NCBI GenBank assembly: GCA_947493175.1
Contig: CANLQD010000003.1
Coordinates: 620,001 to 684,000, forward strand
Reading direction: 5' to 3'
DNA length: 64,000 bases
DNA from: an uncultured Flavobacteriaceae bacterium
GTDB taxonomy: Bacteria > Bacteroidota > Bacteroidia > Flavobacteriales > Flavobacteriaceae
Under the pieces are notes generated by a model. The model searched no databases. It worked only from the letters and a program-made list of their open reading frames with translations, and had not been told where the DNA came from. Of this stretch, positions 1-64,000 are shown piece by piece (position 1 is the first letter of the stretch; each line of letters starts with the position of its first letter). Both the position numbers and the translations under genes were made by a program.

Positions 1-1
1 C

Positions 2-373
2 TACAAGAACCTGGGAAACACACTCATGCAATTGCCCACCAATCTTATGTACGCCATCCAAGTAGATCAAGACATTAACTGCAGAACTTTTGGAAGATGC
101 GCTTACGGTAACGAAATTGATCGAGAACTTGGTACCATGATTCCTTCAGAGAAAAAAACGGACCGCGACTTTTTATACGTACGTTACAACGCCGATTTAA
201 GTGAAGAGGGGTTGGAATCACTGGGAATAGGTCATTTAGACGCCGATAAGGTACGCCAGATGGATTCGGTAAAACACATAGGCGACCTACAATTGGTGGG
301 TAGTAAAACGGCATCTGCACAGGTAGACCTGGCACATTTTGGATCTTTTGTTTCGAATAACATCCCCATATGA
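2..373 (+). CDS. Patatin-like phospholipase, C-terminal part (5' end outside window)
   Basis: The reading frame is open to the left edge, so only the last 123 codons are present. The visible tail resembles the C-terminal end of bacterial patatin-like proteins: a C-R-x-F-G-R-C segment, a G-x-E-I-D-R-E-L stretch, and a final D-S-V-x-H-I-x-D-L-Q-x-V-G block ending in an H-F-G-S-F motif. The catalytic Ser/Asp dyad would lie upstream and cannot be seen. The stop codon overlaps the next gene's start in an ATGA arrangement, so the two are probably translationally coupled. Family knowledge suggests a lipid acyl hydrolase. The link to the SLOG-like gene downstream suggests a role as an effector, which is inference. 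Family assignment is moderate because only the tail is available. Confidence 0.6.
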   Translation, partial: YKNLGNTLMQLPTNLMYAIQVDQDINCRTFGRCAYGNEIDRELGTMIPSEKKTDRDFLYVRYNADLSEEGLESLGIGHLDADKVRQMDSVKHIGDLQLVGSKTASAQVDLAHFGSFVSNNIPI

Positions 374-2400
374 GAGCCTTTATCGTACGACCTTTTGGAA
401 AAAAGAACGGGGTGGATTTTGAAAAGGTTCATAAAAAATTGATTCTTCCGGCCTTGAAAAAAGCCAGAATAAAAGGCCATACCACCGAAGTTATCGCTGA
501 AGCAGGTAACATACGGCAAGATATGTTTCAACTACTGCTCACCGCTGATTTGGTCATTGCCGATATTTCAATCCATAATGCCAATGTCTTTTATGAGTTG
601 GGCATTCGACATGCTCTCCGGGAAGCCAGCACTATTTTAATACGAAGTAGGCAAGACGAAGTACCCTTCGATTTAAAGACCGATCGCTATTTGGCCTATG
701 TACCGACCGATCTAGCGTCTGGAATTGATCCATTGTATGAGAGTATACGGGCTACTATGGTGCAGCGTAAGGTAGACAGTCCGGTTTTTATGATGTTGCC
801 GAAGCTCAAAGCCCAAAATCCGGAGGAATTTTTGGCGATTCCAAGCGATTTTTTCCGTGAACTCGAAATTGCACGTGGGGCAAACAATCAAGGAAAACTC
901 GGTTTATTGGCCTATGAAGCGGGGCATTTTCCATGGGCCATTCCCGCATTAAGGGCCATCGCAGAAATACAGTACGCAACCTGCAACTATGAAGGGGCTA
1001 GGGAAACATGGGAAAGAATAAAAAAAGTAAACCCTAATGATCTTCAGGCCAACGAGCGTTTGGCCACCATTTACCATCGACTGGGCGAGCAACAAATGGT
1101 ATTGAATCCCGATTTAGGAAATCAGTTGTTGGCCAAATCGGAAGAGGCCATTACCTTCCTATTCAGCAAATCATCTGAACTTGATTCCCAAGGCATTGCA
1201 GAAGCCTACGCACTAAAGGCTAGGAACGAAAAATCTAAATGGCTCGCCAGATGGACTTCTGAAGAACCCGCTAAAGCTACTGTGGCAGCCATCAGGTCGA
1301 ACCTATTGAAAAGCGCCTATACCAACTATGCAAATGGATATTACGAAGACCTGAACCATTTTTACTCTGGCGTAAACGCATTGGGCATGTTAAAAGTAAT
1401 GCTTGAATTGGCCGATAGGGAAACCGAACTCTGGAATGCCAAGTTCGAAAGTACCATCGATGCCAAAAAAGCCCTATCGGATTACAAGAAAGAATTCTCA
1501 GATCTTGCGATTGTAGTGCGAAAAGCCATTTTTTCCAAAATAAAAAAGCTAGAACGCGAAGACCGCCAAAATGCATGGGTGGCCATTACCAGGGCCGATT
1601 TGGCCCTCTTGACCGGTGCTAGTCCTCAGCGGGTTCGCAACCTATATGCAGAGGCTTTGGAAGCAGGGGGTCGGCTCAAATTTGATGCTGCAAAACGACA
1701 ATTGCTCATTTACCAACGGTTGAACATAGCGCCCGAGAATGTAACGGTGGCGTTGGCAGAATTTGGCTCTGATAACAAGAGTGATACACCAGACGAGGAG
1801 GCTCATGTCATCCTGTTTACTGGGCATATGATCGATCGTGCCGACCGAGCCAAACCAAGATTTCCCAAAGAAAAGGAGGCCAAGGTTAAAAAGAAAATCA
1901 AGTCAAAACTAATGCAGACAGTAGCACAGCTTCCGGGAAATGCGACACTGGTCGAAAAAGCCAGGAAATTCACTGCGATAGCCGGTGGCGCTTGCGGGGG
2001 AGATATCCTTTTTCATGAGAGTTGCAAAGAGTTGGGAATAATTTCCAAAATGTATTTGGCCTTACCACGAGAGGCGTTCATTGGGCAATCGGTACGCTTT
2101 GCGGGGAACGAATGGGTAGACCGTTTTAATGCTCTAATCCAGGATGAAGGCAACCATTTCGTCGTAATGAGCGATAAAAAAGAACTTCCGAACTGGCTCA
2201 AAACCAATAATTTTGGATACTCTTTCTGGGAACGAAATAACTTGTGGATGCTCCACGCCGCCCTTGCCCTTGGCAGAAAAAATCTAACCTTTTTAGCACT
2301 CTGGAACGGAAAACAGGGAGATGGTCCAGGGGGTACAAAGCATTTGTTGGAAGAAGTAGAAAAACGGGGTGCCAAAAGTATCGTACTAAAACCCAAGTAA
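370..2400 (+). CDS. Deoxyribosyltransferase-like / TPR (TRAFs-binding type) / SLOG-like three-part protein
   Basis: The 676-residue protein has three visible parts. Residues 1-110 resemble a nucleoside-deoxyribosyltransferase-like sensor domain, with an A-D-L-V-I-A-D-I-S block at 59-67 and H-N-A-N-V-F-Y-E-L-G at 69-78. Residues about 165-460 are helical and TPR-like, as in the bacterial 'MAP3K TRAFs-binding domain' proteins. Residues about 479-676 contain F-T-G-H-M-I-D near 482 and a glycine-rich G-G-A-C-G-G-D-I-L-F-H-E near 537, resembling a Rossmann-type SLOG/LOG domain. SLOG domains are predicted nucleotide-ligand sensors in conflict systems. The start overlaps the patatin stop by 4 bases. 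A DUF4231/SLATT-type membrane gene follows 144 bases later, a classic partner of SLOG proteins. The domain calls are by eye; the enzymatic activity and ligand are unknown. Confidence 0.65.
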   Translation: MRAFIVRPFGKKNGVDFEKVHKKLILPALKKARIKGHTTEVIAEAGNIRQDMFQLLLTADLVIADISIHNANVFYELGIRHALREASTILIRSRQDEVPFDLKTDRYLAYVPTDLASGIDPLYESIRATMVQRKVDSPVFMMLPKLKAQNPEEFLAIPSDFFRELEIARGANNQGKLGLLAYEAGHFPWAIPALRAIAEIQYATCNYEGARETWERIKKVNPNDLQANERLATIYHRLGEQQMVLNPDLGNQLLAKSEEAITFLFSKSSELDSQGIAEAYALKARNEKSKWLARWTSEEPAKATVAAIRSNLLKSAYTNYANGYYEDLNHFYSGVNALGMLKVMLELADRETELWNAKFESTIDAKKALSDYKKEFSDLAIVVRKAIFSKIKKLEREDRQNAWVAITRADLALLTGASPQRVRNLYAEALEAGGRLKFDAAKRQLLIYQRLNIAPENVTVALAEFGSDNKSDTPDEEAHVILFTGHMIDRADRAKPRFPKEKEAKVKKKIKSKLMQTVAQLPGNATLVEKARKFTAIAGGACGGDILFHESCKELGIISKMYLALPREAFIGQSVRFAGNEWVDRFNALIQDEGNHFVVMSDKKELPNWLKTNNFGYSFWERNNLWMLHAALALGRKNLTFLALWNGKQGDGPGGTKHLLEEVEKRGAKSIVLKPK

Positions 2401-2544
2401 ACAACCTCTGGGCTTTCGCACCGGGCATTTGAATCTTGATGATAGATCAAAAAGATACACGGGCATGGGGAATCGAGGCTTACAACAGACCCCATTACCA
2501 TGCAAAAGGGTTGTTAAGAGTTATGGACCTAAAACAAATTAAAA

Positions 2545-2985
2545 ATGGATGCTAGCACCTATATTGAAGAAAGACTGAACGGACAACAGCAATGGTACAG
2601 TGCCAAAAGTAGTTTGAATAAAAAATACCACACCCAACTGAAGATTTCAACCATTGTACTGTCAGTTCTGATTCCGTTCATCTCGGGATTGGAAAAACAG
2701 TTACCGGAGGAAGCTCCCATTTTGTTGCTACTGGCAATCTTAGGGTCATTGGTCGCTGTTTTGACCGCAATATCGGGTCTTATGAAATTTAAGGAAAAGT
2801 GGATCAACTATCGGACTGCATCGGAACGTTTAAAGAAAGAGAGGCTTTTTTGGGCCACTAAAACCGGGCCTTACGCCCAGCATATGGAAGGCTTCGATCT
2901 GTTGGTCAAGAGGGTAGAATCTATCATCAGCAGCGAAAATGGTGATTGGGGGAGCTATATGGGCGAAGGAATCCCTGTACCATAA
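2545..2985 (+). CDS. DUF4231/SLATT-type two-TM membrane protein
   Basis: This small 146-residue protein has an N-terminal amphipathic region (Y-I-E-E-R-L...W-Y), two adjacent hydrophobic helices (about 33-50 and 57-78) and a charged C-terminal helix with R-T-A-S-E-R-L-K-K-E. This matches the architecture of the DUF4231 branch of SLATT proteins (SMODS- and SLOG-associating two-TM effectors). Those are predicted to perforate or otherwise disturb the membrane when a cognate nucleotide-sensing partner is triggered. It sits 144 bases downstream of the SLOG-like gene on the same strand, the context expected for this family. The pore-forming role is inferred from family literature, not visible in the sequence. 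Confidence 0.7.
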   Translation: MDASTYIEERLNGQQQWYSAKSSLNKKYHTQLKISTIVLSVLIPFISGLEKQLPEEAPILLLLAILGSLVAVLTAISGLMKFKEKWINYRTASERLKKERLFWATKTGPYAQHMEGFDLLVKRVESIISSENGDWGSYMGEGIPVP

Positions 2986-3325
2986 ACCCCGGGGAGTCTT
3001 TTTATCGAAATACTATTTGAATGTTGAAAACAGGTGTATGAAAATTGAATTCCTTTTTACTGGATTATCGAGATTTATATGCTCGGGCGCCTGCCCGCCT
3101 TCATCTAACCCCTATGGCGGACGAAGGCCCCGAGGTAGTTTACTTGACTAATGCAAAAAATCGAAACATAGCCTTCGGCGTGTCACCGTAGCTTTCACGG
3201 AGGCACAAGCTACTGTACTTTTAATAAAGAATAGGTGAGAAAAAGAAACTGTTTATTAGCGTGATTTCACCGATCATTCGGTATATTACCCTAAGCGTAA
3301 ATCAACACCTTCAAAATCTGACATC
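2986..3325. repeat. Intergenic region with degenerate palindromic repeats
   Basis: This 340-base gap has no convincing gene. Between about 3085 and 3215 it carries two GC-rich imperfect palindromes unlike the surrounding AT-rich spacer. One is built on gccttc...gaaggc (about 3096-3129). The other is built on gcct..cgg..ccg..aggc (about 3171-3205). They resemble small mobile palindromic repeats made of 'gccttcg/cgaaggc' arms. A copy-number search of the genome would tell whether they are a dispersed family. Confidence 0.35.
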
Positions 3326-3976
3326 ATGAGCCAGTTAAGAAAATTTCAACGAACACACCAGTTGGTTGCCGATGGTATTTTAGGAAAAATAACCTTGACC
3401 AAAATGAAGGAAGTGTTCCATTTACCTTCGATCAACGGTACCGCCCATTTTGCTGGACAGCTGGCCCATGAGACCAACAATTTTAAGGCGCGTGTAGAAA
3501 GTTTGAACTACTCGGTCAAAGGATTGATCAACACCTTTTCGTTCTACCGAAAGAATCCGGATCTAGCAGAAAAACACGGACGAAAATCAGGGCAAAAGGC
3601 GAATCAACAGGCCATCGCCAATACGGTATATGCAGATGTTAATCGGAGTCCAAGAAACAGATTGGGCAATGTACACCCGGGAGACGGTTGGCGCTTTAGA
3701 GGTCGTGGGGCCATCCAGATAACGGGCAGGAATAATTACGAAGCACTTTTTAAATGGCTGGACCTTCCCAAAGATACAAATCCCGATGTAGTAGCCAGAA
3801 CCTATTATTGGGAAGCGGCACTTTGGTTTTTTGATGCTAGGAAGGTATGGCCGCTTACCACAGATGTTTCGGATGACAGCATTCGTAGGGTGACCAAAAA
3901 AATCAATGGCGGCACGAACGGGTTGGAGCATCGCCAAAACTTGACCCGGCTATTCCATATACTACTCACCGCATAG
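3326..3976 (+). CDS. Glycoside hydrolase family 19 (chitinase/lysozyme-like) protein
   Basis: This is a 216-residue protein. The first 30 residues look like the second half of a peptidoglycan-binding type 1 repeat (F-Q-R-T-H...V-A-D-G-I-L-G). The rest is a GH19 fold: G-Q-L-A-H-E-T at 44-50 gives the likely general acid E49, and E58 fits the general base. W-R-F-R-G-R-G-A-I-Q-I-T-G-R-x-N-Y is the hallmark GH19 segment. The reaction would be cleavage of beta-1,4 links in chitin or peptidoglycan; phage and bacterial homologues act as endolysins. There is no signal peptide, so export would need lysis or a non-Sec route. The gene stands alone, with a weak hairpin after the stop. Confidence 0.85.
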   Translation: MSQLRKFQRTHQLVADGILGKITLTKMKEVFHLPSINGTAHFAGQLAHETNNFKARVESLNYSVKGLINTFSFYRKNPDLAEKHGRKSGQKANQQAIANTVYADVNRSPRNRLGNVHPGDGWRFRGRGAIQITGRNNYEALFKWLDLPKDTNPDVVARTYYWEAALWFFDARKVWPLTTDVSDDSIRRVTKKINGGTNGLEHRQNLTRLFHILLTA

Positions 3977-3985
3977 GATGCCGAT

Positions 3986-4006
3986 AAGACCTTTTCAAAG
4001 GTTCTT
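3986..4006 (+). terminator. Probable terminator after the GH19 gene
   Basis: A short hairpin with a cctt(t)/aaagg core, extended by aaga/ttctt around a one-base bulge, begins 9 bases after the stop codon. It is followed by a T-rich stretch (ccctttatttatt). It also lies between convergent genes. Confidence 0.35.
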
Positions 4007-4097
4007 GACCCCTTTATTTATTATTTATAATTACTTGCAATCGCATTCTTTCATCAGACTTAAAAAGAGTTTGCGTATATCCCTTGAACCATCCTTA

Positions 4098-5321
4098 TTA
4101 AAGAAGCGGGCAGTTGTATTGTCCACAAGTAGTAGGGATTACCGGAGCGGTATTGTGTTGGATAATTGAGGTAATAAACCAGCTATCGCCGTCTTTCTCC
4201 AGATAAACGGTTTGCGGATTTTCCCGAGAGGCCCTATGCGTTAGGCAGGCATTGTCGTACGAGCTATGGGTATGTCCCGACCAAGTTTCGAACAATTCGA
4301 CCTCAGCTAACAATTTGCGTCCCTGGGGATAGATGTTCAACTCACCGAACGATTGACTTTCCAAAATATTGATATCATAAAACCCAAGAAGTCGATACTC
4401 CTCCAAAACCGTTTCTATCATTCGAAGGGCATCTCCTTTCAACACTTTTCGCAAAGGCTTTTCATTCAAGGTTAAAAACGCTCGTATCTCCAAATTGGAA
4501 GCAAGGGAAATGGCACTTTTAATGCTTCCCCTTTCTCTTGAATAGTTGGGCTTTTTAACCTCATTGGCAACGGGTTGCAAACCTGTTGGGCTTACCGATT
4601 CTACCTTGTTATCGCGAAGGTCAACAGCGTTCGTTTTTTCAACCTTGGCCGGTCTGTTCGTCAGGGTTTCGAACTTGTTATTGGTATTTTTATTCGAATT
4701 CCCGATAAAATTACGTCCTATCAGGAATACCGATGCAATGACTGCAATCGTTAATATGACCGAAACCACTACCTTTTGTTTTCTCTTTTGGGCTTCCCGT
4801 GCCTCTCGGGTACTCCCGCGGATACCCATGGCCTCGATCGATTTGATCAGTTGGTTCGAATCATATTCCCAGCGCGTATCGGCGAGTTCATGCGATTGTC
4901 TCCTAGATAGCAATTTCAGGTCTTTTGGAAGCTCATCCTCCTTCGGTACTTTTGCTCCCCCAACCAAGACCGGGATGACACGAATATCACGAGAAAGAGC
5001 GGTAGCTACTTCCAATCTAACGAAGTCATTCTTATCCTGAATTTTTACTTGTCCGTCCTTATCTTTCAGGGTAAGCCAATCCGGGCCGATAATGACCAGT
5101 AAAAGCTCACAAATACTTGTAGCATGCGCAATACTCTTCACAAAATCGGTTCCCTTTTCAATATTTTCGATGTCACGGAAGCATTGCCGGGCACCAAAAT
5201 GTTCGACCAATTTGTCGGCGATACGGCCCCCAAAACCGGCCCCCTCGCCAGTTCTTCGGTAACAGATAAAGATTTTGGGCCTGGCTTTGGCTCCTAATAT
5301 GGAAGTCAAATTCATCATCAA
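4098..5321 (-). CDS. Membrane-anchored TIR-domain protein
   Basis: This is a 407-residue protein. Residues about 15-160 form a TIR domain of the bacterial TIR_2 type: I-F-I-C-Y-R-R at 17-23, C-F-R-D-I-E-N-I-E-K-G at 47-57, I-I-G-P-D-W-L near 77-83, and F-V-R-L-E-V with E104 as candidate catalytic glutamate. A single TM segment follows at about 185-203. The C-terminal 120 residues form a small globular domain resembling the ARC6-like/IMS domain, a tentative match. Bacterial TIR domains often hydrolyse NAD+ in defence or killing. Unlike typical soluble defence TIRs, this one is tethered to the membrane, with its C-terminal domain probably across it. It is last in a minus-strand run of four genes, 164 bases after the M15 peptidase gene. 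Confidence 0.75.
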   Translation of the reverse strand: MMMNLTSILGAKARPKIFICYRRTGEGAGFGGRIADKLVEHFGARQCFRDIENIEKGTDFVKSIAHATSICELLLVIIGPDWLTLKDKDGQVKIQDKNDFVRLEVATALSRDIRVIPVLVGGAKVPKEDELPKDLKLLSRRQSHELADTRWEYDSNQLIKSIEAMGIRGSTREAREAQKRKQKVVVSVILTIAVIASVFLIGRNFIGNSNKNTNNKFETLTNRPAKVEKTNAVDLRDNKVESVSPTGLQPVANEVKKPNYSRERGSIKSAISLASNLEIRAFLTLNEKPLRKVLKGDALRMIETVLEEYRLLGFYDINILESQSFGELNIYPQGRKLLAEVELFETWSGHTHSSYDNACLTHRASRENPQTVYLEKDGDSWFITSIIQHNTAPVIPTTCGQYNCPLL

Positions 5322-5485
5322 CTATAAATGTACCGGATCATTCGATAAAAGTTTTTCGAAATAGCCATGTAAAACATTGATATATAAGATATTATTTCTG
5401 GCTTAAAGACCACTACAATCTTGTATAGACCGTATTGAATAGTGTATAAATGGCAAAAGATGAACGTTAGGAACTAAAACACGAC

Positions 5486-6562
5486 TCATTTTCCCAACTG
5501 TACCGCTAGCTGCATGGCTTTATAACGGGCTTCCCATTTACTGCGATCCTTATTCAAGTGATCATCGATATGCACTACATCCTTGACGGTAAAGGTTCCT
5601 CCCCAACGCAAACGGGGGTCATCGATAATCGATTTGATAAAAAGACGAACCGGCTCGGGTACATCGGGATAGTTGGCCAACACTTTCGAATTGGCCCACT
5701 GGTTATTGCCATAAATGACATTCATATCAATGGCATGGCCTGCCAAATGATTTGAAAAAATCGCTGGTTTTACAATAGCGCCCGCCACATTGGTAGTTGT
5801 ACGAAAAGAGCTTGTTACATGAACAAATACGTTGGCAGTCGCGGCATATGCATTAATCTGTTCGAGCATGGGAGCGAACTTCACATCGGCACGACAGGGT
5901 TTACCTCGAAATCGGGATGCCTCGAACAGTATCAAGGGAGATTTTTTGCTTGGCAGGTTTTTCTCGGCCAAGTCGCTCCAACGGCCCCCGTAAAAAGAGT
6001 TGATGTCCTCTAACATGATATTGATCAAGGGTCGGGTCAACCAGTCACCGTCCGATTCGATTCCGTGGTCTCTGGCATAAGCGATCATGGCATTTCGGGT
6101 ACTTTCCCCATATAGCCCGTCGGCACCGTACTTGGGAAAATTCAACAAGCCTCCATATCCCAGTTCATTCAACAAAACCTGAACGGCGCGAATGCTCATT
6201 CTGGTGCCTTTGGAAATGTACTTTCTGGTGCGCAGATCGGATGTATGAATCGACCACAAAACGTACATGTCCGGAAGAAAATCATGACGTTGCAAAATCA
6301 ATTTAGCAAGGGCATTCGAAACCTTGGCACCGTTACTTTGATGGTTGTTCCTTTTCGCGAAAGCGGCTACAGCTTGCGTGGTGGCAGTGCCATAATCACC
6401 ATCGGCCTGATACTGGTCCCAATTCAGTTCTTTTTGAAAACCCAGCTCGAACAACACCCGTTGCAAATCGGTAATCGTTTCTTTGTGTGGCGACCCCTTG
6501 AAAAGGACCTTCCCTATATCCCCCTTATGAAGGGCAGCCTCCATGATATTCGAACATGCCAT
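5486..6562 (-). CDS. M15 family D-Ala-D-Ala carboxypeptidase/endolysin with two peptidoglycan-binding repeats
   Basis: The 358 residues carry two peptidoglycan-binding-1-like repeats (about 28-90 and 120-185), each with a Y-x-A-D-G-x-Y-G-x-x-T core. A C-terminal M15 zinc peptidase domain follows. S270-x-H-x-x-G-x-A-x-D279 supplies ligands H272 and D279, and V-H-I-D-D supplies H331. Members cleave D-Ala-containing peptide bonds in peptidoglycan. No signal peptide is visible, as with the GH19 protein nearby, so it resembles phage-type or contractile-system-associated lysins rather than a secreted housekeeping enzyme. It lies 46 bases after the FAD oxidoreductase gene and probably shares its transcript. 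Confidence 0.85.
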   Translation of the reverse strand: MACSNIMEAALHKGDIGKVLFKGSPHKETITDLQRVLFELGFQKELNWDQYQADGDYGTATTQAVAAFAKRNNHQSNGAKVSNALAKLILQRHDFLPDMYVLWSIHTSDLRTRKYISKGTRMSIRAVQVLLNELGYGGLLNFPKYGADGLYGESTRNAMIAYARDHGIESDGDWLTRPLINIMLEDINSFYGGRWSDLAEKNLPSKKSPLILFEASRFRGKPCRADVKFAPMLEQINAYAATANVFVHVTSSFRTTTNVAGAIVKPAIFSNHLAGHAIDMNVIYGNNQWANSKVLANYPDVPEPVRLFIKSIIDDPRLRWGGTFTVKDVVHIDDHLNKDRSKWEARYKAMQLAVQLGK

Positions 6563-6608
6563 ATTTCTATTGATTAAAAAGCTTTGATGTTATTCGTCAT
6601 TGATCTTT

Positions 6609-8183
6609 TTATACAACAGCTTCTTGTACTTGGTCCAAACCACACTTTTCAAGAAATGCGCTATTGAATATGGTCAATGCAGGCTTACTTAGCAGTTGAT
6701 TTCTAGCATCGATCCAAGATTGTACCGCCGCTGCCCCATACATTTGCTTTAGCCGGGTTTTGTTCAAATTAAAATTAATTTTACCCCAATGTAGGGTATA
6801 TGGAATTTGGGCCTGTTCCAATTTATTCCAGACCGCTTCAAAATACGCCCTTGCGGCTTGTCCGTCGGCGCCGTCCATCTCTAACACACAGGTATTGGGA
6901 AATTTGGTAAACCCAAGGGTGGCCTCTGTCCCTTTGACATAGCGTAGGGAAAGTCCGCCTGGAAAAGGCTTCTGCTTGTTCACTTCCATGGCAAGTGCTA
7001 CCGCCTTTGGGGAGTTCTTGCTATCGATCGCAATGGCCGCACTGGCTACCTTTCCCCTAAATTTGGTATAATGAAACAATTCCCGAATGGTCCCGGTCCG
7101 GGGCGGCTCTGGTTTAAAGGCCATTCCGAACATCAGGTTTACCATCGTGGGAATCACTTTTCCAGAGCCCGGAAGCTTATCTAATACGGTTGAGATAATT
7201 CCCAAAAGATCATCACCATACGTAAATTCATTGCTACGCTGCAAGGGTATATGGGACGATTCGAACGGTTTTTTGAACATGTATTTTATAAAAGCCCCCT
7301 TATCCGGATTGTTGGGTTCAAATTTGTGCATATTGAAAAGCACTTCAAAGTGGTATATCTCGCCATTTACCCCTACCCCATCCAAGTTCAGGTCCGAAAA
7401 GTCTAGCGTTTGCATCGCTTTTTTCAAAGGAGCTGCATACGGAACGTTTCCCAGGCGATGTTCTGTCAAGAGAAACTGTGGCTCGGTCTCGATCATGACA
7501 CCGTGTATAAACCCAAAACTACCAAAACTGACCAAGGCTGCATTAAATAGGGCATCGTCTTGTATGAAATCGGCGTCTAGCCAATCAATGAGTTCCGGAG
7601 AAGCCACCGGATAAGAGGCTCGCTCTAACCAAACGTGTTTATCAGATCCCGTTATCAAATGCAGTCCGACCACAAAATCGGGAATGGCCCCTACCTTAAA
7701 AGCGGCACCGTGGGTACCGGTAGACAGGGCGCCTGCAATCGTTTGCCCGTTACTGGCTCCCGATGCTTTGATAGATCGCTGTGGAATCTTGGCCGCCAAT
7801 CTTGTATTGACCTCGTGAATAATCGTACCACACTGTAGAAAGTACAGGTCTTCCGGTTTTTTGGCATAGTCGGGACTCACATATTTTTGAATGATCGGAA
7901 AGGAAAAATTAAGCGAGGCCGTATCGACAAGTCCGCCTTCCGTCACCCCGACCTTGGTAAACGACCAGCCGCTACCCATGGCCCTAAGCTTAAAATTCTT
8001 GGTAGCCGCCTCCTTGATCAACCACTGAAAGTTTTTAGTGGTCGCCAAATAGCGTTCCCTTCGCGTACCCTCCTTGGGGTTTCGAATTTTGAAGGAGGTA
8101 TGGGGCACCAGTTGGTGGGTAAAATTCTCGTGCTTGTTACTCCATTCTTGAATAGGGAGTCGGGATATACCGTTGGGAAGCAT
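6609..8183 (-). CDS. FAD-linked oxidoreductase of the aldonolactone oxidase type
   Basis: This 524-residue protein has an N-terminal PCMH-type FAD-binding domain: M-G-S-G-W-S-F-T near residues 68-75 and G-A-S-N-G-Q-T-I-A-G-A-L-S-T-G-T-H-G near 142-159, the diphosphate-binding loop. Its C-terminal end (T-L-H-W-G-K near 470, then an R-N-Q-L stretch) matches D-arabinono-1,4-lactone/L-gulonolactone oxidases. The usual covalent-FAD histidine (G-H-S-F) is replaced by W-S-F, so FAD is probably bound non-covalently. The substrate is unknown; a sugar lactone or other polyol is the family default. No export signal is seen. It follows the lipoprotein gene by 18 bases and precedes the M15 gene by 46, so an operon is likely. 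Confidence 0.75.
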   Translation of the reverse strand: MLPNGISRLPIQEWSNKHENFTHQLVPHTSFKIRNPKEGTRRERYLATTKNFQWLIKEAATKNFKLRAMGSGWSFTKVGVTEGGLVDTASLNFSFPIIQKYVSPDYAKKPEDLYFLQCGTIIHEVNTRLAAKIPQRSIKASGASNGQTIAGALSTGTHGAAFKVGAIPDFVVGLHLITGSDKHVWLERASYPVASPELIDWLDADFIQDDALFNAALVSFGSFGFIHGVMIETEPQFLLTEHRLGNVPYAAPLKKAMQTLDFSDLNLDGVGVNGEIYHFEVLFNMHKFEPNNPDKGAFIKYMFKKPFESSHIPLQRSNEFTYGDDLLGIISTVLDKLPGSGKVIPTMVNLMFGMAFKPEPPRTGTIRELFHYTKFRGKVASAAIAIDSKNSPKAVALAMEVNKQKPFPGGLSLRYVKGTEATLGFTKFPNTCVLEMDGADGQAARAYFEAVWNKLEQAQIPYTLHWGKINFNLNKTRLKQMYGAAAVQSWIDARNQLLSKPALTIFNSAFLEKCGLDQVQEAVV

Positions 8184-8201
8184 AGGTCTTGTTTTAAGGT
8201 T

Positions 8202-8555
8202 CTACATGGGTCCGTCTCCGTCTGAAGGTCTGGCACAACCGTAGGTAACGGTCCGGTGATTCACAGTGCCCAAGGTGACCAAGCCAAGCAGTACGTCTGT
8301 AAAAGATGACTTCACGACCACCCAACTAAGCGCACCTTCGTCACAAGCGCAGCTATTGCCTGCAATCTCGGGATTCACATCCACTCGTTTTTGGCTCAGG
8401 CCCCAGAAATAGCTCCAGCTCGATGCTTCCTGACACTCGAGATTCACTGCGGTATCCTGATACGGACTCGCTTCGACCCGAGTACTCACACAAGAGGATG
8501 TAGTCGATAAGATCAGCACAAGAAGGAATACAATCCCTTGTTTTTGGATGTTCAT
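8202..8555 (-). CDS. Bor-like small lipoprotein
   Basis: This is a 117-residue protein with a lipoprotein signal: a hydrophobic stretch from about residue 9 and a lipobox ending S-S-C at C22. The mature part has W-S-Y-F-W-G-L-S-Q-K, then a V-L-L-G-L-V-T-L-G-T run and a late Y-G-C. That order resembles the Bor/Iss lipoproteins of lambdoid phages, whose ending has a similar L-L-G-F-I-T-L-G run before a final cysteine. Bor proteins sit in the outer membrane. The match is remote and rests on layout and one motif. It is first in the minus-strand run and could serve as the surface-exposed part. Confidence 0.5.
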   Translation of the reverse strand: MNIQKQGIVFLLVLILSTTSSCVSTRVEASPYQDTAVNLECQEASSWSYFWGLSQKRVDVNPEIAGNSCACDEGALSWVVVKSSFTDVLLGLVTLGTVNHRTVTYGCARPSDGDGPM

Positions 8556-8865
8556 GGCACCTTATTTAGATAACAAATATGGTTTTGATATGTTGTGTTA
8601 CGTATCGGGGGGAGTTTTCCTGTATGGGTTTCCGTCAGAAACGGTTTAGGGGGAAGTCTTTCAGATTTCATGTCTTCCTTAGGAGCATAAAAATTCATCC
8701 TAAGCCAACAAGTACAAGATAGTCGAAAGAAGCCTACCTACTACCGAAAAATGTATGGATGGTAGAAGAAATAGTATGAATGGGCAAATCGCTGATTTTG
8801 TAATGAAAAATCGATTCTAGACGAAAATTACCAGATGAGCCGACCGGCGGACCATCTATACATCA
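8556..8865. other. Divergent intergenic region
   Basis: The roughly 470-base gap between the divergently transcribed lipoprotein and UDG-fold genes has no credible coding frame. It should hold promoters for both directions. Only the rightward one, described separately, shows a recognisable -33/-7 pair. Confidence 0.4.
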
Positions 8866-8901
8866 TTTGGCGCAACCTACACATCGGTTCTTGTACCTTT
8901 G
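8866..8901 (+). promoter_or_regulatory. Candidate Bacteroidetes sigma-ABfr-type promoter for the UDG/amidohydrolase operon
   Basis: TTTG at 8866-8869 and TACCTTTG at 8894-8901 match the Bacteroidetes consensus (-33 TTTG, -7 TAnnTTTG). Their starts are 28 bases apart, close to the expected distance. The predicted transcript start lies near 8908, leaving a leader of about 118 bases before the ATG at 9026. Confidence 0.4.
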
Positions 8902-9025
8902 TCAAAATAGCCCTACTATTATTGTTGTGGAGTTAGGGTGTCAACACCAGACCTGAAATACAGCATTCTTAGCTTCCACTAAACGCTTCCCCCTTTGATT
9001 GATACGTCAGTTCAAAAACCGCAAT

Positions 9026-10837
9026 ATGGCACATCAAGAATACTGGGAAAGAAGAGGGTTTCCCTGGGAGCACGATCCAGGTCCGCCAAAGAACATGAGT
9101 TGGGCCAGGCTTTTTTCAGAAACACCCAACTACCGAGCCCTTGCAGAAGCATATATGGGAAGGGGCAAGTTCCGATGGCATTTCGGCCCCATGTACTATC
9201 GTGGTCGGTTGAAAAAAAACAACGTGCGTGTACTGGTCATCGGGCAAGAAGGGGCCATGGACGAAAGCCTTGCCCATCGTGCGTTTGTAGGAAGTAGTGG
9301 CGGACGTATGCAACACCTGCTCGATTACATCGGTATCGATTACAGTTACCTTTTCCTGAACACCTTTGTATATCCCATTAACGGGCAGTATTCCGAACGA
9401 AAAATCAAGGTGCTGGCACAGCACGAGGCTTCTCCCATTCTACGGCAACGGTGCGAGATCCTTGAATATGTGCGGGAGAAAAATGACCTGCGTTTGATTA
9501 TTGCGGTGGGCACTGCCGCTAAGGAAACCGTTTGCACCTGGATTACCCAACTGGGAGGGCAATGTCCGGACGGTATCGCCGACCTGAGCACTGCTGACGC
9601 CCACTTGATTTCTCCCAAGGCCCAGGCTATCGGTATCATTCATCCCGGAGCGCTACATCAGGCCGATATGAAAGTGAAGGTGCAGGAAGATTATAAAAGG
9701 GCCATGAACCAAATAGCGGAATGGGTGGCCCAAGATGCAGACTGGCTACCGACCGACCCGGGTATGCAACGTGATTTTTCGGTTCCTTTCGAAATTCTTA
9801 AAAAGCCGATTCCCTTTCGCGACTTGCCCGTGGGAATTAGCTGGCGATTGGGAAATGGCACTTCGGCAGGGAGGCGATTAGATGACCAACGTACGATTCA
9901 GCTCTCGGCGGCCATACCGCGAGGGGAACGGCACGACACCTTCTATCGTGGATTGGCCCAAGGCAGCCCGGAAGGCTACCAGGAGGAGATAGGAGACGTA
10001 CCTTACGAACCGCCAGTCTTCGATTACGAGGCCTATGATATGGGTCCGCCAGAGGCCTTTCTCAAATTGATCATGGGCGGATACCCCGGAAAGGAATGGC
10101 CCGATTTTCAATCGCTGGGGGTTACCGCACATCCTTCCTTGGGCGGCATGCCCCTATTTCGTGGGCGGCCCGACAAAACAACACTCCTGGTATTGGCCGA
10201 CCCACAATCGGTAGACGACCTGTTCTGCATGCGAGCACTCTGCGGAAATAGCGGACAACATTTTCAGGCATTTTTGCAGGCAGCCGGAATCAGCACCCGC
10301 TACTGTATTCTCAGAAGCCTTCCTGTAGATGTTACCGGACTATCGTTGCGGCATCGGATGCGATTGGTACGACAGCCACAAGTACAGAAAATGTACCGGG
10401 CCCTTTTGGACAAAGTGTTGGATTACGACGATGCTTCCGCCATTTTATTGATGGGACCTTTGGCCCAAGAACATTGGCGATTGGCGGGCATCGACACGGA
10501 ACTTCCTGTGGTGTCATTAAAAAACCGCTCACAACGTCAATGGCTACCAAGTTGGAAAGAAGCATTGCGTCAGTTATCCACCATCAATTATCCGAAAGAA
10601 GCTACCGCTAGTTTTGCCTATGACGGCCACCGCTCCCAAATTCCCAGACACGACCTTCCTTATGGCTTTTTGCGATGGCAAGGCACTAGTGGCAATCGCG
10701 TGAAAAGGGCCAAAAAAGAGAACGGCGAATGGTCGCCCTATTACTACAAGTGGTTTGCTCCCGGCTGGGTATTCAAAAGCAAGCCGCGAAGTTTGTCCGA
10801 AGAAGAAAAGCAATTAGTAACCCAATTACCCGATTAA
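9026..10837 (+). CDS. Tandem uracil-DNA-glycosylase-fold protein
   Basis: This 603-residue protein (ATG at 9026 preferred over an upstream TTG at 8999) contains two copies of a UDG-superfamily domain. The first has V-L-V-I-G-Q-E-G-A-M-D-E near residues 69-80, then R-A-F-V-G-S-S-G-G-R-M-Q-H-L-L, the family 4/5-type motif 1 (G-E-x-P-G...P-F-V-G-x-x-G). It also has I-I-H-P-G-A-L-H, resembling motif 2. The second has L-V-L-A-D-P-Q-S-V-D-D...A-L-C-G-N-S-G-Q-H-F-Q-A-F-L, but I see no HPx motif, so it may be inactive. UDGs remove uracil or damaged bases from DNA; both active-site carboxylates and substrate are uncertain here. The stop is 2 bases before the amidohydrolase-S41 gene, so the products likely act together. 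Confidence 0.65.
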   Translation: MAHQEYWERRGFPWEHDPGPPKNMSWARLFSETPNYRALAEAYMGRGKFRWHFGPMYYRGRLKKNNVRVLVIGQEGAMDESLAHRAFVGSSGGRMQHLLDYIGIDYSYLFLNTFVYPINGQYSERKIKVLAQHEASPILRQRCEILEYVREKNDLRLIIAVGTAAKETVCTWITQLGGQCPDGIADLSTADAHLISPKAQAIGIIHPGALHQADMKVKVQEDYKRAMNQIAEWVAQDADWLPTDPGMQRDFSVPFEILKKPIPFRDLPVGISWRLGNGTSAGRRLDDQRTIQLSAAIPRGERHDTFYRGLAQGSPEGYQEEIGDVPYEPPVFDYEAYDMGPPEAFLKLIMGGYPGKEWPDFQSLGVTAHPSLGGMPLFRGRPDKTTLLVLADPQSVDDLFCMRALCGNSGQHFQAFLQAAGISTRYCILRSLPVDVTGLSLRHRMRLVRQPQVQKMYRALLDKVLDYDDASAILLMGPLAQEHWRLAGIDTELPVVSLKNRSQRQWLPSWKEALRQLSTINYPKEATASFAYDGHRSQIPRHDLPYGFLRWQGTSGNRVKRAKKENGEWSPYYYKWFAPGWVFKSKPRSLSEEEKQLVTQLPD

Positions 10838-10839
10838 CC

Positions 10840-13800
10840 ATGCCAACAAAAATTCAACTAGGTCCCGACGCACGTTATGCCGTGCGCGGCAAGATTGTAA
10901 CGTTCAATGATCATTCGGATATTTTGGACGATGGCGTCCTGTACATCCATGGGAACACCATCGTTGATGTGAAGCCCTATAAAGATGACGCGCCGGACAG
11001 CTTCAACAAATCCGATGCTATTTCTTGCGGCGGTACCCTGTACCCGGGAATGATCGAACTGCACAACCACCTCAGCTATAATATTATTCCTTTGTGGGAT
11101 ATTCCCAAGGCCTATGGCCATCGGGGCCAATGGGGCAAGGGAAATCTGTATCGAAAGACCGTAACCGGGCCTTTGAAAGTACTGGGGCATATTGATGGTT
11201 ACTTACAAGCCATCGTGCGATATGTAGAATGCAGGTTGCTTTTTTCGGGGATTACCGCCTCGCAAGGAATTACCTTGGCCAGTCATGGGGGCATTACCAA
11301 ACTCTACAAAGGTCTCATTCGCAATGTGGAACGTACCGTTGACGAAGACCTGCCCTCGGCAAAAACCAAAATAGCCGATATCGACGATGCCCAAAAGTTG
11401 CTCAACATTCTGGACAAAAGCAGCTGTTACCTATTGCACCTTGCCGAAGGCACCCAAGAGAAGGCCAACAAACATTTTAGGGCCTTACAGTTACCTAATT
11501 CAATGGAATACGCCATCACCGACTCGCTAGTGGGCATCCATTCCGTTGGGCTCTTTCCCGAGGATTTCAGAATTCTAGGGCAACACCACGGAGGAATGGT
11601 ATGGTCGCCCCTATCGAACCTTTTGTTGTATGGTGTTACCGCCGATATTGCCGCTGCCCGTGAACACGGCATATTGATCGGGCTCGGATCCGACTGGACC
11701 CCAAGCGGCAGCAAGAACATGCTCGAGGAATTGAAAGTGGCCAAACTCGTAAACGACCAAAAAGGAGGTATTTTCACCGACGAGGAGCTATGCCGTATGA
11801 CGAATACCAATGCTGCACGGTTATTGAAATGGGAAGACCATTTAGGAACATTGGGCCCAGGAAAAAAAGCCGATTTTATCGTTTTATCGGGAAAGGACGA
11901 CGATGAGTACAAACGACTGATTGCCGCCCGGGAATCGACCGTCATATGGACAGTAATTGGCGGGGTGCCACGCTGTGGTCAAAAACGGTTGATGGGCAAG
12001 TTTGCAATTTCCCTTGAAAAAGTCCGCTTACGACGGGTAACGCGCTATCTCAATCTAGAGGAAACCTTCGATGACAATCCGATTCAAGTAAACCTTGCCT
12101 ATGGGAAGGCCCGACAATTATTGGAAGAAGGCATGCGCAACCTCCCTGACCTGACCAGACAGTTAGAAGACAACGGTACCCTGGGCATCTTTAACGGGGC
12201 CGCCGCCACGGATGGTAGCGGTGCTTTCTGGTTTATCGAATCGGAACACGAAGACCACGGCCATCGCCATCACATTCCGTTCGAAGGGGAAGATTCGGCA
12301 GGAACCATCTTCGAGGCAGCAACGCCCTTGTCCGAATTGATTACCGAGCGACGTTCCTTGGATAAGGCAACAGTTTTAGAGGATACCCATCATTTTAAAC
12401 GCTTGGCATTGCAACGTAACCTGCCCGAATACATTAAAACGGGGCTACCGGCCTACTATGGACAAACAATCCATTTAAGCGATGCGGTACGGGAAAAGGC
12501 GAAACCGGGCTTCGATACGGCGGCGCAGTTCAATTACGTAGTGACCTTGGCAAACTTTCGAAACACATTGGGGTATATGAACCTGAGCGATAAGATGGCT
12601 GTTATAGACGAGGCGATCAAGGTATTCGAAATGGCCTATGTGCACCTAGCGCAAAAAACCGCACTCTATGCGGCCAACCCCGTAAGGCAACTGCAAGTCA
12701 TCAAACAGGAATTGATATCGGGAGCGTACGAGGATCAGAACGAACTACATTTTCATGAATGCGTTATCCGAGTGTTCAATTCGGTACGCGACCTTCATAC
12801 CATGTATCAACTGCCCATGCCCTATAAGGATAAAGTAGCCTTTTTGCCCTTTTTCGTGGAACAGTACCATGATGTAAACGGAGCCCGATTTATTGCGTCT
12901 AAAATTTTAGGGAAATCGGAACCTCCCTTCGAGGCGGGCGTACACATAACCCACTGGAACGGCGTTTTGATCGAGAAAGCAATTTTGAACAATGCTAAAA
13001 AATATGCGGGAAGCAACGAAGAGGCACGATTCGCCCGAGGTTTGGACAGCCTTACCTTTCGCCCCTTGGCCACGATGCTGCCCCCTGAGGAAGAATGGGT
13101 CTCGGTACGCTACCTAGACCGGGATGGGCGCGCCCATAACCGGAGGTTTACCTGGTACGTGGGGTCTATTCACTCTACCCTTTGGGACCATCTGGAAAAT
13201 GAACAGGGCATCTCAAAACTCAGTTCCTGTGCCGGGTACGACTACAGTACGGAGCTATTGCACAAAACCAAGCTGCACTTTTTTGCGCCCCAGGTTGCAC
13301 GGAATGCCCTGAACGCTAGCCGCATAGAACCAAACAATCAAGAGGTATTGGACCAGGCTGAATTTTCGGCCTGCTTTAAGACCGCAAAATTGGCAGATGA
13401 TATAGGGTATATACGCATCTATACCTTCAACACAAGGCGCCCAAAAGATTTCGCCCTGTACTTTAAAAAGCTGTTAGCATCCTTTGATACCGATAAGGTG
13501 GTACTGGACATTCGCAATAACGGCGGCGGGCATATCTGGGCCTCGGAATTTGTATTACAGGCCCTTAAAAAAGACCTGATCACCCCTCAAAATGCACAGT
13601 TCGTCAACTCAGAGTTGACCGAGACCATCTGTCGTGTGCATTCTCCTTCCCCCCTCTTAAAGGAACTTGACCTGACCGATTGGAACAAAACGCTTCGGAA
13701 TATACGGCATACGGGCAATACCTATTCGGGCGGCTATCCGGTAACCCCCGTTTCAGCACTCCATGAACTTAGGGCCGATCGCGATTATCAAGCGGTCTTG

Positions 13801-14214
13801 ATCACCGATGCGCTCTGCTACAGCGCCAGTGATATTTTTGCTGCCGGCTTTCAAGATGAACATATAGGGAAAATCCTGGGCGTTCACGGGAATACCGGTG
13901 CGGGAGGTGCCAATGTATGGACGCATTCGTTGTTGCACCACCTGACCAAAGACGAGACCGGACAATCCCGTTTTTTCCAACCCTTGGAGTATGGGGCCGA
14001 CATACGGGTAGCCGTTCGCCGAACGCTGCGAAACGGTGTCAACCAAGGGGTCCCTTTGGAAGATTTGGGCATTGTACCCGATGATATCTGCCACCTTACC
14101 AAAGATGACCTGTTGTTTCAAAACCGGGATTTGTTGGCCAAGGCGGTGGATTTGGTACGGGGGTTGGAGCCGGTTTTGAAAACTAATAATACGGTAGCAG
14201 AGGTCATTGGCTAA
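10840..14214 (+). CDS. Amidohydrolase fused to S41 (C-terminal-processing) protease
   Basis: This 1124-residue protein starts at the ATG 2 bases after the UDG-fold gene. Its N-terminal 420 residues are an imidazolonepropionase-like amidohydrolase: G-M-I-E-L-H-N-H with H75-x-H77, G-I-H-S, G-L-G-S-D-W-T-P, and the closing N-A-A-R-L-L...G-K-K-A-D-F-I-V-L. After a helical middle comes an S41/TSPc domain: V-V-L-D-I-R-N-N-G-G-G-H substrate loop and D-A-L-C-Y-S-A-S-D-I-F with the likely nucleophilic serine. No signal peptide or PDZ domain is obvious, so it is probably cytoplasmic, unlike most S41 proteases. Amidohydrolases open cyclic amides or deaminate bases, and S41 enzymes cut protein C-termini. 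The fusion is unusual. The substrate is unknown. Confidence 0.75.
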   Translation: MPTKIQLGPDARYAVRGKIVTFNDHSDILDDGVLYIHGNTIVDVKPYKDDAPDSFNKSDAISCGGTLYPGMIELHNHLSYNIIPLWDIPKAYGHRGQWGKGNLYRKTVTGPLKVLGHIDGYLQAIVRYVECRLLFSGITASQGITLASHGGITKLYKGLIRNVERTVDEDLPSAKTKIADIDDAQKLLNILDKSSCYLLHLAEGTQEKANKHFRALQLPNSMEYAITDSLVGIHSVGLFPEDFRILGQHHGGMVWSPLSNLLLYGVTADIAAAREHGILIGLGSDWTPSGSKNMLEELKVAKLVNDQKGGIFTDEELCRMTNTNAARLLKWEDHLGTLGPGKKADFIVLSGKDDDEYKRLIAARESTVIWTVIGGVPRCGQKRLMGKFAISLEKVRLRRVTRYLNLEETFDDNPIQVNLAYGKARQLLEEGMRNLPDLTRQLEDNGTLGIFNGAAATDGSGAFWFIESEHEDHGHRHHIPFEGEDSAGTIFEAATPLSELITERRSLDKATVLEDTHHFKRLALQRNLPEYIKTGLPAYYGQTIHLSDAVREKAKPGFDTAAQFNYVVTLANFRNTLGYMNLSDKMAVIDEAIKVFEMAYVHLAQKTALYAANPVRQLQVIKQELISGAYEDQNELHFHECVIRVFNSVRDLHTMYQLPMPYKDKVAFLPFFVEQYHDVNGARFIASKILGKSEPPFEAGVHITHWNGVLIEKAILNNAKKYAGSNEEARFARGLDSLTFRPLATMLPPEEEWVSVRYLDRDGRAHNRRFTWYVGSIHSTLWDHLENEQGISKLSSCAGYDYSTELLHKTKLHFFAPQVARNALNASRIEPNNQEVLDQAEFSACFKTAKLADDIGYIRIYTFNTRRPKDFALYFKKLLASFDTDKVVLDIRNNGGGHIWASEFVLQALKKDLITPQNAQFVNSELTETICRVHSPSPLLKELDLTDWNKTLRNIRHTGNTYSGGYPVTPVSALHELRADRDYQAVLITDALCYSASDIFAAGFQDEHIGKILGVHGNTGAGGANVWTHSLLHHLTKDETGQSRFFQPLEYGADIRVAVRRTLRNGVNQGVPLEDLGIVPDDICHLTKDDLLFQNRDLLAKAVDLVRGLEPVLKTNNTVAEVIG

Positions 14215-14382
14215 GGGTACGTCATTTCGTAGGTAAAAACGATTATAGCTACTGGGAACACATACGAGTTTACGTAAAAGTATTGGACCTTTACTGGATC
14301 AAACTATTGAATAGAGGTATTACATACAACCTTTATGAGTCTGAACGTCGAAAAAGGTTATACAAAATGGTACGATAAAAAT

Positions 14383-17256
14383 TCATAAGAGCTCCATGTA
14401 AAAGGCCTTGGTGTTTTCCTTAAAGTACCAGCTTCTTTTTTCTGGTTTCGTATTATTTCTTAAATCAAACTCCAATATAGGGTTCACATGATAGTTTAGA
14501 TTTTTCAAAGAATAAAACAGCGAAAAATACCTGTTATTGATATCCGCAATAATATCGCCCAAGTCGACTCCCTTTATTTCTATTTTTTTTAATTCAATTT
14601 CCCTTGATTCCTTCTCAGTTTGAGCACGCCATTTAAATCCATTCAAACTACTGTCTATACTGGGGTTTGTAACTTTATCTTTTAGCGTGAGACCAAGACG
14701 TTTCACAAATTTCGAGTCGGTTTTATGTGTCGTAATAGATTCTGGCATCTCGCTCATTGAAGATTTGGTTTGTTCCAAGTACTCCAGATAATATAATTGA
14801 AAAAGGTATTGATAGGTACCATCGGATTTGCGATATTCCTTCATTGGCACCATATGCTCTGCATATATTGAACTGCGAAAAGTAAGTTTCGTCTTCCTTC
14901 GTATTCTGCCTTGGCTAAGAACCGAAATGGTAATGGGAATGAGCCTCTTGTAATTAATCTCGTCAGCGATGGACATGGTATACTTTTTAACTCCTTTTGT
15001 CAAAGAGGCAAACGCCCTGAATTTAAAAAAATAAAAAGGAGCGACCACTGCTAAAATTCCGGCAAAACTACCGATGACCAACGAAGGTACTTTACCGACT
15101 GTCCACCGGGAAACCCCCTTCCTAGCTAATAAATTTACAACACGGTCTACTCCTGGAGCATATAGGTTATTGTACAGATCTTTGGAAAAACGATACGACT
15201 TTTTGTAAAAGGCAAGTTCCAATAAAACTCTGGTAAGCCGCGACTCGGTCGAATTTAATGTATCGCTTCTTAAAATTGGACACTCATTCGGGCCTCTAAA
15301 ACCCTTTTTTTCATCGGCTTCGCTAAGTGACAACAGGGTACTTAATCTACCATATTCAAAGGCGTATTTTCTGGACTCCAAAGAGGCAAACCCGGCAAAT
15401 GCCGCTACCTCACTCCCGGGTAACTTAACCGTGTATAACACCTCAGGGGCGACGGGCAATATAGACAGTTGTTCTGCCCTTTCGTTTTTACCAACTGTTT
15501 TTAACGAAAAATCGGCCATCATACGAAATACGGTCTGTGCAAATACATTGTTTCGTTCTGCTCTGATACCTTCTTCGGAAACCTCCTCGTTCAACAAATC
15601 AAATATCTGATCAATAGATAAACTGTTTTTAGCAATAGCGCTGTGAATTTTTTCTAAAACGATTCTAGATAGCTGAATAGGCGGTTTTCCCAGCATGAGA
15701 CAATTTCGTATCAATTCATTCTGAAAATATACCAAAACATCCCTTGTGCCGATAGATATTAGTTCTTTCTGTAAGTTTTTATGGATCTTATCAAAGGCGG
15801 TTTTTACTAAGGGGACGGTTAAATTTCTAAAGGTGCTGGTACCGATAAAATCGAATAGTTCGTCTCTAAACAGTAAATTCTCGCGCATGTCGTCGATACG
15901 ATGCTCTTCTTTTATGCTTCCTTGATTGGCAAGTACACCCACGGTACCGGTAATATTATCGAACAATTTGGCAGCTTCTTTTTTAAACTTTGTATTGCGA
16001 TTCTTTGTAACTACCGAAGCAAACGAGTTTACATTGAACGAATGATGCTTTTCTTCCCTGACGGCGGGATCTACGAACAGAATTAAGCGATCAAAATCTT
16101 CATCGTGATTCCCAAAATCCTGAAAGCTGCCTATCCGAAACGCTTCGCGAATAGGTTCGTTATTAAAAGTACCCCCATCGATATAAGGGAAATTAAAAGA
16201 ATCGTAGTCAACATAATTGTCGCCCGCCTCGTTGAAAAAGCTCTTTTTCCTCAACTTGTTTTGGGGAATACCCGCCAACTCATCCTGGATTTCACCAAAC
16301 ACTTTGGGCCATGCATTATTGGGAAATTCTTCTTTATAACGCTTAAGCAAAACTGGTTCAAAGGCTACGGGAAAAGCTCCACATGCCAAGGCCGTTGCGG
16401 TAACTACAGCCCATGCTTTTTTCCCATCGATATGTAAATCCATTTTATGGTCCTCACCCGATTTTGACAGTTTAAACCAACTGGCATCGCTGGCCTTTGT
16501 TTTTTGGATTTTTTCGTTGAAAACAAAGTCGATAACGCGCAGTTCGGTATGATTTTGTGACCCGATAGATTTGAGAACATTTTCCTGTAAGCGTCGTGGT
16601 GGCGGATCTTGGTCTACCTGAAGTTCTATAGGTAGCATATTGGTTAGAGAGCAAGCTAAAATTACCCTGTCAGGGTCAAGCAATTGCCTGTTTTCCAAGT
16701 CCCAGTTGTCTTTGAAATCGGACACAACGTATGCCTTGGCCAATTGTACTAAAAGGCTGCGGTCCAAAAGACTAAACGATGCATGAGGATTTATAGCATA
16801 CTTTCTCTTGACCTTATCACCAAAAAGCTTTGTACTGTTCAGTTGCTCGACCCATATCTGCCTTTGCACTTTTTGTGCGAGTTGCAAGGCTACCAGTTGA
16901 TTCCTAACCTTCAGGGATTCTGTTAACTTACTGACATCCCCATTGTAATAGTCATCAACAATTTCTTTTAAAAGGGAATCATAGGAAACCTTCGATTTAG
17001 ATTCGGCTATCTCCCCATTGAAAATTTCCATCATCTTTTTATAATCGATAAGTGATTTCAACAAGATAACCAAGGCGATAGCGCCAGCGCTGGCACCGCT
17101 CATGCCATCGATTACCACATCAGTGTATTTTACACCTTTTTTGTCGTGACCAAAGAGGAGCAATAGTTTAATGGCTTCGGTCAAAGAAGCACCGGAAAAG
17201 GAGCCCAAGGAGACCCCACCGCCCATGGCGAGGCAGATTTTTAGTTTTTTTGGCAT
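14383..17256 (-). CDS. Large patatin-like phospholipase with membrane segment
   Basis: This 957-residue protein has the complete patatin signature. G12-G-G-V-S-L-G18 is the oxyanion hole, G54-A-S-A-G58 holds nucleophile S56, and D360-G-G completes the Ser-Asp dyad. The substrate is expected to be membrane phospholipid acyl esters. The C-terminal 550 residues are not recognised. They include one clear hydrophobic segment (V-I-G-S-F-A-G-I-L-A-V-V-A-P-F-Y-F-F, about 705-725) that could anchor it. It is about twice the length of simple patatins and convergent with the amidohydrolase-S41 gene. A -7-like sequence (caaaacta at 17306-17313, i.e. TAGTTTTG on the coding strand) lies 50 bases upstream without a well-spaced -33. 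Confidence 0.85.
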   Translation of the reverse strand: MPKKLKICLAMGGGVSLGSFSGASLTEAIKLLLLFGHDKKGVKYTDVVIDGMSGASAGAIALVILLKSLIDYKKMMEIFNGEIAESKSKVSYDSLLKEIVDDYYNGDVSKLTESLKVRNQLVALQLAQKVQRQIWVEQLNSTKLFGDKVKRKYAINPHASFSLLDRSLLVQLAKAYVVSDFKDNWDLENRQLLDPDRVILACSLTNMLPIELQVDQDPPPRRLQENVLKSIGSQNHTELRVIDFVFNEKIQKTKASDASWFKLSKSGEDHKMDLHIDGKKAWAVVTATALACGAFPVAFEPVLLKRYKEEFPNNAWPKVFGEIQDELAGIPQNKLRKKSFFNEAGDNYVDYDSFNFPYIDGGTFNNEPIREAFRIGSFQDFGNHDEDFDRLILFVDPAVREEKHHSFNVNSFASVVTKNRNTKFKKEAAKLFDNITGTVGVLANQGSIKEEHRIDDMRENLLFRDELFDFIGTSTFRNLTVPLVKTAFDKIHKNLQKELISIGTRDVLVYFQNELIRNCLMLGKPPIQLSRIVLEKIHSAIAKNSLSIDQIFDLLNEEVSEEGIRAERNNVFAQTVFRMMADFSLKTVGKNERAEQLSILPVAPEVLYTVKLPGSEVAAFAGFASLESRKYAFEYGRLSTLLSLSEADEKKGFRGPNECPILRSDTLNSTESRLTRVLLELAFYKKSYRFSKDLYNNLYAPGVDRVVNLLARKGVSRWTVGKVPSLVIGSFAGILAVVAPFYFFKFRAFASLTKGVKKYTMSIADEINYKRLIPITISVLSQGRIRRKTKLTFRSSIYAEHMVPMKEYRKSDGTYQYLFQLYYLEYLEQTKSSMSEMPESITTHKTDSKFVKRLGLTLKDKVTNPSIDSSLNGFKWRAQTEKESREIELKKIEIKGVDLGDIIADINNRYFSLFYSLKNLNYHVNPILEFDLRNNTKPEKRSWYFKENTKAFYMELL

Positions 17257-17619
17257 GGTATCACACTCTTTGGTTGGTTATTGTATTGTTCGGGACAAAA
17301 ACGAACAAAACTACTTTTACAATGTAGCAAAATTTAGTCTGTCGAGCATAAATCAAACTAAAAAAGAACGAATTACCTTTCAAAAAACTAAACTTAAGTC
17401 CTAAATCTATGTCTGTTTAGATCCTTGAGTAAAAAACCATGGTCTAAAAGATACATTCTTACAAACCAGAAGCATAATTTAACTCGATATGATGAACTAA
17501 AGGCTTCACTAATTCATAAAGCAGTGAATGAAATTCCATGTTCAATTTCCGTATAAGCTAAGGAACAAATGAATCTAGTCTACCATTTCAAAACCTATTT
17601 TACCAAGAATTTTCGAAAA
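17257..17619. other. Intergenic region
   Basis: This AT-rich gap of 363 bases has no coding frame or strong hairpin. The left part should hold the promoter of the patatin gene. The right part follows the stop of the NTPase gene. Confidence 0.4.
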
Positions 17620-20600
17620 TTATAATTTAAAAACGGGGCGCCAACCAAACCTTGTGGAATTGATATCTTCATTGGTCATACCCTTAATGACATCACCGTC
17701 GAAGTATTTGTGTTCATTCGGAAACATGGTTGGGAATGGCACATAACTTTTATCGTTTGCAACGATATAATCATTAATCAACTCCTTGGCGTCATCAGAC
17801 TTTTGATAAACGCGGGAAAGTAAATCCTTTGATGGCAAGTCAAAGTTTTCAACATCAGTAAACCTACTGAATACGGTTTGAATACCTTCTTTGTTAAACT
17901 GTTTCCGTGGAATTGCATAAATAATATTCTTATCCCTATAACCCACCAGCTTATAATCAACACTTCTATCACACAACTCTTGATCAAAACCATAGGCCAA
18001 CATCTTAATAAGTTCGTTGGTCTTCATTACTCTGTTGAAAGTATACTCTTTCAAAAGGTTTTTCCACTTTTTCAAATAACTTTTCAAGCCAAATCGATCT
18101 TCATAAGTTTTTAGCAAACCGTTGTCATAAAGTTCATTAAATATACGCAAGGAGATAGCGGTAAGAAACTGTCTATCAGACTCATCTTTTTTAGGGATTG
18201 TGTCTAAAATTTGATCAATAGTTATAAGTAGTTGACCTGCCTCCTGTCGTTTGACCCATAGTGTAAAATGATTCAATATTTCATCAAACAAAGAGCTTTC
18301 CATGTTCGCAATGTTTAAGAATTCTCCCATCAGCAAATTACCGGCATTCGAAGACCATGTGCGACAACAATATTCAAACAATACTATTTTATCCTTTGTA
18401 TTATGAAAAAGAATAAATACTTCAGGGGAATCAAGTTTATGATACGCATAAACAGATGACACCAATTCTGTTCTATTATTTCCCGATATAAACTCTTTGA
18501 AAAGGATTTGTAGGTTTTTGTCTATCTTAAGAACTCTAGCAAGACAGTTCGCCAATATGATCTTATCATGTTTCGAAAGAGTTTCCCTTTCAAATGTTCT
18601 CATCAAATCATCCGCTAGGATTTGAAGGTTTTCAGCCTTTCTATTGAGGAACAAAATGTAGTCTTCGGATAGAATTTCTTTCAACACGCCTTTATCCCTT
18701 TCTGAATTGATAATTGATTTCAAAACCACAATAAGGTCATCTACACGAAAACTCAGTTTAAAAATTTCCAAGGAATTTTTCTTTGCCAAAGAACTAATTA
18801 GATTATGAACTACCCCTTCAACTCTTGCTTGTTTATCCTTATCCGGGTTTTTTTTGGCTGTATTTCTGATATAATCGGATATGTAGTCTTCTTGTATGGT
18901 TATTGCTGCCGCTCCATCTTGCATGAATTTATCAGGCAGACTAGAATGTTCATTTAAGATTCCGGAGGCCTCACAAGATTTAATAAAAATTTTGGCCGTT
19001 TTAATATCCGAAATCATATTGTTAGACCAAGGAATTATCCGTTCAGGAATTATGTTTTTTATAGAAGCCCGAGTCTCCTCAGAGGAATCTCTTCTATAAT
19101 TGTATATTCTATTCATTGTAATATTTCCCAATACTTTGATAATATCAATGTCTCTTTCTTCTAGTAAAATCGTATCCACGGCCTCTTTTGTAAAACCTTC
19201 TTTTGGCAAGCTTTTAATTTTACTTATCTGATCATCCGCGCTATAAGCGGTTTTGGTGATACTGTTCAGTACAGGTTTAAGAATCTTTTCTATTTCGTTT
19301 CTGACCAGCTCGTCTAGCTCAACCCCTTGGTTCGAAACCGACAGTATTCTCAACAGATATGTTGAAAAGGAGTGGATAGATTTCAACCAAGGTTTGGAAG
19401 TTATCGTTGCGGCGCTTTCATTCCAATCTTTTACTATCTGTAAAGCCTCTTCGTAGCTCCATAGCCTACTCTTTATTTCGAGATTATATATTCTAGATTT
19501 ATCAAGAGGTTGAAATACCCGTGCAGCAAGCACAAATTTTATGTTATAGGCAGATTTCGATGATAGAAAAGATAAAATATCTTTGTATAGGTTCTCGGAA
19601 TATTCCAAGTTATCGATAACCAGCAATAATTCGATACTTCTCCTGTTAAGTAGCACCCATAGCACATCTTTTACGATATGGGACTCACTTTGTGAAACAT
19701 CGAAGATTTCGTTCAAATCGATATAATCCAATATCCTGTTTACGAAAGCATCGTATTTTCCTATGTACTCTTTGATATCCGATATATCATCATGGGAATT
19801 AAAGCATATGATCAGTGTATTGCTATGAATTACATTCCGTATAAGGTAATCGAGTAATTCGGTCTTGCCCGAACCCGGTTGGCCCTCAATTTGAATTAAT
19901 CTACTCTCATTAATTGAATCATAGCCTTTTACCCTATTTTCCAATAACTGAACCGGTATTCTTTTACTATTGCCAAAATCTAGATGCCCGAAAACATTCT
20001 TTTCCAAAAACCGTGATTTGGCCAAATTCTGTAGGGAAACGATTTTCCCTACTTCATAATAAAACTCCTGCTGTTCGTACAATCTTTCTTGTTTGGCATT
20101 CTCATATTCCGGAAAGAACAGGTGAGGTAAAAATAGCTCCAACAGAAGTTTAGATTCTGGAAACCAGTCGGTGGATACTACTTTTAACTTGTCATACAAA
20201 TCGATTAACTTTTCCTTGGATTTGACAATATAGTTAGGCATTCGTATCCAAATTCGAAGCTCAGCGTGATGACCCAAAATGTTGAAAAGCTTTTTTGAAA
20301 TTCCGTTTTCAGTATCGCTGTTCCTTAAATTGGCTTTAAAAGCATTGACCACATCTTCGTTGGTTACCTCATGAATGTCCTGGTTTAGGAATAGTGACAT
20401 ATCAAAATAGAGATAGTAGTCCGAAGACGGGCATAGCGTGTCTTCATTATGGGCATCAAATTCTAAAGGGATGAATTTTGACCCGGACTCAAATGGTTTT
20501 TTGGATGTATTGGGAGATTTGAACCTCTTTATCCAATTATTTAGTACCTCATTCGCAAACTTTTCGATTCTTTTTTCTTCCGTACGATTTATGGGAAGAT

Positions 20601-20766
20601 TATTTTGCAATCTATCTCTTATTGTTCTAACGGAAGAAAGATATGGTCTCATAAAATCATTGAAAAAATAGGGCAATACCAGACCAAAAATTGTTCCCAC
20701 GAGGCCTACACCAATTTCATAGACCCATGCATAGTTGTCAGGTTCCTTTGCAGTATCTTCAATCAT
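17620..20766 (-). CDS. Membrane-anchored STAND/NACHT-like P-loop NTPase
   Basis: This is a 1048-residue protein. One TM segment lies at about 16-35. An uncharacterised domain follows (about 60-260). Next is an AAA/STAND-type NTPase core with Walker A G295-Q-P-G-S-G-K-T302, Walker B L-L-V-I-D385-N-L-E, and F-V-L-A-A-R-V near 411-417 as the sensor-1-like strand. The remaining 550 residues are helical, without a recognised repeat, and could be the ligand-sensing arm. STAND NTPases switch between ADP- and ATP-bound states to trigger effectors in immunity or signalling. Here the N-terminal membrane segment might itself be the effector, which is inference. It is followed in the same direction by nothing close, and is preceded 155 bases upstream by a four-TM gene. 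Confidence 0.7.
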   Translation of the reverse strand: MIEDTAKEPDNYAWVYEIGVGLVGTIFGLVLPYFFNDFMRPYLSSVRTIRDRLQNNLPINRTEEKRIEKFANEVLNNWIKRFKSPNTSKKPFESGSKFIPLEFDAHNEDTLCPSSDYYLYFDMSLFLNQDIHEVTNEDVVNAFKANLRNSDTENGISKKLFNILGHHAELRIWIRMPNYIVKSKEKLIDLYDKLKVVSTDWFPESKLLLELFLPHLFFPEYENAKQERLYEQQEFYYEVGKIVSLQNLAKSRFLEKNVFGHLDFGNSKRIPVQLLENRVKGYDSINESRLIQIEGQPGSGKTELLDYLIRNVIHSNTLIICFNSHDDISDIKEYIGKYDAFVNRILDYIDLNEIFDVSQSESHIVKDVLWVLLNRRSIELLLVIDNLEYSENLYKDILSFLSSKSAYNIKFVLAARVFQPLDKSRIYNLEIKSRLWSYEEALQIVKDWNESAATITSKPWLKSIHSFSTYLLRILSVSNQGVELDELVRNEIEKILKPVLNSITKTAYSADDQISKIKSLPKEGFTKEAVDTILLEERDIDIIKVLGNITMNRIYNYRRDSSEETRASIKNIIPERIIPWSNNMISDIKTAKIFIKSCEASGILNEHSSLPDKFMQDGAAAITIQEDYISDYIRNTAKKNPDKDKQARVEGVVHNLISSLAKKNSLEIFKLSFRVDDLIVVLKSIINSERDKGVLKEILSEDYILFLNRKAENLQILADDLMRTFERETLSKHDKIILANCLARVLKIDKNLQILFKEFISGNNRTELVSSVYAYHKLDSPEVFILFHNTKDKIVLFEYCCRTWSSNAGNLLMGEFLNIANMESSLFDEILNHFTLWVKRQEAGQLLITIDQILDTIPKKDESDRQFLTAISLRIFNELYDNGLLKTYEDRFGLKSYLKKWKNLLKEYTFNRVMKTNELIKMLAYGFDQELCDRSVDYKLVGYRDKNIIYAIPRKQFNKEGIQTVFSRFTDVENFDLPSKDLLSRVYQKSDDAKELINDYIVANDKSYVPFPTMFPNEHKYFDGDVIKGMTNEDINSTRFGWRPVFKL

Positions 20767-20921
20767 TTTAAATAAGATTAGTTAAACATTTATTCAAAGT
20801 CGCTATTCATCAGAGTGGCTTATCGCTGTTTACATTCATTGAGGGTTACAATAATTCTTCATCGTAGTTAAAACTGTTGCCCTTGCAAGTCATTCAGCAC
20901 CGTACCAAAAAGTTGGCAAAT

Positions 20922-22322
20922 TTACATTTTGGGCTGCTGCTTATCCACTTTCTCAAACACATCTTGAAACACCTTCTTAAGTAGGGTATCGGAAATCTCA
21001 TAATTGGGATGCTCTTTCGGGTTTTTGTTCATTTTCTTGAAAGCTTTCTTGAAGGCTTTATGCAAGTTCTTGACATTCCCTTTTTCGAAATCGGAATGCG
21101 CATTCAACTTGGATTGGTATGTTGAGAGCAGGTAAGCAGCATTTGTATCGGGAAAGAGTTTCTTTAGTTCTTCCTTATTCGTTTCGGCCAAAAGATAATA
21201 GAGTCTCCCTTTAAAATAGCGTATATAGGACCTGGAATAGAAGATTGGAACCAACTTTTTGCTGTTCATCATCTGTATTCGGTACAGAAAAAACATCCAG
21301 CAGTAGTAATCGATTGAAAACTTACCGTAAATCAGTTCTGGTAGTTCCTTTACATACCTTCTTATCCAAAATACCAAAAAGGAACTACTAGCTAGCAACA
21401 GTACAACGGGTAAGACAATTTCCATTCCATAACCGATCCAATCTCCCCAGGCCAAATTTGAAAACCGGGTAAAATCGGCCGGGCCAAATTGTTTGATTAG
21501 AAAATAAAGTGAAAACAGGTAAATAAGACCAAAAGAAGCGAAAGCTATTTGGGTAATCTTCCGAGGATATTCCCATCCGTACACATAATACCTTTTTTCG
21601 ATAGGCGGGCTCTCCAACATGGGGCTCTTTTCCTTTTTCCGGTACATGAATTGAAAATACTTGAACAGGTTTGATCCTAAGGGAATTGAATTATCTTGCT
21701 TGTATAACGGGTAAATAATTTTATTGAAGAAGTCAACATCCCTATCAACCTTTTTCCCATCTTCTTCGACACAATCCAAAGTTTCGGTAAACGGTATCAA
21801 CTGCGTTGGCAGACTAAAGATAAAATTGCTTTTATCCAATGCCTTTGTGTAGGCCTTTCGTTCATCCTCATCGGAGCGAAACTTGTTCACTTGGTTGCCA
21901 TTTAATCGAGACATCACAAACTCCCAACCAAAATAGTGTTGAATACCTTTATCCTCTGCCGTCACTTCGTATTCTTGGTATTTTTTAATGTACTCCTTAT
22001 CCTTCCAATGTTTTTTGAGTGTAATGTTCTTATAAGGAATCGCATGTATCTCCTGCATTAATAATTGCATATACCCTATCAGTCGATTGTGCGATTTAAA
22101 CTTGTACCATACCACCTCGAATAGAAATGTTAGAATGGTCATTGCTATAAAGAAAAGGGTCAAGGTACCTGAAGGGCTTATGTCCTGATTAAAATAAAAT
22201 TTGACAAAACCGGAAAACCCGGTTACGGTGATAATATATCCTATGTATCGGGTGATACAGCTGCGTACTTCGGCCGTATCGGCCTTTAAATTTTGGTATT
22301 CTTTGTCGGAAAAATGGTTCAT
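20922..22322 (-). CDS. Four-TM membrane protein of unknown function
   Basis: I do not recognise this 466-residue protein. It has a pair of hydrophobic helices near the N terminus (about 24-44 and 50-72), a cytoplasmic-looking charged stretch, and a second pair (about 260-282 and 302-325). The C-terminal tail of 140 residues is lysine-rich (K-K-A-F-K-K-M-N-K-N). The N-terminal TM pair after a short helix is loosely SLATT-like, but the length is not. It is encoded upstream of, and on the same strand as, the membrane NTPase gene with a 155-base gap. Co-function in a membrane complex is possible but unproven. Confidence 0.6.
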   Translation of the reverse strand: MNHFSDKEYQNLKADTAEVRSCITRYIGYIITVTGFSGFVKFYFNQDISPSGTLTLFFIAMTILTFLFEVVWYKFKSHNRLIGYMQLLMQEIHAIPYKNITLKKHWKDKEYIKKYQEYEVTAEDKGIQHYFGWEFVMSRLNGNQVNKFRSDEDERKAYTKALDKSNFIFSLPTQLIPFTETLDCVEEDGKKVDRDVDFFNKIIYPLYKQDNSIPLGSNLFKYFQFMYRKKEKSPMLESPPIEKRYYVYGWEYPRKITQIAFASFGLIYLFSLYFLIKQFGPADFTRFSNLAWGDWIGYGMEIVLPVVLLLASSSFLVFWIRRYVKELPELIYGKFSIDYYCWMFFLYRIQMMNSKKLVPIFYSRSYIRYFKGRLYYLLAETNKEELKKLFPDTNAAYLLSTYQSKLNAHSDFEKGNVKNLHKAFKKAFKKMNKNPKEHPNYEISDTLLKKVFQDVFEKVDKQQPKM

Positions 22323-22960
22323 TGGTTTTGGTCGGTTGTAACTTGGTTTTTAAATACCAGCAACTTAATAAGAATTTATCTCTTTTGAAAGAAATATATC
22401 CTTACGTGAAAATTCCCAGGAGATTTTCCCTTAGTAAAAAACGTAGTAACATTTATTGATAGATTAAAGATGGATTCACCCCAACATGATGAAATAATGC
22501 TCCTTAGGGATTTAAGAAAGACTATTGATATAACTTAACCGTACCAAATCCTAATTAACACAATCCTACCTTTTGCCTGCTTGGTTCATATGACTTCGTA
22601 AATAATAAGTGTTATGCTACGAAATCTTTATATTAATAACATTGTGGCAGACTAGGAAAAAATCTTTAAAACGCATCAATCAATTTATAGCTCCTAAATT
22701 GCGTGAACGCTATTTAATAGGGCATATAAGAAATGAATAGATAGACCTTAACAGTATATTTCTTATATTGGGCTCCTTGAAAAACGCCCCAAGTTTTTCC
22801 TCTTCCCACTTTATTCTTTAAGTGTTTATCCTTGAAATGGGCTTTTTGAACCGATATAAGCTATCGTCCAAGTATTTTTTAAAGTTTTATTCATAGAGAA
22901 CACCTCCTAACGCGCCCAAAAGAAAGCACTTGTCCCCATGCCAAAAAATAAGTTCTAAAA
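22323..22960. other. Divergent intergenic region without a gene
   Basis: The 638-base AT-rich gap lies between divergent genes. Frames here are short and broken; the longest ATG frame noticed encodes only 22 residues near 22470. No tRNA-like, repeat or terminator structure stood out. Promoters for both neighbours are expected here but were not identified. Confidence 0.4.
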
Positions 22961-25258
22961 ATGAAAATGTTCACCGAATTAATAAAAGAATTAAGCGACC
23001 CAGGGTCTGATGCGCAACGAATCGTCAACGAAGAAAACCAACTATTCAATTTTGTTTCTTCTTCTTTGGAAGACTTTCAACTGACCTTTGCCGAACAGGT
23101 ATTGTTGGTGGAAGGCAGTCAACTGGGCGTGGCAGATTGCGTCATTCCGCCCTATGTTGAATATGAAAACCTTTTAAAGGACAACTTTTCCAATCCGTTT
23201 GTGATCCGGTCCGAAATTATAGAGTGGGTACTCAACCCCAAAGTTACTGAGGTCTTATTTAAAACAGGGTCATTGGAGGTTAAAGGGGTTGATTTTATAG
23301 CATCCGAAGATATGGGGTTATATGACCGAATTACATTATTAAATCATAGCAACAAGTTTTCACTGAATCTAGAGAACCAAAAGGTATCGGTAAATTTAAA
23401 ATTTAGACAGTGTAAATTTTTTTCCGGTGTTAGCCTTAGCAATACATCTGTCAAAAACCTCATTTTTGACCAATGTTGGTTCGGCAAGGTTTATTCAGGG
23501 GAGAGCCTTTTAGCATCAGACGCCCATATTAATGGTAGTTTAACTATAACGGTCCCTGCCAATAACTTGCCTGATCCAAATACACAAGCATGGACAGTTT
23601 TGGAGGGTCATATCGATTTGTCACATTCAACTATCTCGGGATTTCTAGAAATTGAGGGTTATAGAAACACAAGGGACTTTCAAACATCAATTATTGTTAA
23701 AGGTGTTTTGAATCTCAATGGTTTACAAGTAAAGCAAATAGCACTTCAAGATATTTCAATAAAAAATGAACTTGAACTGACCAATGCAAGGTTTCAAGGT
23801 CTATCCATCCACGGCTCTAGATTGAAATCGGTATCAGGGGGGGGCATTGTTTGCAATACGCTCTTTATTAGAGGGGGAACCCTTATAGAACAAGGGGCCT
23901 TCTTTCATAAATCGATAGTACATCTTGATTTGGAGTGCAGTGGTTCTTTTATAGGGGCATCAGGTGACACGGGAGGTATTGCACTCTGCATTAGCTCTTC
24001 AAACATACAAAACCTGATACTCGGAGAAGGTTCCGTACTATTTTCGGGTATATTAGACCTTAGAAACTGTACTATTAAGAATAAACTCTCATTAGGTGAC
24101 ACCATGATTCTAGGTGCTCATATCGACCAAAGACATATGGCCATTCGCGCCATCAATCTTAGGGTAAATAATATGATTGATTTTAAAAGAGACCTGCCAT
24201 CACCAAGAATGTCCTATTTACAGTTTCATAATAAAATCAAAAAAAAGATTGAAGAATTTAAGGCTTCGTACGTGCCTGAATACATCGATTTTATAAAACT
24301 TCATACTAAAACTAAGAGTTATTTACATAAACAACAATCCTATAACAGATCGATAAGTTTTGTTTTCAAAGAAATTCGAGAAAATCACTTCGATAAACAT
24401 GAAGTCATCCTTTCGGTATTGGAATCCGGGAGACCTATTACCAACCTATTTTTTGGAGAAATAAACTTTCGACATTCAAGTATCAACGGATCGTTCGATT
24501 TAAGGGAGACCTATATTATAACAGACCGTGGTGATAAGGCTTTAGACCTGCAATTTGCAAAAATCGAAAACTCCTTGTTCATTAACGAAATTATTGCTCC
24601 TGAAGGGGAAATCGATTTGGGAAATTCCTACATAGGAAATCTATTCATAAAGCTGCCCGATAAGATGGGAGAAGATTCTCCTCTAAAACTCATCGGGTCC
24701 AAATACGATTACATCGAGTGCAATACAACTACCGCAAATGACACTAAAAGATTTTATCAGGCCAAATGGATCAAGAAACAATCACATCGAGACAATTTTC
24801 GACAGCCTTACGAGCAGTTTGCCAAAGCCCTTATGCAGGCAGGGGAGGATGGCAAAGCGCGGGATGTTTTAGTTTTTCACAGGCCTTGGAGCAGTCGGGC
24901 GGAATGGGCCGCTCGAATAACTGTAAAAGGTTTTTATCTTTTGGGTAAAAGACTCCAAATAGCCCTTATCTCAATCAGTATTTTGTTAGCAATTGGTTCG
25001 GTTTACTTTGAATGGATGTACAATCAAGGGTATTTAAAGATTAAAGATAGACCGCATTATTTGCCAATTGATGGCTTTCAATTATCTCTAGATCGTATAC
25101 TACCGATTGTCAACATCGGCCCGGATTGGAACTTCTATTTTGAAGTTGCTACACCATGGTTCCACAAATTATATTATGATGTTCACTCTATGGTTGGCCT
25201 TATTTTAATATCACTACTGATCGTAAACATAGCTCGCACTCGAAAAGGCAGTAGTTAG
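22961..25258 (+). CDS. Beta-helix (pentapeptide-like) protein with two C-terminal TM segments
   Basis: This 765-residue protein is mostly short beta-strand repeats with hydrophobic/small/N-x-x patterns (for example I-D-L-S-H-S-T-I-S-G-F-L and L-D-L-R-N-C-T-I-K-N). This is typical of pentapeptide/bactofilin-like beta-helices. Near 600-630 is a conserved-looking helical segment (Q-P-Y-E-Q-F-A-K-A-L...A-R-D-V-L). Proteins that databases label 'membrane-associated oxidoreductase' carry the same segment, although no redox motif is visible here. Two TM helices close the protein (about 660-680 and 738-758). The membrane-tethered scaffold probably faces the cytoplasm. It overlaps the convergent next gene by 4 bases. 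Confidence 0.65.
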   Translation: MKMFTELIKELSDPGSDAQRIVNEENQLFNFVSSSLEDFQLTFAEQVLLVEGSQLGVADCVIPPYVEYENLLKDNFSNPFVIRSEIIEWVLNPKVTEVLFKTGSLEVKGVDFIASEDMGLYDRITLLNHSNKFSLNLENQKVSVNLKFRQCKFFSGVSLSNTSVKNLIFDQCWFGKVYSGESLLASDAHINGSLTITVPANNLPDPNTQAWTVLEGHIDLSHSTISGFLEIEGYRNTRDFQTSIIVKGVLNLNGLQVKQIALQDISIKNELELTNARFQGLSIHGSRLKSVSGGGIVCNTLFIRGGTLIEQGAFFHKSIVHLDLECSGSFIGASGDTGGIALCISSSNIQNLILGEGSVLFSGILDLRNCTIKNKLSLGDTMILGAHIDQRHMAIRAINLRVNNMIDFKRDLPSPRMSYLQFHNKIKKKIEEFKASYVPEYIDFIKLHTKTKSYLHKQQSYNRSISFVFKEIRENHFDKHEVILSVLESGRPITNLFFGEINFRHSSINGSFDLRETYIITDRGDKALDLQFAKIENSLFINEIIAPEGEIDLGNSYIGNLFIKLPDKMGEDSPLKLIGSKYDYIECNTTTANDTKRFYQAKWIKKQSHRDNFRQPYEQFAKALMQAGEDGKARDVLVFHRPWSSRAEWAARITVKGFYLLGKRLQIALISISILLAIGSVYFEWMYNQGYLKIKDRPHYLPIDGFQLSLDRILPIVNIGPDWNFYFEVATPWFHKLYYDVHSMVGLILISLLIVNIARTRKGSS

Positions 25259-26196
25259 TTAGCGGAATTGACTCCCAGCTTTTTTTTATTGCTTTCAGAT
25301 AGCGCATATAAGGTTTTCTCTTCCTTTAGTTTCTTTGCTTCTAAATCGTTTTTTTTCTTTTGTTCGGTTTCTTCAAGAATATCATAGTGGCTTAGAATTT
25401 TTTCTTCATCCATGCTTATATTAGCAGATGACTCAACAATAATTTGCGCAGTAAATAGACTATCCTTAAACAACATATGGCAATCTTTCCAGACGGCCGT
25501 TTCCTCTTCCACGCTTACATTAACTTTATGATCTTCACCGTATTTTCTTTCAAAATACCTTTTCAAATTTTTGTGAAATTCAAAGTTCTTCTCTTTAACT
25601 TCTTGCTGAACTTCCGCGCCCTCTGGACTCGTTCGTCTCATTCTTTCGTGATAGGTCTCAATACGATTCAAAAGCAATTCATATGAATCCGAAATCTTAT
25701 CGTTCGACAATAAATAAGGTTCGATAATCTCAAAACGCCCCCACCTTCCAGCCACATTATCAAAAAACAGCCGAGAATAGGTAATCACTTTTTTACTATC
25801 CTTTATCCAATCTGAAGAAGAAATCTTCGTGCCATTCCCTATACCGGACGTATTGATAAACTTGAAAAGATCATAAAACGGCGTATTGGTACCATCCAGT
25901 ATAAAAGCTTTTCCATATTTATTACAGTAAAAAAACCTTAAAGGGATACCCTTTCTAATATCAGATGGGGCATCACATTGGTAGAGAGTAAACCCAAAAT
26001 CCTGTGTTTGAAACAGCTGTATATTCCTTGCCTTCCAAAGACTCTTGGTTGCTGTCTTCGGATTAAATTTTAACAGTTGTACATCCTGATTGATTTTCAC
26101 AAAATCTTCTGTCGTTAAAACAGTGTCACCTTCTATTTTTTCCCAACCATAAAAATCTTTGAGCCATTGAATCTTGATTTCACTTGTTTCTGCCAT
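25255..26196 (-). CDS. Hypothetical protein with lysine/glutamate-rich C-terminal coiled coil
   Basis: This 313-residue protein is not recognised. It looks soluble, without signal peptide or TM. The first 170 residues contain aromatic-rich strands (W-G-R-F-E-I-I-E-P-Y). The end (about 265-305) is a charged helix (E-E-T-E-Q-K-K-K-N-D-L-E-A-K-K). Its stop codon overlaps that of the convergent beta-helix gene, so transcription of the two may interfere. Codon use is like its AT-rich neighbours. Confidence 0.6.
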   Translation of the reverse strand: MAETSEIKIQWLKDFYGWEKIEGDTVLTTEDFVKINQDVQLLKFNPKTATKSLWKARNIQLFQTQDFGFTLYQCDAPSDIRKGIPLRFFYCNKYGKAFILDGTNTPFYDLFKFINTSGIGNGTKISSSDWIKDSKKVITYSRLFFDNVAGRWGRFEIIEPYLLSNDKISDSYELLLNRIETYHERMRRTSPEGAEVQQEVKEKNFEFHKNLKRYFERKYGEDHKVNVSVEEETAVWKDCHMLFKDSLFTAQIIVESSANISMDEEKILSHYDILEETEQKKKNDLEAKKLKEEKTLYALSESNKKKLGVNSAN

Positions 26197-26654
26197 TTAT
26201 ATCATTTCTAATTGTTAAAGATAAACATCCCTTCGTTTTAATAATGATAAAAGTCGAACTAGTTTACTTGATCCACATATCTTCACACCAAATAATTCCA
26301 TAGGTTTTACCATACCACCCATTCAAACTCTTAATCCTTTTCGGAAGCATAATAGCCAATGAATAGGCGATTTTCAGATATGTAGTCACCTACTTTGTAA
26401 AATTCACTGTCAAAGGATAACCGATTTCGTCAACTGTTACCATTTATATCACAGGTTCCCTAGGCAAACAAAGCAAGTAAGTACCGGAGGGACTAGAACC
26501 TACCTTTCAAAACCCTTATAAATAGAGGTCTTTAGCCAAGTTGAATAATTATGCTCACCGAATAGGTAACTCCGTCCAAGAAAGCTGGGTTCGATTCCCA
26601 ACATATCTCAAATAAGTAAAAATTTTAGTATTGCCACGTATTTTTAATAAGATT
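26197..26654. other. Non-coding stretch with tRNA-like fragments
   Basis: No gene is seen here. Two T-arm-like sequences stand close together. On the minus strand, ggagggactagaacct (26486-26501) differs by one base from the usual reverse complement of a T-arm. On the plus strand, gggttcgattccca (26587-26600) forms a three- to four-pair stem around the canonical TTCGATT loop. A frame of about 90 bases ending at 26610 can pair 5 of 7 acceptor positions (26524-26530 with 26602-26608). It has no acceptable anticodon arm. This is best read as degenerate tRNA material left by integration events. Confidence 0.3.
26554..26567 (+). repeat. Short direct repeat, left copy (pairs with 48428-48441)
   Basis: ctcaccgaataggt here is repeated exactly at 48428-48441. 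The match extends leftward as ttatg(a)ctcacc with one inserted base in the right copy, giving about 19 nearly identical positions. It sits inside the tRNA-like remnant, a usual place for an attachment-site core. Confidence 0.4.
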
Positions 26655-26995
26655 TTACCCAAGAATGTTCCTTTTCAAGACCTTGTGAATGGTTGCCGAG
26701 GAGAGAGTTTGACACCTTCATTTCTTTCAGCTCAATCTGGAGTCTTCTAGTCTCAAGCTCACGTTTGTCATGATAGTTCAGGATGGACTACTTAGTAGAG
26801 AAATTAACTTTTGTTTTTGGAGAATACATTGGTTTTCTACTCTGGTCCTTCAGACCATTAATCTCATCTTCACTATTTCTCTTTGGCCATTTTCCCAAAG
26901 GAGGTCTTGAAATTCCACATTTCGAGCAGACCTTTCCAGCATCACCCAATTTTTCAAAATGTCTAATCCGCTTTAAACGTTTCTTTTGCTCTTAA
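26655..26995 (-). pseudogene. IS481-type transposase N-terminal remnant
   Basis: Translating the minus strand from about 26995 gives an HTH and linker resembling IS481-family transposases. It reads I-R-H-F-x-K-L-G, then C-x-K-x-G-I-S-R-P, G-K-W-x-K-R, and G-L-K-D-Q-S-R-K-P. After an in-frame stop and frameshifts come E-T-R-R-L-Q-I-E-L-K and, in another frame, A-T-I-H-K-V-L-K-R-N-I-L-G ending at the stop at 26655. The catalytic DDE core is absent, there is no plausible start, and inverted ends were not found. It is a dead fragment marking past transposition beside the tRNA-like remnants. Confidence 0.65.
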
Positions 26996-27039
26996 TTAAT
27001 AATGCAATTAATTGAAACTATGTATGTGAATCACACATT

Positions 27040-27738
27040 TTAATTTAAACTAAAAAGAGCATAATAATCATTGCCTTCTTGATCTTTATTAATTTTCTTT
27101 AGGCTCTCAATGGATATTTCAACCCCAGCACCAGGACCAAACTCACTACCATCCATGTTTGAATATCCGCCCTCGTGTCTATATTCTCCATAAATTTTAG
27201 AAGTTAGTTCAGGGAAGAAACGTCCAAAAGGATCATGACATATTATTTTGAAATTTGGGTTAGACTGATTTGGAGTATACTCCCTGTAACCTATGACTAA
27301 AACAAAATGACCAGCTTTAGCATTATCATTTGTTACACTCATCATCAGCGGCCTATCTGAATCTATATTTGATACAATTTTCTCTATTGTTTGAATAGGG
27401 GAGGTGGTTATAGAATTTTTCATTTTAGCCTGACTCGAATTTACAATAGCTTTTGCATTCCACCACCAAACTATGTTTTCCCAACTGTTTGTTACCATTT
27501 TGTTTGGCCTATTTGGATTCTCATTAATTGATTTATAGATATCACCTATATTTTCACTTTTGCCAGGAACATCAAAATACATCGATAACATTTTAAGGCA
27601 AGTTGATTGGCAAGTTTTATTATTAGGTTGTACCTTATAAGGAACATCCAAAATTTTAGTTTTAGCATTTGTCCCTATTGACTCAAAGGCACTACAGAAT
27701 ACTAATATTACCATTACTACAATGAATTTGTTTTCCAT
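27040..27738 (-). CDS. Secreted C39-like cysteine peptidase
   Basis: This is a 232-residue protein with a Sec signal peptide (hydrophobic core at about 4-18). The mature part matches the peptidase C39_2 layout: V-P-Y-K-V-Q37-P-N-N-K-T-C43 gives the oxyanion-hole glutamine and probable nucleophile C43. G-H-F-V-L-V-I-G-Y supplies the histidine, and H-D-P-F-G the aspartate. Exported C39_2 proteins are thought to cleave peptides, often in the periplasm. It is the last gene of a three-gene secreted operon, 11 bases after the glycine-rich gene, so its natural substrate may be one of the two large co-encoded proteins. That is inference. Confidence 0.7.
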   Translation of the reverse strand: MENKFIVVMVILVFCSAFESIGTNAKTKILDVPYKVQPNNKTCQSTCLKMLSMYFDVPGKSENIGDIYKSINENPNRPNKMVTNSWENIVWWWNAKAIVNSSQAKMKNSITTSPIQTIEKIVSNIDSDRPLMMSVTNDNAKAGHFVLVIGYREYTPNQSNPNFKIICHDPFGRFFPELTSKIYGEYRHEGGYSNMDGSEFGPGAGVEISIESLKKINKDQEGNDYYALFSLN

Positions 27739-27749
27739 AAACTATAGAT

Positions 27750-29795
27750 TTATTTTTCCCGTGGATTATCTTTCATTCTTTTAACATCATATTTAAAACG
27801 CAATTCACTGAACAGATTTGAAAATTCTAAATCGTTTTCTATCCACTTAATATTCACTTTTGAAGTATCAATCGGTTGGCTACTTAAGTTAAATCTTGAA
27901 GTATGAAAATCTCTTCTTTTTTGAGAAAGATTCTCCATTGAATTAGGTCTTCGAGTATCTTCAAGTTCAGCTCTATCAGATTTACCTTTAAAACCAAACA
28001 GGCCAATTTTTCCAAGCTTACCGGATTTACACTTACTAATAATTGAATTTTCAAAATCTACCTTCTGCTTTTGTGAGATTGCTGTGTCTATTGGATATAA
28101 TGAGAAGGAAATAAGTCCAGGATCACCGCCTACACCACCAATTCCTGGCTGTCCGGGCTCTCCAGGGGGATGCTCATTAGAGTTATTTTGCCCAGTTCTA
28201 AAAAAAAGAGAGCCATTTCCACCATTTCCACCAGCTTGGCCTTGACCACCTGAAGTATTTATTTCTAATGATTCTAAAAATACAATACCAGTCTTTAATT
28301 CAAGGTTTTTACCATTCCTACCCTTAATACCATCATTTCCAGGATCACCGGATTTTTCCTGACGAGGACCTCTTTGGTCGTCAAAACTAGCTCCATCGTT
28401 AGCCTTGTTGTTTTCGTCTTGAGGATAATCATTGCCCTTTGCTAAAATTTTTGAATTCTTGCCAAAAGCAGATCTTATTGCAGTTATTTGGATTGAATGA
28501 TAATCATCTGTGTCTTCAAATGTAAGAGAGATTCCAGGTAAAATTATAAACTCTTCGAATTTACCAATTAAGGTGCCATCCTTTAGCTCAAAATTATCAG
28601 TTATATCTAGTGGAGTAATGAGTAAATCTTCTTCAACAATTAAGGATTCGTCTTTTTCCAAATCAGTAAAGTACCAACCCCTATTTTCCAAGACTTTAAT
28701 GGAATCCCTGAATTTAACGACATTTTCCATTGCGAGATTAAGACTTGTCTCATCCTTTAATTTCTGAAGTGCTTTACTCGATTTAAGAATACAATCGATA
28801 GCTTTAGATTTTTCCCCTATATCTATGTAATTAACAGCGGCGTTTAAATAGGCCACATTTGCAGCGACTAAATCATCCGAAAACAACCCAAAATTTTCTT
28901 CAAATAAACTTCGGGCCTTAAAATGAAAGGCTTTAGCAACGATATCTTTAGTGTAGTATGTCTTTGGGTTAAAATCATCCATTGCCGCAATTACCTTATC
29001 TGCTGCCTTTTTGCTCAAATCAAATCTACCGTATTTACTCGCCAATTTTGACAATTCAGACAACATGGGTATATAATTAGAACTTATATGATCCACGGTT
29101 TTTTCGTACAGATCAAGTTTCTCAATATCGGTGTAATTTTTATTCTTTTGTACATGATTAAAAATCAATCGCGCTAAACCAGTAGGGTTGAATTTTTTAA
29201 GTCGCCTGTTAAATAATTGAGAATCCAAATTTTGAATATCTTCTATGGTAATCGGTTTAGAGTTTAACGAGACATCCAAGTAATCTTCTAGTAAGTCAAA
29301 TCTTTGAGATGAATCTATTTTGTATGCCACCATGTAACCACCATTACTCGGTCCAGTTCCAGGCGGGCAAACAACTCCATCTTCATTATTGAATTCAAAT
29401 TTTAGTGTCGATTTACTACTTATTAAATTTCTTAATTCACTATTTCTTAATGAATAAGAAATAATGTTATTTTCAGGCAATTTTATCTTCCCGGATGCTC
29501 TTATATTTCCCAATATAAAAGATGGTGGCAAGTTATTAGGATTATGAGGATTATTAACTTGGATCTTAACGGTTCTCCTTCCAATTCCCAGCACTCCACC
29601 CTTTTTTTTCTTTCTCACATATGGGCATTTGTTCACTGTACCTGAAATTGATGTAATTGTAAAGGTCTCTCCAGGAAATAATTCAAAATTTTGATTATCC
29701 CTGTTGATCTTGATTTCAAAACTGCCAGATTCTTGCCCAAACGTAAAATGGGTAAATAGAATAGTAAGAATGACAAAATTAATATTAGTTTTCAT
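27750..29795 (-). CDS. Secreted protein with collagen-like glycine-rich segment
   Basis: This is a 681-residue protein. The start at 29795 is chosen because M-K-T-N-I-N begins a clean signal peptide ending F-G-Q; an in-frame ATG 36 bases upstream would bury it. An N-terminal beta-rich domain follows, then a helical TPR-like middle (about 200-380). Between about 490 and 565 is a glycine-rich stretch with G-D-P-G-N-D-G-I-K-G, G-G-Q-G-Q-A-G-G-N-G-G and P-G-E-P-G-Q-P-G-I-G-G. Such segments form collagen-like or polyglycine-type fibres. It overlaps the stop of the upstream coiled-coil gene by 11 bases and is followed by the C39 peptidase gene. The function is not known. Confidence 0.65.
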   Translation of the reverse strand: MKTNINFVILTILFTHFTFGQESGSFEIKINRDNQNFELFPGETFTITSISGTVNKCPYVRKKKKGGVLGIGRRTVKIQVNNPHNPNNLPPSFILGNIRASGKIKLPENNIISYSLRNSELRNLISSKSTLKFEFNNEDGVVCPPGTGPSNGGYMVAYKIDSSQRFDLLEDYLDVSLNSKPITIEDIQNLDSQLFNRRLKKFNPTGLARLIFNHVQKNKNYTDIEKLDLYEKTVDHISSNYIPMLSELSKLASKYGRFDLSKKAADKVIAAMDDFNPKTYYTKDIVAKAFHFKARSLFEENFGLFSDDLVAANVAYLNAAVNYIDIGEKSKAIDCILKSSKALQKLKDETSLNLAMENVVKFRDSIKVLENRGWYFTDLEKDESLIVEEDLLITPLDITDNFELKDGTLIGKFEEFIILPGISLTFEDTDDYHSIQITAIRSAFGKNSKILAKGNDYPQDENNKANDGASFDDQRGPRQEKSGDPGNDGIKGRNGKNLELKTGIVFLESLEINTSGGQGQAGGNGGNGSLFFRTGQNNSNEHPPGEPGQPGIGGVGGDPGLISFSLYPIDTAISQKQKVDFENSIISKCKSGKLGKIGLFGFKGKSDRAELEDTRRPNSMENLSQKRRDFHTSRFNLSSQPIDTSKVNIKWIENDLEFSNLFSELRFKYDVKRMKDNPREK

Positions 29796-32700
29796 TGCTT
29801 TCTGCAGTATTATCATCGTTACTATTGTCAATATAATATGTCACGACCTCTCCATTACTATTGTTTTTGGCCAATGTGCCATCATATACCGCTTCAACTT
29901 CATAGTCAGTAAAATATTTTTGTTTAATATCATCATCATTAAAATATTCTTGATTGCGGAGAAGCATAGAGTTTAATTCCTCTACAGAAGGAAACCCCAG
30001 AAACCCTAGTTCATAACTATTATAGTAAATAGGAATATCCTTTATTGGATTTTCTGGATCCTGAGATTCTGCCGTTGCAGATCGTTTAATTTCATAAATT
30101 AAAGATTGATCTGATCTAAATTCGAACTCATCAAAATTTGGCGAATTAGTAGAGATAAAATAAAATCTGAAAACCAAGTCTTTAAATTCTTCAAAAAAAG
30201 CGGAATGAAGGGTAAACTTAAAACTAGAATCAACTGCATAACCAAGGAATTCGCAGCTATCATTCATGTACCAATTGTCCTTGTATTTATCAATAACTGA
30301 TTGAGTGTAATTCAATTGGTTATTTAGTTCATCGGGATTCAAACTGGAAATACTGGCCTTTTTACCTACAAGTAGTTGAGTCTCTGTTATACCATTTCTT
30401 CTTACTCTTCCTCGTCCTAAATTCTCAATATCAACATGTGAGATGTCTAGACCTCTTTTGGTATCATTATTATTATCAATACCAGCAATTTTAAAATCTA
30501 TAATTCTAAAATTTTCAGGAGGATTATTTCTAAACGCTTCAGGAGCATTGACCATAAAAGCGTCAATTAGATTAAACGTAATTTCTTCACCATCAGGAAG
30601 GTCTTTAACTTCACTTATTTCAGACTCTTTGATTTCATTAATGGATATTAAATGACTTGCATCAGGCGCAAAATTTTGATCTGACTCAGAAAAGTATTGT
30701 TCTATATTTTGACTCAATACAGAATATATGTTTTTCCAGTATTCTCTAGTATATTCTATGTCCGTTCTATCACGAACGCCAGTCCTATCGAACCATGAAA
30801 TTAATTGTATTTCTGGATCGTATACATAGATGTAATTTCTAGGATCAGATATGACTAAATCTTTAATTGATTTGCTGGCCCAGAATTGTACAGATTTATC
30901 CAATAAAAAATATTCTGTTTTTAAAATTTCAGATTCATAAAACAATCGCTTTAAAGCAAATTTCTTTAAAAGTTCAATTGTAACATTTTGCTTTCTTAGT
31001 AAATTTCTTTTTAGGTCTTCATATTGCTTTTCTTTAAGTTTAGATATTTCCTTTGTATATGACGCAATTTCTTCTTCCATTTCCCATATTTCCTTTTCGA
31101 TTCTACTTTTATCAATGTCAGTATATAATTCGAAAATTTTAGTTTGATTAAGCTTCATTTCCTTTGTATTGGAATTTATTTGATCTATTAGATCGTAAGA
31201 ATCAAATACTTTAGTTGCTACCCCTATGCCAACCGAAGCTCCGGGGAAAGCATAATTGAGAGCCATTGTAGCTATTTGATCTTGTACACCAGAAGAAATA
31301 TCATCATTACTTTGTTTAATAGACTTATTATTTTTGACAAAGGTTGGAATATTGGATAAGATTTTTTGAGTTTCATCTTTTCTATCATTGATTGCTTTGG
31401 TATTATTGAAAAAGTAATGACTTCCCACAGCCTGGTTTACCGTTTTTTCTAAACTAACAACCTTTTTTTCGACTAATACTTTTGAAACATTAACCCTGTC
31501 TATTTTAGTATATTGCAGCGCTTCAACTAATTTGGTGATTTCAAAATCTATGTTTTTAAAGTCAGCGGTTGCTTGATTTTGTATTGTTCCCAGATACTCA
31601 ATAAAAATCTGCCTCAATGCTTTAACTTTTGCCGATTCAATAGTTTGCAGGACTGGTAAATGAAGTAAATTCGAAATACTAACCTGATGCGTATCTCTTA
31701 TTTTAATTTGATCGTTTACAATAACAATATTGTTTGCAAACCTATTCGAATTAAAAACAAACTTGCCATTTTGGACTCTAGCATACCGTCTCAACTCTTG
31801 TCTAAAATCCTCATCTAAGTATGGGGTTATTTCATAGTAAAATAATTTAACTATTTCAGATATTACTATTTTTGACCCCTCTTTATTGAATTCATCCTGA
31901 ATCAATTGCTTAATGAGTCCGAATATTATCTCATCCAAATTCGACCATGAATCGTCTATTTCATTCTGAATTAACTGATTTAAAAAATTATAGAACTTTA
32001 CAGAATCTGGACCAAATTCTTCAAGAATTATTGTTGTGACATCGAAATTTCCTGATTTAACTAAGGTCTCCCATTGTTTTTTATAATTTTCTGGAAGTTC
32101 TTTAATTATTATTTCACCTATTTCTTCAAACTTATATTTTAAAGAATCTTTGTTAATAAGATTTGAAATCGAATCTGCCCTGGTTTTTACTAATTCCCAT
32201 TGCTGTTTGACCGAATCAGGTCCAAATTCAACTAATTTGTCAGATAAACTAATGAGATCATCAAAATTGACATCCTTGTCCTTTAAATTCTTTATTTCAT
32301 TAGCAAGAGTTTCATACTGTGGACAGTTTATACTGTTCAATAAATCAGCTTCGTTTAACCCCCTAATTTCTCCGAATTTCCTTGGAAACCAATCTCTATC
32401 TAAAATATAATTGATACACTCACAAGAAGGATTTTCAATACAATTTTTAATCCTAGACATTCTATTATTTCCAATATCAATTCCATTTTGTACTGCTTGT
32501 TTCAACTGGGAATATGACTTTTCAAATTCTATGATCTGTGATTCTGCTTCTTTGGCAAATTCCCTTGTTGATTCATACTTACTCAAAACACTGGTTAACT
32601 TTAGTCCATTTTCAGTTATACTTACAACACTTGGATTTTCAAGGATTTCGTCAAAGTCTATAGAACTGATTGTTTCATAGTTTTTCTTGGCTTCAGTGTA

Positions 32701-33588
32701 TATGTTCTTTGCATCCTCAACTTGCATCATGAATTCGGAAAACTCGTTATTGCCCAAAGCAACTTTTTCTATCAAGACTTGACCTAAATTATTTTTAATT
32801 GATTCGGGATTTGCTAACGAAGTAAATTCATTTATTGATTTAAAATTTTCAGTATCAATTATTGCACCTGTTACTTGGCTTTGAACGTATCCTTGTACAG
32901 CGGAAGAAATTGCTTTTTCATTCTGATTTAATGATTTCATTAATCCAGAAGTTTCATCAGCTAATTTTTGATTTTTCGTATTTAATTCTTTTATACTTGA
33001 GTTATGACTCTTTATTAGCCTTTCATACCTGTCACCAATTCTTTCAGAATAGAATTCTTTAATATCACTCAAATTAATAGCCTGAATATTATCAAGTTCT
33101 CGGATTTTAATTTTTGTTAATTCAGAATTTGTACTATCATAATTAGCAATCATCTCTATAACCTCATCTACTGTAACTTGATAAGAGTCATAACGTGCCT
33201 TAAATCTCTCATACCTTTCTTTTATTGGAAGAACACGATTGTGATACTTCAATCCATAGTAATCAGCACCGTATTCAAGTAATTTCAGTTTATAATCAAG
33301 ATCTAGTTTTAAATATTTGGGTAAATATTTGTTCGAATAGTGTTCTGAATTCTGAATAGTTTGAAATATTGGCGTTGATTCCTTAAAATTTTTAAAATAT
33401 TTTAATGCCTCAGTATAATATTCTTGTGAGAATTCTCTATCCCCTTTTACAAATGCTAAATCACCTAAAGATTTTTGAATATAAGCTTCTTCGAAATCCA
33501 AAAATTCTGTTGTAAATAATTCTTGTTGAGATAATCCCTTGAAGTTTAGGGTTAAAAAAAATATCAAAATCCATTTTAACTGTTTCAT
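29785..33588 (-). CDS. Giant secreted alpha-helical/coiled-coil protein
   Basis: This is a 1267-residue protein with a signal peptide ending L-S-Q near residue 21. Most of it is predicted-looking long helices with heptad spacing (E-K-E-I-W-E-M-E-E-E-I-A-S-Y). One hydrophobic, glycine-containing patch (A-L-N-Y-A-F-P-G-A-S-V-G-I-G-V-A, about 785-802) is flanked by coiled coils. An E-F-G-P-D-S-V-K motif occurs twice (near 451 and 525), with a related E-L-P-E-N-Y-K-K-Q-W copy between, indicating an internal repeat. The last 250 residues look beta-rich. A hydrophobic hairpin inside helices recalls alpha-helical pore-forming toxins, but the similarity is only architectural. It is first in the secreted operon. 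Confidence 0.65.
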   Translation of the reverse strand: MKQLKWILIFFLTLNFKGLSQQELFTTEFLDFEEAYIQKSLGDLAFVKGDREFSQEYYTEALKYFKNFKESTPIFQTIQNSEHYSNKYLPKYLKLDLDYKLKLLEYGADYYGLKYHNRVLPIKERYERFKARYDSYQVTVDEVIEMIANYDSTNSELTKIKIRELDNIQAINLSDIKEFYSERIGDRYERLIKSHNSSIKELNTKNQKLADETSGLMKSLNQNEKAISSAVQGYVQSQVTGAIIDTENFKSINEFTSLANPESIKNNLGQVLIEKVALGNNEFSEFMMQVEDAKNIYTEAKKNYETISSIDFDEILENPSVVSITENGLKLTSVLSKYESTREFAKEAESQIIEFEKSYSQLKQAVQNGIDIGNNRMSRIKNCIENPSCECINYILDRDWFPRKFGEIRGLNEADLLNSINCPQYETLANEIKNLKDKDVNFDDLISLSDKLVEFGPDSVKQQWELVKTRADSISNLINKDSLKYKFEEIGEIIIKELPENYKKQWETLVKSGNFDVTTIILEEFGPDSVKFYNFLNQLIQNEIDDSWSNLDEIIFGLIKQLIQDEFNKEGSKIVISEIVKLFYYEITPYLDEDFRQELRRYARVQNGKFVFNSNRFANNIVIVNDQIKIRDTHQVSISNLLHLPVLQTIESAKVKALRQIFIEYLGTIQNQATADFKNIDFEITKLVEALQYTKIDRVNVSKVLVEKKVVSLEKTVNQAVGSHYFFNNTKAINDRKDETQKILSNIPTFVKNNKSIKQSNDDISSGVQDQIATMALNYAFPGASVGIGVATKVFDSYDLIDQINSNTKEMKLNQTKIFELYTDIDKSRIEKEIWEMEEEIASYTKEISKLKEKQYEDLKRNLLRKQNVTIELLKKFALKRLFYESEILKTEYFLLDKSVQFWASKSIKDLVISDPRNYIYVYDPEIQLISWFDRTGVRDRTDIEYTREYWKNIYSVLSQNIEQYFSESDQNFAPDASHLISINEIKESEISEVKDLPDGEEITFNLIDAFMVNAPEAFRNNPPENFRIIDFKIAGIDNNNDTKRGLDISHVDIENLGRGRVRRNGITETQLLVGKKASISSLNPDELNNQLNYTQSVIDKYKDNWYMNDSCEFLGYAVDSSFKFTLHSAFFEEFKDLVFRFYFISTNSPNFDEFEFRSDQSLIYEIKRSATAESQDPENPIKDIPIYYNSYELGFLGFPSVEELNSMLLRNQEYFNDDDIKQKYFTDYEVEAVYDGTLAKNNSNGEVVTYYIDNSNDDNTAESNEN

Positions 33589-34050
33589 CTAATTAGATAT
33601 TGTTGATTAAATCTGTTTTCAGTAGGAAAAACTTGCAATACTTCAAAAATTAAAAAGCGAATTATATCCAAAATAATTTAAAAATTATCTAACGCATGCA
33701 GGCTTAACCTTGTCCAATCAAATAGAAATATAGGGCAGTAAAAAGGGGATAAGTGCTCGAAATATATAATTTTATTCGTTAATTCAATTGCATGAAAACC
33801 TTAAAAAAACTAAGGTTTTTGCGCAATACACTTTTACTTGGTATTACTATATTTAGAGTTTTACCTTCCCTAAAATCAAAATGTACTTACCAGAGGCTCT
33901 TTAATGGCGTTGATTCTTATTGAACAAAAAGTTACTAATAAACCATATCAACAAGATTTTTTAATAACGGATAACTAATTATTATCTTTTTATAATCATT
34001 TCTCAAATATGCTTTGAACAAGTATTTTTGGAAATAACATAGTAAATAGC
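33589..34050. other. Intergenic region
   Basis: This very AT-rich 462-base gap lies between two minus-strand transcription units. Apart from the hairpin at 33795-33820 I see nothing in it. Confidence 0.4.
33795..33820. terminator. Hairpin terminator, possibly bidirectional
   Basis: A perfect 9-pair stem (aaaacctta / taaggtttt) surrounds a 7-base loop and has A/T tracts on both sides. It lies 230 bases downstream of the response regulator stop, whose transcript it could end. Confidence 0.45.
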
Positions 34051-34791
34051 CTAAACGATAAAAATCTTTTTCTCCTTTGCTATTGCTACCAGTTGTAACG
34101 TGGTTTTCGCATTAAAATAGTCTTTTAGGTCTCTGATTCTATTTTCTATAGTGGCCTGGCCACAAGCAGTGAATCCATCATTTTTTAAAAGCTCTGGAAG
34201 TTGTTTTATTTGGGCTCCTTTGAACAGTTTGCGAAGAATAGCGCGATCCATTCTTGAAATGTCCAAGGCATCCTTGTTGGCATCCATAATTTGCCTTACC
34301 TCTTTGCTGATGTACTGGCCACCTATAAAAATGAGATTTAGGGCAAAAGCAAGTTCATCAAGACTCTTTCTTCCCTTTATGATATAACCATCAACACCGA
34401 TAGAATTTACCAGAAGATCAATAATAACCGGCTGATTGATCATACTATAAACAACTATGGGAGGTGGGGATTTGAAGCATTTTCTAATTTGAATTATGAA
34501 GTCTTCTCCATTTTCTATTTCCTGACTAAGTTGACTTTCCTTTTTGTAATGCAAGTCAACAATAATTAGGTCAATTAGGTCTTCTTTCTTACAGACCTTC
34601 AGTGCTTTATCACAAGTATCGATCCAAGTAGCATTGATAGTAAATTCTGAAATTTCAGAAAGACGTGTACAAATACCTTTTGCCTCTCCACTTGAATCTT
34701 CCACTAAAAGTACCTTCTTTGTTTTTGACACGGATTCTTTTGATTTAGCACGAATATATTGTAATACATTCTCGTTACGATAGGGGAACAC
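34051..34791 (-). CDS. LuxR/NarL-type response regulator
   Basis: This 246-residue protein has an N-terminal receiver domain: V-L-L-V-E31-D32 acidic pocket, phosphoacceptor D79 in L-I-I-V-D-L, and I-I-K-G near 137 as the conserved lysine position. A C-terminal helical domain (about 180-240) is HTH-like with a T-I-E-N-R-I-R-D-L-K-D-Y-F recognition-helix pattern. It replaces the standard LuxR consensus, as is common for Bacteroidetes partners of TPR kinases. The gene overlaps the upstream kinase gene by 17 bases, so this is its cognate regulator. The target genes are unknown. The mini-lipoprotein or the secreted operon on either side are candidates by position only. Confidence 0.8.
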   Translation of the reverse strand: MFPYRNENVLQYIRAKSKESVSKTKKVLLVEDSSGEAKGICTRLSEISEFTINATWIDTCDKALKVCKKEDLIDLIIVDLHYKKESQLSQEIENGEDFIIQIRKCFKSPPPIVVYSMINQPVIIDLLVNSIGVDGYIIKGRKSLDELAFALNLIFIGGQYISKEVRQIMDANKDALDISRMDRAILRKLFKGAQIKQLPELLKNDGFTACGQATIENRIRDLKDYFNAKTTLQLVAIAKEKKIFIV

Positions 34792-36631
34792 CTATATGTA
34801 CATGAAAACCTTGATTGGGTTCACTAAATATGTGAGTGCTTCCGTCCAGTTTGGCGATTCTTCGTTCAATATCATTTAATCCTACACTTTTCATCTTTTC
34901 AGAAAAAGCACAGCCCACACCATTATCTTTAACATCCATATGAATCTGATTGTTTTCTTCTCTGAATGAAACCAAAATTTGAGTTGCTTTTGAGTGTTTC
35001 GAAGAATTGATTAGTAGCTCCTGGAGACTTCTAAATAGCTCTGTTTTTGAAGTAACTGATACCTTGGTCCAGTCTACTTCTCCCAGACCATCAGCGTCCA
35101 TTGAAATTGAATACAGTTTTTCCTTTTCTTCAAGAAGGCCTTGTAAACGATTGGGAAAAGTAATTTTATTGAAATTGAGGTGCATGTAATCTTGTGAAAC
35201 TAAACGCAGTTCATGATACACTTTTTCAACTCTATCACTGATAGAGGCGAAACCGATTTTGGGATGTTGTACTTCACGGTCATCCGCAAACAACATTACC
35301 TCTCTAATCTTATCCACTACATAATCGTGCACTTTACCAGAGAGGTTATTACGCTCATTTTCCCGAGCTTCTAAAGTGGCAATTTTATGGTTCTTATGGA
35401 GAATTTTTTTTCGCTGATATGCATAAATAAAGAAGGATAGAAGGCTTATCGAAATGGTAATTATTCCTAAAAGATAGTAACTGTTTTGGGTTTCTTTTTT
35501 AGCGATCTGTTCGCCAGCCACAGCAATTTCCTCCTTTTGATTGGCAATTTCTATCTCTCGTTCCTTGATTTGATATTTAGCCGCAGTGTACTCATTTATT
35601 GTTTTTCTTTCGGCACGTTGAATACTATCTGTGAGAAAAGCGTACCTCTTAGCCTCCTGATCAGAAGCTGCATTTAAAGCAATAATATTCAGTAATGCTT
35701 CTTCTTGAGAATCTGGACTTTTGGTTTTACCAACGGCAATTTCGTATGCTTTTCTCGCATAATAGGTGGCTTTGGTTTTATTGGATTGCAGATAGTAAAC
35801 GGTTAGATGGATGTAGGAAGCAAACATTTCACTATAATCTCCTTCTTTTATTCTTTCATGCAAAGCACTTTTTAAAAGGGCCAGGGAACGGTCTTTATCT
35901 CCCAACTTTGATAGTGCAAAGCCAAGATTGCTTTTTATTTTAGCCCGCAGCCTTGGAGATTTGAATTCCAGATTTTCCAAAATACTGTCATAGATTTTTA
36001 CCGCTTGTTTGTACTTTTTTTGATGCTTATAATTTACCCCAATGTTGTTGAGAATCGAGGCCCTTTCCGAATCGTCCACTGAATAATCCAGTGCATTTTG
36101 ATATGCGTCTTTAGCCGCAGAAAATTCTTGATTATTCGCTGAAGCTATTGCAAATTCATTATAAAAGTCACGGATGTAGGATTTATGGTCAAATTTTTTC
36201 GAAACTTCTATCCCTGTCAGAGCACTTTTTTGAGCTTCCCCATGATCTCCAATTTTATTGAGAATTCCGCATTTATGAAATAGCAATGGAAGTTTGTGTT
36301 CTTCCAATTTTGAGGAAGTCTTTAAATCCATACCGTGATCAAACCGACTTAGAGCATGAACAGGTTTCCCTTGTTTACTGGCATAAAACCCTAGTCTATA
36401 ATAGCTGTTAAGAAGTAATGCAGTATCTCGCAACTTTAAGGCATGGGTTTTTAACTTTAATGCCGAGTGATAAGCGGAGTCATACATGCCTTCACGGCTG
36501 TAATGTTTACATTCAAGCCTCAATCTCTCGGAGATAGAATCTGAAGAATATTGGGCATTTAACGTCGCTCCTGCTAAAGCAAAAAAAATGATTGGTAAGA
36601 ACAGTTTTGTTCTAAATGGCTGGTTAATCAA
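34775..36631 (-). CDS. TPR-containing sensor histidine kinase
   Basis: This is a 618-residue protein. A signal peptide or first TM lies at about 9-26. A periplasmic array of TPR-like helices spans about 40-330, with a coiled coil to 380 and a TM at about 385-404. The HisKA_3-like dimerisation segment has H435-D436 (G-K-V-H-D-Y), and the HATPase domain has E-L-L-I-N-S-S-K-H-S (N box) and D-N-G-V-G (G1). The Bacteroidetes TPR-kinase type senses unknown periplasmic signals and phosphorylates a LuxR-type partner, here the overlapping gene at 34051. Everything needed for activity appears intact. Confidence 0.85.
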   Translation of the reverse strand: MINQPFRTKLFLPIIFFALAGATLNAQYSSDSISERLRLECKHYSREGMYDSAYHSALKLKTHALKLRDTALLLNSYYRLGFYASKQGKPVHALSRFDHGMDLKTSSKLEEHKLPLLFHKCGILNKIGDHGEAQKSALTGIEVSKKFDHKSYIRDFYNEFAIASANNQEFSAAKDAYQNALDYSVDDSERASILNNIGVNYKHQKKYKQAVKIYDSILENLEFKSPRLRAKIKSNLGFALSKLGDKDRSLALLKSALHERIKEGDYSEMFASYIHLTVYYLQSNKTKATYYARKAYEIAVGKTKSPDSQEEALLNIIALNAASDQEAKRYAFLTDSIQRAERKTINEYTAAKYQIKEREIEIANQKEEIAVAGEQIAKKETQNSYYLLGIITISISLLSFFIYAYQRKKILHKNHKIATLEARENERNNLSGKVHDYVVDKIREVMLFADDREVQHPKIGFASISDRVEKVYHELRLVSQDYMHLNFNKITFPNRLQGLLEEKEKLYSISMDADGLGEVDWTKVSVTSKTELFRSLQELLINSSKHSKATQILVSFREENNQIHMDVKDNGVGCAFSEKMKSVGLNDIERRIAKLDGSTHIFSEPNQGFHVHIGVPLS

Positions 36632-36670
36632 GAAAGGTTATTTTTCTACAAACTAGTAATTATTTGAGTA

Positions 36671-36699
36671 AAATAAAAGCCCCAGAACTTTCTGGGGCT
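36671..36699 (-). terminator. Rho-independent terminator of the mini-lipoprotein gene
   Basis: A 9-pair stem (agccccaga / tctggggct) with a 4-base loop is followed on the minus strand by TTTTATTTTA. It starts 8 bases after the stop codon of the mini-lipoprotein gene. This separates that gene from the kinase gene downstream. Confidence 0.7.
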
Positions 36700-36706
36700 A
36701 AGCAAA

Positions 36707-36946
36707 TTAAGCTTCATCTGGATCTCTTGCTTTTCTGTCTTCTTCACCTTCTGTAGATTGTTCAGAAGAGTTGTGAATAATTTCCCTTAGCTTAATTGCG
36801 TCGGGGTCTCTTTCCTTTCTGTCCTCTTCTCCCTCGGTTGATTCCTCTTTGTGGTTTGGTGTTGTTTCCAATTCCTCAGGGGTACAAGAAAATGTGGTAG
36901 TTAATACAGAGGCTAATGTGATCAAAAAAAATACTGCTTTTTTCAT
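36707..36946 (-). CDS. Small lipoprotein with duplicated acidic motif
   Basis: This is a 79-residue protein. A lipoprotein signal has its lipobox at T-F-S-C21, and the mature part has only 59 residues. It contains a 14-residue motif twice: S-T-E-G-E-E-D-R-K-E-R-D-P-D and S-T-E-G-E-E-D-R-K-A-R-D-P-D, separated by 15 residues. The highly charged, probably disordered surface motif is not one I can assign to a family. It is monocistronic with its own strong terminator, which suggests an abundant, separately regulated product. Confidence 0.65.
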   Translation of the reverse strand: MKKAVFFLITLASVLTTTFSCTPEELETTPNHKEESTEGEEDRKERDPDAIKLREIIHNSSEQSTEGEEDRKARDPDEA

Positions 36947-37379
36947 TTTTCAGTTTTTTAGGTTAATACTGGAGCAATGATATTTGAGCAGTACTCTTCC
37001 GTAGTTTTCCTCTACAAATGCTCTATGGTTTTTGGCCTTTGGATAGGGTTTCCCCTAAAAGAATGGGATGGGAATACAATAGTTTTGAAGGTATAGTGGG
37101 TCGATTACCATTTCTATTATTCAAGTCCAAGAGTCTACTGCCCTGTAAATAGGATCCGAGAATAGGACCGGCAAAAGATCTCTAACAACATTTTTATGGC
37201 GCTTATAAGACCAAATGCAATTTGATGAAACTCTTATACCGAGAACATTTGAATGACTTATTGAATGCTGTTGAACTTCGAATCTTCTGGGATGATAGAA
37301 CAATTCAACAGCTTTTTATATTCAGGGAAAACTGGGGAAAACTGCTAACAAAATATTCTTACACAATAAAATCTGAGTT
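36947..37379. other. Divergent intergenic region with leader hairpin
   Basis: This 433-base gap has no gene. Near its right end a perfect 9-pair stem (gctgttgaa at 37267-37275, ttcaacagc at 37304-37312) encloses a 28-base loop and is followed by ttttt. If transcription of the ABC operon starts upstream of it, this would act as a leader attenuator; otherwise it may end an unseen transcript. No TPP riboswitch consensus was found. Confidence 0.35.
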
Positions 37380-38363
37380 ATGAAAACACTTAAAACACTC
37401 CTTTTGGCATTTTTGGTAATTAGTATCTCTTGTAAAGAGAGAAATACTAAAAAAGATAAATCTGTACAAGAGAAAATTACGATCGCAATGGTAACCTTCC
37501 CTGGCTACGCCCCATTGTATTTAGCTATGGAAAAAGACTTTTTTGAAGATGTAGATATCGAATTGGTTAGGATTGAGGATATCGGGCAGATACGGTCTGC
37601 AATGAACAGCGGTCAGATTGATATCTATGCTGCAACCTACGATATTTTCCAGGCAACCAAAGGAGTAAGACCACTAGGGGTTGGTTTTCTGGCAATAGAC
37701 GAATCACATGGAGGAGATGGTATAGTTGTAACGGGTGATATAAATAAAATCGAAGATTTTAAAGGGAAAAAAGTTGCTGCGGAACCTGGCTTCCCTCCTT
37801 ATTTCATACTACAATATTTACTTGATGACAAAGGCCTAACGCTGAACGATATCAATTTTAACGATCTCGCTTCTCAAGATGCTGGCAGTGCCTTTGTTGC
37901 AGAGCAGTTTGATATTGTAGGCACCTATGAACCATATCTCTCCATAAGCGCTGAAAAGCGAAATGGAGCAAAAATACTTTACTCAAGCAAAGATACTTCT
38001 GGCTTAATTGTAGATTGGTTGTTCGCTAATCCAGAACTGGTTAAAGACAGACCAGAGGTATTACAAACCATTAGCAAAGGATGGTTTAAGGCATTACAAT
38101 TTATTGATTCAAACCCGGATGAAGCATTTGCAATTATGGGAGATGCCTTTGGAATGCCTGCGGAGGAGATGGAAGGGTTTAAAACAGGGATTACTTGGCT
38201 CAATTTAGAAGACAATCGAGAGATGCACAATGAACTAAATCCTAGTAATGCCCAAGCTATTTTCAAAAAGGTAGGGGATATTTTGGAAAAGAACCTGGAG
38301 ACGGATTTACGGTTAAAACCCGAAGATCACCTTACTTCCAAAATCATAGACACTTTAGAATAA
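37380..38363 (+). CDS. NMT1/THI5-like ABC transporter substrate-binding lipoprotein
   Basis: This 327-residue protein has a lipoprotein signal with lipobox ...I-S-C18. The mature fold matches the SsuA/ThiY/NMT1 family: P-G-Y-A-P-L-Y-L-A-M-E-K, then G-Q-I-D-I-Y-A, V-A-A-E-P-G-F-P-P-Y and a late D-P/E-Y-L hinge-like region. Relatives bind sulfonates, nitrate or thiamine pyrimidine precursors; the ligand cannot be read from the sequence. It is first of four same-strand genes (binding protein, permease, ATPase, diiron-oxidase-like), forming an uptake operon coupled to an oxidative enzyme. Confidence 0.85.
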   Translation: MKTLKTLLLAFLVISISCKERNTKKDKSVQEKITIAMVTFPGYAPLYLAMEKDFFEDVDIELVRIEDIGQIRSAMNSGQIDIYAATYDIFQATKGVRPLGVGFLAIDESHGGDGIVVTGDINKIEDFKGKKVAAEPGFPPYFILQYLLDDKGLTLNDINFNDLASQDAGSAFVAEQFDIVGTYEPYLSISAEKRNGAKILYSSKDTSGLIVDWLFANPELVKDRPEVLQTISKGWFKALQFIDSNPDEAFAIMGDAFGMPAEEMEGFKTGITWLNLEDNREMHNELNPSNAQAIFKKVGDILEKNLETDLRLKPEDHLTSKIIDTLE

Positions 38364-38390
38364 ATTAAGAGGTAATAAAAGTCTTCGAAG

Positions 38391-39152
38391 GTGGTTTTCT
38401 ACGATAAAAACAAGACGTTCCTATTGTCACTTTTGTTAATAGGACTGATTTGGTGGGCCGTTACTGACTTTCATTTAATAGATGAATTGTTCTTACCCAG
38501 CCCCTCCTTATTTTTCGAGGCTTTTACCTCGTTGTTTCTGAGTAGAGATTTTGGATATGACATACTTATTTCAGTCTGGCGCGTAGTCTTCGCTTGGTCT
38601 TTGTCTTTCATATTCGCCGTACCCGTGGCATTTTTAATGTCTAATAGTATTTGGGCAAATCGATTATTAAGTCCATACGTTGATTTTTTGAGATATCTTC
38701 CTGTGCCGGTTTTAATCCCACTCATCATATTGTTTTTTGGCATCGGAGAGTCGGCCAAGATTGCCCTCCTTTTTATTGGAACATTTTTCCAATTGGTCTT
38801 GCTTATTCATGATGATCTGAACGACATCCCCAAAGAATATTACAATATTGGATTTTCGTTAAACTTCAGTTTTTTTCGAATTCAGCTTATGAAGTTTAAG
38901 GCGATAGCTCCCAATCTATGGAATAACTGTAGAATTACTATGGGTTGGTGCTGGACCTATTTGGTTATTGCCGAATTAGTGGCTTCAAAAGCTGGCATTG
39001 GGTACGTCATCAAGGAAGCACAACGTTTTTCCAAAACTCCGGAAATATATGTTGGGATTTTCATTATGGGAGTCATAGGCTTTTTCAGCGATACCCTCTG
39101 GCGATTTTTTTACCCAAAAATATTTAGGTATAAATCAATTAAGAATCTATGA
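38391..39152 (+). CDS. ABC transporter permease (SsuC/TauC type)
   Basis: This 253-residue inner-membrane protein with about six TM segments starts at a GTG 27 bases after the binding-protein stop. The cytoplasmic loop with the E-A-A-like motif is seen as F-S-L-N-F-S-F-F-R-I-Q-L-M-K-F. This loop contacts the ATPase. The last four bases overlap the ATPase start (ATGA), so the two are translationally coupled. It belongs to the nitrate/sulfonate/thiamine-precursor permease group. Confidence 0.85.
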   Translation: MVFYDKNKTFLLSLLLIGLIWWAVTDFHLIDELFLPSPSLFFEAFTSLFLSRDFGYDILISVWRVVFAWSLSFIFAVPVAFLMSNSIWANRLLSPYVDFLRYLPVPVLIPLIILFFGIGESAKIALLFIGTFFQLVLLIHDDLNDIPKEYYNIGFSLNFSFFRIQLMKFKAIAPNLWNNCRITMGWCWTYLVIAELVASKAGIGYVIKEAQRFSKTPEIYVGIFIMGVIGFFSDTLWRFFYPKIFRYKSIKNL

Positions 39153-40168
39153 TAAAAGTTGAAAATCTTGAAAAGTCTTTTGACAATTTAAAGGTTATCA
39201 GCGATGTTTCCTTTGAGGTGGGCAAGGGGGAAATTGTGACCTTTTTGGGACCGAGTGGTTCTGGAAAAACATCCTTACTCAATTGTTTAACAGGTTTAGA
39301 TATTGAATACAAAGGGAGGGTAGAGGTTAATGGAGTCTCACAAAACGAATTTTTGAAGACTGATCGAATGGCCTTGGTTACCCAGAAATATGGAAACTAT
39401 CCATGGATGACTGTTGAGGGAAACATTCGATTGGGACTAAACGTAACAGGAAAAGACAGGGGCTTAGAAAAGGTCAATGATATCATCGATAAAATTGAAT
39501 TAAAAGGATTTGAACGTTATTTCTGTGATCAACTTTCGGGAGGGATGCAACAACGCGTGGCTTTGGGAAGAGCAATTCTCCAAAATAGTGACTTTTTGGT
39601 AATGGACGAGCCTTTTGGTGCACTCGATTATATGACCAGGGCCAATCTACAGAAAATGCTAAAGGAAATTAACAACAATTACAGAAAGACCATTGTATTT
39701 GTAACACACGATATTGAAGAAGCAATTTACCTGTCGGATAGAATTTTCATTCTATCAAAAATCCCCGCGGTCATTGCGAAGGAAATTGTTTTACCACGTG
39801 AAATTAGGGAAGTACATGCCGCCGAAATCAAGTACAAGAAAGTATTTATAAAGTTGCGTTCTGAAATTGAGTCCGTGCTTGCGGGTCTAGAAGGACTCAA
39901 GCACATTGAGAAAATTTTTAAGACAAAAGATCTTTCAGGCCTCAAAGACCTTGATTACTGTAATACATTTTTGATGGATGAATGCCGCAGGCAATATAAA
40001 AATTTACCCAAAAAAGAACAGATTGAAGTGTTGCTAAAATTATTGAGATCATCAAATAGGCATGAAGTAATTATAGGGATGGTACTACATCAAAATATCA
40101 ACTACACAAGTAGCAATTTTAGCCCTGAAGCCGTTCGAATTTTAATTAAAAAACTACAAAATGAATAA
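39149..40168 (+). CDS. ABC transporter ATP-binding protein with C-terminal extension
   Basis: This 339-residue protein has Walker A G34-P-S-G-S-G-K-T-S42, Q-loop V-T-Q-K, signature L129-S-G-G-M-Q-Q-R136, Walker B F-L-V-M-D-E-P, and H-loop V-T-H-D. It powers import of the ligand captured by the lipoprotein at 37380. After residue about 230 there is an extra 110-residue helical domain (L-P-K-K-E-Q-I-E-V-L-L-K-L-L), as seen in the longer Bacteroidetes members. It may be regulatory. It overlaps both neighbours (4 and 8 bases). Confidence 0.9.
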   Translation: MIKVENLEKSFDNLKVISDVSFEVGKGEIVTFLGPSGSGKTSLLNCLTGLDIEYKGRVEVNGVSQNEFLKTDRMALVTQKYGNYPWMTVEGNIRLGLNVTGKDRGLEKVNDIIDKIELKGFERYFCDQLSGGMQQRVALGRAILQNSDFLVMDEPFGALDYMTRANLQKMLKEINNNYRKTIVFVTHDIEEAIYLSDRIFILSKIPAVIAKEIVLPREIREVHAAEIKYKKVFIKLRSEIESVLAGLEGLKHIEKIFKTKDLSGLKDLDYCNTFLMDECRRQYKNLPKKEQIEVLLKLLRSSNRHEVIIGMVLHQNINYTSSNFSPEAVRILIKKLQNE

Positions 40169-40925
40169 AGAAAAGATTTCAAAGAGAATTCAAGATGCTC
40201 TAAAGTACGATTTTGTTTCTGTAAATGAATCCAAGAATCCGATTGCAAAAAACCTTGAACTTTTGTCCTATCGACAAAAACTAGAAGTGCTCTCTCAATA
40301 TTCGATATTCCCTAAAAACATTATCTCAATGCTCGTGAGTGCCACTTATGCCTTGAGCTACTTTTCGTGGAAAAATGTCGTCGAGGAGTTGACTCAAAAC
40401 ATTAGCGAGGAAATGGGCCTGGGCGAGGGGCAAATTGCAAAATTTCAGCTTCCCCATTATACCATTTTAAGAAAAGTCTTTATGGAGTGTTTTGAGCTGG
40501 ATATAAATTTAGCTTATCCAAATGCTAGTACCTTGTTGTTTATTGAAAATGTAAAGGAGGTATTCAACCATAGTGACCCCGAATTTGTTTGCGGCGGGGT
40601 GTATGCACTGGAATCTTCAGCCATACCTGAACTCTCTATGGTCAAGAAAATGGCGCTTTTTACCTTACAAGATGTACAAAAAAAAGCCCCAGAATTGATG
40701 ATAGATTTCTTTGATTGGCATGTGAATGCCATTGAAATAGCCCACAGGGATCGTTTGTTGGATATGGTGGGCAGACATATTCAGAAAAAAAAGGGTTGGC
40801 TTGCCTTTGAAAATGGGTTTAGGGAGGTTATGACAATTATGGATGCATGGTGGACACAGTTGGCCATGGAAGTAATTCATACAAAAGATTCTACTCAAGG
40901 AATTCTAATTGACTCATCGTTTTAA
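40161..40925 (+). CDS. Heme-oxygenase-like diiron oxidase candidate (DUF3865/TENA-PqqC fold)
   Basis: This is a soluble 254-residue all-helical protein. Candidate metal ligands fall in the expected order for heme-oxygenase-like diiron oxidases (HDO): E84 in I-S-E-E-M-G, H99 in L-P-H-Y, E151 in Y-A-L-E-S, then H187 and E192/H195 in F-F-D-W-H-V-N-A-I-E-I-A-H. Known HDOs (CADD, UndA, SznF, BesC) use O2 and two irons to oxidise amino acids or fatty acids. The gene overlaps the ABC ATPase gene by 8 bases, so it probably acts on the imported compound or one derived from it. The substrate is unknown. A plain TenA-type thiaminase is less likely, because the usual TenA cysteine motif is not seen. Confidence 0.65.
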   Translation: MNKEKISKRIQDALKYDFVSVNESKNPIAKNLELLSYRQKLEVLSQYSIFPKNIISMLVSATYALSYFSWKNVVEELTQNISEEMGLGEGQIAKFQLPHYTILRKVFMECFELDINLAYPNASTLLFIENVKEVFNHSDPEFVCGGVYALESSAIPELSMVKKMALFTLQDVQKKAPELMIDFFDWHVNAIEIAHRDRLLDMVGRHIQKKKGWLAFENGFREVMTIMDAWWTQLAMEVIHTKDSTQGILIDSSF

Positions 40926-41024
40926 CCCATTTGTAGAACCCTTATATCTAACCGATAAGAAATATCGAATTTGACAATCACTAAAAGGGATTTTATGCTC
41001 CTACTTAAAACAAAAATGGAATAA

Positions 41025-44000
41025 ATGGAGACTGAAAATATTCATTTAAGTGCATGGACCAAGTTCTTCAAAGAATATTCCGAAGAACCGGTTAACAATA
41101 TATATGTCAAAACTTTTGATAATAAAAACCTATTGAAATCAGTCATTAGAACTTTTATCTCGGATTTATTGATTTACCAGATTATCTATAAATCGTTAGC
41201 AGCTCAAGAAGGGCTCCCTCTCGAATTGTTCCTTCCAAAACAGATTTCAATCGAAGGAGAGAACGAAAGATATGGGTTTCAATATCACCCTATTAACTAT
41301 ATCTCTAAGAAGTACCAAAAGAGGATTTCTCAGCTTAAGGTGTGGTACGCCAATTTTGAGAACCCTATTGAAGCTATTCCAATTAAAAAGATAATTTCAA
41401 TCATTCAAAAAAAAATACTGGAAAATGATTTCTTATTTAAAGAGGGGAAATTCTATCATGAAGATCGCGGTTACCTTAACTACGAACGCTCAAAATGTAT
41501 TAATGTCAAATTTAAAGCAAATGACAAAACTGAATATTTAAAAAGAACGGACACGTTGTGGTTCACAATTGGTTTTTCCAGCGAACAGGAAAAAGAATTT
41601 TGTGATTGGGGGTTAGTACAATCTCTCCTAAACATAGCCGTATTTACTAAGCGAAATAAAATTAATATTGAAAAAATCAAAGCTTCTTCACTTAAGTCTT
41701 CGCTCGCGGCCGTAATGGCTCGTAACCAAAGTCATAACATAGGTAGTCATGTGCTCAACAAAATGTCTTCCAGCCAAGTTGCCAAGGACTTTTTTGATAT
41801 TTATAAAAACCCTAAATCATGTTTTTTACAAGATTTCGATATAAAAAAAGATGCCCTTCATTCAAAAGCTTTTTTGAACGACAAAAACTTCATATTAAAT
41901 GAAGCCAAGAACAAAAAAATAAATGAAGACTTTTATCTGGCAACTTTCGAAAATACGGAAGAGGGATACAAACCCGTTTATATCCTTACTCGAAAGCCCG
42001 ATGACAATGCGCTTGACCCTGCCGAGCTTTCAAGGGTATTTAATAACTATCTTAAACAACGTATGGATTTTGTCGCGGATGTTGCGACAAGCCACCAATT
42101 CGACCTCGCCAACAAGAAGTTCTTAATTTCTGATTTGTTCCGCAGTTTTGAACGCAATTTACTTTTGTTACACAACATCAGTGGAAAAGGTGTTGAATTC
42201 CCTTTTACCTTTAAGTTTGAGTATTATGCCAAGGGAGCAAATGCCCCTAAAAAGAATTTCGACCCTATCGTTTCTATTCCAAACGATGTATTAGGAGATC
42301 AAGCTTTCTACATATTATTAGAAAATATCATCCGCAATTCAGCTAAACACGCCCCTCAAAAACAAGGTCATATCACCTTTACGGTCAGGGTAGAAGATAA
42401 GTTTGATGACTTTTTTAAAGTAAGTGTTTTCGATAATATAGAATTTGGGCTCACAAAAGAGGAGCGGTTGAAGTATAGGAATAACGCTAATCTAATGGAT
42501 CGAGAACGGCGTAACAAACTTCTTAAACTCATTGCCGAGCGCAATAATAACATTGCTCGCCCCATACTAGATGTGGAGACAAATGAAATCAGAGCTCATG
42601 GTTGGGGTACCATAGAAATGAAAATAGCCTGCTGCTACTTAAACCTTGTACCAAGCACGAGTATCGATGATGTGGAATATGCCCCCTTAGGGTTACACCT
42701 TTCAGAAAACATCGAGAAGGACGGGATTATCTTCGATTCTGAAAAATACTCTGAATTTGTAAAGAATACAAAAAAGGATTTTTTGGGTCGCGAGGCTTGG
42801 ATGGAAAACCCGCATAAATTTCGAAGAAAAAAGAACGGCAAGAGCTACTTTCCCTTGTTACAAGCCATGGACGGTAGCGAAGATAATACATGCGGTTTTG
42901 GCTACTCTTTCTTACTAAAAAAGCCGAAAGAGGTTTTGATTTTGGACAAAGACCGCGTTTTGGATTCTTTTCTAGGGGAAACCCTAGTGAATTCAGGATT
43001 GAATTTGCGTAATTCGGGCAACGAAACTATTGAAAAAGCCCTACGGCAAATTGGTATTGAGGTCTGCAGAAAAATCGATAAAAAAAAGGTTTATATGCAT
43101 AACCACTTTCTGGTCATCGAAGACGATTTACTCAATTTCACGGATATGAATAATCTACCACAAGAAAAGTATTCGGTAAAAATGAACAAGGAAAGGATTT
43201 TATCTGAATACCGTTATTTTGACTTTTTCAAAGGAGAAACGCGATCAGCAAGTAAAATGGGGCTGAAAACGTGTCTGGAATATTGTTTGAAGAACAACGA
43301 AGCCACAAACCTTATAAAAGTTTTTAATGACCTTTATTACTGCTCGGTAGATGAATTTGTCAACCCTAAAATAGGTAATTATGACGGGCTTGGCACGGAG
43401 AATTTTAATCATTTATATTTTAGAAATATCCTTATTCGGGCCGGTGTAAAAGAATCAGCCAAGGGACATTATGAACACCATGGTTTGGAAAAAACTGAGT
43501 TTTTTGAAAAACTGGGAAGATCTGGCTTTGTTGAATTATATGGATCCTCTTCAAGGATTGGTTTTTTTCTCATTTCATTGGATAAACAAGTGGGGGAAGT
43601 AGCAGATTCCAACAACAAAGGGGCCTTATTGAATATTAGGGATTCTAGCTATTATTTCTTGGCCAAGGGCTGCAATACCTCTATAGCAATTGTTGATGAA
43701 CGGGTACAAGGTGTTTTAAGCGATGAGGCCTTTATTGCTCAAAACAAGAGAGGTATAAGTGGAGAGTTTAAATACAGTTACAGGGATATATTTAAAGGGC
43801 TAAAAATAGTTGTGCCGGAAGAGAACGAGGTCAATCTCAATCAAACGGGCTTAAACTCAAAAAGAGAGGAACTATTGAGGTGGATCGATTCAAAAACAAA
43901 AACTTGTCATTATCTGATCATGCATTTTGGAATTATTGAAAGCCTAAGAATTGAGAAGAAAGGTATCATTGAAGTAAAGAATGAAGTTAAGGAATTGTGT

Positions 44001-44180
44001 AAAAAAAATAAGTGTAAACTGGTGATTACTTCAGGACGCGGTTTTACTAAAGATGTGGCTAGCCTCAATGAATATTTCCTCTCCTACAGTAGCCTAAGCA
44101 ATTTGGTTTTAGATAAAAACAACAGGAGCAAAGCGCACTTAGTTAGTGTCTTGAGTGCCTTGCGTAAAACGAACAACTAA
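41025..44180 (+). CDS. Atypical HATPase (histidine-kinase-like) protein, 1051 residues
   Basis: This is a soluble protein without TM. An uncharacterised N-terminal 215 residues precede a helix with M-A-R-N-Q-S-H237-N-I-G-S-H242, an unusual H-box-like motif. The HATPase core has L-L-E433-N-I-I-R-N438-S-A-K-H (N box), V-F-D470-N (G1, lacking the second half), and H-G-W-G-T-I-E (G2, about 525-531). The C-terminal 450 residues are not recognised; they end with an alpha/beta-looking part (H-Y-L-I-M-H-F-G, L-V-I-T-S-G-R-G). Two genes follow at 2 and 261 bases; the third encodes a receiver domain. This suggests phosphorelay from H237 or an ATP-driven switch. No characterised relative is known to me. 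Confidence 0.65.
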   Translation: METENIHLSAWTKFFKEYSEEPVNNIYVKTFDNKNLLKSVIRTFISDLLIYQIIYKSLAAQEGLPLELFLPKQISIEGENERYGFQYHPINYISKKYQKRISQLKVWYANFENPIEAIPIKKIISIIQKKILENDFLFKEGKFYHEDRGYLNYERSKCINVKFKANDKTEYLKRTDTLWFTIGFSSEQEKEFCDWGLVQSLLNIAVFTKRNKINIEKIKASSLKSSLAAVMARNQSHNIGSHVLNKMSSSQVAKDFFDIYKNPKSCFLQDFDIKKDALHSKAFLNDKNFILNEAKNKKINEDFYLATFENTEEGYKPVYILTRKPDDNALDPAELSRVFNNYLKQRMDFVADVATSHQFDLANKKFLISDLFRSFERNLLLLHNISGKGVEFPFTFKFEYYAKGANAPKKNFDPIVSIPNDVLGDQAFYILLENIIRNSAKHAPQKQGHITFTVRVEDKFDDFFKVSVFDNIEFGLTKEERLKYRNNANLMDRERRNKLLKLIAERNNNIARPILDVETNEIRAHGWGTIEMKIACCYLNLVPSTSIDDVEYAPLGLHLSENIEKDGIIFDSEKYSEFVKNTKKDFLGREAWMENPHKFRRKKNGKSYFPLLQAMDGSEDNTCGFGYSFLLKKPKEVLILDKDRVLDSFLGETLVNSGLNLRNSGNETIEKALRQIGIEVCRKIDKKKVYMHNHFLVIEDDLLNFTDMNNLPQEKYSVKMNKERILSEYRYFDFFKGETRSASKMGLKTCLEYCLKNNEATNLIKVFNDLYYCSVDEFVNPKIGNYDGLGTENFNHLYFRNILIRAGVKESAKGHYEHHGLEKTEFFEKLGRSGFVELYGSSSRIGFFLISLDKQVGEVADSNNKGALLNIRDSSYYFLAKGCNTSIAIVDERVQGVLSDEAFIAQNKRGISGEFKYSYRDIFKGLKIVVPEENEVNLNQTGLNSKREELLRWIDSKTKTCHYLIMHFGIIESLRIEKKGIIEVKNEVKELCKKNKCKLVITSGRGFTKDVASLNEYFLSYSSLSNLVLDKNNRSKAHLVSVLSALRKTNN

Positions 44181-44182
44181 AA

Positions 44183-44893
44183 ATGGATAAAGTCTATTTT
44201 TTCTTTACGAAATTGAATGATACCTATGAGGATGAACTTAGGTCCAGAGATATTTTTAATGAATCTGACAATAAGACGGTTGATGGAGAACTTATCATCA
44301 AAAAATTGGGTTTTAACCATTCTTCGAATGCGAGAATATCTCAACTCTACTGCTCGGAAGGCAGAGTTGCTTATCAATACCTCAAAACCTTTGAAAATGT
44401 TTTGACCCAATCCTATCCGCTAGTTTTTTTAGTCTGTGACAACTGTTATAGAAAAAAAACCGATGTATTGTTGGAGTCATTGTTCGAAAACTTTTCTGAG
44501 AAGTCCTTATACTGTTATTTCCATCAAAGCAATACAACAATAGAAAAAGAGGTGATAACGCAATTTGGCCGTTGGATCACAGAACATGAAACATTTGTAC
44601 ATGAAAAGGGAGAGCCTTTCATAGAACTCATTTCCTTATTTGATGTCAATTCCCAGGATGCCTTTGAAAATAAACTCGAAGAAATTCAATGTAGATTTCT
44701 AGGAACAGATCAAAAAATAAATGAAAGAAACACGCTCCGCACCAAAGTTGGACTTCTACATAAAATGCTAAGTCAAGGTTATATATTGGAAAAGGAGGGT
44801 CGAGAAAGAATTGAAAATTTCCTAAGTAAAGATTTTATATACGATCAGAGCTTTGAAGGTTTAAGACAACTCCGTAATCATTTATTCTGCTAG
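44183..44893 (+). CDS. Unknown protein between HATPase and receiver genes
   Basis: This 236-residue soluble protein is not recognised. The first 115 residues look alpha/beta, with L-V-F-L-V-C-D-N-C as a strand followed by a loop. Residues 120 onward are helical (E-N-K-L-E-E-I-Q-C-R-F-L). The start is 2 bases after the HATPase stop, so it is surely co-expressed. It may be the effector or adaptor of the cassette. Confidence 0.6.
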   Translation: MDKVYFFFTKLNDTYEDELRSRDIFNESDNKTVDGELIIKKLGFNHSSNARISQLYCSEGRVAYQYLKTFENVLTQSYPLVFLVCDNCYRKKTDVLLESLFENFSEKSLYCYFHQSNTTIEKEVITQFGRWITEHETFVHEKGEPFIELISLFDVNSQDAFENKLEEIQCRFLGTDQKINERNTLRTKVGLLHKMLSQGYILEKEGRERIENFLSKDFIYDQSFEGLRQLRNHLFC

Positions 44894-45154
44894 GCAAGCC
44901 CGGTAGTGTACAGAAGTTTAAGCCAAAAGCCAGAATGAACAAGCTTCAATGTTCGAATACATGAACAACCGAGCCTTGTTCATTGCAAATTTTGTAATCA
45001 ATATCAATGAAGGTCTGGTGCCAATGGTACTCTTGCATTGAATGCGGACAGATACTATACTTTAACACATTTTGAAAACAAAGGGCAATGGCTTAAGTGT
45101 TTTCATGATGTTACAGATTGCCAAAGGACAAAACGAAAAACAAACTAACTGAAA

Positions 45155-47116
45155 ATGAAAGCACTATTCATATGGAACGATACCAGTAAGGATTTTTTGA
45201 TCAGATCACTATCGCACACCAAGCAATTTTCCGATGTAATAGAAGATTTTGGTATAAAAGAAGAGTTTTTATTGAGTTCAGAAGAGGATTGGTTGAAGCA
45301 TAATAACACTATTAATAAGGTACAGAACATCTTTATACTTGTCGAATTAGGCTGGGATAGGGATATTTTTAAAGGTTATAAGATAGGCCTGGAGATTTTA
45401 AGAAAATGGAAGGGGCAAAAACCTCCTACAATACAATTTGTTTCAATGATGCCCCGGCAGCTCCTCTTCAATAATGTATCTGGTAAGGAACAATACTTGG
45501 TAAAAGTTTTTAATCATTTAGATCTATTTGATACATATAATGAAAAGTTTCAAACATTTTATACTGACATAGATGAGTGGAATTTTTATAAAAACTATGC
45601 CCTTACCGGCGCAGGCATCTTGGATGATTTTTCACATCGTTTGACGACAATTATTTCCTTAAAAGAAAAGAAAGGGGAGCTATCGACAATCATCTCGCAA
45701 ATGGAAAATCAATCCAATTTACTTGGTGAAAGGGTCATGAATCATTTATCCATCTTTGAGGAATCTGAACTTGATTTAAAAACCTTTGCTATCAAACTCA
45801 GACAATTGATTGATGAACGCATATTCGTCTACGGAAGTCATAAATCTGATGGTCCCAAAATTTCTAATAATCTGAAGGTAATGATTGTTGAGGACAACGA
45901 GCGACATCGGGATATTCTTAAAGCATCATTAAGTGAATACTTTTCCGAAGATCGAATACGCTGTTTTTCAAAGGGTCAAGAAGCCATTGCGGCCTATGAA
46001 GAAAATCCAAAGGACTACAACTTGATTTTTATTGATTTGGAGTTACTGGAAGGTAGTTTCTATCAACCCATTCAGGGGTTGCACATATTGAAAAAAATAC
46101 GCGACAAAAAAATGTCGTCGTTTACAGTTATTACAGGCCTGGGAAGAAAGGGTGTTCAGGAGTTGTTACAAATACCCATTAAAAAGATTGTATCTAAAAA
46201 GCAATTGTATCAATACGACACCGACAAGGAAGTAGAGGGCATACTTAAAAGGATGGTCAGGGAGTTTAGTATTCTCGAAAAGGAGATTTTAGTAGAGGTG
46301 GGGCCTAAAAAATCATACTTTAATTGGGAAGGTTTTAGGACTATCTTCTCTGAATACTATTTAGATCCCGATTTTGTGTGCAAATCTTTCAAAGATGCCA
46401 AGCAAGTATTGGAATGTTTTAAAAAGCGCACCTTAACTACAAAGGATTGGCCCAATGAAAACAAGGAGCTCATTTCTCCAAAACAAAAAACCATTGCCAA
46501 GTATTCAGAGTTTATCGCAAAAAAGTTTTCTACTTTACTCGCCCATAGATATGTAATAATTTACTTGGCATCTTTAAATGATTTTACACTTTACTGCGAC
46601 AATGAATATTATGAAATCTATGCTGATACACTTGAAGAAAATAACATTTGTCTAAATCGAGGGTATTTAGATAGGATATGCTTCAATTATAAAGGTTTGC
46701 GTAATGGATTGGTGGAAAAATATAAGATTGAAAAGATCAACTTGTTTCCAAAAGAGATTAAACTCATTGCCGAGCTAGAAAAGGAAAAGAAAAAAGGTTA
46801 CGCAAGTACATATTTGGTGGATAATTCTACCAAGCTGTTTAATCTTTGTGAAAAATATCTTGATTTAGAACAAGAACAAGCTCAAAGGTTTGACGTTCCT
46901 GCTGAAGTAAAATCATGGACAATACAGGATATGATAACAGTTATTGAAGGTGTTTTTTTAGATACAAACTCTAAGGGAAAAGAATCAAGCTGGTACTTTA
47001 CAATTGAGAGTCTGGTGTGTAGCTCCGACTACAAACAAGCAGAGGAGTTAGAATTAAAACACTATATACCAAATATCGAGAGTCTTATCAAGGACTTTTT
47101 TGACCTCCCTGACTAA
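45155..47116 (+). CDS. Double-receiver response protein (one degenerate, one complete REC domain)
   Basis: This is a 653-residue protein. Residues 1-130 look like a receiver fold lacking the phosphoacceptor (I-F-I-L-V-E-L-G-W near 59-67). Residues 240-360 are a full receiver: V-E246-D247-N, phosphoacceptor D294 in I-F-I-D-L, T327, and K348. The C-terminal 290 residues are helical and unrecognised; there is no DNA-binding HTH. This argues for a protein-protein or enzymatic output rather than transcription control. It is separated by 261 bases from the upstream gene, but strand and content suggest it belongs with the HATPase gene as its phosphorylation target. Confidence 0.7.
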   Translation: MKALFIWNDTSKDFLIRSLSHTKQFSDVIEDFGIKEEFLLSSEEDWLKHNNTINKVQNIFILVELGWDRDIFKGYKIGLEILRKWKGQKPPTIQFVSMMPRQLLFNNVSGKEQYLVKVFNHLDLFDTYNEKFQTFYTDIDEWNFYKNYALTGAGILDDFSHRLTTIISLKEKKGELSTIISQMENQSNLLGERVMNHLSIFEESELDLKTFAIKLRQLIDERIFVYGSHKSDGPKISNNLKVMIVEDNERHRDILKASLSEYFSEDRIRCFSKGQEAIAAYEENPKDYNLIFIDLELLEGSFYQPIQGLHILKKIRDKKMSSFTVITGLGRKGVQELLQIPIKKIVSKKQLYQYDTDKEVEGILKRMVREFSILEKEILVEVGPKKSYFNWEGFRTIFSEYYLDPDFVCKSFKDAKQVLECFKKRTLTTKDWPNENKELISPKQKTIAKYSEFIAKKFSTLLAHRYVIIYLASLNDFTLYCDNEYYEIYADTLEENNICLNRGYLDRICFNYKGLRNGLVEKYKIEKINLFPKEIKLIAELEKEKKKGYASTYLVDNSTKLFNLCEKYLDLEQEQAQRFDVPAEVKSWTIQDMITVIEGVFLDTNSKGKESSWYFTIESLVCSSDYKQAEELELKHYIPNIESLIKDFFDLPD

Positions 47117-47454
47117 ACCTTTTCTAATTTAAGTCTTTTTAGCCTTCCCTTTTTTGGCTATGCAGACCAAGTATTGCTGTTCTAGACTTGTTTTGGACCC
47201 ACCCTTTAATACATGCGCAGACCCCATGGGTTTTGCCCCTATTTGAAGTTACTGGAAACCGCGATTAGAGCATATTTCAAAAAATCATAAACGCCAATAG
47301 CGTGTTGCACGAGCCCCAATTCTATGTGCCGTGTTTCAGAAAATTGAACTTCGATACCGCCTAAGCATTAAAAACCTCAAGAACCCATCTCATGTAAAAA
47401 CAAGGGAAAACTAGGGAGGGACTAGTATTACGGAAATTTTAAAAACATAACGAG
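47117..47454. other. Intergenic region
   Basis: The 338-base gap shows no gene. ggagggactag at 47415-47425 matches 26486-26496 exactly, the T-arm-like sequence beside the other repeat. Nothing else stood out. Confidence 0.35.
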
Positions 47455-47661
47455 ATGATTTCAAGAAGAGAAAAAATATCGATGGGAAGAAAGTATTTAA
47501 ATCAAACAGTGCTACCCACTTGGATACTGGTTTTGAAAATAGCCTTTTGGCTGGCTATAGCTTTGAGCATGCTATTGGCGGAAATTGGAACTGACTGTGA
47601 ACCAGAACATTTTGAAATAGATGAAACTGATTGTGTAAAGGTTATAGAAACTTATTCGTAA
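47455..47661 (+). CDS. Small single-TM protein (uncertain)
   Basis: This 68-residue frame has a basic N terminus (S-R-R-E-K), one hydrophobic helix (about 23-42) and an acidic tail with two cysteines (T-D-C-E-P-E-H-F-E-I-D-E-T-D-C). The layout is protein-like rather than random, but no family is recognised and it stands alone. A real but minor membrane protein is plausible. Confidence 0.4.
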   Translation: MISRREKISMGRKYLNQTVLPTWILVLKIAFWLAIALSMLLAEIGTDCEPEHFEIDETDCVKVIETYS

Positions 47662-47806
47662 AAGCGCAAAGTCGGATAAACGAACTTAATTGAGAAATAT
47701 TCTGAACCCCTAGAACCAATGCAAATCTCTGAATAGGGATAACCCTATGGTTGATCTATAAGATTATCGTAAATATGGACTACAAATGGCAGAAAGGTTC
47801 TAGATT

Positions 47807-48040
47807 ATGTCAAAAAGTCTTAATTCAATAATGAGAATACTTATGAATAAAGAAGGTGAATATTTCACTGACGGACAACGGAATGTTAGAGAGAAATTCG
47901 GGTCTCTCGCCGGCGCCCCTACCGATTATTACCTTGATAGTAAAGGGAAAGTAATGAAGAAGTGCTCCACAAAACCGGACAGTTACACAGGGTTCTATAG
48001 AGATGGTTCGGGAAATTTCAGTAAAGAAGAGGATAGCTAG
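47807..48040 (+). CDS. Small hypothetical protein
   Basis: This 77-residue soluble, charged frame has glycine-aromatic turns (Y-F-T-D-G-Q-R, G-F-Y-R-D-G-S-G-N-F) suggesting a small beta-structured protein. It is not recognised. It lies 146 bases after the previous small frame and 50 bases before another, so the three may be a cluster of tiny genes. Confidence 0.4.
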   Translation: MSKSLNSIMRILMNKEGEYFTDGQRNVREKFGSLAGAPTDYYLDSKGKVMKKCSTKPDSYTGFYRDGSGNFSKEEDS

Positions 48041-48090
48041 GACTATAAGCTAAAGAGAATAGAAACGTTAAATTTTAAATTAGTTGTTAT

Positions 48091-48216
48091 ATGGCAAGGT
48101 ATAAGGAAAAAGGAAGGTTTGAAGGAAAAGTTTACGAGAGAAATAGCAATGGTGGTTGGGGATGGATAGTAGCAATTATAGTCTTTATAATAATAATTGC
48201 TAATTGTTCAAGTTGA
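48091..48216 (+). CDS. 41-residue single-TM mini-protein
   Basis: A short frame from ATG 48091 to TGA 48214-48216 encodes a basic N terminus (A-R-Y-K-E-K-G-R-F). A strongly hydrophobic helix (W-I-V-A-I-I-V-F-I-I-I-I-A) and a final N-C-S-S follow. The sharp polar/hydrophobic split supports a real membrane mini-protein. It sits 50 bases after the previous gene and before a clear hairpin terminator at 48317. The function is unknown; a toxin-like peptide is one possibility. Confidence 0.4.
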   Translation: MARYKEKGRFEGKVYERNSNGGWGWIVAIIVFIIIIANCSS

Positions 48217-48316
48217 TTTTATGAAGTATCAATTTGAATCGATTAGATAGTTTTTGGCGTTTATGCAGATTTTAGAAAGAAAAATCTTACTTAAAAGTCT
48301 TCTTTTAGAAAAAATG

Positions 48317-48356
48317 AAACATCAAACCTGTAAGATGTTTATTGGTTTGATGTTTT
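48317..48356. terminator. Hairpin terminator
   Basis: A perfect 12-pair inverted repeat (aaacatcaaacc at 48317-48328, ggtttgatgttt at 48344-48355) with a 15-base loop is followed by T-rich sequence. It likely ends the transcript of the tiny genes upstream. It also works in reverse for the relaxase gene 140 bases to the right. Confidence 0.55.
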
Positions 48357-48427
48357 CGTATAAAGACCAGAACCCAAATTCCTAATAACCATTTTTATTG
48401 ACCTCACCAGACTTCAGCGTTTTATGA

Positions 48428-48441
48428 CTCACCGAATAGGT
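48428..48441 (+). repeat. Short direct repeat, right copy (pairs with 26554-26567)
   Basis: This exact 14-base copy of ctcaccgaataggt lies between the hairpin at 48317 and the end of the relaxase gene. The copies flank a 21.9-kb segment. It may be a target-site or attachment core, or coincidence. Confidence 0.4.
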
Positions 48442-48496
48442 CCCTCCAACTTTATAACTACAGAATTTAGTAACGCTGAATAAAATTGAATACCGT

Positions 48497-49522
48497 TCAA
48501 TACCCCACATCAATCTCCCCAGCTCGTAACGCCCTCCCTATACCCCGCTCTAGCGTTTTAAGAATTTTCATCGCTAGCTGATACTTATTCAAAGGAACTG
48601 TAGGAATATGCAAACCGGTCTTTCCAAGTAATTTAAAAGCAACATCCTTTTCCTGTGTGGGCAATCCGATCAACTTCGTATAAAATTGGGTCGGATTCTT
48701 TGTGAACATATTCTTAGCCCGATAGGTTTCCACATAATTCCGTTGATATCCGGTCACTCGATCAAAGGTCTTTTCAGAAGCTTCGAAAAACTTGTCTCTA
48801 TCAAAGCCTCGTTTGGTGAGTTTGCCGTTGAGCATGACTTCAGAGGCTTTGTGTTTGGCCATAGGTGAAAGCGTATAGGTATTGCTCATATCCTTTCGGC
48901 TAACAATAATATGTACATGTGTTTGCGAACCTTCCTTTTGCATTCCGGCTGCAATCAATTTGCCGTTTTGTTTGTGGGGAGCTCGATCGATCAATTGTTG
49001 AATGCGTCTTTCCATTTTTTGGATGTTGCCTTCCTCCTCTCCCCTAGCAACTTTCCGAATGTCATTTTGGAGTTTCGCAATTTCCTTTCGGTAGGGAGCA
49101 TTTTCCAAAACCTGTTTTTCAAATCCGCGATAGGCGCGTTGGTGTTCGATTTTCGCATAATACTTAATATCGTTTACCGTAACCTCTTGATTTCGATAAA
49201 AGGACTTGGCATAATCCTTCATCAATTCACGGACATATTCCTTTAACTTCTCTGGATTATTAGCAATGCCTTTTAGTTCACGCTGACTCGGACTCACTAC
49301 CAACGAATAAAACTTTGCGTCTTTTTGTCTCAGCTTCGCCGTATTCCCATCAATTTCGGAAATCACTTTTTCCAGGGCTACTTGATCTTCAAACTGATTA
49401 AAGAAGTGTTCCTGATTTTCCGGCAAACGTGCTTCGTTTTCTTTTTCCAAATAGGCAACGTAATTGGCCACGCTACTTTGGTAACCGGTTCCTGTTTTCT
49501 GTGGGGAGATAGCGATGTACAT
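48497..49522 (-). CDS. Relaxase/mobilization protein (DUF5712 type)
   Basis: This is a 341-residue protein. The start at 49522 (M-Y-I-A-I-S-P) is chosen over an upstream frame extension because it follows the BfmA stop by one base. The N-terminal relaxase-like fold has a T-H-V-H-I-I-V-S-R-K-D strand near residue 200 carrying the metal-binding-type H-x-H. A lysine/arginine-rich C-terminal half follows. In flavobacterial mobilizable elements this protein nicks and leads DNA at oriT during transfer. It is co-transcribed with the BfmA/BtgA accessory gene. It marks a mobilizable island although no integrase is in the window. Confidence 0.75.
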   Translation of the reverse strand: MYIAISPQKTGTGYQSSVANYVAYLEKENEARLPENQEHFFNQFEDQVALEKVISEIDGNTAKLRQKDAKFYSLVVSPSQRELKGIANNPEKLKEYVRELMKDYAKSFYRNQEVTVNDIKYYAKIEHQRAYRGFEKQVLENAPYRKEIAKLQNDIRKVARGEEEGNIQKMERRIQQLIDRAPHKQNGKLIAAGMQKEGSQTHVHIIVSRKDMSNTYTLSPMAKHKASEVMLNGKLTKRGFDRDKFFEASEKTFDRVTGYQRNYVETYRAKNMFTKNPTQFYTKLIGLPTQEKDVAFKLLGKTGLHIPTVPLNKYQLAMKILKTLERGIGRALRAGEIDVGY

Positions 49523-49523
49523 C

Positions 49524-50078
49524 TTACTTCTTATTAAGGGCAGATTGATTCTGGAGAAACTCTCCCATCGACATATTAATTCGCAAGTAGGGCTTTCCAA
49601 AAGCAGGTTGTACCTGCTCTACATTTTTTAGAATGCGTTGACACATTTTGCGATATTCTTTGAACTCTTCCTTCAATCGCTTGTGGTTTTGGTTCGCGAT
49701 AAAATCGATTTGTTTTTTGTCTCCTTCCCTGGCCAATAGCAATCGTTCGACTCGTTTTGGTTTTTGATTTTTTGCAAAAGCTTCAAAGAGGATTTTCACC
49801 ATATCAGCCATTGGCTTGGTTTGTTTTTTTTCAATGTTCTTGAGCATGGCAATCAGGTATTCGATTCGTTGGCGATTGTATCTGATTTCCGAAATAATCT
49901 TATCGATTTGAGTGGTAAACGGATTCAAATCATTCCATTTCAAAAACAGCATCATCTGTCGTAGCACCTCTGTATTCGACTTGGCAAAATGCTTGCTATA
50001 TTGTCTAAATTGAACGGCCACTTCGGTCTTGATACTGATGGCCGAGAAGTCATACTTCTTCTTTGTTTTCTTTTCCAT
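49524..50078 (-). CDS. bfmA: BfmA/BtgA family mobilization protein
   Basis: This 184-residue basic protein begins with a ribbon-helix-helix-like segment (A-I-S-I-K-T-E-V-A-V-Q-F-R-Q-Y...T-E-V-L-R-Q-M-M). Long helices follow, as in the BfmA/BtgA accessory mobilization proteins of Bacteroidetes elements. These bind oriT DNA and help the relaxase. Directly upstream lies a hairpin-rich non-coding region suitable as its binding site, and directly downstream (1 base) the relaxase gene. Confidence 0.75.
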   Translation of the reverse strand: MEKKTKKKYDFSAISIKTEVAVQFRQYSKHFAKSNTEVLRQMMLFLKWNDLNPFTTQIDKIISEIRYNRQRIEYLIAMLKNIEKKQTKPMADMVKILFEAFAKNQKPKRVERLLLAREGDKKQIDFIANQNHKRLKEEFKEYRKMCQRILKNVEQVQPAFGKPYLRINMSMGEFLQNQSALNKK

Positions 50079-50474
50079 AATTTTCGTTTTTGCATCAATT
50101 CATTTCAATGTTTTCAGGACTTCTAAGGCCATTTACAGTAAAACATGTTTTTCCCATAAAAACTAAAAAGGAGAAAACTGCCTTTAAGTAATTGTTTTTC
50201 AATTACTTAAATCAGACCAGCCGTCTACGATGTCGCAGCATGCGCATCACCCTCTTGCTACTCCTTTTTTCCCGCGCGCGGTCAAAAAATCGTCCTTTAG
50301 TTCAAACTAAAGCACTCTTGAAAATCACGGGTAAAAACCATTGGACTTTAAGAAGGTTGGGAACCGTTTTTTGCGAATAATTTGGCTTTTTGGAAAAATC
50401 GTTATGAATCCCTAAACGCAATAAGGGCAGCTAAAAAGCCACCCTTTATTTTGAGTTAAACTTCCCGTTGCTAT
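50079..50474. other. Hairpin-rich region, oriT candidate
   Basis: This non-coding 396-base region upstream of the mobilization genes has several features. A perfect 12-pair hairpin (tttaagtaattg / caattacttaaa, 50183-50211, loop 5) and a second hairpin (ctttagt/actaaag around 50295-50312) stand out. A GC-rich patch (ccgcgcgcgg near 50270-50280) lies between them. A weak terminator-like hairpin at 50423-50446 lies just after the small gene at 50475. The combination of hairpins next to relaxase and RHH accessory genes is what an origin of transfer looks like. The nic site cannot be placed. Confidence 0.4.
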
Positions 50475-50675
50475 TCAAATTTGAAACCGATAGGTATATC
50501 GATAAAGGTTCTTAATTGCCTCCTCTTCCAATAACTGTTCGTACTTTATTCCATTTTCGAATGCATACGATCGTAGAGACTCCCCAAACTGTTTTTCTAC
50601 CTCGGCTTTCGAATATGCCATCAAACGGTCTTGGGTTTCCGCATCGAGATGGTTGTAGTTAAATTTAATCATCAT
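50475..50675 (-). CDS. Small protein of the mobilization module
   Basis: This is a 66-residue protein. The start at 50675 (M-M-I-K-F-N-Y) is preferred because it falls 14 bases after the RadC-type stop, whereas the longer frame would overlap that gene. It is helical and acidic (Q-D-R-L-M-A-Y-S-K-A-E-V-E-K-Q-F), with no known family. Similar small frames accompany RadC genes in mobile elements, so it is probably cargo of the module. Confidence 0.5.
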   Translation of the reverse strand: MMIKFNYNHLDAETQDRLMAYSKAEVEKQFGESLRSYAFENGIKYEQLLEEEAIKNLYRYTYRFQI

Positions 50676-50688
50676 TTTCGCTTTAAAT

Positions 50689-51138
50689 TTAGAGCAGTCC
50701 GTTATCGGCAAAACTGTAAAAGTCGCCATTGGGTACGATGAGGATATGATCCAATACCCGAATGTCGAATAGCATTGCGGCCTTCTTTATTTTTTGGGTG
50801 ATTTCTTTGTCGGACTCGCTAGGCCGCATGGTTCCACTGGGGTGATTGTGCGACAGAATAATCGCTACCGAAAGTGTCTTTAAAATCACTGCAAACAGGA
50901 TTCGTAAGTCTACGGGTGTGGTCGTCAATCCGCCTTTGGCGAGTTCATAGACTCCCTTTACTTTGTTGCCATTATTCAGTAACACTACTTTAAAGGTTTC
51001 GTGGATTTCCAAAGTGTCTTTGTCCCAGTGTTGATACAGATACTGGGCGGCATCCTTGGAACTATGGATAGACTGCCATTGCTTGGCAGGTATACGTTGC
51101 TGATAGCTAATCTTGATTTCATTAACTTTGCGCTTCAT
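50689..51138 (-). CDS. RadC-type JAB domain protein
   Basis: This is a 149-residue protein, the length of stand-alone JAB/MPN forms rather than full RadC with its HhH domain. The metal motif is intact: E47 (or E45), then H97-N-H99-P-S-G...P-S-E-S-D110. In Bacteroidetes these short RadC proteins are almost always on mobile elements. Their biochemical role is unsettled; JAB relatives are zinc isopeptidases or amidases. It forms an operon with the small gene at 50475. Confidence 0.85.
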   Translation of the reverse strand: MKRKVNEIKISYQQRIPAKQWQSIHSSKDAAQYLYQHWDKDTLEIHETFKVVLLNNGNKVKGVYELAKGGLTTTPVDLRILFAVILKTLSVAIILSHNHPSGTMRPSESDKEITQKIKKAAMLFDIRVLDHILIVPNGDFYSFADNGLL

Positions 51139-51841
51139 TGTTTTTTCTTTATCGGATTAATGATGAAAAGGGGGCTGATCTTTTGCGGGAGAAGCCTCCT
51201 TTAATTTTAAAAGGTTCATACTCTTTTTTTTTGTTCTCTACATAGGCAGCTGGTTTTAGGGTTCTATTTTTAAAAGCGATTTACTTATTACACCTTGAGC
51301 GCTTTTCCTTTTTTTTGATTTTTAAAAGTGTAGAAGATTCTTTCTACTTTGCTTTTCATTTGATGCTTGCTATACATTGTCATTTCCATCGTGTTCGATT
51401 TACTTCCCACAGCGCCGTCGCGATTCCCTTTTTTTGATGCTGTTCTGGCCACAAGATCCGGGCTTGATAAGACGTATAAAAAAGAGCGACACAGGAGCCT
51501 GGTTTATGCCGTCGGTCAAATCCGGATCTTGTTATTTCGCTATCGAATAAAAGGGAATTGGGGCGGTGATGACAGTAGGCTAAGCAAAAGGAAAAGGCAA
51601 AAAATTTTCAGAAGTGGTGCACACGCTGTAAATCAGATTTATAAATACTAGAAACGGGGTGCTTGTTCGGTTTTGATTTTAATCGATTTGTGTGCCGGAA
51701 AACTACGAAATGGAAACACCCCACGGCTTGTGGGTTTATCGCCAGTTTGGTACTTGGAATATTAGCTACGTTGGAGGCTTATTTGATGTTGATACCAAAA
51801 ATAAACCACACGCAAAGCTAGACTAGCTAATTTAAATGAAG
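51139..51841. other. Long non-coding region right of the mobilization module
   Basis: This is a 703-base gap. The central part is occupied by a large imperfect inverted repeat described separately. A small hairpin (gtagaa/ttctac near 51329-51346) lies before it. The only sizeable open frame (51367-51651) coincides with the inverted repeat and is not protein-like. Confidence 0.45.
51405..51575. repeat. Large imperfect inverted repeat
   Basis: Left arm about 51405-51475 and right arm about 51510-51575 are reverse complements over several blocks. These are caagatccgg (51452-51461) against ccggatcttg (51522-51531), perfect; gattccctttt against aaaagggaatt; and gcgcc/ggcg outer blocks. The transcript would form a hairpin of about 170 bases. 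It could be an oriT, an element end, or a structured RNA. Confidence 0.5.
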
Positions 51842-54800
51842 TCAATCCGCTATAGAATCACTCACAACTTCCCCAAGGGCATTCAATTCTTTTTCAAGAT
51901 AGTACAACCCATTTAAGCTCGATTCGTATTGCGTTATCGCCACATGATTGTTATTGTCCGCAAGAACCCCGTTTTGGTCATATCGCTCAATGACCTTTGC
52001 CAATCCGGAGGATGCCAGTTGGTAGCTGTAGATGGCCGTTCCGTGTTCATCCGCCATCAGTTTCATATCCGTTCCATAGGTAATCGTCTTAGTGGTTTGG
52101 CCTACGTCTCCCCACTCATATTCGATTTTATGGTATCCGTACTCCCCTAGAACCGGTTTACCTCGTTTATCAAAATATTCATAAGAAAGGGAATGGCCCA
52201 ATTCATTTAAAACACAGCTTTCGATAGCCACGCCATGTTGGTTATGGGTTAGCCTATCGTTTTCGTCATAATATTCGTAGCGATTGCATAACTGTCGTTT
52301 GTTATAGCGGTATACGATAGCACTAATCCCATCTTGATTCTTGACCCTTCGGGAATTGGCATCATAGTACTCTACTTTTGTCCGTTTCCCGTATTTGTTG
52401 TAATAATATTTAGTGATGGCAATACCTTTCTTCAGTTTGTCTGTAGCATCATATTCAAAAATCAAGGAATCCAGACCAGATGTTGTTGAAACAAAACGTT
52501 TTTTAAAGACACCTTCTATTTCTGCAGGCTTCCCGCTTATGTCATAGTACCCACGTTCAATGAGTTCATTTTTCTTATTGTACTCGTAGGTGTTGTAAGT
52601 GACACTATCGGCCGCATGGGCCAACTTATCGTTCTTAGTATAGTAAGTGGTCTTTATTTTGTTGCCACGATCATCATACGCCCACCGGATTGTTGCCACA
52701 TCTGCTTCAAATTCGGTAGGGCTTCCCAAGGAGTCATAGGCCGTTGTTGCAATACTATTTCCACTGTTATCATATTGATAACTGTATGATACGACCCCAT
52801 CTTCCGTTTTCGCAAAATCCCCGTAGGCATCCAAATAAGTCTCACGAAGTATCTTTCCTTTGGGGTTCAAGAGATATTGTACGCTTGCAACCTTTTGATT
52901 ATTTACAATAACCTCATTAAAAGCGTCAATGTTATGTTCTATGGTAATACTATCATTTTTACGTTCGTACCTTGTCCCGCCATCTTTATCATCGGTAAAC
53001 CGTAGTACATATCCGGGATAGTAATAAGCCTCGAACTGCAACCGCCCCAAGGAATCATAGTCCTTCACTTTTTGGAAGTAGTCATCATTGGCAACAATAG
53101 GTCGGTAATTCTTATTAAACCGTTTTTCACTAGTCTCCCGACCGTAAAGGTCATAGGTATATTCGTAGATAGAAGCCCCATTATGATCATAGGTTTTTTC
53201 CCCATTCTCATTAAGGGAGGTAATCTTTATTTTATTGCCCAATTCGTCGTATTCGTAAGCCAGATGGTAATCGTTCAGATGAAAGGCAAAATCGCCATTT
53301 TCGTTATATAGCCGGTAATGCGTTCTACTGTGATGTTCGTTAAATTCCGACTCATATCGAGCGATGTATGCTTCATCATTTTTCAGGCTTTGGTTTCGTC
53401 CATAATTTTCTACTAAGATGGTTCGTTCCTTTTTATCGAGCTTTCTTTTTTTGTGAAAAATTCCATGCAAATTGGGTACTTTTTGCCCTTCCTCATCAAA
53501 GTAAGAAGTATAATAAAAATTCTCTTTTGGGTGATACTCCCATCGCCTTTCAAATACTGCGTTCTTATGGATTCGTTCACCATCCTGATTTAAATAACAA
53601 TCCACTCGATGCTTGTTTTCATCTATCACACTCTTTTGCCGATATCCGGGCAATGCCGTATTGAAAGTACCATTGGGGTTTAGGTAATGTACCTCAAAAG
53701 TGGTTTCATTTGTTTGTAGGATTTTCGTTATGGCGGTGTCAAAATAGCCGCCATTGGTCAATTTGCCGTCCTTGTAGAACTTAATTGCTTTTTCCCTCGG
53801 ATTGGTATAAACAATTTCATAGGTCTCTCCATAAGCCATCTCCTTTTCCCCGATTGGATACGATGTTAAAACCTTGTGGGTAGCGGTAAAATAAACCCGT
53901 TTGAAGAAACGTGTCCTATTTTCCGTAAAATGGTAGTAGCTATAGATGTCCTCATCCTCATAGTAGGCAGTTTGTCGCAACCAATCATCGATTTTCAATT
54001 CCCAATAACGCTGCATTTTGGCGTCTCCATTGTGATCGGTGATACTGTCATAAACGTCCTGCAGACTGTCTAGCTTTTTGGAATATCGTTCTTTTAGCGT
54101 TTGAATGGTCTTAAAGGAGAGTCCGCCCAAACCCCTATCCACCAAATCTTTTCGCAATAATCGCGCACAGTATTCGGTAAGGTTGAAATGGTATTGTTCA
54201 TGTACCAGCACATTATAGCCGTCATACTGATCCCGCAAGCGTTCAGACAGGTTTGGGTCCATGTACGCGTACACCTTCGAATTGGTATCTGTAATAAGGT
54301 CAGGACATATTATATCGGATTGAATACTGGCAACATAGTCTTCCTCCATGTTACTTACCAGTTTAAAATCCTCCCAGTTCAATTTCCTTTCCGCCCATCT
54401 AATGGGAGCTTTGTTACCTGTGCTTCCTTTGTTGGCAAATCCAAAAATAAAAACAGATGCAAGCAAAATACTAGACAGTGCCACATGGTATTTTGGTTTT
54501 ACTATTCTTGGGGTACGCTTTCTAAAGATGAGATAGTACGCGATAAACGAGCTCAAAGTAATCAGATAAAATAAGATTACTAATATGAATTCGGCATAAA
54601 GTGTACTTAAGTCGAAATCCGCTTCTATAAAGTAGATTGAGTAACCGCGCACGAGCAGATATAGTATAAAAGCATAGAGCAAATTAAACAGCAAAACATG
54701 TTTTATCTGTGGTTCCATGGCCCTACCAAGACCCTTTGCCAAAAACATTAAAAAATTACAGCAAAAGGTAGGGGCTGCCAACACAAACAGCAGCAATAGG

Positions 54801-55240
54801 CTATTCCCGTCAGCATATCTTATTCCAATAACCACCAGAAGGAGATTCAATAGTATAGAAGGTATTGCGTAAGTCAACCCATATCGAAAAGAAAAACTTG
54901 GAATAGCTTCCGATTCCGTCTCAGTATCAAGCAATTTCTCTTTGGGATTCCTCCCATATTGGTTTTCCCCATGCTGCCCTTCCTGCAATAATAAGAGAAC
55001 AATATAAAAAGGAATCAGCTGATAGAAACCGTTCCTATCCAAGTCATGACATCGTTTGGCGCCTTGAGCCAACATAAAAATCATAAAGATCAGATACGGA
55101 ATCAGTGCCCAGATATCCTCAAAATGAAAATACTCCTGCAAAAGGGCTACCAAGACTATTAAAGTCAGGTAAAATAAATAGCTTAGGCCATATTCAAGTC
55201 GTCGGATGCGGCCCTTAAATGAAAAGGGGGATGTAAACAT
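51842..55240 (-). CDS. DUF805 membrane protein fused to HExxH domain and YD-type repeats
   Basis: This is a 1132-residue protein. Residues 1-100 match DUF805 (F-S-F-K-G-R-I-R-R-L-E-Y, then A-K-R-C-H-D-L-D-R-N-G). Further TMs follow to about 265. A domain at about 280-420 has V-L-V-H-E-Q-Y-H-F near 342-350, an HExxH-like zinc motif in a DUF922-type setting. From about 460 to the end, many YD/RHS-like units with Y-D-x-x-G or Y-N-K core (Y-D-S-L-G-R-L, Y-D-N-S-G-N) form a beta-rich tail. The C-terminal part is likely periplasmic or external. Each domain alone is common; the combination is not one I know. Confidence 0.65.
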   Translation of the reverse strand: MFTSPFSFKGRIRRLEYGLSYLFYLTLIVLVALLQEYFHFEDIWALIPYLIFMIFMLAQGAKRCHDLDRNGFYQLIPFYIVLLLLQEGQHGENQYGRNPKEKLLDTETESEAIPSFSFRYGLTYAIPSILLNLLLVVIGIRYADGNSLLLLFVLAAPTFCCNFLMFLAKGLGRAMEPQIKHVLLFNLLYAFILYLLVRGYSIYFIEADFDLSTLYAEFILVILFYLITLSSFIAYYLIFRKRTPRIVKPKYHVALSSILLASVFIFGFANKGSTGNKAPIRWAERKLNWEDFKLVSNMEEDYVASIQSDIICPDLITDTNSKVYAYMDPNLSERLRDQYDGYNVLVHEQYHFNLTEYCARLLRKDLVDRGLGGLSFKTIQTLKERYSKKLDSLQDVYDSITDHNGDAKMQRYWELKIDDWLRQTAYYEDEDIYSYYHFTENRTRFFKRVYFTATHKVLTSYPIGEKEMAYGETYEIVYTNPREKAIKFYKDGKLTNGGYFDTAITKILQTNETTFEVHYLNPNGTFNTALPGYRQKSVIDENKHRVDCYLNQDGERIHKNAVFERRWEYHPKENFYYTSYFDEEGQKVPNLHGIFHKKRKLDKKERTILVENYGRNQSLKNDEAYIARYESEFNEHHSRTHYRLYNENGDFAFHLNDYHLAYEYDELGNKIKITSLNENGEKTYDHNGASIYEYTYDLYGRETSEKRFNKNYRPIVANDDYFQKVKDYDSLGRLQFEAYYYPGYVLRFTDDKDGGTRYERKNDSITIEHNIDAFNEVIVNNQKVASVQYLLNPKGKILRETYLDAYGDFAKTEDGVVSYSYQYDNSGNSIATTAYDSLGSPTEFEADVATIRWAYDDRGNKIKTTYYTKNDKLAHAADSVTYNTYEYNKKNELIERGYYDISGKPAEIEGVFKKRFVSTTSGLDSLIFEYDATDKLKKGIAITKYYYNKYGKRTKVEYYDANSRRVKNQDGISAIVYRYNKRQLCNRYEYYDENDRLTHNQHGVAIESCVLNELGHSLSYEYFDKRGKPVLGEYGYHKIEYEWGDVGQTTKTITYGTDMKLMADEHGTAIYSYQLASSGLAKVIERYDQNGVLADNNNHVAITQYESSLNGLYYLEKELNALGEVVSDSIAD

Positions 55241-55905
55241 GATTGCTGGTTGCCAGTTGGGTCATTTACTAAACGCACAAATATATGTCCTTATTGAAAA
55301 ATCCGAAATTTCTTCACTTCTATGGACTATTATTTGGATAAAAGGAGTGATGCCCGGACCAAGCTGGCCATTGTAGGAGGAAATATTCCTTCATCATCAG
55401 TCCAGTGCTAGAACATTTTCAAACATTTCAAATTTGAATGTCGGGAAGTAACAGTGCCATTATAGCGTATTTCTTTGTAGCACTTATCTTCTCGAAGACT
55501 TACGGAATCCCGTATACAACGAACAGGTAAGTTATCATAGATTTGAAGTTATAATATAACCTGACAGCAATGAGACAGAAACAAAAATCCAATCTAACTT
55601 TTACACTATTTCTGAAAAGGATTCCTAGTTAATTTAAACTCTTTACAGAAAGCGGATTTTGTAAAGAGTTTTGGTTTTTTAATTAGATTTTAGGGTGTTC
55701 AATTGCAGTTTTGAAGCCTTGCACTAAAAGCATAACGTAAAGAGTTATTAAAAAGGAAAGTTTAAATAGTCCGTTATTGTTATTGGCCTTTACCTAGTAT
55801 CATGGATGAATTGAACCAAGTTGTGAAAGTAATTCGCCTTACGCTTTTCTATATAATACACAGAACAATTTGAGTAATTTCGTTGATATTAAATTACCGT
55901 ACAAA
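55241..55905. other. Divergent intergenic region with hairpin
   Basis: This 665-base gap shows no supported gene. A short frame at 55571-55633 encodes only 20 residues. A perfect 11-pair hairpin (aaactctttac at 55636-55646, gtaaagagttt at 55661-55671) followed by T-rich sequence looks like a plus-strand terminator. No gene precedes it, so a small RNA or a deleted gene may once have ended there. Confidence 0.35.
55278..55285 (-). promoter_or_regulatory. Candidate -7 element for the DUF805 fusion gene
   Basis: On the minus strand this reads TATATTTG, fitting the Bacteroidetes -7 TAnnTTTG consensus. The predicted start is about 30 bases before the ATG at 55240. The -33 region has only a weak TTTC. 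Confidence 0.3.
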
Positions 55906-56718
55906 ATGTTCAAAAGTTTACTTCTTTCGTTTTTCATCCTTTGTCATTTTAATCTTAATTCTCAAATTGATACCATTAACTTGGTTTCATGGAATATTCG
56001 GGATTTTGGTAAAACAAAAAATAGCAAAGAACTTGATGATATTGCTGAAATTCTTAGAGACGCCGATATTATAGCAATACAAGAAGTGGTCACGGGTTTC
56101 GGAGGTGCACAAGCGGTAGCAAAATTAGCTGATATCTTAAACCGTAAAGGAAATAAATGGGATTATGCTGTTAGTGACCCCACCCATAGTAGTAAATATG
56201 TCACCGAGCGTTATGCTTTTATCTGGAAAACCAAACATATTAAAATAAAAAACAGGGGGTGGTTGCTTGACGAACTTGATGCCGAAGTAGATAGAGAGCC
56301 ATTTTTATTGGACTTCTATTTAAACAAGCAAAAATTCACTGTAATTAATTTTCACTCCAGGCCTCATGATAAAAACCCAGAAAGCGAGATTGACGCTTTG
56401 AGTAGCTTCGCTGTAGACTCCTTGCCAACACCGCTTATAATTGCAGGAGATTTTAACGTAGACGAAAAGGAACCTGTTTTCGACCTTTTAAAAAGCAAAG
56501 GTTATAACCCAACTATTGCGAACCAAAGAACAACCTTGAAAAAGACTTGTAAGCGAGGCAAGTATTTGAATTACCCAATAGATAATATTTTCTATTCAAA
56601 CAACATTAAAAAGATTGATGGTGGAGTTATTGATTTTGTAAGGCTTTGTGACCGACTGGAGCAGGCTAGAAACCTGTCTGACCATTTACCCGTTTTTTTG
56701 AAGTTCTATTTAGAATAA
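55906..56718 (+). CDS. Exported endonuclease/exonuclease/phosphatase (EEP) family protein
   Basis: This is a 270-residue protein. The start at 55906 (M-F-K-S-L-L) gives a clean signal peptide ending N-S-Q; the frame extends 12 codons upstream to a TTG, which is less likely. EEP motifs are complete: W-N-I-R-D-F-G (Asn), I-A-I-Q-E-V-V (metal Glu), H-S-R-P-H, G-D-F-N-V-D (Asp/Asn), and final S-D-H-L-P-V (Asp-His). It is probably a periplasmic or secreted DNase or phosphodiesterase. It is followed 18 bases later by a small membrane protein gene, perhaps its partner. Confidence 0.85.
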   Translation: MFKSLLLSFFILCHFNLNSQIDTINLVSWNIRDFGKTKNSKELDDIAEILRDADIIAIQEVVTGFGGAQAVAKLADILNRKGNKWDYAVSDPTHSSKYVTERYAFIWKTKHIKIKNRGWLLDELDAEVDREPFLLDFYLNKQKFTVINFHSRPHDKNPESEIDALSSFAVDSLPTPLIIAGDFNVDEKEPVFDLLKSKGYNPTIANQRTTLKKTCKRGKYLNYPIDNIFYSNNIKKIDGGVIDFVRLCDRLEQARNLSDHLPVFLKFYLE

Positions 56719-56736
56719 TAATCTAAAACCAATTTA

Positions 56737-57222
56737 ATGGAACAAACCGAATTAATAACTTTAGCCGCAACGTTAGGAGCTCCCCTACTTGTTTTCATTG
56801 GTGGACTTATCTCATGGTTTCTAAAAACAAGAAAAGAGGATTTACAAGCAATCGAAGAAAGAGCATTAGAGAGACGTATTGAAACTTACAATACGATACT
56901 TCATCCTCTAATTACCATGTTTGCAAATAAATCAAATCAAAAAATGAAAGACAAGGCCATTTCTGAAATTGGTTCAGTACAATATCGAAAAGCGGGCTTC
57001 AATCTAATCACTTTTGGTTCTGATAATATGGTAAATGCCTACAATAGTATGATGCAAGCCTTTTATAAAGGAGAGTCAGAAAATGACCCTAAAGAAACAA
57101 TGAGAAAATTTGCAATCTTTCTATTGAGTATTAGAAAAGACTTGTATAATAAAAATACTAAATTGAAAGAATGGGATATGCTTAAATTTATGATTACCGA
57201 TATTGAGAAATTCATTGAGTAA
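56737..57222 (+). CDS. Small membrane protein with N-terminal TM
   Basis: This is a 161-residue protein. A TM helix lies at about 8-29 (L-G-A-P-L-L-V-F-I-G-G-L-I-S-W-F), followed by a cytoplasmic helical domain (E-R-A-L-E-R-R-I-E-T-Y-N-T-I-L-H-P-L). It is not assigned to a family. It lies 18 bases after the EEP gene, likely in the same transcript. Confidence 0.6.
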   Translation: MEQTELITLAATLGAPLLVFIGGLISWFLKTRKEDLQAIEERALERRIETYNTILHPLITMFANKSNQKMKDKAISEIGSVQYRKAGFNLITFGSDNMVNAYNSMMQAFYKGESENDPKETMRKFAIFLLSIRKDLYNKNTKLKEWDMLKFMITDIEKFIE

Positions 57223-57284
57223 TAAAATTTATTTCCACATCAAGGAACCAATACCGCAAGAATTTCATTTTACAATTTTGTGTC

Positions 57285-58103
57285 TCAAAATCCAAAAAAG
57301 CCCTTTTTGTCCTTGCCTTCTTTTTTGAGTGCTCTTAGTTCAGATATAAAGGTGGCGTCTAAACCTGATATTGATTTATTGACTTCAGATAGGTTCAGTT
57401 TCAATTCTTCATCTATATGTTGAATTTTATCTGTCAAGAGTTTTATTTGGTTATCCTTAAGCACTTTCTTTAATTGCTGATTCGTCGTTTCCGTAACATC
57501 GTTCATGGCTTCTTTGCTTACTTCCAAAGTGTTGGAAATCGTTTTTTCGCCATCTGCGGCTATTTGTTTTATTTTTCCGTTTGTTATCGTCTCCACGGCT
57601 GACAGCGCATCTTCAATTTCAACTTTAATATCCTTTAAGCTCTTTTCATAGTTAGAGATTAGCATCTTTATTTTTCCGTAAATTTTTTCCAGCTCCTCGT
57701 TACTGCTTTCTAAAAGCGGTTTTAATTCTTTGTTCTTGGTGATATTGAGTTTGGTTTTCTCCATGAGCTTTTCCAGCAAATCGTTATTGGTTTTCAATAA
57801 CTGGGTCAGCGAATGGTAATCGGTACTTATGAAAGTGATAAGTTCATTGAATTTTTTGGTACTATCTTCATTAAAATCACTCGCTTTCTGTTCCAGTTTT
57901 TTTAATATCGTATTCGATTCTTCGTAATGAAGATTCATACTTGCTTCTACCAATTGAATACTATGGGTAAAAGAGGAATTGATTTTACGTAGTTCGCCCG
58001 AAATATAATTGTGGTTATTTTGTTTATAGGAATCGAGATTCTTCTTTAGCAGATATAGAACCACGAGGTGCGTAATGAATAATAATAAGATGATATAAAT
58101 CAT
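57285..58103 (-). CDS. TM-anchored coiled-coil protein
   Basis: This 272-residue protein has an N-terminal TM (about 2-19) followed by a nearly continuous coiled coil to residue 260 (E-E-S-N-T-I-L-K-K-L-E-Q-K-A, then K-L-M-E-K-T-K-L-N-I-T-K-N). It is not assigned to a family. It is last in the Hsp70-like operon, 4 bases after the lipoprotein/TM gene. It may be a membrane-bound scaffold for the complex. Confidence 0.6.
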   Translation of the reverse strand: MIYIILLLFITHLVVLYLLKKNLDSYKQNNHNYISGELRKINSSFTHSIQLVEASMNLHYEESNTILKKLEQKASDFNEDSTKKFNELITFISTDYHSLTQLLKTNNDLLEKLMEKTKLNITKNKELKPLLESSNEELEKIYGKIKMLISNYEKSLKDIKVEIEDALSAVETITNGKIKQIAADGEKTISNTLEVSKEAMNDVTETTNQQLKKVLKDNQIKLLTDKIQHIDEELKLNLSEVNKSISGLDATFISELRALKKEGKDKKGFFGF

Positions 58104-58107
58104 TTTG

Positions 58108-59745
58108 CTATTGCGTTATTATTATTGCCAATTTGGTTTTTAACATCCATTTTCCATCGTCAAGAATCATTTCGCCATCCCTACCGTTTTGTGCTATTTT
58201 AGTGCCATTTCTGTCAAAGTCTTCACTTTTTAAATCACAAATCGGCAATAGCAGAATATCATAACTCTGTATTCCTGCTAACATCATATCTGAATATTCA
58301 TACAGTAATTGAAAAGTAGCGCGTGTTTTGTCTTTAGGGTCTAAAGTGAGTTTGATGGCACTATCACGTTCTTTCTCTTTTGATTTTTTGTCGTCATAAA
58401 GTATGCCTTGTGTATCTGCATAGGGAAAGTATAATTGACTGTTTTCCGTAATCATTTTCTCAATTGCCATTACAATAGATTCTCTTAGGCCTCGGGATTC
58501 TATTTCAAGGTCACTTTTAGAAATGACTTTAGGCATTTCGTCATAGAACCTTTTTTTGAGTGTCATCACTTTAGACCGTATTTCTTCTTCAGAAATAATA
58601 GATGACGCATATTTGAGTACAAAATTATCGGTGTCTAATTTTAGTTCAAACTGTTGCCTTGCAGAATGCTTATCCACTATTTGCGCTAGCTTTTGAGCTA
58701 ATTGGACTTCATATTTTTTTATCAAGGGAGACACAAATTGTTCCAGCTCATGTATTTCTTTAAATTGTTGTGATTTACTTTTTTCAGAAATTATCAATTC
58801 ATAAGATTTGAGCTCATCAATTTGGGTCGCTACACAATCTGGATAATACTTTACAGCTAAATGGGCTTGTAGTTTTTTAAAAGCTTGAGAAATATAATCA
58901 GATACCTCTAAAGGGGTAAGTGAAGTAATTGGAACGGATTCTTGCTCTTCTTCAAGAATTACATCACTTTCTTCAACTTTAGCTTTCCTAGTTTTTTTTC
59001 TATTTCTAAACCATAGTGTGCCTAGAAGTAGATTTGCAAGCAAGCTGACTCCCAGTAAGACGAGTAGCCAGATGTTGTTGTTTTCTAATATTGAATCAGA
59101 ATCTTTTACTAGTTCATTTTTACTTTGCTGATTACTTTTAAGCTTATTTTCTATGTATGCACCTTCTTTTTCAGCCCATTTACTTTTGGTTAAACGTAGT
59201 TCATATTGTTTTTGAGCGGTTTTAATAGCGAGCTTTATTTGTTCGCTTAGGTTTCGATATTCAGCAACAGTATCTTTCTCTTTGACAATATTCTTTTTGA
59301 AAACATCGCTTGCTAAAATGTCATTAGCAGCTTTTGAAAATGCAATGCTTGAGGATAAACCTTTGTTGAAAGATGTCTCTCGTAAATTGATAAACCTGAT
59401 AATGTATTTTTTTACAGAATCAATATCTTTTCCTTTATCAACTAGTTTGCTTGCCATATTGTTTAAAGAAACATTTTTCAAAGGAGGAATTCTTTCCAGA
59501 TTTGTTGGGTAAACCCTATCTCTTAAAACCAAATCAATACTTCTATACGCAACGCTATCAAAGAGCGTATTTAACAAGGCCTTGTTTTTCTTTACGACAT
59601 CAGCTTTGTAATTCTTATAAAGCGAATCTTTAAATGATTCGAAACCAGGTCTGACCTGAACACTAGTCACTTCGGGTTCCTTTGAACAACTAATGATGAA
59701 TAATACACCTACTACAGCGATAAAAAAATTGAAAATACCTTTCAT
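58108..59745 (-). CDS. Lipoprotein with central TM and large cytoplasmic domain
   Basis: This is a 545-residue protein. A lipoprotein signal with lipobox ...I-I-S-C20 comes first, then a helical region to 220. A TM segment at about 228-246 (W-L-L-V-L-L-G-V-S-L-L-A-N-L-L) precedes R-N-R-K-K and a mixed 290-residue domain. A lipidated N terminus plus a mid-protein TM would span the periplasm and put the C-terminal domain in the cytoplasm, next to the ATPase encoded upstream. No family is recognised. Spacing to neighbours is 2 and 4 bases. Confidence 0.6.
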   Translation of the reverse strand: MKGIFNFFIAVVGVLFIISCSKEPEVTSVQVRPGFESFKDSLYKNYKADVVKKNKALLNTLFDSVAYRSIDLVLRDRVYPTNLERIPPLKNVSLNNMASKLVDKGKDIDSVKKYIIRFINLRETSFNKGLSSSIAFSKAANDILASDVFKKNIVKEKDTVAEYRNLSEQIKLAIKTAQKQYELRLTKSKWAEKEGAYIENKLKSNQQSKNELVKDSDSILENNNIWLLVLLGVSLLANLLLGTLWFRNRKKTRKAKVEESDVILEEEQESVPITSLTPLEVSDYISQAFKKLQAHLAVKYYPDCVATQIDELKSYELIISEKSKSQQFKEIHELEQFVSPLIKKYEVQLAQKLAQIVDKHSARQQFELKLDTDNFVLKYASSIISEEEIRSKVMTLKKRFYDEMPKVISKSDLEIESRGLRESIVMAIEKMITENSQLYFPYADTQGILYDDKKSKEKERDSAIKLTLDPKDKTRATFQLLYEYSDMMLAGIQSYDILLLPICDLKSEDFDRNGTKIAQNGRDGEMILDDGKWMLKTKLAIIITQ

Positions 59746-59747
59746 GT

Positions 59748-62700
59748 TTATACGCCTTTAAATTCATTGATTTTCTCTGAAACGATAATTCTTGAAAAGG
59801 CATAGAGGTATGACTTTATGGCATCAAAAAATAAGGAATCATTTAGCTCGGGTTCTTGCTCTACCTCAATCTTATGGTTAATTACTTCTCGTATGGTATC
59901 GCTAATTTTTGATGCATCAGCGAAAAAGTCACGTAACTTTTCTGGATTGTAGGACTTTTCTAGTCCAAAATTTTTGACAAAATCTGCTTTATGCCATAGT
60001 TCATCAAAAAAGAAATCAAAGAAACTAATTACGTTTTCTGTAATTTCATTTATGGTCGTATCCGATGATTTGATGAAGTTTCCATACTTAAATTTTTTCC
60101 TTGCTTGTGTATCTGTTTCACGGAACAAATCTTTATCATTTCCCACACACAAAAAGTAATTGTCAACATCTGCAGTTGCGTTTTTACGTATATATTCCAA
60201 ACCTTTTATTCCCCCAACAGCTGTAGATTCTTTGGGGTTGTCCAAAATTTGTAATTCTACTTTAGGAGCTTTTTCTTTCTCAAATACTTTCTTGATAATC
60301 AACGAAACTAATGATGCTACTCCTTTGGGTTTATTTAAATCTGTTAAGCCATTCGTAATTTCTAAGAGCTTAGCTCCGTTACCACTTATTCCGATATAAC
60401 TAGGGAGTTTATCTATGTCACTCATTTTTAGAACTTGAAACGAGTGATAAAAAATGGAACTATTATGAAGCAGAAAGAGTAATTTAAATTCGCTGTCTAG
60501 CATTAACTTTCTACTGAATGAATTGTATGAAAAAAAGTAACTGATTAAATCTGTAGAAAGTAAGCCCTTTGAATTTTTGATATAGTCAATAATATCTGTT
60601 TTAGTAAATTCTTTTCCGAATTCTGAACGCATGATGGCTTCGTATTTAGAGACAAATCCATTATCAAAGGGATTATTTCCGCTTCGTGATTCAAATAAAC
60701 TGTTCCCCGCGAAACGAAAAGAAGTAGTTAATGCCGGTTGGTTATTACGAAAGAGTATCAAGTCCGTAGTACCACCACCAATATCTAAGTTCATATATAC
60801 TTCTACAGCGCCAAAAGTTCTATCGTAACTATAGAAAGGAGCCCAAGATTCCGTGATGCTCATAAGCTTTTTAGTGCCGCTGTATTTACCGTAATAATTA
60901 TCATATAATTTCTCCCAAATACCATTGAATACAGAAGTTTGGTTACTACCCATACTCAAAGGTTTAAACCAGAGTACATCTGCTGCTGCAGGGTTAACCC
61001 CTTCGCTCAAAAGTTTGTTGCGACCTAACCATATCAGTTGCTCTATAAATGTCGTTAATTTGTTCTGTGCTGCTACGTTAGTACCATCAGTAACGCCCCA
61101 CTTAATATTGGAATGGCTAAAATCAAAATCTCTACGCAGTAAGTTTTGGCCAAATCCAAAAGGGATGTTTACGTTAGATAACAAAGAGACACTCTTGGTA
61201 ATTTCCGGATTCGTATCATTATCAATATTGATAATGGAACGTATAGGGAATTTAAAGAAGGAATCTTTCCCCACCAGCGTAGGTAAAAATTCCGCTACCT
61301 GGGTTCTACCATAAATAGGGTTTATGATATCTAAATCAAATGTTTTAACTCCTTCCGAATTTTCTTTGGGCGCATTAAGCATTACCAAATCTGGCAGGGC
61401 AACACTTTTTTTACCTTTGTAGGTGGATAGATGCTCCGGTGTATTTCCTGTTTTAAAGGCCACAAAACTATTACTGGTGCCAATATCAAAAGCAATTATA
61501 GGGTTTCCATCCATTAGTTGAATGGGTTCACCCATGAGTGGAATTAAAACACCTTTTGATGTTTCGATTTTGTCTAAAAATTTGACAACAACTTGTACGG
61601 CATCAAATGTGACGTCAATTTCTGTATCTGCTATGGCTTCACCTTGCTTGTTGGTTTTAATATTGGTCAACTCTAAATAATTAGAAACACAGGGGTAACT
61701 TTCTTCTTTTCTGGTTCTTGAAATTAAACTTGAAGTAACTTTTGTGTGCTGGGGTGCAGCAGTATCTTCCCTGAAAAATTGATAGGCTATCTCTTCGCCC
61801 ATCATATGATAAGACAACACTTTGTATCGGTCATTAAAACGCGAGTCTGCAACTTTAAAAAAGGGATAAACACCAAAGGCCATTGACGATTTTAAAATAG
61901 CACCGTAATCATCGTTATCGATTGCATCTGGACTAACCAAATCGTATGTTCTTTCAAAAGTGACAACACCTCGACCGCTGTCAGCAGCTACCGGAATTTC
62001 TAACCGTACAACAATGGCACCTAATTTTAGCTTAGCAATAGAAAGCTGTTCTCTTAAATCGGTAATGGTAAAGTAGTTGAAATACTCAGGCATAACTGGA
62101 AGGAGAATGTTCTGTACATCACCATCCGGCAACCAAAATTTTGTAGTATTGACGACATAATCTAATTGAATCAAATGTTTGGAAAGCAAATCATTTCTGG
62201 TAATCCAAGGATATGATATTACCGAACCCGGAAGTTTTCTTTTCTCGATAGGAGAAGAGGTAAGCAGTTCGAGCTCGGGAGTAAATTTATTACTTCCGTA
62301 ATAGGTCCATCTTTTTTTGTTTAATCCCTTGGCCAATGCCAAAGGGTATCGTTGGAGGTTTTTACGGGTCTGAATTACATAATCACTTTTTTTAACGGTA
62401 GTTTCTTCCTCATGAGCATCAAACTTATCGCACATATACGGGACACTTCCCCCTAAAAAGCAAACCTCATTACGGTCTATTTCCAAATTGGCGTACCCTC
62501 TCAGAAATTCTTCACCTCCATTACGCTCAATAGTTTTTATGAGGTTCTTTACTTCATGATTTTCAACGTGCTTTCGATTGATTTTAATGTAATTGTAAAC
62601 TTCCTTAAACGAACCGGACAAACCGCTATTAGATTCAAAAAAGGCATTGATGAATTCTTGAAATTCCTTACCACGTTTAAATAACGGTTCGTTAGTGGAG

Positions 62701-63311
62701 AAAAAATAGCGATTGTTGTAGTTGCTCTTTATGGTCTTTGGCAGTTCGTCGCCGATGGTAAAAAAGCCCGTATAAGGAGAAGTGCCTGCAATGATAGTAT
62801 TGTCGAGGTAAATTAGTGCAAATTCGTTAAAGGCATGCCCTATTCCGTTTGTTTTAAATCTACTGGCGTTGTTGTAGTTGTTGATGAATATTTTTAAGGT
62901 TTCTGCAAATGTTTTTATACCCTGATTATGGCTTTTCAACAACTCGTTTAACTCTTCTTTCTTCCAAATTTCAACTGCGATACGGCCTCTTAATTTCAAG
63001 GTTTCATAACTGAATAGAAGTTCAAAAATATCCAAACAGTTTGATATGTAATTGTGATAGGTGGTATTGCCAGATAAAGCTGATACATTATTGTTTTCGC
63101 TAGTGTATGCTTTATTAATGAATGAAAAAGAAGTTTCAAATAAATGCATTTGGGCAAAAGGGGAAGGAATTGAAGTTACGGGCACTTCCAACTTCCCCAT
63201 ATTATCCGTAATGTCAGCAATTTTACCTTCGTCATACGGGTTATTTGCAAATTGCCCCCACCCAGTTTCACTAATGGTCTGTTCTTTTATTAAACTTAAC
63301 TTATGTGGCAT
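59748..63311 (-). CDS. Large protein with Hsp70/actin-type ATPase domain
   Basis: This is a 1187-residue protein. The N-terminal 595 residues are unrecognised, mixed alpha/beta, no TM. From about 600 onward the protein carries an actin/Hsp70 nucleotide-binding fold. Phosphate-1 is F-D-I-G-T-S-N-S (608-615), phosphate-2 is L-D-I-G-G-G-T-T-D (842-850), and the adenosine motif is Y-I-G-I-S-G-N-G-A-K (972-981). ATP binding is therefore likely. Virulence factor SrfB-type proteins also carry such a fold, but I could not establish homology. The gene is third-from-last in a minus-strand operon with a lipoprotein and a coiled-coil partner. A membrane-associated ATP-driven machine is a reasonable guess. 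Confidence 0.7.
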   Translation of the reverse strand: MPHKLSLIKEQTISETGWGQFANNPYDEGKIADITDNMGKLEVPVTSIPSPFAQMHLFETSFSFINKAYTSENNNVSALSGNTTYHNYISNCLDIFELLFSYETLKLRGRIAVEIWKKEELNELLKSHNQGIKTFAETLKIFINNYNNASRFKTNGIGHAFNEFALIYLDNTIIAGTSPYTGFFTIGDELPKTIKSNYNNRYFFSTNEPLFKRGKEFQEFINAFFESNSGLSGSFKEVYNYIKINRKHVENHEVKNLIKTIERNGGEEFLRGYANLEIDRNEVCFLGGSVPYMCDKFDAHEEETTVKKSDYVIQTRKNLQRYPLALAKGLNKKRWTYYGSNKFTPELELLTSSPIEKRKLPGSVISYPWITRNDLLSKHLIQLDYVVNTTKFWLPDGDVQNILLPVMPEYFNYFTITDLREQLSIAKLKLGAIVVRLEIPVAADSGRGVVTFERTYDLVSPDAIDNDDYGAILKSSMAFGVYPFFKVADSRFNDRYKVLSYHMMGEEIAYQFFREDTAAPQHTKVTSSLISRTRKEESYPCVSNYLELTNIKTNKQGEAIADTEIDVTFDAVQVVVKFLDKIETSKGVLIPLMGEPIQLMDGNPIIAFDIGTSNSFVAFKTGNTPEHLSTYKGKKSVALPDLVMLNAPKENSEGVKTFDLDIINPIYGRTQVAEFLPTLVGKDSFFKFPIRSIINIDNDTNPEITKSVSLLSNVNIPFGFGQNLLRRDFDFSHSNIKWGVTDGTNVAAQNKLTTFIEQLIWLGRNKLLSEGVNPAAADVLWFKPLSMGSNQTSVFNGIWEKLYDNYYGKYSGTKKLMSITESWAPFYSYDRTFGAVEVYMNLDIGGGTTDLILFRNNQPALTTSFRFAGNSLFESRSGNNPFDNGFVSKYEAIMRSEFGKEFTKTDIIDYIKNSKGLLSTDLISYFFSYNSFSRKLMLDSEFKLLFLLHNSSIFYHSFQVLKMSDIDKLPSYIGISGNGAKLLEITNGLTDLNKPKGVASLVSLIIKKVFEKEKAPKVELQILDNPKESTAVGGIKGLEYIRKNATADVDNYFLCVGNDKDLFRETDTQARKKFKYGNFIKSSDTTINEITENVISFFDFFFDELWHKADFVKNFGLEKSYNPEKLRDFFADASKISDTIREVINHKIEVEQEPELNDSLFFDAIKSYLYAFSRIIVSEKINEFKGV

Positions 63312-63334
63312 AGCTTGTTTTGTTGTTTTTGATA

Positions 63335-64000
63335 CTAAAGTGAAAAGCGTTCATCGATTATTTTAGAGATACCTAGATTCAATAGCTCACTTACCATACG
63401 CTCTTTGTTACTGTATTGATTCGCGATAAGGTCTTTGCTTATTTTTGAAAATTCTTCATCGTATTTAATTCGGTCTTTAAAGAAAAAATTAGAGCTGTCT
63501 TTTGCAGGAATTGCCGTAACCAATGTGAATAGTTTTTTCTCGTCTACTATCAGTTTTGCCATTTGGGCACCACCTATATCTTTGTCTAGGTCTGTTTTGT
63601 TCCGAATTATGGATAAATCAAATGGAAGAAATTTTCGGTCGTGCCTATCTGCTGATAATTCATACAACCACCTGTAATAATAGCGACTGGCAAAAGATGC
63701 CATATCGCCATAAAATCGCTGTTTTTCATAATTATTGGCAAGTTTCAACTCGTTTCTCCAGGCTAGCTTATCATTCTTTAAAGCATGAGCCATAAAATTT
63801 GAAACGTAGATATTATAATGGTGAAAGCATAAAAACCGTTTGATATTCTCGTCGTTTCTAAGATGCTTTAGATGTAATGTGCCCGTATCTGAGGTAATGC
63901 CATATTCAAAAAATTTGGAGGACTGGGCAAGGTCTTCAATGGTTCCGGCATTGGGTTCGTAATCCATAAACTCAACAATGGAAGAGGCCGCTGTAAGCTC
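63335..64000 (-). CDS. Hypothetical protein, C-terminal part (5' end outside window)
   Basis: The frame is open to the right edge (11 extra codons before the first ATG at 63967), so only the last 221 codons are seen. The visible part is soluble and helical with an aromatic-rich first half (H-H-Y-N-I-Y-V-S-N-F) and no known motif. It is 23 bases upstream of the Hsp70-like gene on the same strand and is the first visible gene of that operon. Confidence 0.6.
   Translation of the reverse strand, partial: ELTAASSIVEFMDYEPNAGTIEDLAQSSKFFEYGITSDTGTLHLKHLRNDENIKRFLCFHHYNIYVSNFMAHALKNDKLAWRNELKLANNYEKQRFYGDMASFASRYYYRWLYELSADRHDRKFLPFDLSIIRNKTDLDKDIGGAQMAKLIVDEKKLFTLVTAIPAKDSSNFFFKDRIKYDEEFSKISKDLIANQYSNKERMVSELLNLGISKIIDERFSL

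What the first reader, a model, noticed from the sequence alone, without database searches (positions are those of the whole stretch)
9026..14214. Tandem UDG-fold protein coupled to an amidohydrolase-S41 protease fusion
Two genes 2 bases apart combine a DNA base-excision fold used twice with a protein joining a metal amidohydrolase and a serine protease. A base-releasing enzyme next to a cyclic-amide hydrolase suggests processing of modified bases, with the protease as an output. The fusion lacks an export signal, which is odd for S41.
Basis: partly seen in the sequence, partly recalled or inferred. Interest (0 to 1): 0.75.

Follow-up and report, generated by a model that had tools for sequence, protein, structure and literature searches.

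The report
DNA-glycosylase, deaminase and protease gene pair
Two neighbouring genes in a flavobacterium encode a doubled DNA-base-removing enzyme and a deaminase fused to a protease; the same combination recurs in distant bacteria, so it is a real, undescribed enzyme module, probably used in fights with viruses or other cells.

Summary
Gene 9026-10837 (603 aa) carries two UDG-superfamily domains. Both are closest to BdiUNG (Blr0248, PDB 5gn2); the second is degenerate. Two bases on, gene 10840-14214 (1124 aa) fuses a guanine-deaminase-like amidohydrolase to a CPAF-like S41 protease. Catalytic residues of both enzymes are invariant in all homologues aligned. There is no signal peptide.

All four fused amidohydrolase-S41 genes found in Flavobacteriaceae have a BdiUNG-like gene directly upstream. 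In a 100-genome sample BdiUNG-like proteins occurred only in the two genomes known to carry the cassette. A Variovorax plasmid has S41, P460, amidohydrolase and a UNG-type glycosylase as adjacent separate genes.

The window lies just downstream of an extracellular contractile injection system (eCIS). In Pseudozobellia the cassette directly follows an eCIS_core cargo gene. All five amidohydrolase-bearing Flavobacteriaceae have an eCIS, although two cassettes lie elsewhere in the genome. Standalone amidohydrolase relatives occur in plasmid defence islands.

Best reading: an intracellular conflict cassette attacking non-canonical DNA bases, with protease output (0.40). Main rival: injected eCIS cargo (0.28). 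No activity is shown. No literature on this combination was found.

The parts
9026..10837 (+). tandem BdiUNG-like UDG-superfamily protein, 603 aa
9143..9877 (+). first UDG domain (residues 40-284 aligned to PDB 5gn2); motif A GQEGA at 9242, motif-B His at 9641
10139..10717 (+). second, degenerate UDG domain (motif A-like LADPQS at 10193; motif-B His absent)
10840..14214 (+). amidohydrolase-S41 fusion protein, 1124 aa
10873..12447 (+). amidohydrolase domain; H75, H77, H200, E203, H234 and D285 (11062, 11068, 11437, 11446, 11539, 11692) invariant in 13 homologues
12547..14160 (+). CPAF-like S41 protease domain; putative catalytic H653 (12796), S995 (13822), E1074 (14059) invariant in 8 homologues

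Best explanation
A two-gene intracellular conflict (defence-type) cassette. Shown by sequence: a BdiUNG-class glycosylase, doubled in this lineage, is paired in every fused case found with a deaminase-type amidohydrolase fused to a CPAF-like serine protease with intact catalytic residues. Inferred: the glycosylase and the amidohydrolase act in sequence on a non-canonical base of invading DNA. Either the amidohydrolase converts a modified base into one that the glycosylase removes, as BapA prepares the substrate for Brig3, or it deaminates the freed base. Abasic DNA results. The fused S41 domain gives a proteolytic output when the amidohydrolase is engaged. The second UDG domain probably only binds DNA.
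For: Pairing in all four fused cases and in two kinds of genomic setting. BdiUNG-like proteins in 2 of 100 Flavobacteriaceae genomes sampled, and both carry the cassette. Independent association of amidohydrolase, S41 and a UNG-type glycosylase in Variovorax. Patchy distribution: 5 of 397 family genomes carry the amidohydrolase, and only the window genome in 395 drawn across the phylum. Standalone amidohydrolase homologues lie beside PADLOC-recognised defence genes: PD-T7-1-like and RmrT in Rhizobium; IetA and IetS in R. johnstonii; PDC-S26 with dptH in Massilia. UDG-superfamily enzymes are proven defence enzymes, including a two-gene operon (Brig1, Brig3-BapA; PMC11078745, PMC13160076). The neighbourhood holds TIR, SIR2-TIR, nSTAND1, patatin and TPR-S genes. 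The HxxE motif and ranking of hits place the amidohydrolase with base deaminases.
Against: No PADLOC model matches either protein. Two of the four cassettes sit among housekeeping genes, not defence genes, and the other two sit at an eCIS. The defence-island relatives are standalone amidohydrolases without UDG or S41, on plasmids that are rich in defence genes anyway. In the window the catalytic Asp position of UDG motif A is Glu (GQEGA), so activity may be altered or lost. No phage copies were found.
Confidence: 0.4

Rival explanations
1. The two proteins are eCIS cargo: loaded without a Sec signal into the particle tube and injected into a target cell, where the glycosylase and deaminase damage DNA or nucleobase pools and the CPAF-like protease cleaves target proteins.
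For: eCIS structural genes (sheath, tube, LysM tube protein, spike, gp25, AAA ATPase, two eCIS_core proteins) lie directly upstream of the window. In Pseudozobellia the cassette follows an eCIS_core gene directly, and assembly overlaps suggest it is the last gene of the locus. All 5 amidohydrolase-bearing Flavobacteriaceae have eCIS_core, and the three besides the window genome and Pseudozobellia also carry eCIS structural genes beside it, against eCIS_core in 20 of 127 others (Fisher p 1.7e-4). Published effector criteria include 3'-end position, eCIS_core (DUF4157) adjacency and an enzymatic domain (PMC8213781, PMC11297309).
Against: Two of four cassettes are on other contigs than the eCIS locus. 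Neither protein carries eCIS_core. About 15 genes separate the pair from the eCIS core in the window genome. Relatives exist on proteobacterial plasmids with no eCIS seen nearby.
Confidence: 0.28
2. A nucleobase salvage, catabolism or base-excision repair pair: the glycosylase releases deaminated or modified bases from the cell's own DNA or nucleosides and the amidohydrolase degrades them; the protease is regulatory.
For: BdiUNG-class enzymes have a broad substrate range (PMC8307549). In S. meliloti a relative of the Variovorax UNG lies next to a GMC oxidoreductase and near a nucleoside hydrolase and an amidohydrolase of another subfamily. Two cassettes are embedded in housekeeping regions.
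Against: Very sparse distribution for a repair function; the window genome already has two other UDGs. A fused cytosolic CPAF-like protease has no obvious role in salvage.
Confidence: 0.17
3. The co-location is incidental: an accessory region has collected unrelated enzymes and the two genes have no joint function.
For: The window region is rich in unrelated accessory genes.
Against: 4 of 4 pairing with gaps of a few bases, fusion orthologues only 39% identical that are still paired, and an independent association in Variovorax.
Confidence: 0.03

Closest known systems
BdiUNG (Blr0248, PDB 5gn2), a broad-specificity class of the UDG superfamily
   Same: Both UDG domains align to it; the single-domain versions in G652 and G728 keep GQDP and a motif-B His, and G652 matches at E 1.4e-27.
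   Different: Here doubled, motif A is GQEGA, the second copy lacks motif-B His, and the gene is coupled to an amidohydrolase-S41 gene.
Brig1 and Brig3-BapA anti-phage glycosylases
   Same: UDG-superfamily enzyme in an accessory island; Brig3 is in a two-gene operon with a base-modification hydrolase (PMC11078745, PMC13160076).
   Different: The partner is a deaminase-type amidohydrolase plus protease, not a glucosyl hydrolase; no phage test here; sequence relation to Brig1 or Brig3 not tested.
Guanine deaminase / TRZ-ATZ subtype of the amidohydrolase superfamily
   Same: Best profile hits; HxH, H, H, D ligands and HxxE motif.
   Different: Far below equivalog cut-offs (60.6 against 375 bits); substrate unknown; fused to a protease.
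CPAF-type S41 protease (CT_858, PDB 3dor)
   Same: Profile covers CT_858 over most of its length; His, Ser and Glu positions invariant in the homologues.
   Different: Below the CPAF equivalog cut-off; no signal peptide; fused to an amidohydrolase.
eCIS-associated toxins (EATs)
   Same: Position at the 3' side of an eCIS locus beside eCIS_core proteins in Pseudozobellia.
   Different: No eCIS_core domain in either protein; two of four copies are unlinked to the eCIS locus.

Membership tests
UDG superfamily | UDG domain above Pfam cut-off | tested here: met
   PF03167 31.3 bits against 24.3 for domain 1; domain 2 only through profile comparison
UDG superfamily | intact motif A acidic residue and motif-B His | tested here: inconclusive
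   Domain 1: GQEGA (Glu for Asp) and HPG present; domain 2: Asp in LADPQ, His missing
Amidohydrolase superfamily, base-deaminase type | HxH, H, H, D metal ligands and HxxE | tested here: met
   Invariant in 13 homologues
Guanine deaminase equivalog | TIGR02967 score at or above 375.4 | tested here: not met
   60.6 bits
S41 peptidase | S41 domain with catalytic Ser and partners | tested here: met
   63.4 bits against 24; H653, S995, E1074 invariant
CPAF equivalog | NF033424 score at or above 250 | tested here: not met
   54.4 bits; similar in extent to CT_858
Known anti-phage systems in PADLOC-DB | match to a system component model | tested here: not met
   no match for either protein
Brig-type defence glycosylase | excision of phage-modified bases and phage protection | not testable with these tools
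   needs assays
eCIS-associated toxin | encoded in the accessory region of an eCIS locus | tested here: inconclusive
   met in G000 and G020, not in G652 and G728, which have an eCIS elsewhere
eCIS-associated toxin | protein found in the particle lumen or toxic on delivery | not testable with these tools
   needs proteomics

The most novel reading that the evidence does not exclude
A new three-activity immune or effector module in which a base-excising glycosylase and a base deaminase process the same non-canonical DNA base and thereby switch on a fused CPAF-like protease, so that a released or altered nucleobase acts as the trigger for proteolysis.
Probability: 0.22. Interest if true: 0.88.

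Novelty: new variant of a known kind. Interest (0 to 1): 0.6.

Why it matters
Glycosylase-based defence is recent (Brig1, Brig3-BapA), and nucleobase-deaminase partners or protease outputs have not been described for it in the papers searched. If the cassette is eCIS cargo instead, it would add DNA-base-attacking enzymes and a CPAF-like protease to the effectors of this nanomachine. Either way it gives a small, testable two-gene unit, with cleaner single-UDG versions in two other genomes.

Tried and rejected
AlphaFold2 of the UDG protein from a 2-sequence alignment: pLDDT 31, not used and no fold search run. Viral-contig, phage and plasmid searches for the UDG protein: no relatives. Viral contigs and phages for the amidohydrolase and S41: none. 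The 71-aa N-terminal domain of the G652 and G728 glycosylases was tested as a shared loading tag: only those two genes carry it in the five genomes; similar 68-aa proteins on Gordonia and Rhodococcus plasmids gave no functional clue. The idea that the cassette always sits at an eCIS locus was rejected by G652 and G728. The Azospirillum UNG relative near an amidohydrolase looks frameshifted, with similarity fading in the C-terminal part, so it is not counted as an intact case. The BdiUNG primary paper is not held.

Full report
Observation. The two genes are real and placed as described: 9026-10837 and 10840-14214, separated by CC. The first protein has a Pfam UDG match above cut-off in its N-terminal half; its best solved relative is Blr0248/BdiUNG, PDB 5gn2, E 1.5e-17 over residues 40-284. 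The C-terminal half has no Pfam match, but profile comparison with the first half gives P 95%, E 2e-8 and shuffles are exceeded by 12-14 SD, 8 SD for the weakest pair. A profile built from four UDG domains finds it again at E 8.9e-20. The first copy has motif A GQEGA where BdiUNG has GQDPA and keeps a motif-B His; the second lacks that His. So 'tandem UDG fold' is right, with a probably non-catalytic second copy.

The second protein joins an amidohydrolase (best profiles: guanine deaminase, TRZ/ATZ, 8-oxoguanine deaminase) to an S41 protease (63.4 bits). The metal ligands H75, H77, H200, H234, D285 and the deaminase-type HxxE glutamate E203 are invariant in 13 homologues. H653, S995 and E1074 of the S41 part are invariant in 8. 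The role of these residues is assigned from established knowledge of the two families, not tested. The S41 profile covers most of Chlamydia CPAF (CT_858). No N-terminal hydrophobic stretch exists in either protein.

Conservation. One relative, in Pseudozobellia thermophila, has both genes, 77-78% identical. A profile search of 397 Flavobacteriaceae found five genomes with this amidohydrolase. Three are G000 (the window), G020 (Pseudozobellia) and G034 (amidohydrolase alone). The other two, G652 and G728, have amidohydrolase-S41 fusions only 39% identical to the window protein. In both, a single-domain BdiUNG-like gene lies a few bases upstream with an intact GQDP motif; the G652 protein matches 5gn2 at E 1.4e-27. 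Thus 4 of 4 fused genes have the glycosylase. In 100 Flavobacteriaceae genomes the BdiUNG-like profile matched only G000 and G020; G652 and G728 were not in that sample.

Outside Bacteroidota the two halves of the fusion occur as separate genes on plasmids. In Variovorax sp. RA8 the order is S41, cytochrome P460-like, amidohydrolase, then 13 bp on a 'hypothetical protein' that is a UNG-type glycosylase (Pfam weak; PDB uracil-DNA glycosylase 5x3g, E 5.8e-8). A relative of that glycosylase, apparently decayed, also lies near the amidohydrolase of Azospirillum argentinense. So glycosylase, base-deaminase-like amidohydrolase and S41 have come together with different UDG families, which is stronger support for functional coupling than the flavobacterial cases alone. 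The other plasmid loci examined have the amidohydrolase or the S41 without a glycosylase detected nearby.

Context. The window is G000:C3:620001-684000. The 40 kb before it encode an extracellular contractile injection system: sheath, tube, CIS tube protein with LysM, spike, gp25, AAA ATPase and two eCIS_core proteins. In the window genome about 15 genes (SIR2-TIR, nSTAND1-WD40, patatin-like, TPR-S, GH19-like, TIR, M15, FAD oxidoreductase and others) lie between the eCIS and the pair. In Pseudozobellia the pair follows an eCIS_core gene directly, and contig-end overlaps suggest that it is followed by a SusC/SusD unit. All five amidohydrolase-bearing genomes have strong eCIS_core proteins; in G652, G728 and G034 eCIS structural genes lie beside them. 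The background rate is 20 of 127, Fisher p 1.7e-4. Counting only genomes of 4.2 Mb or more, read by hand, weakens this to p 0.01-0.04. In G652 and G728 the cassette is on a different contig from the eCIS locus.

Relatives of the amidohydrolase alone sit in defence islands on plasmids: next to PD-T7-1-like and RmrT genes in Rhizobium sp. CB3060, a few genes from IetA and IetS in R. johnstonii, and near PDC-S26 and dptH in Massilia. Neither window protein matches PADLOC-DB itself.

Mechanism. Shown by sequence: the fold families, intact catalytic residues of the deaminase and protease, pairing in every fused case, cytosolic character. Inferred: action on DNA bases, order of the steps, protease as output. 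I favour an intracellular conflict cassette because the pair is self-standing in two genomes, very patchy, and of a type with proven precedents: Brig1, and the two-gene Brig3-BapA, where a partner hydrolase makes the base a substrate for the glycosylase. The eCIS-cargo reading is nearly as good for the window and Pseudozobellia copies and accounts for the genome-level link. Published effector criteria fit the Pseudozobellia position, but neither protein carries eCIS_core, and half of the copies are unlinked. A salvage or repair role is less likely.

Comparison and novelty. I found no paper describing this combination, within an open-licence library only. Each domain is known; the fused amidohydrolase-S41 architecture, its constant BdiUNG partner and the tandem UDG appear undescribed. 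I rate it a new variant of a known kind, with a categorically new sensing mechanism possible but unproven.

Noticed in passing
G000:C3:580001-620000 (L038, L036), directly upstream of the window: An eCIS locus with two eCIS_core cargo-type proteins, followed by SIR2-TIR and nSTAND1-WD40 genes.
   Followed up: yes
window 370-8555: Accessory run: TPR-S protein, a SLATT-like small membrane protein (by eye), GH19-like and M15 peptidoglycan-binding enzymes, TIR protein, FAD oxidoreductase; possibly further eCIS cargo or defence genes.
   Followed up: partly
window 14383-20766: Large patatin-like protein (957 aa, just below cut-off) next to a 1048-aa AAA/STAND-type NTPase, convergent with the cassette.
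   Followed up: no
L032-L034 (G020 contigs C19, C26, C36): The 3' end of the Pseudozobellia S41 gene is duplicated; contig ends suggest a partial copy beyond a SusC/SusD unit.
   Followed up: partly
L035 and L096: The lone G034 amidohydrolase and the G652 cassette lie at the same chromosomal spot (YceI-like and two small conserved genes), suggesting a hotspot or partial loss.
   Followed up: partly
L052 and L102: A cytochrome P460-like gene sits next to the amidohydrolase in both Variovorax and R. johnstonii; GMC oxidoreductases recur in R. johnstonii and Azospirillum.
   Followed up: partly
L055:8393-12322: S8 subtilase fused to the same CPAF-like S41 domain in Mesorhizobium, beside PLD and M28-M36 proteins; another undescribed fusion.
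   Followed up: no
window 37380-40925: NMT1/THI5-type ABC transporter genes followed by a DUF3865 haem-oxygenase-like protein.
   Followed up: no
window 48497-50078: DUF5712 protein, suggesting a conjugative element remnant nearby.
   Followed up: no
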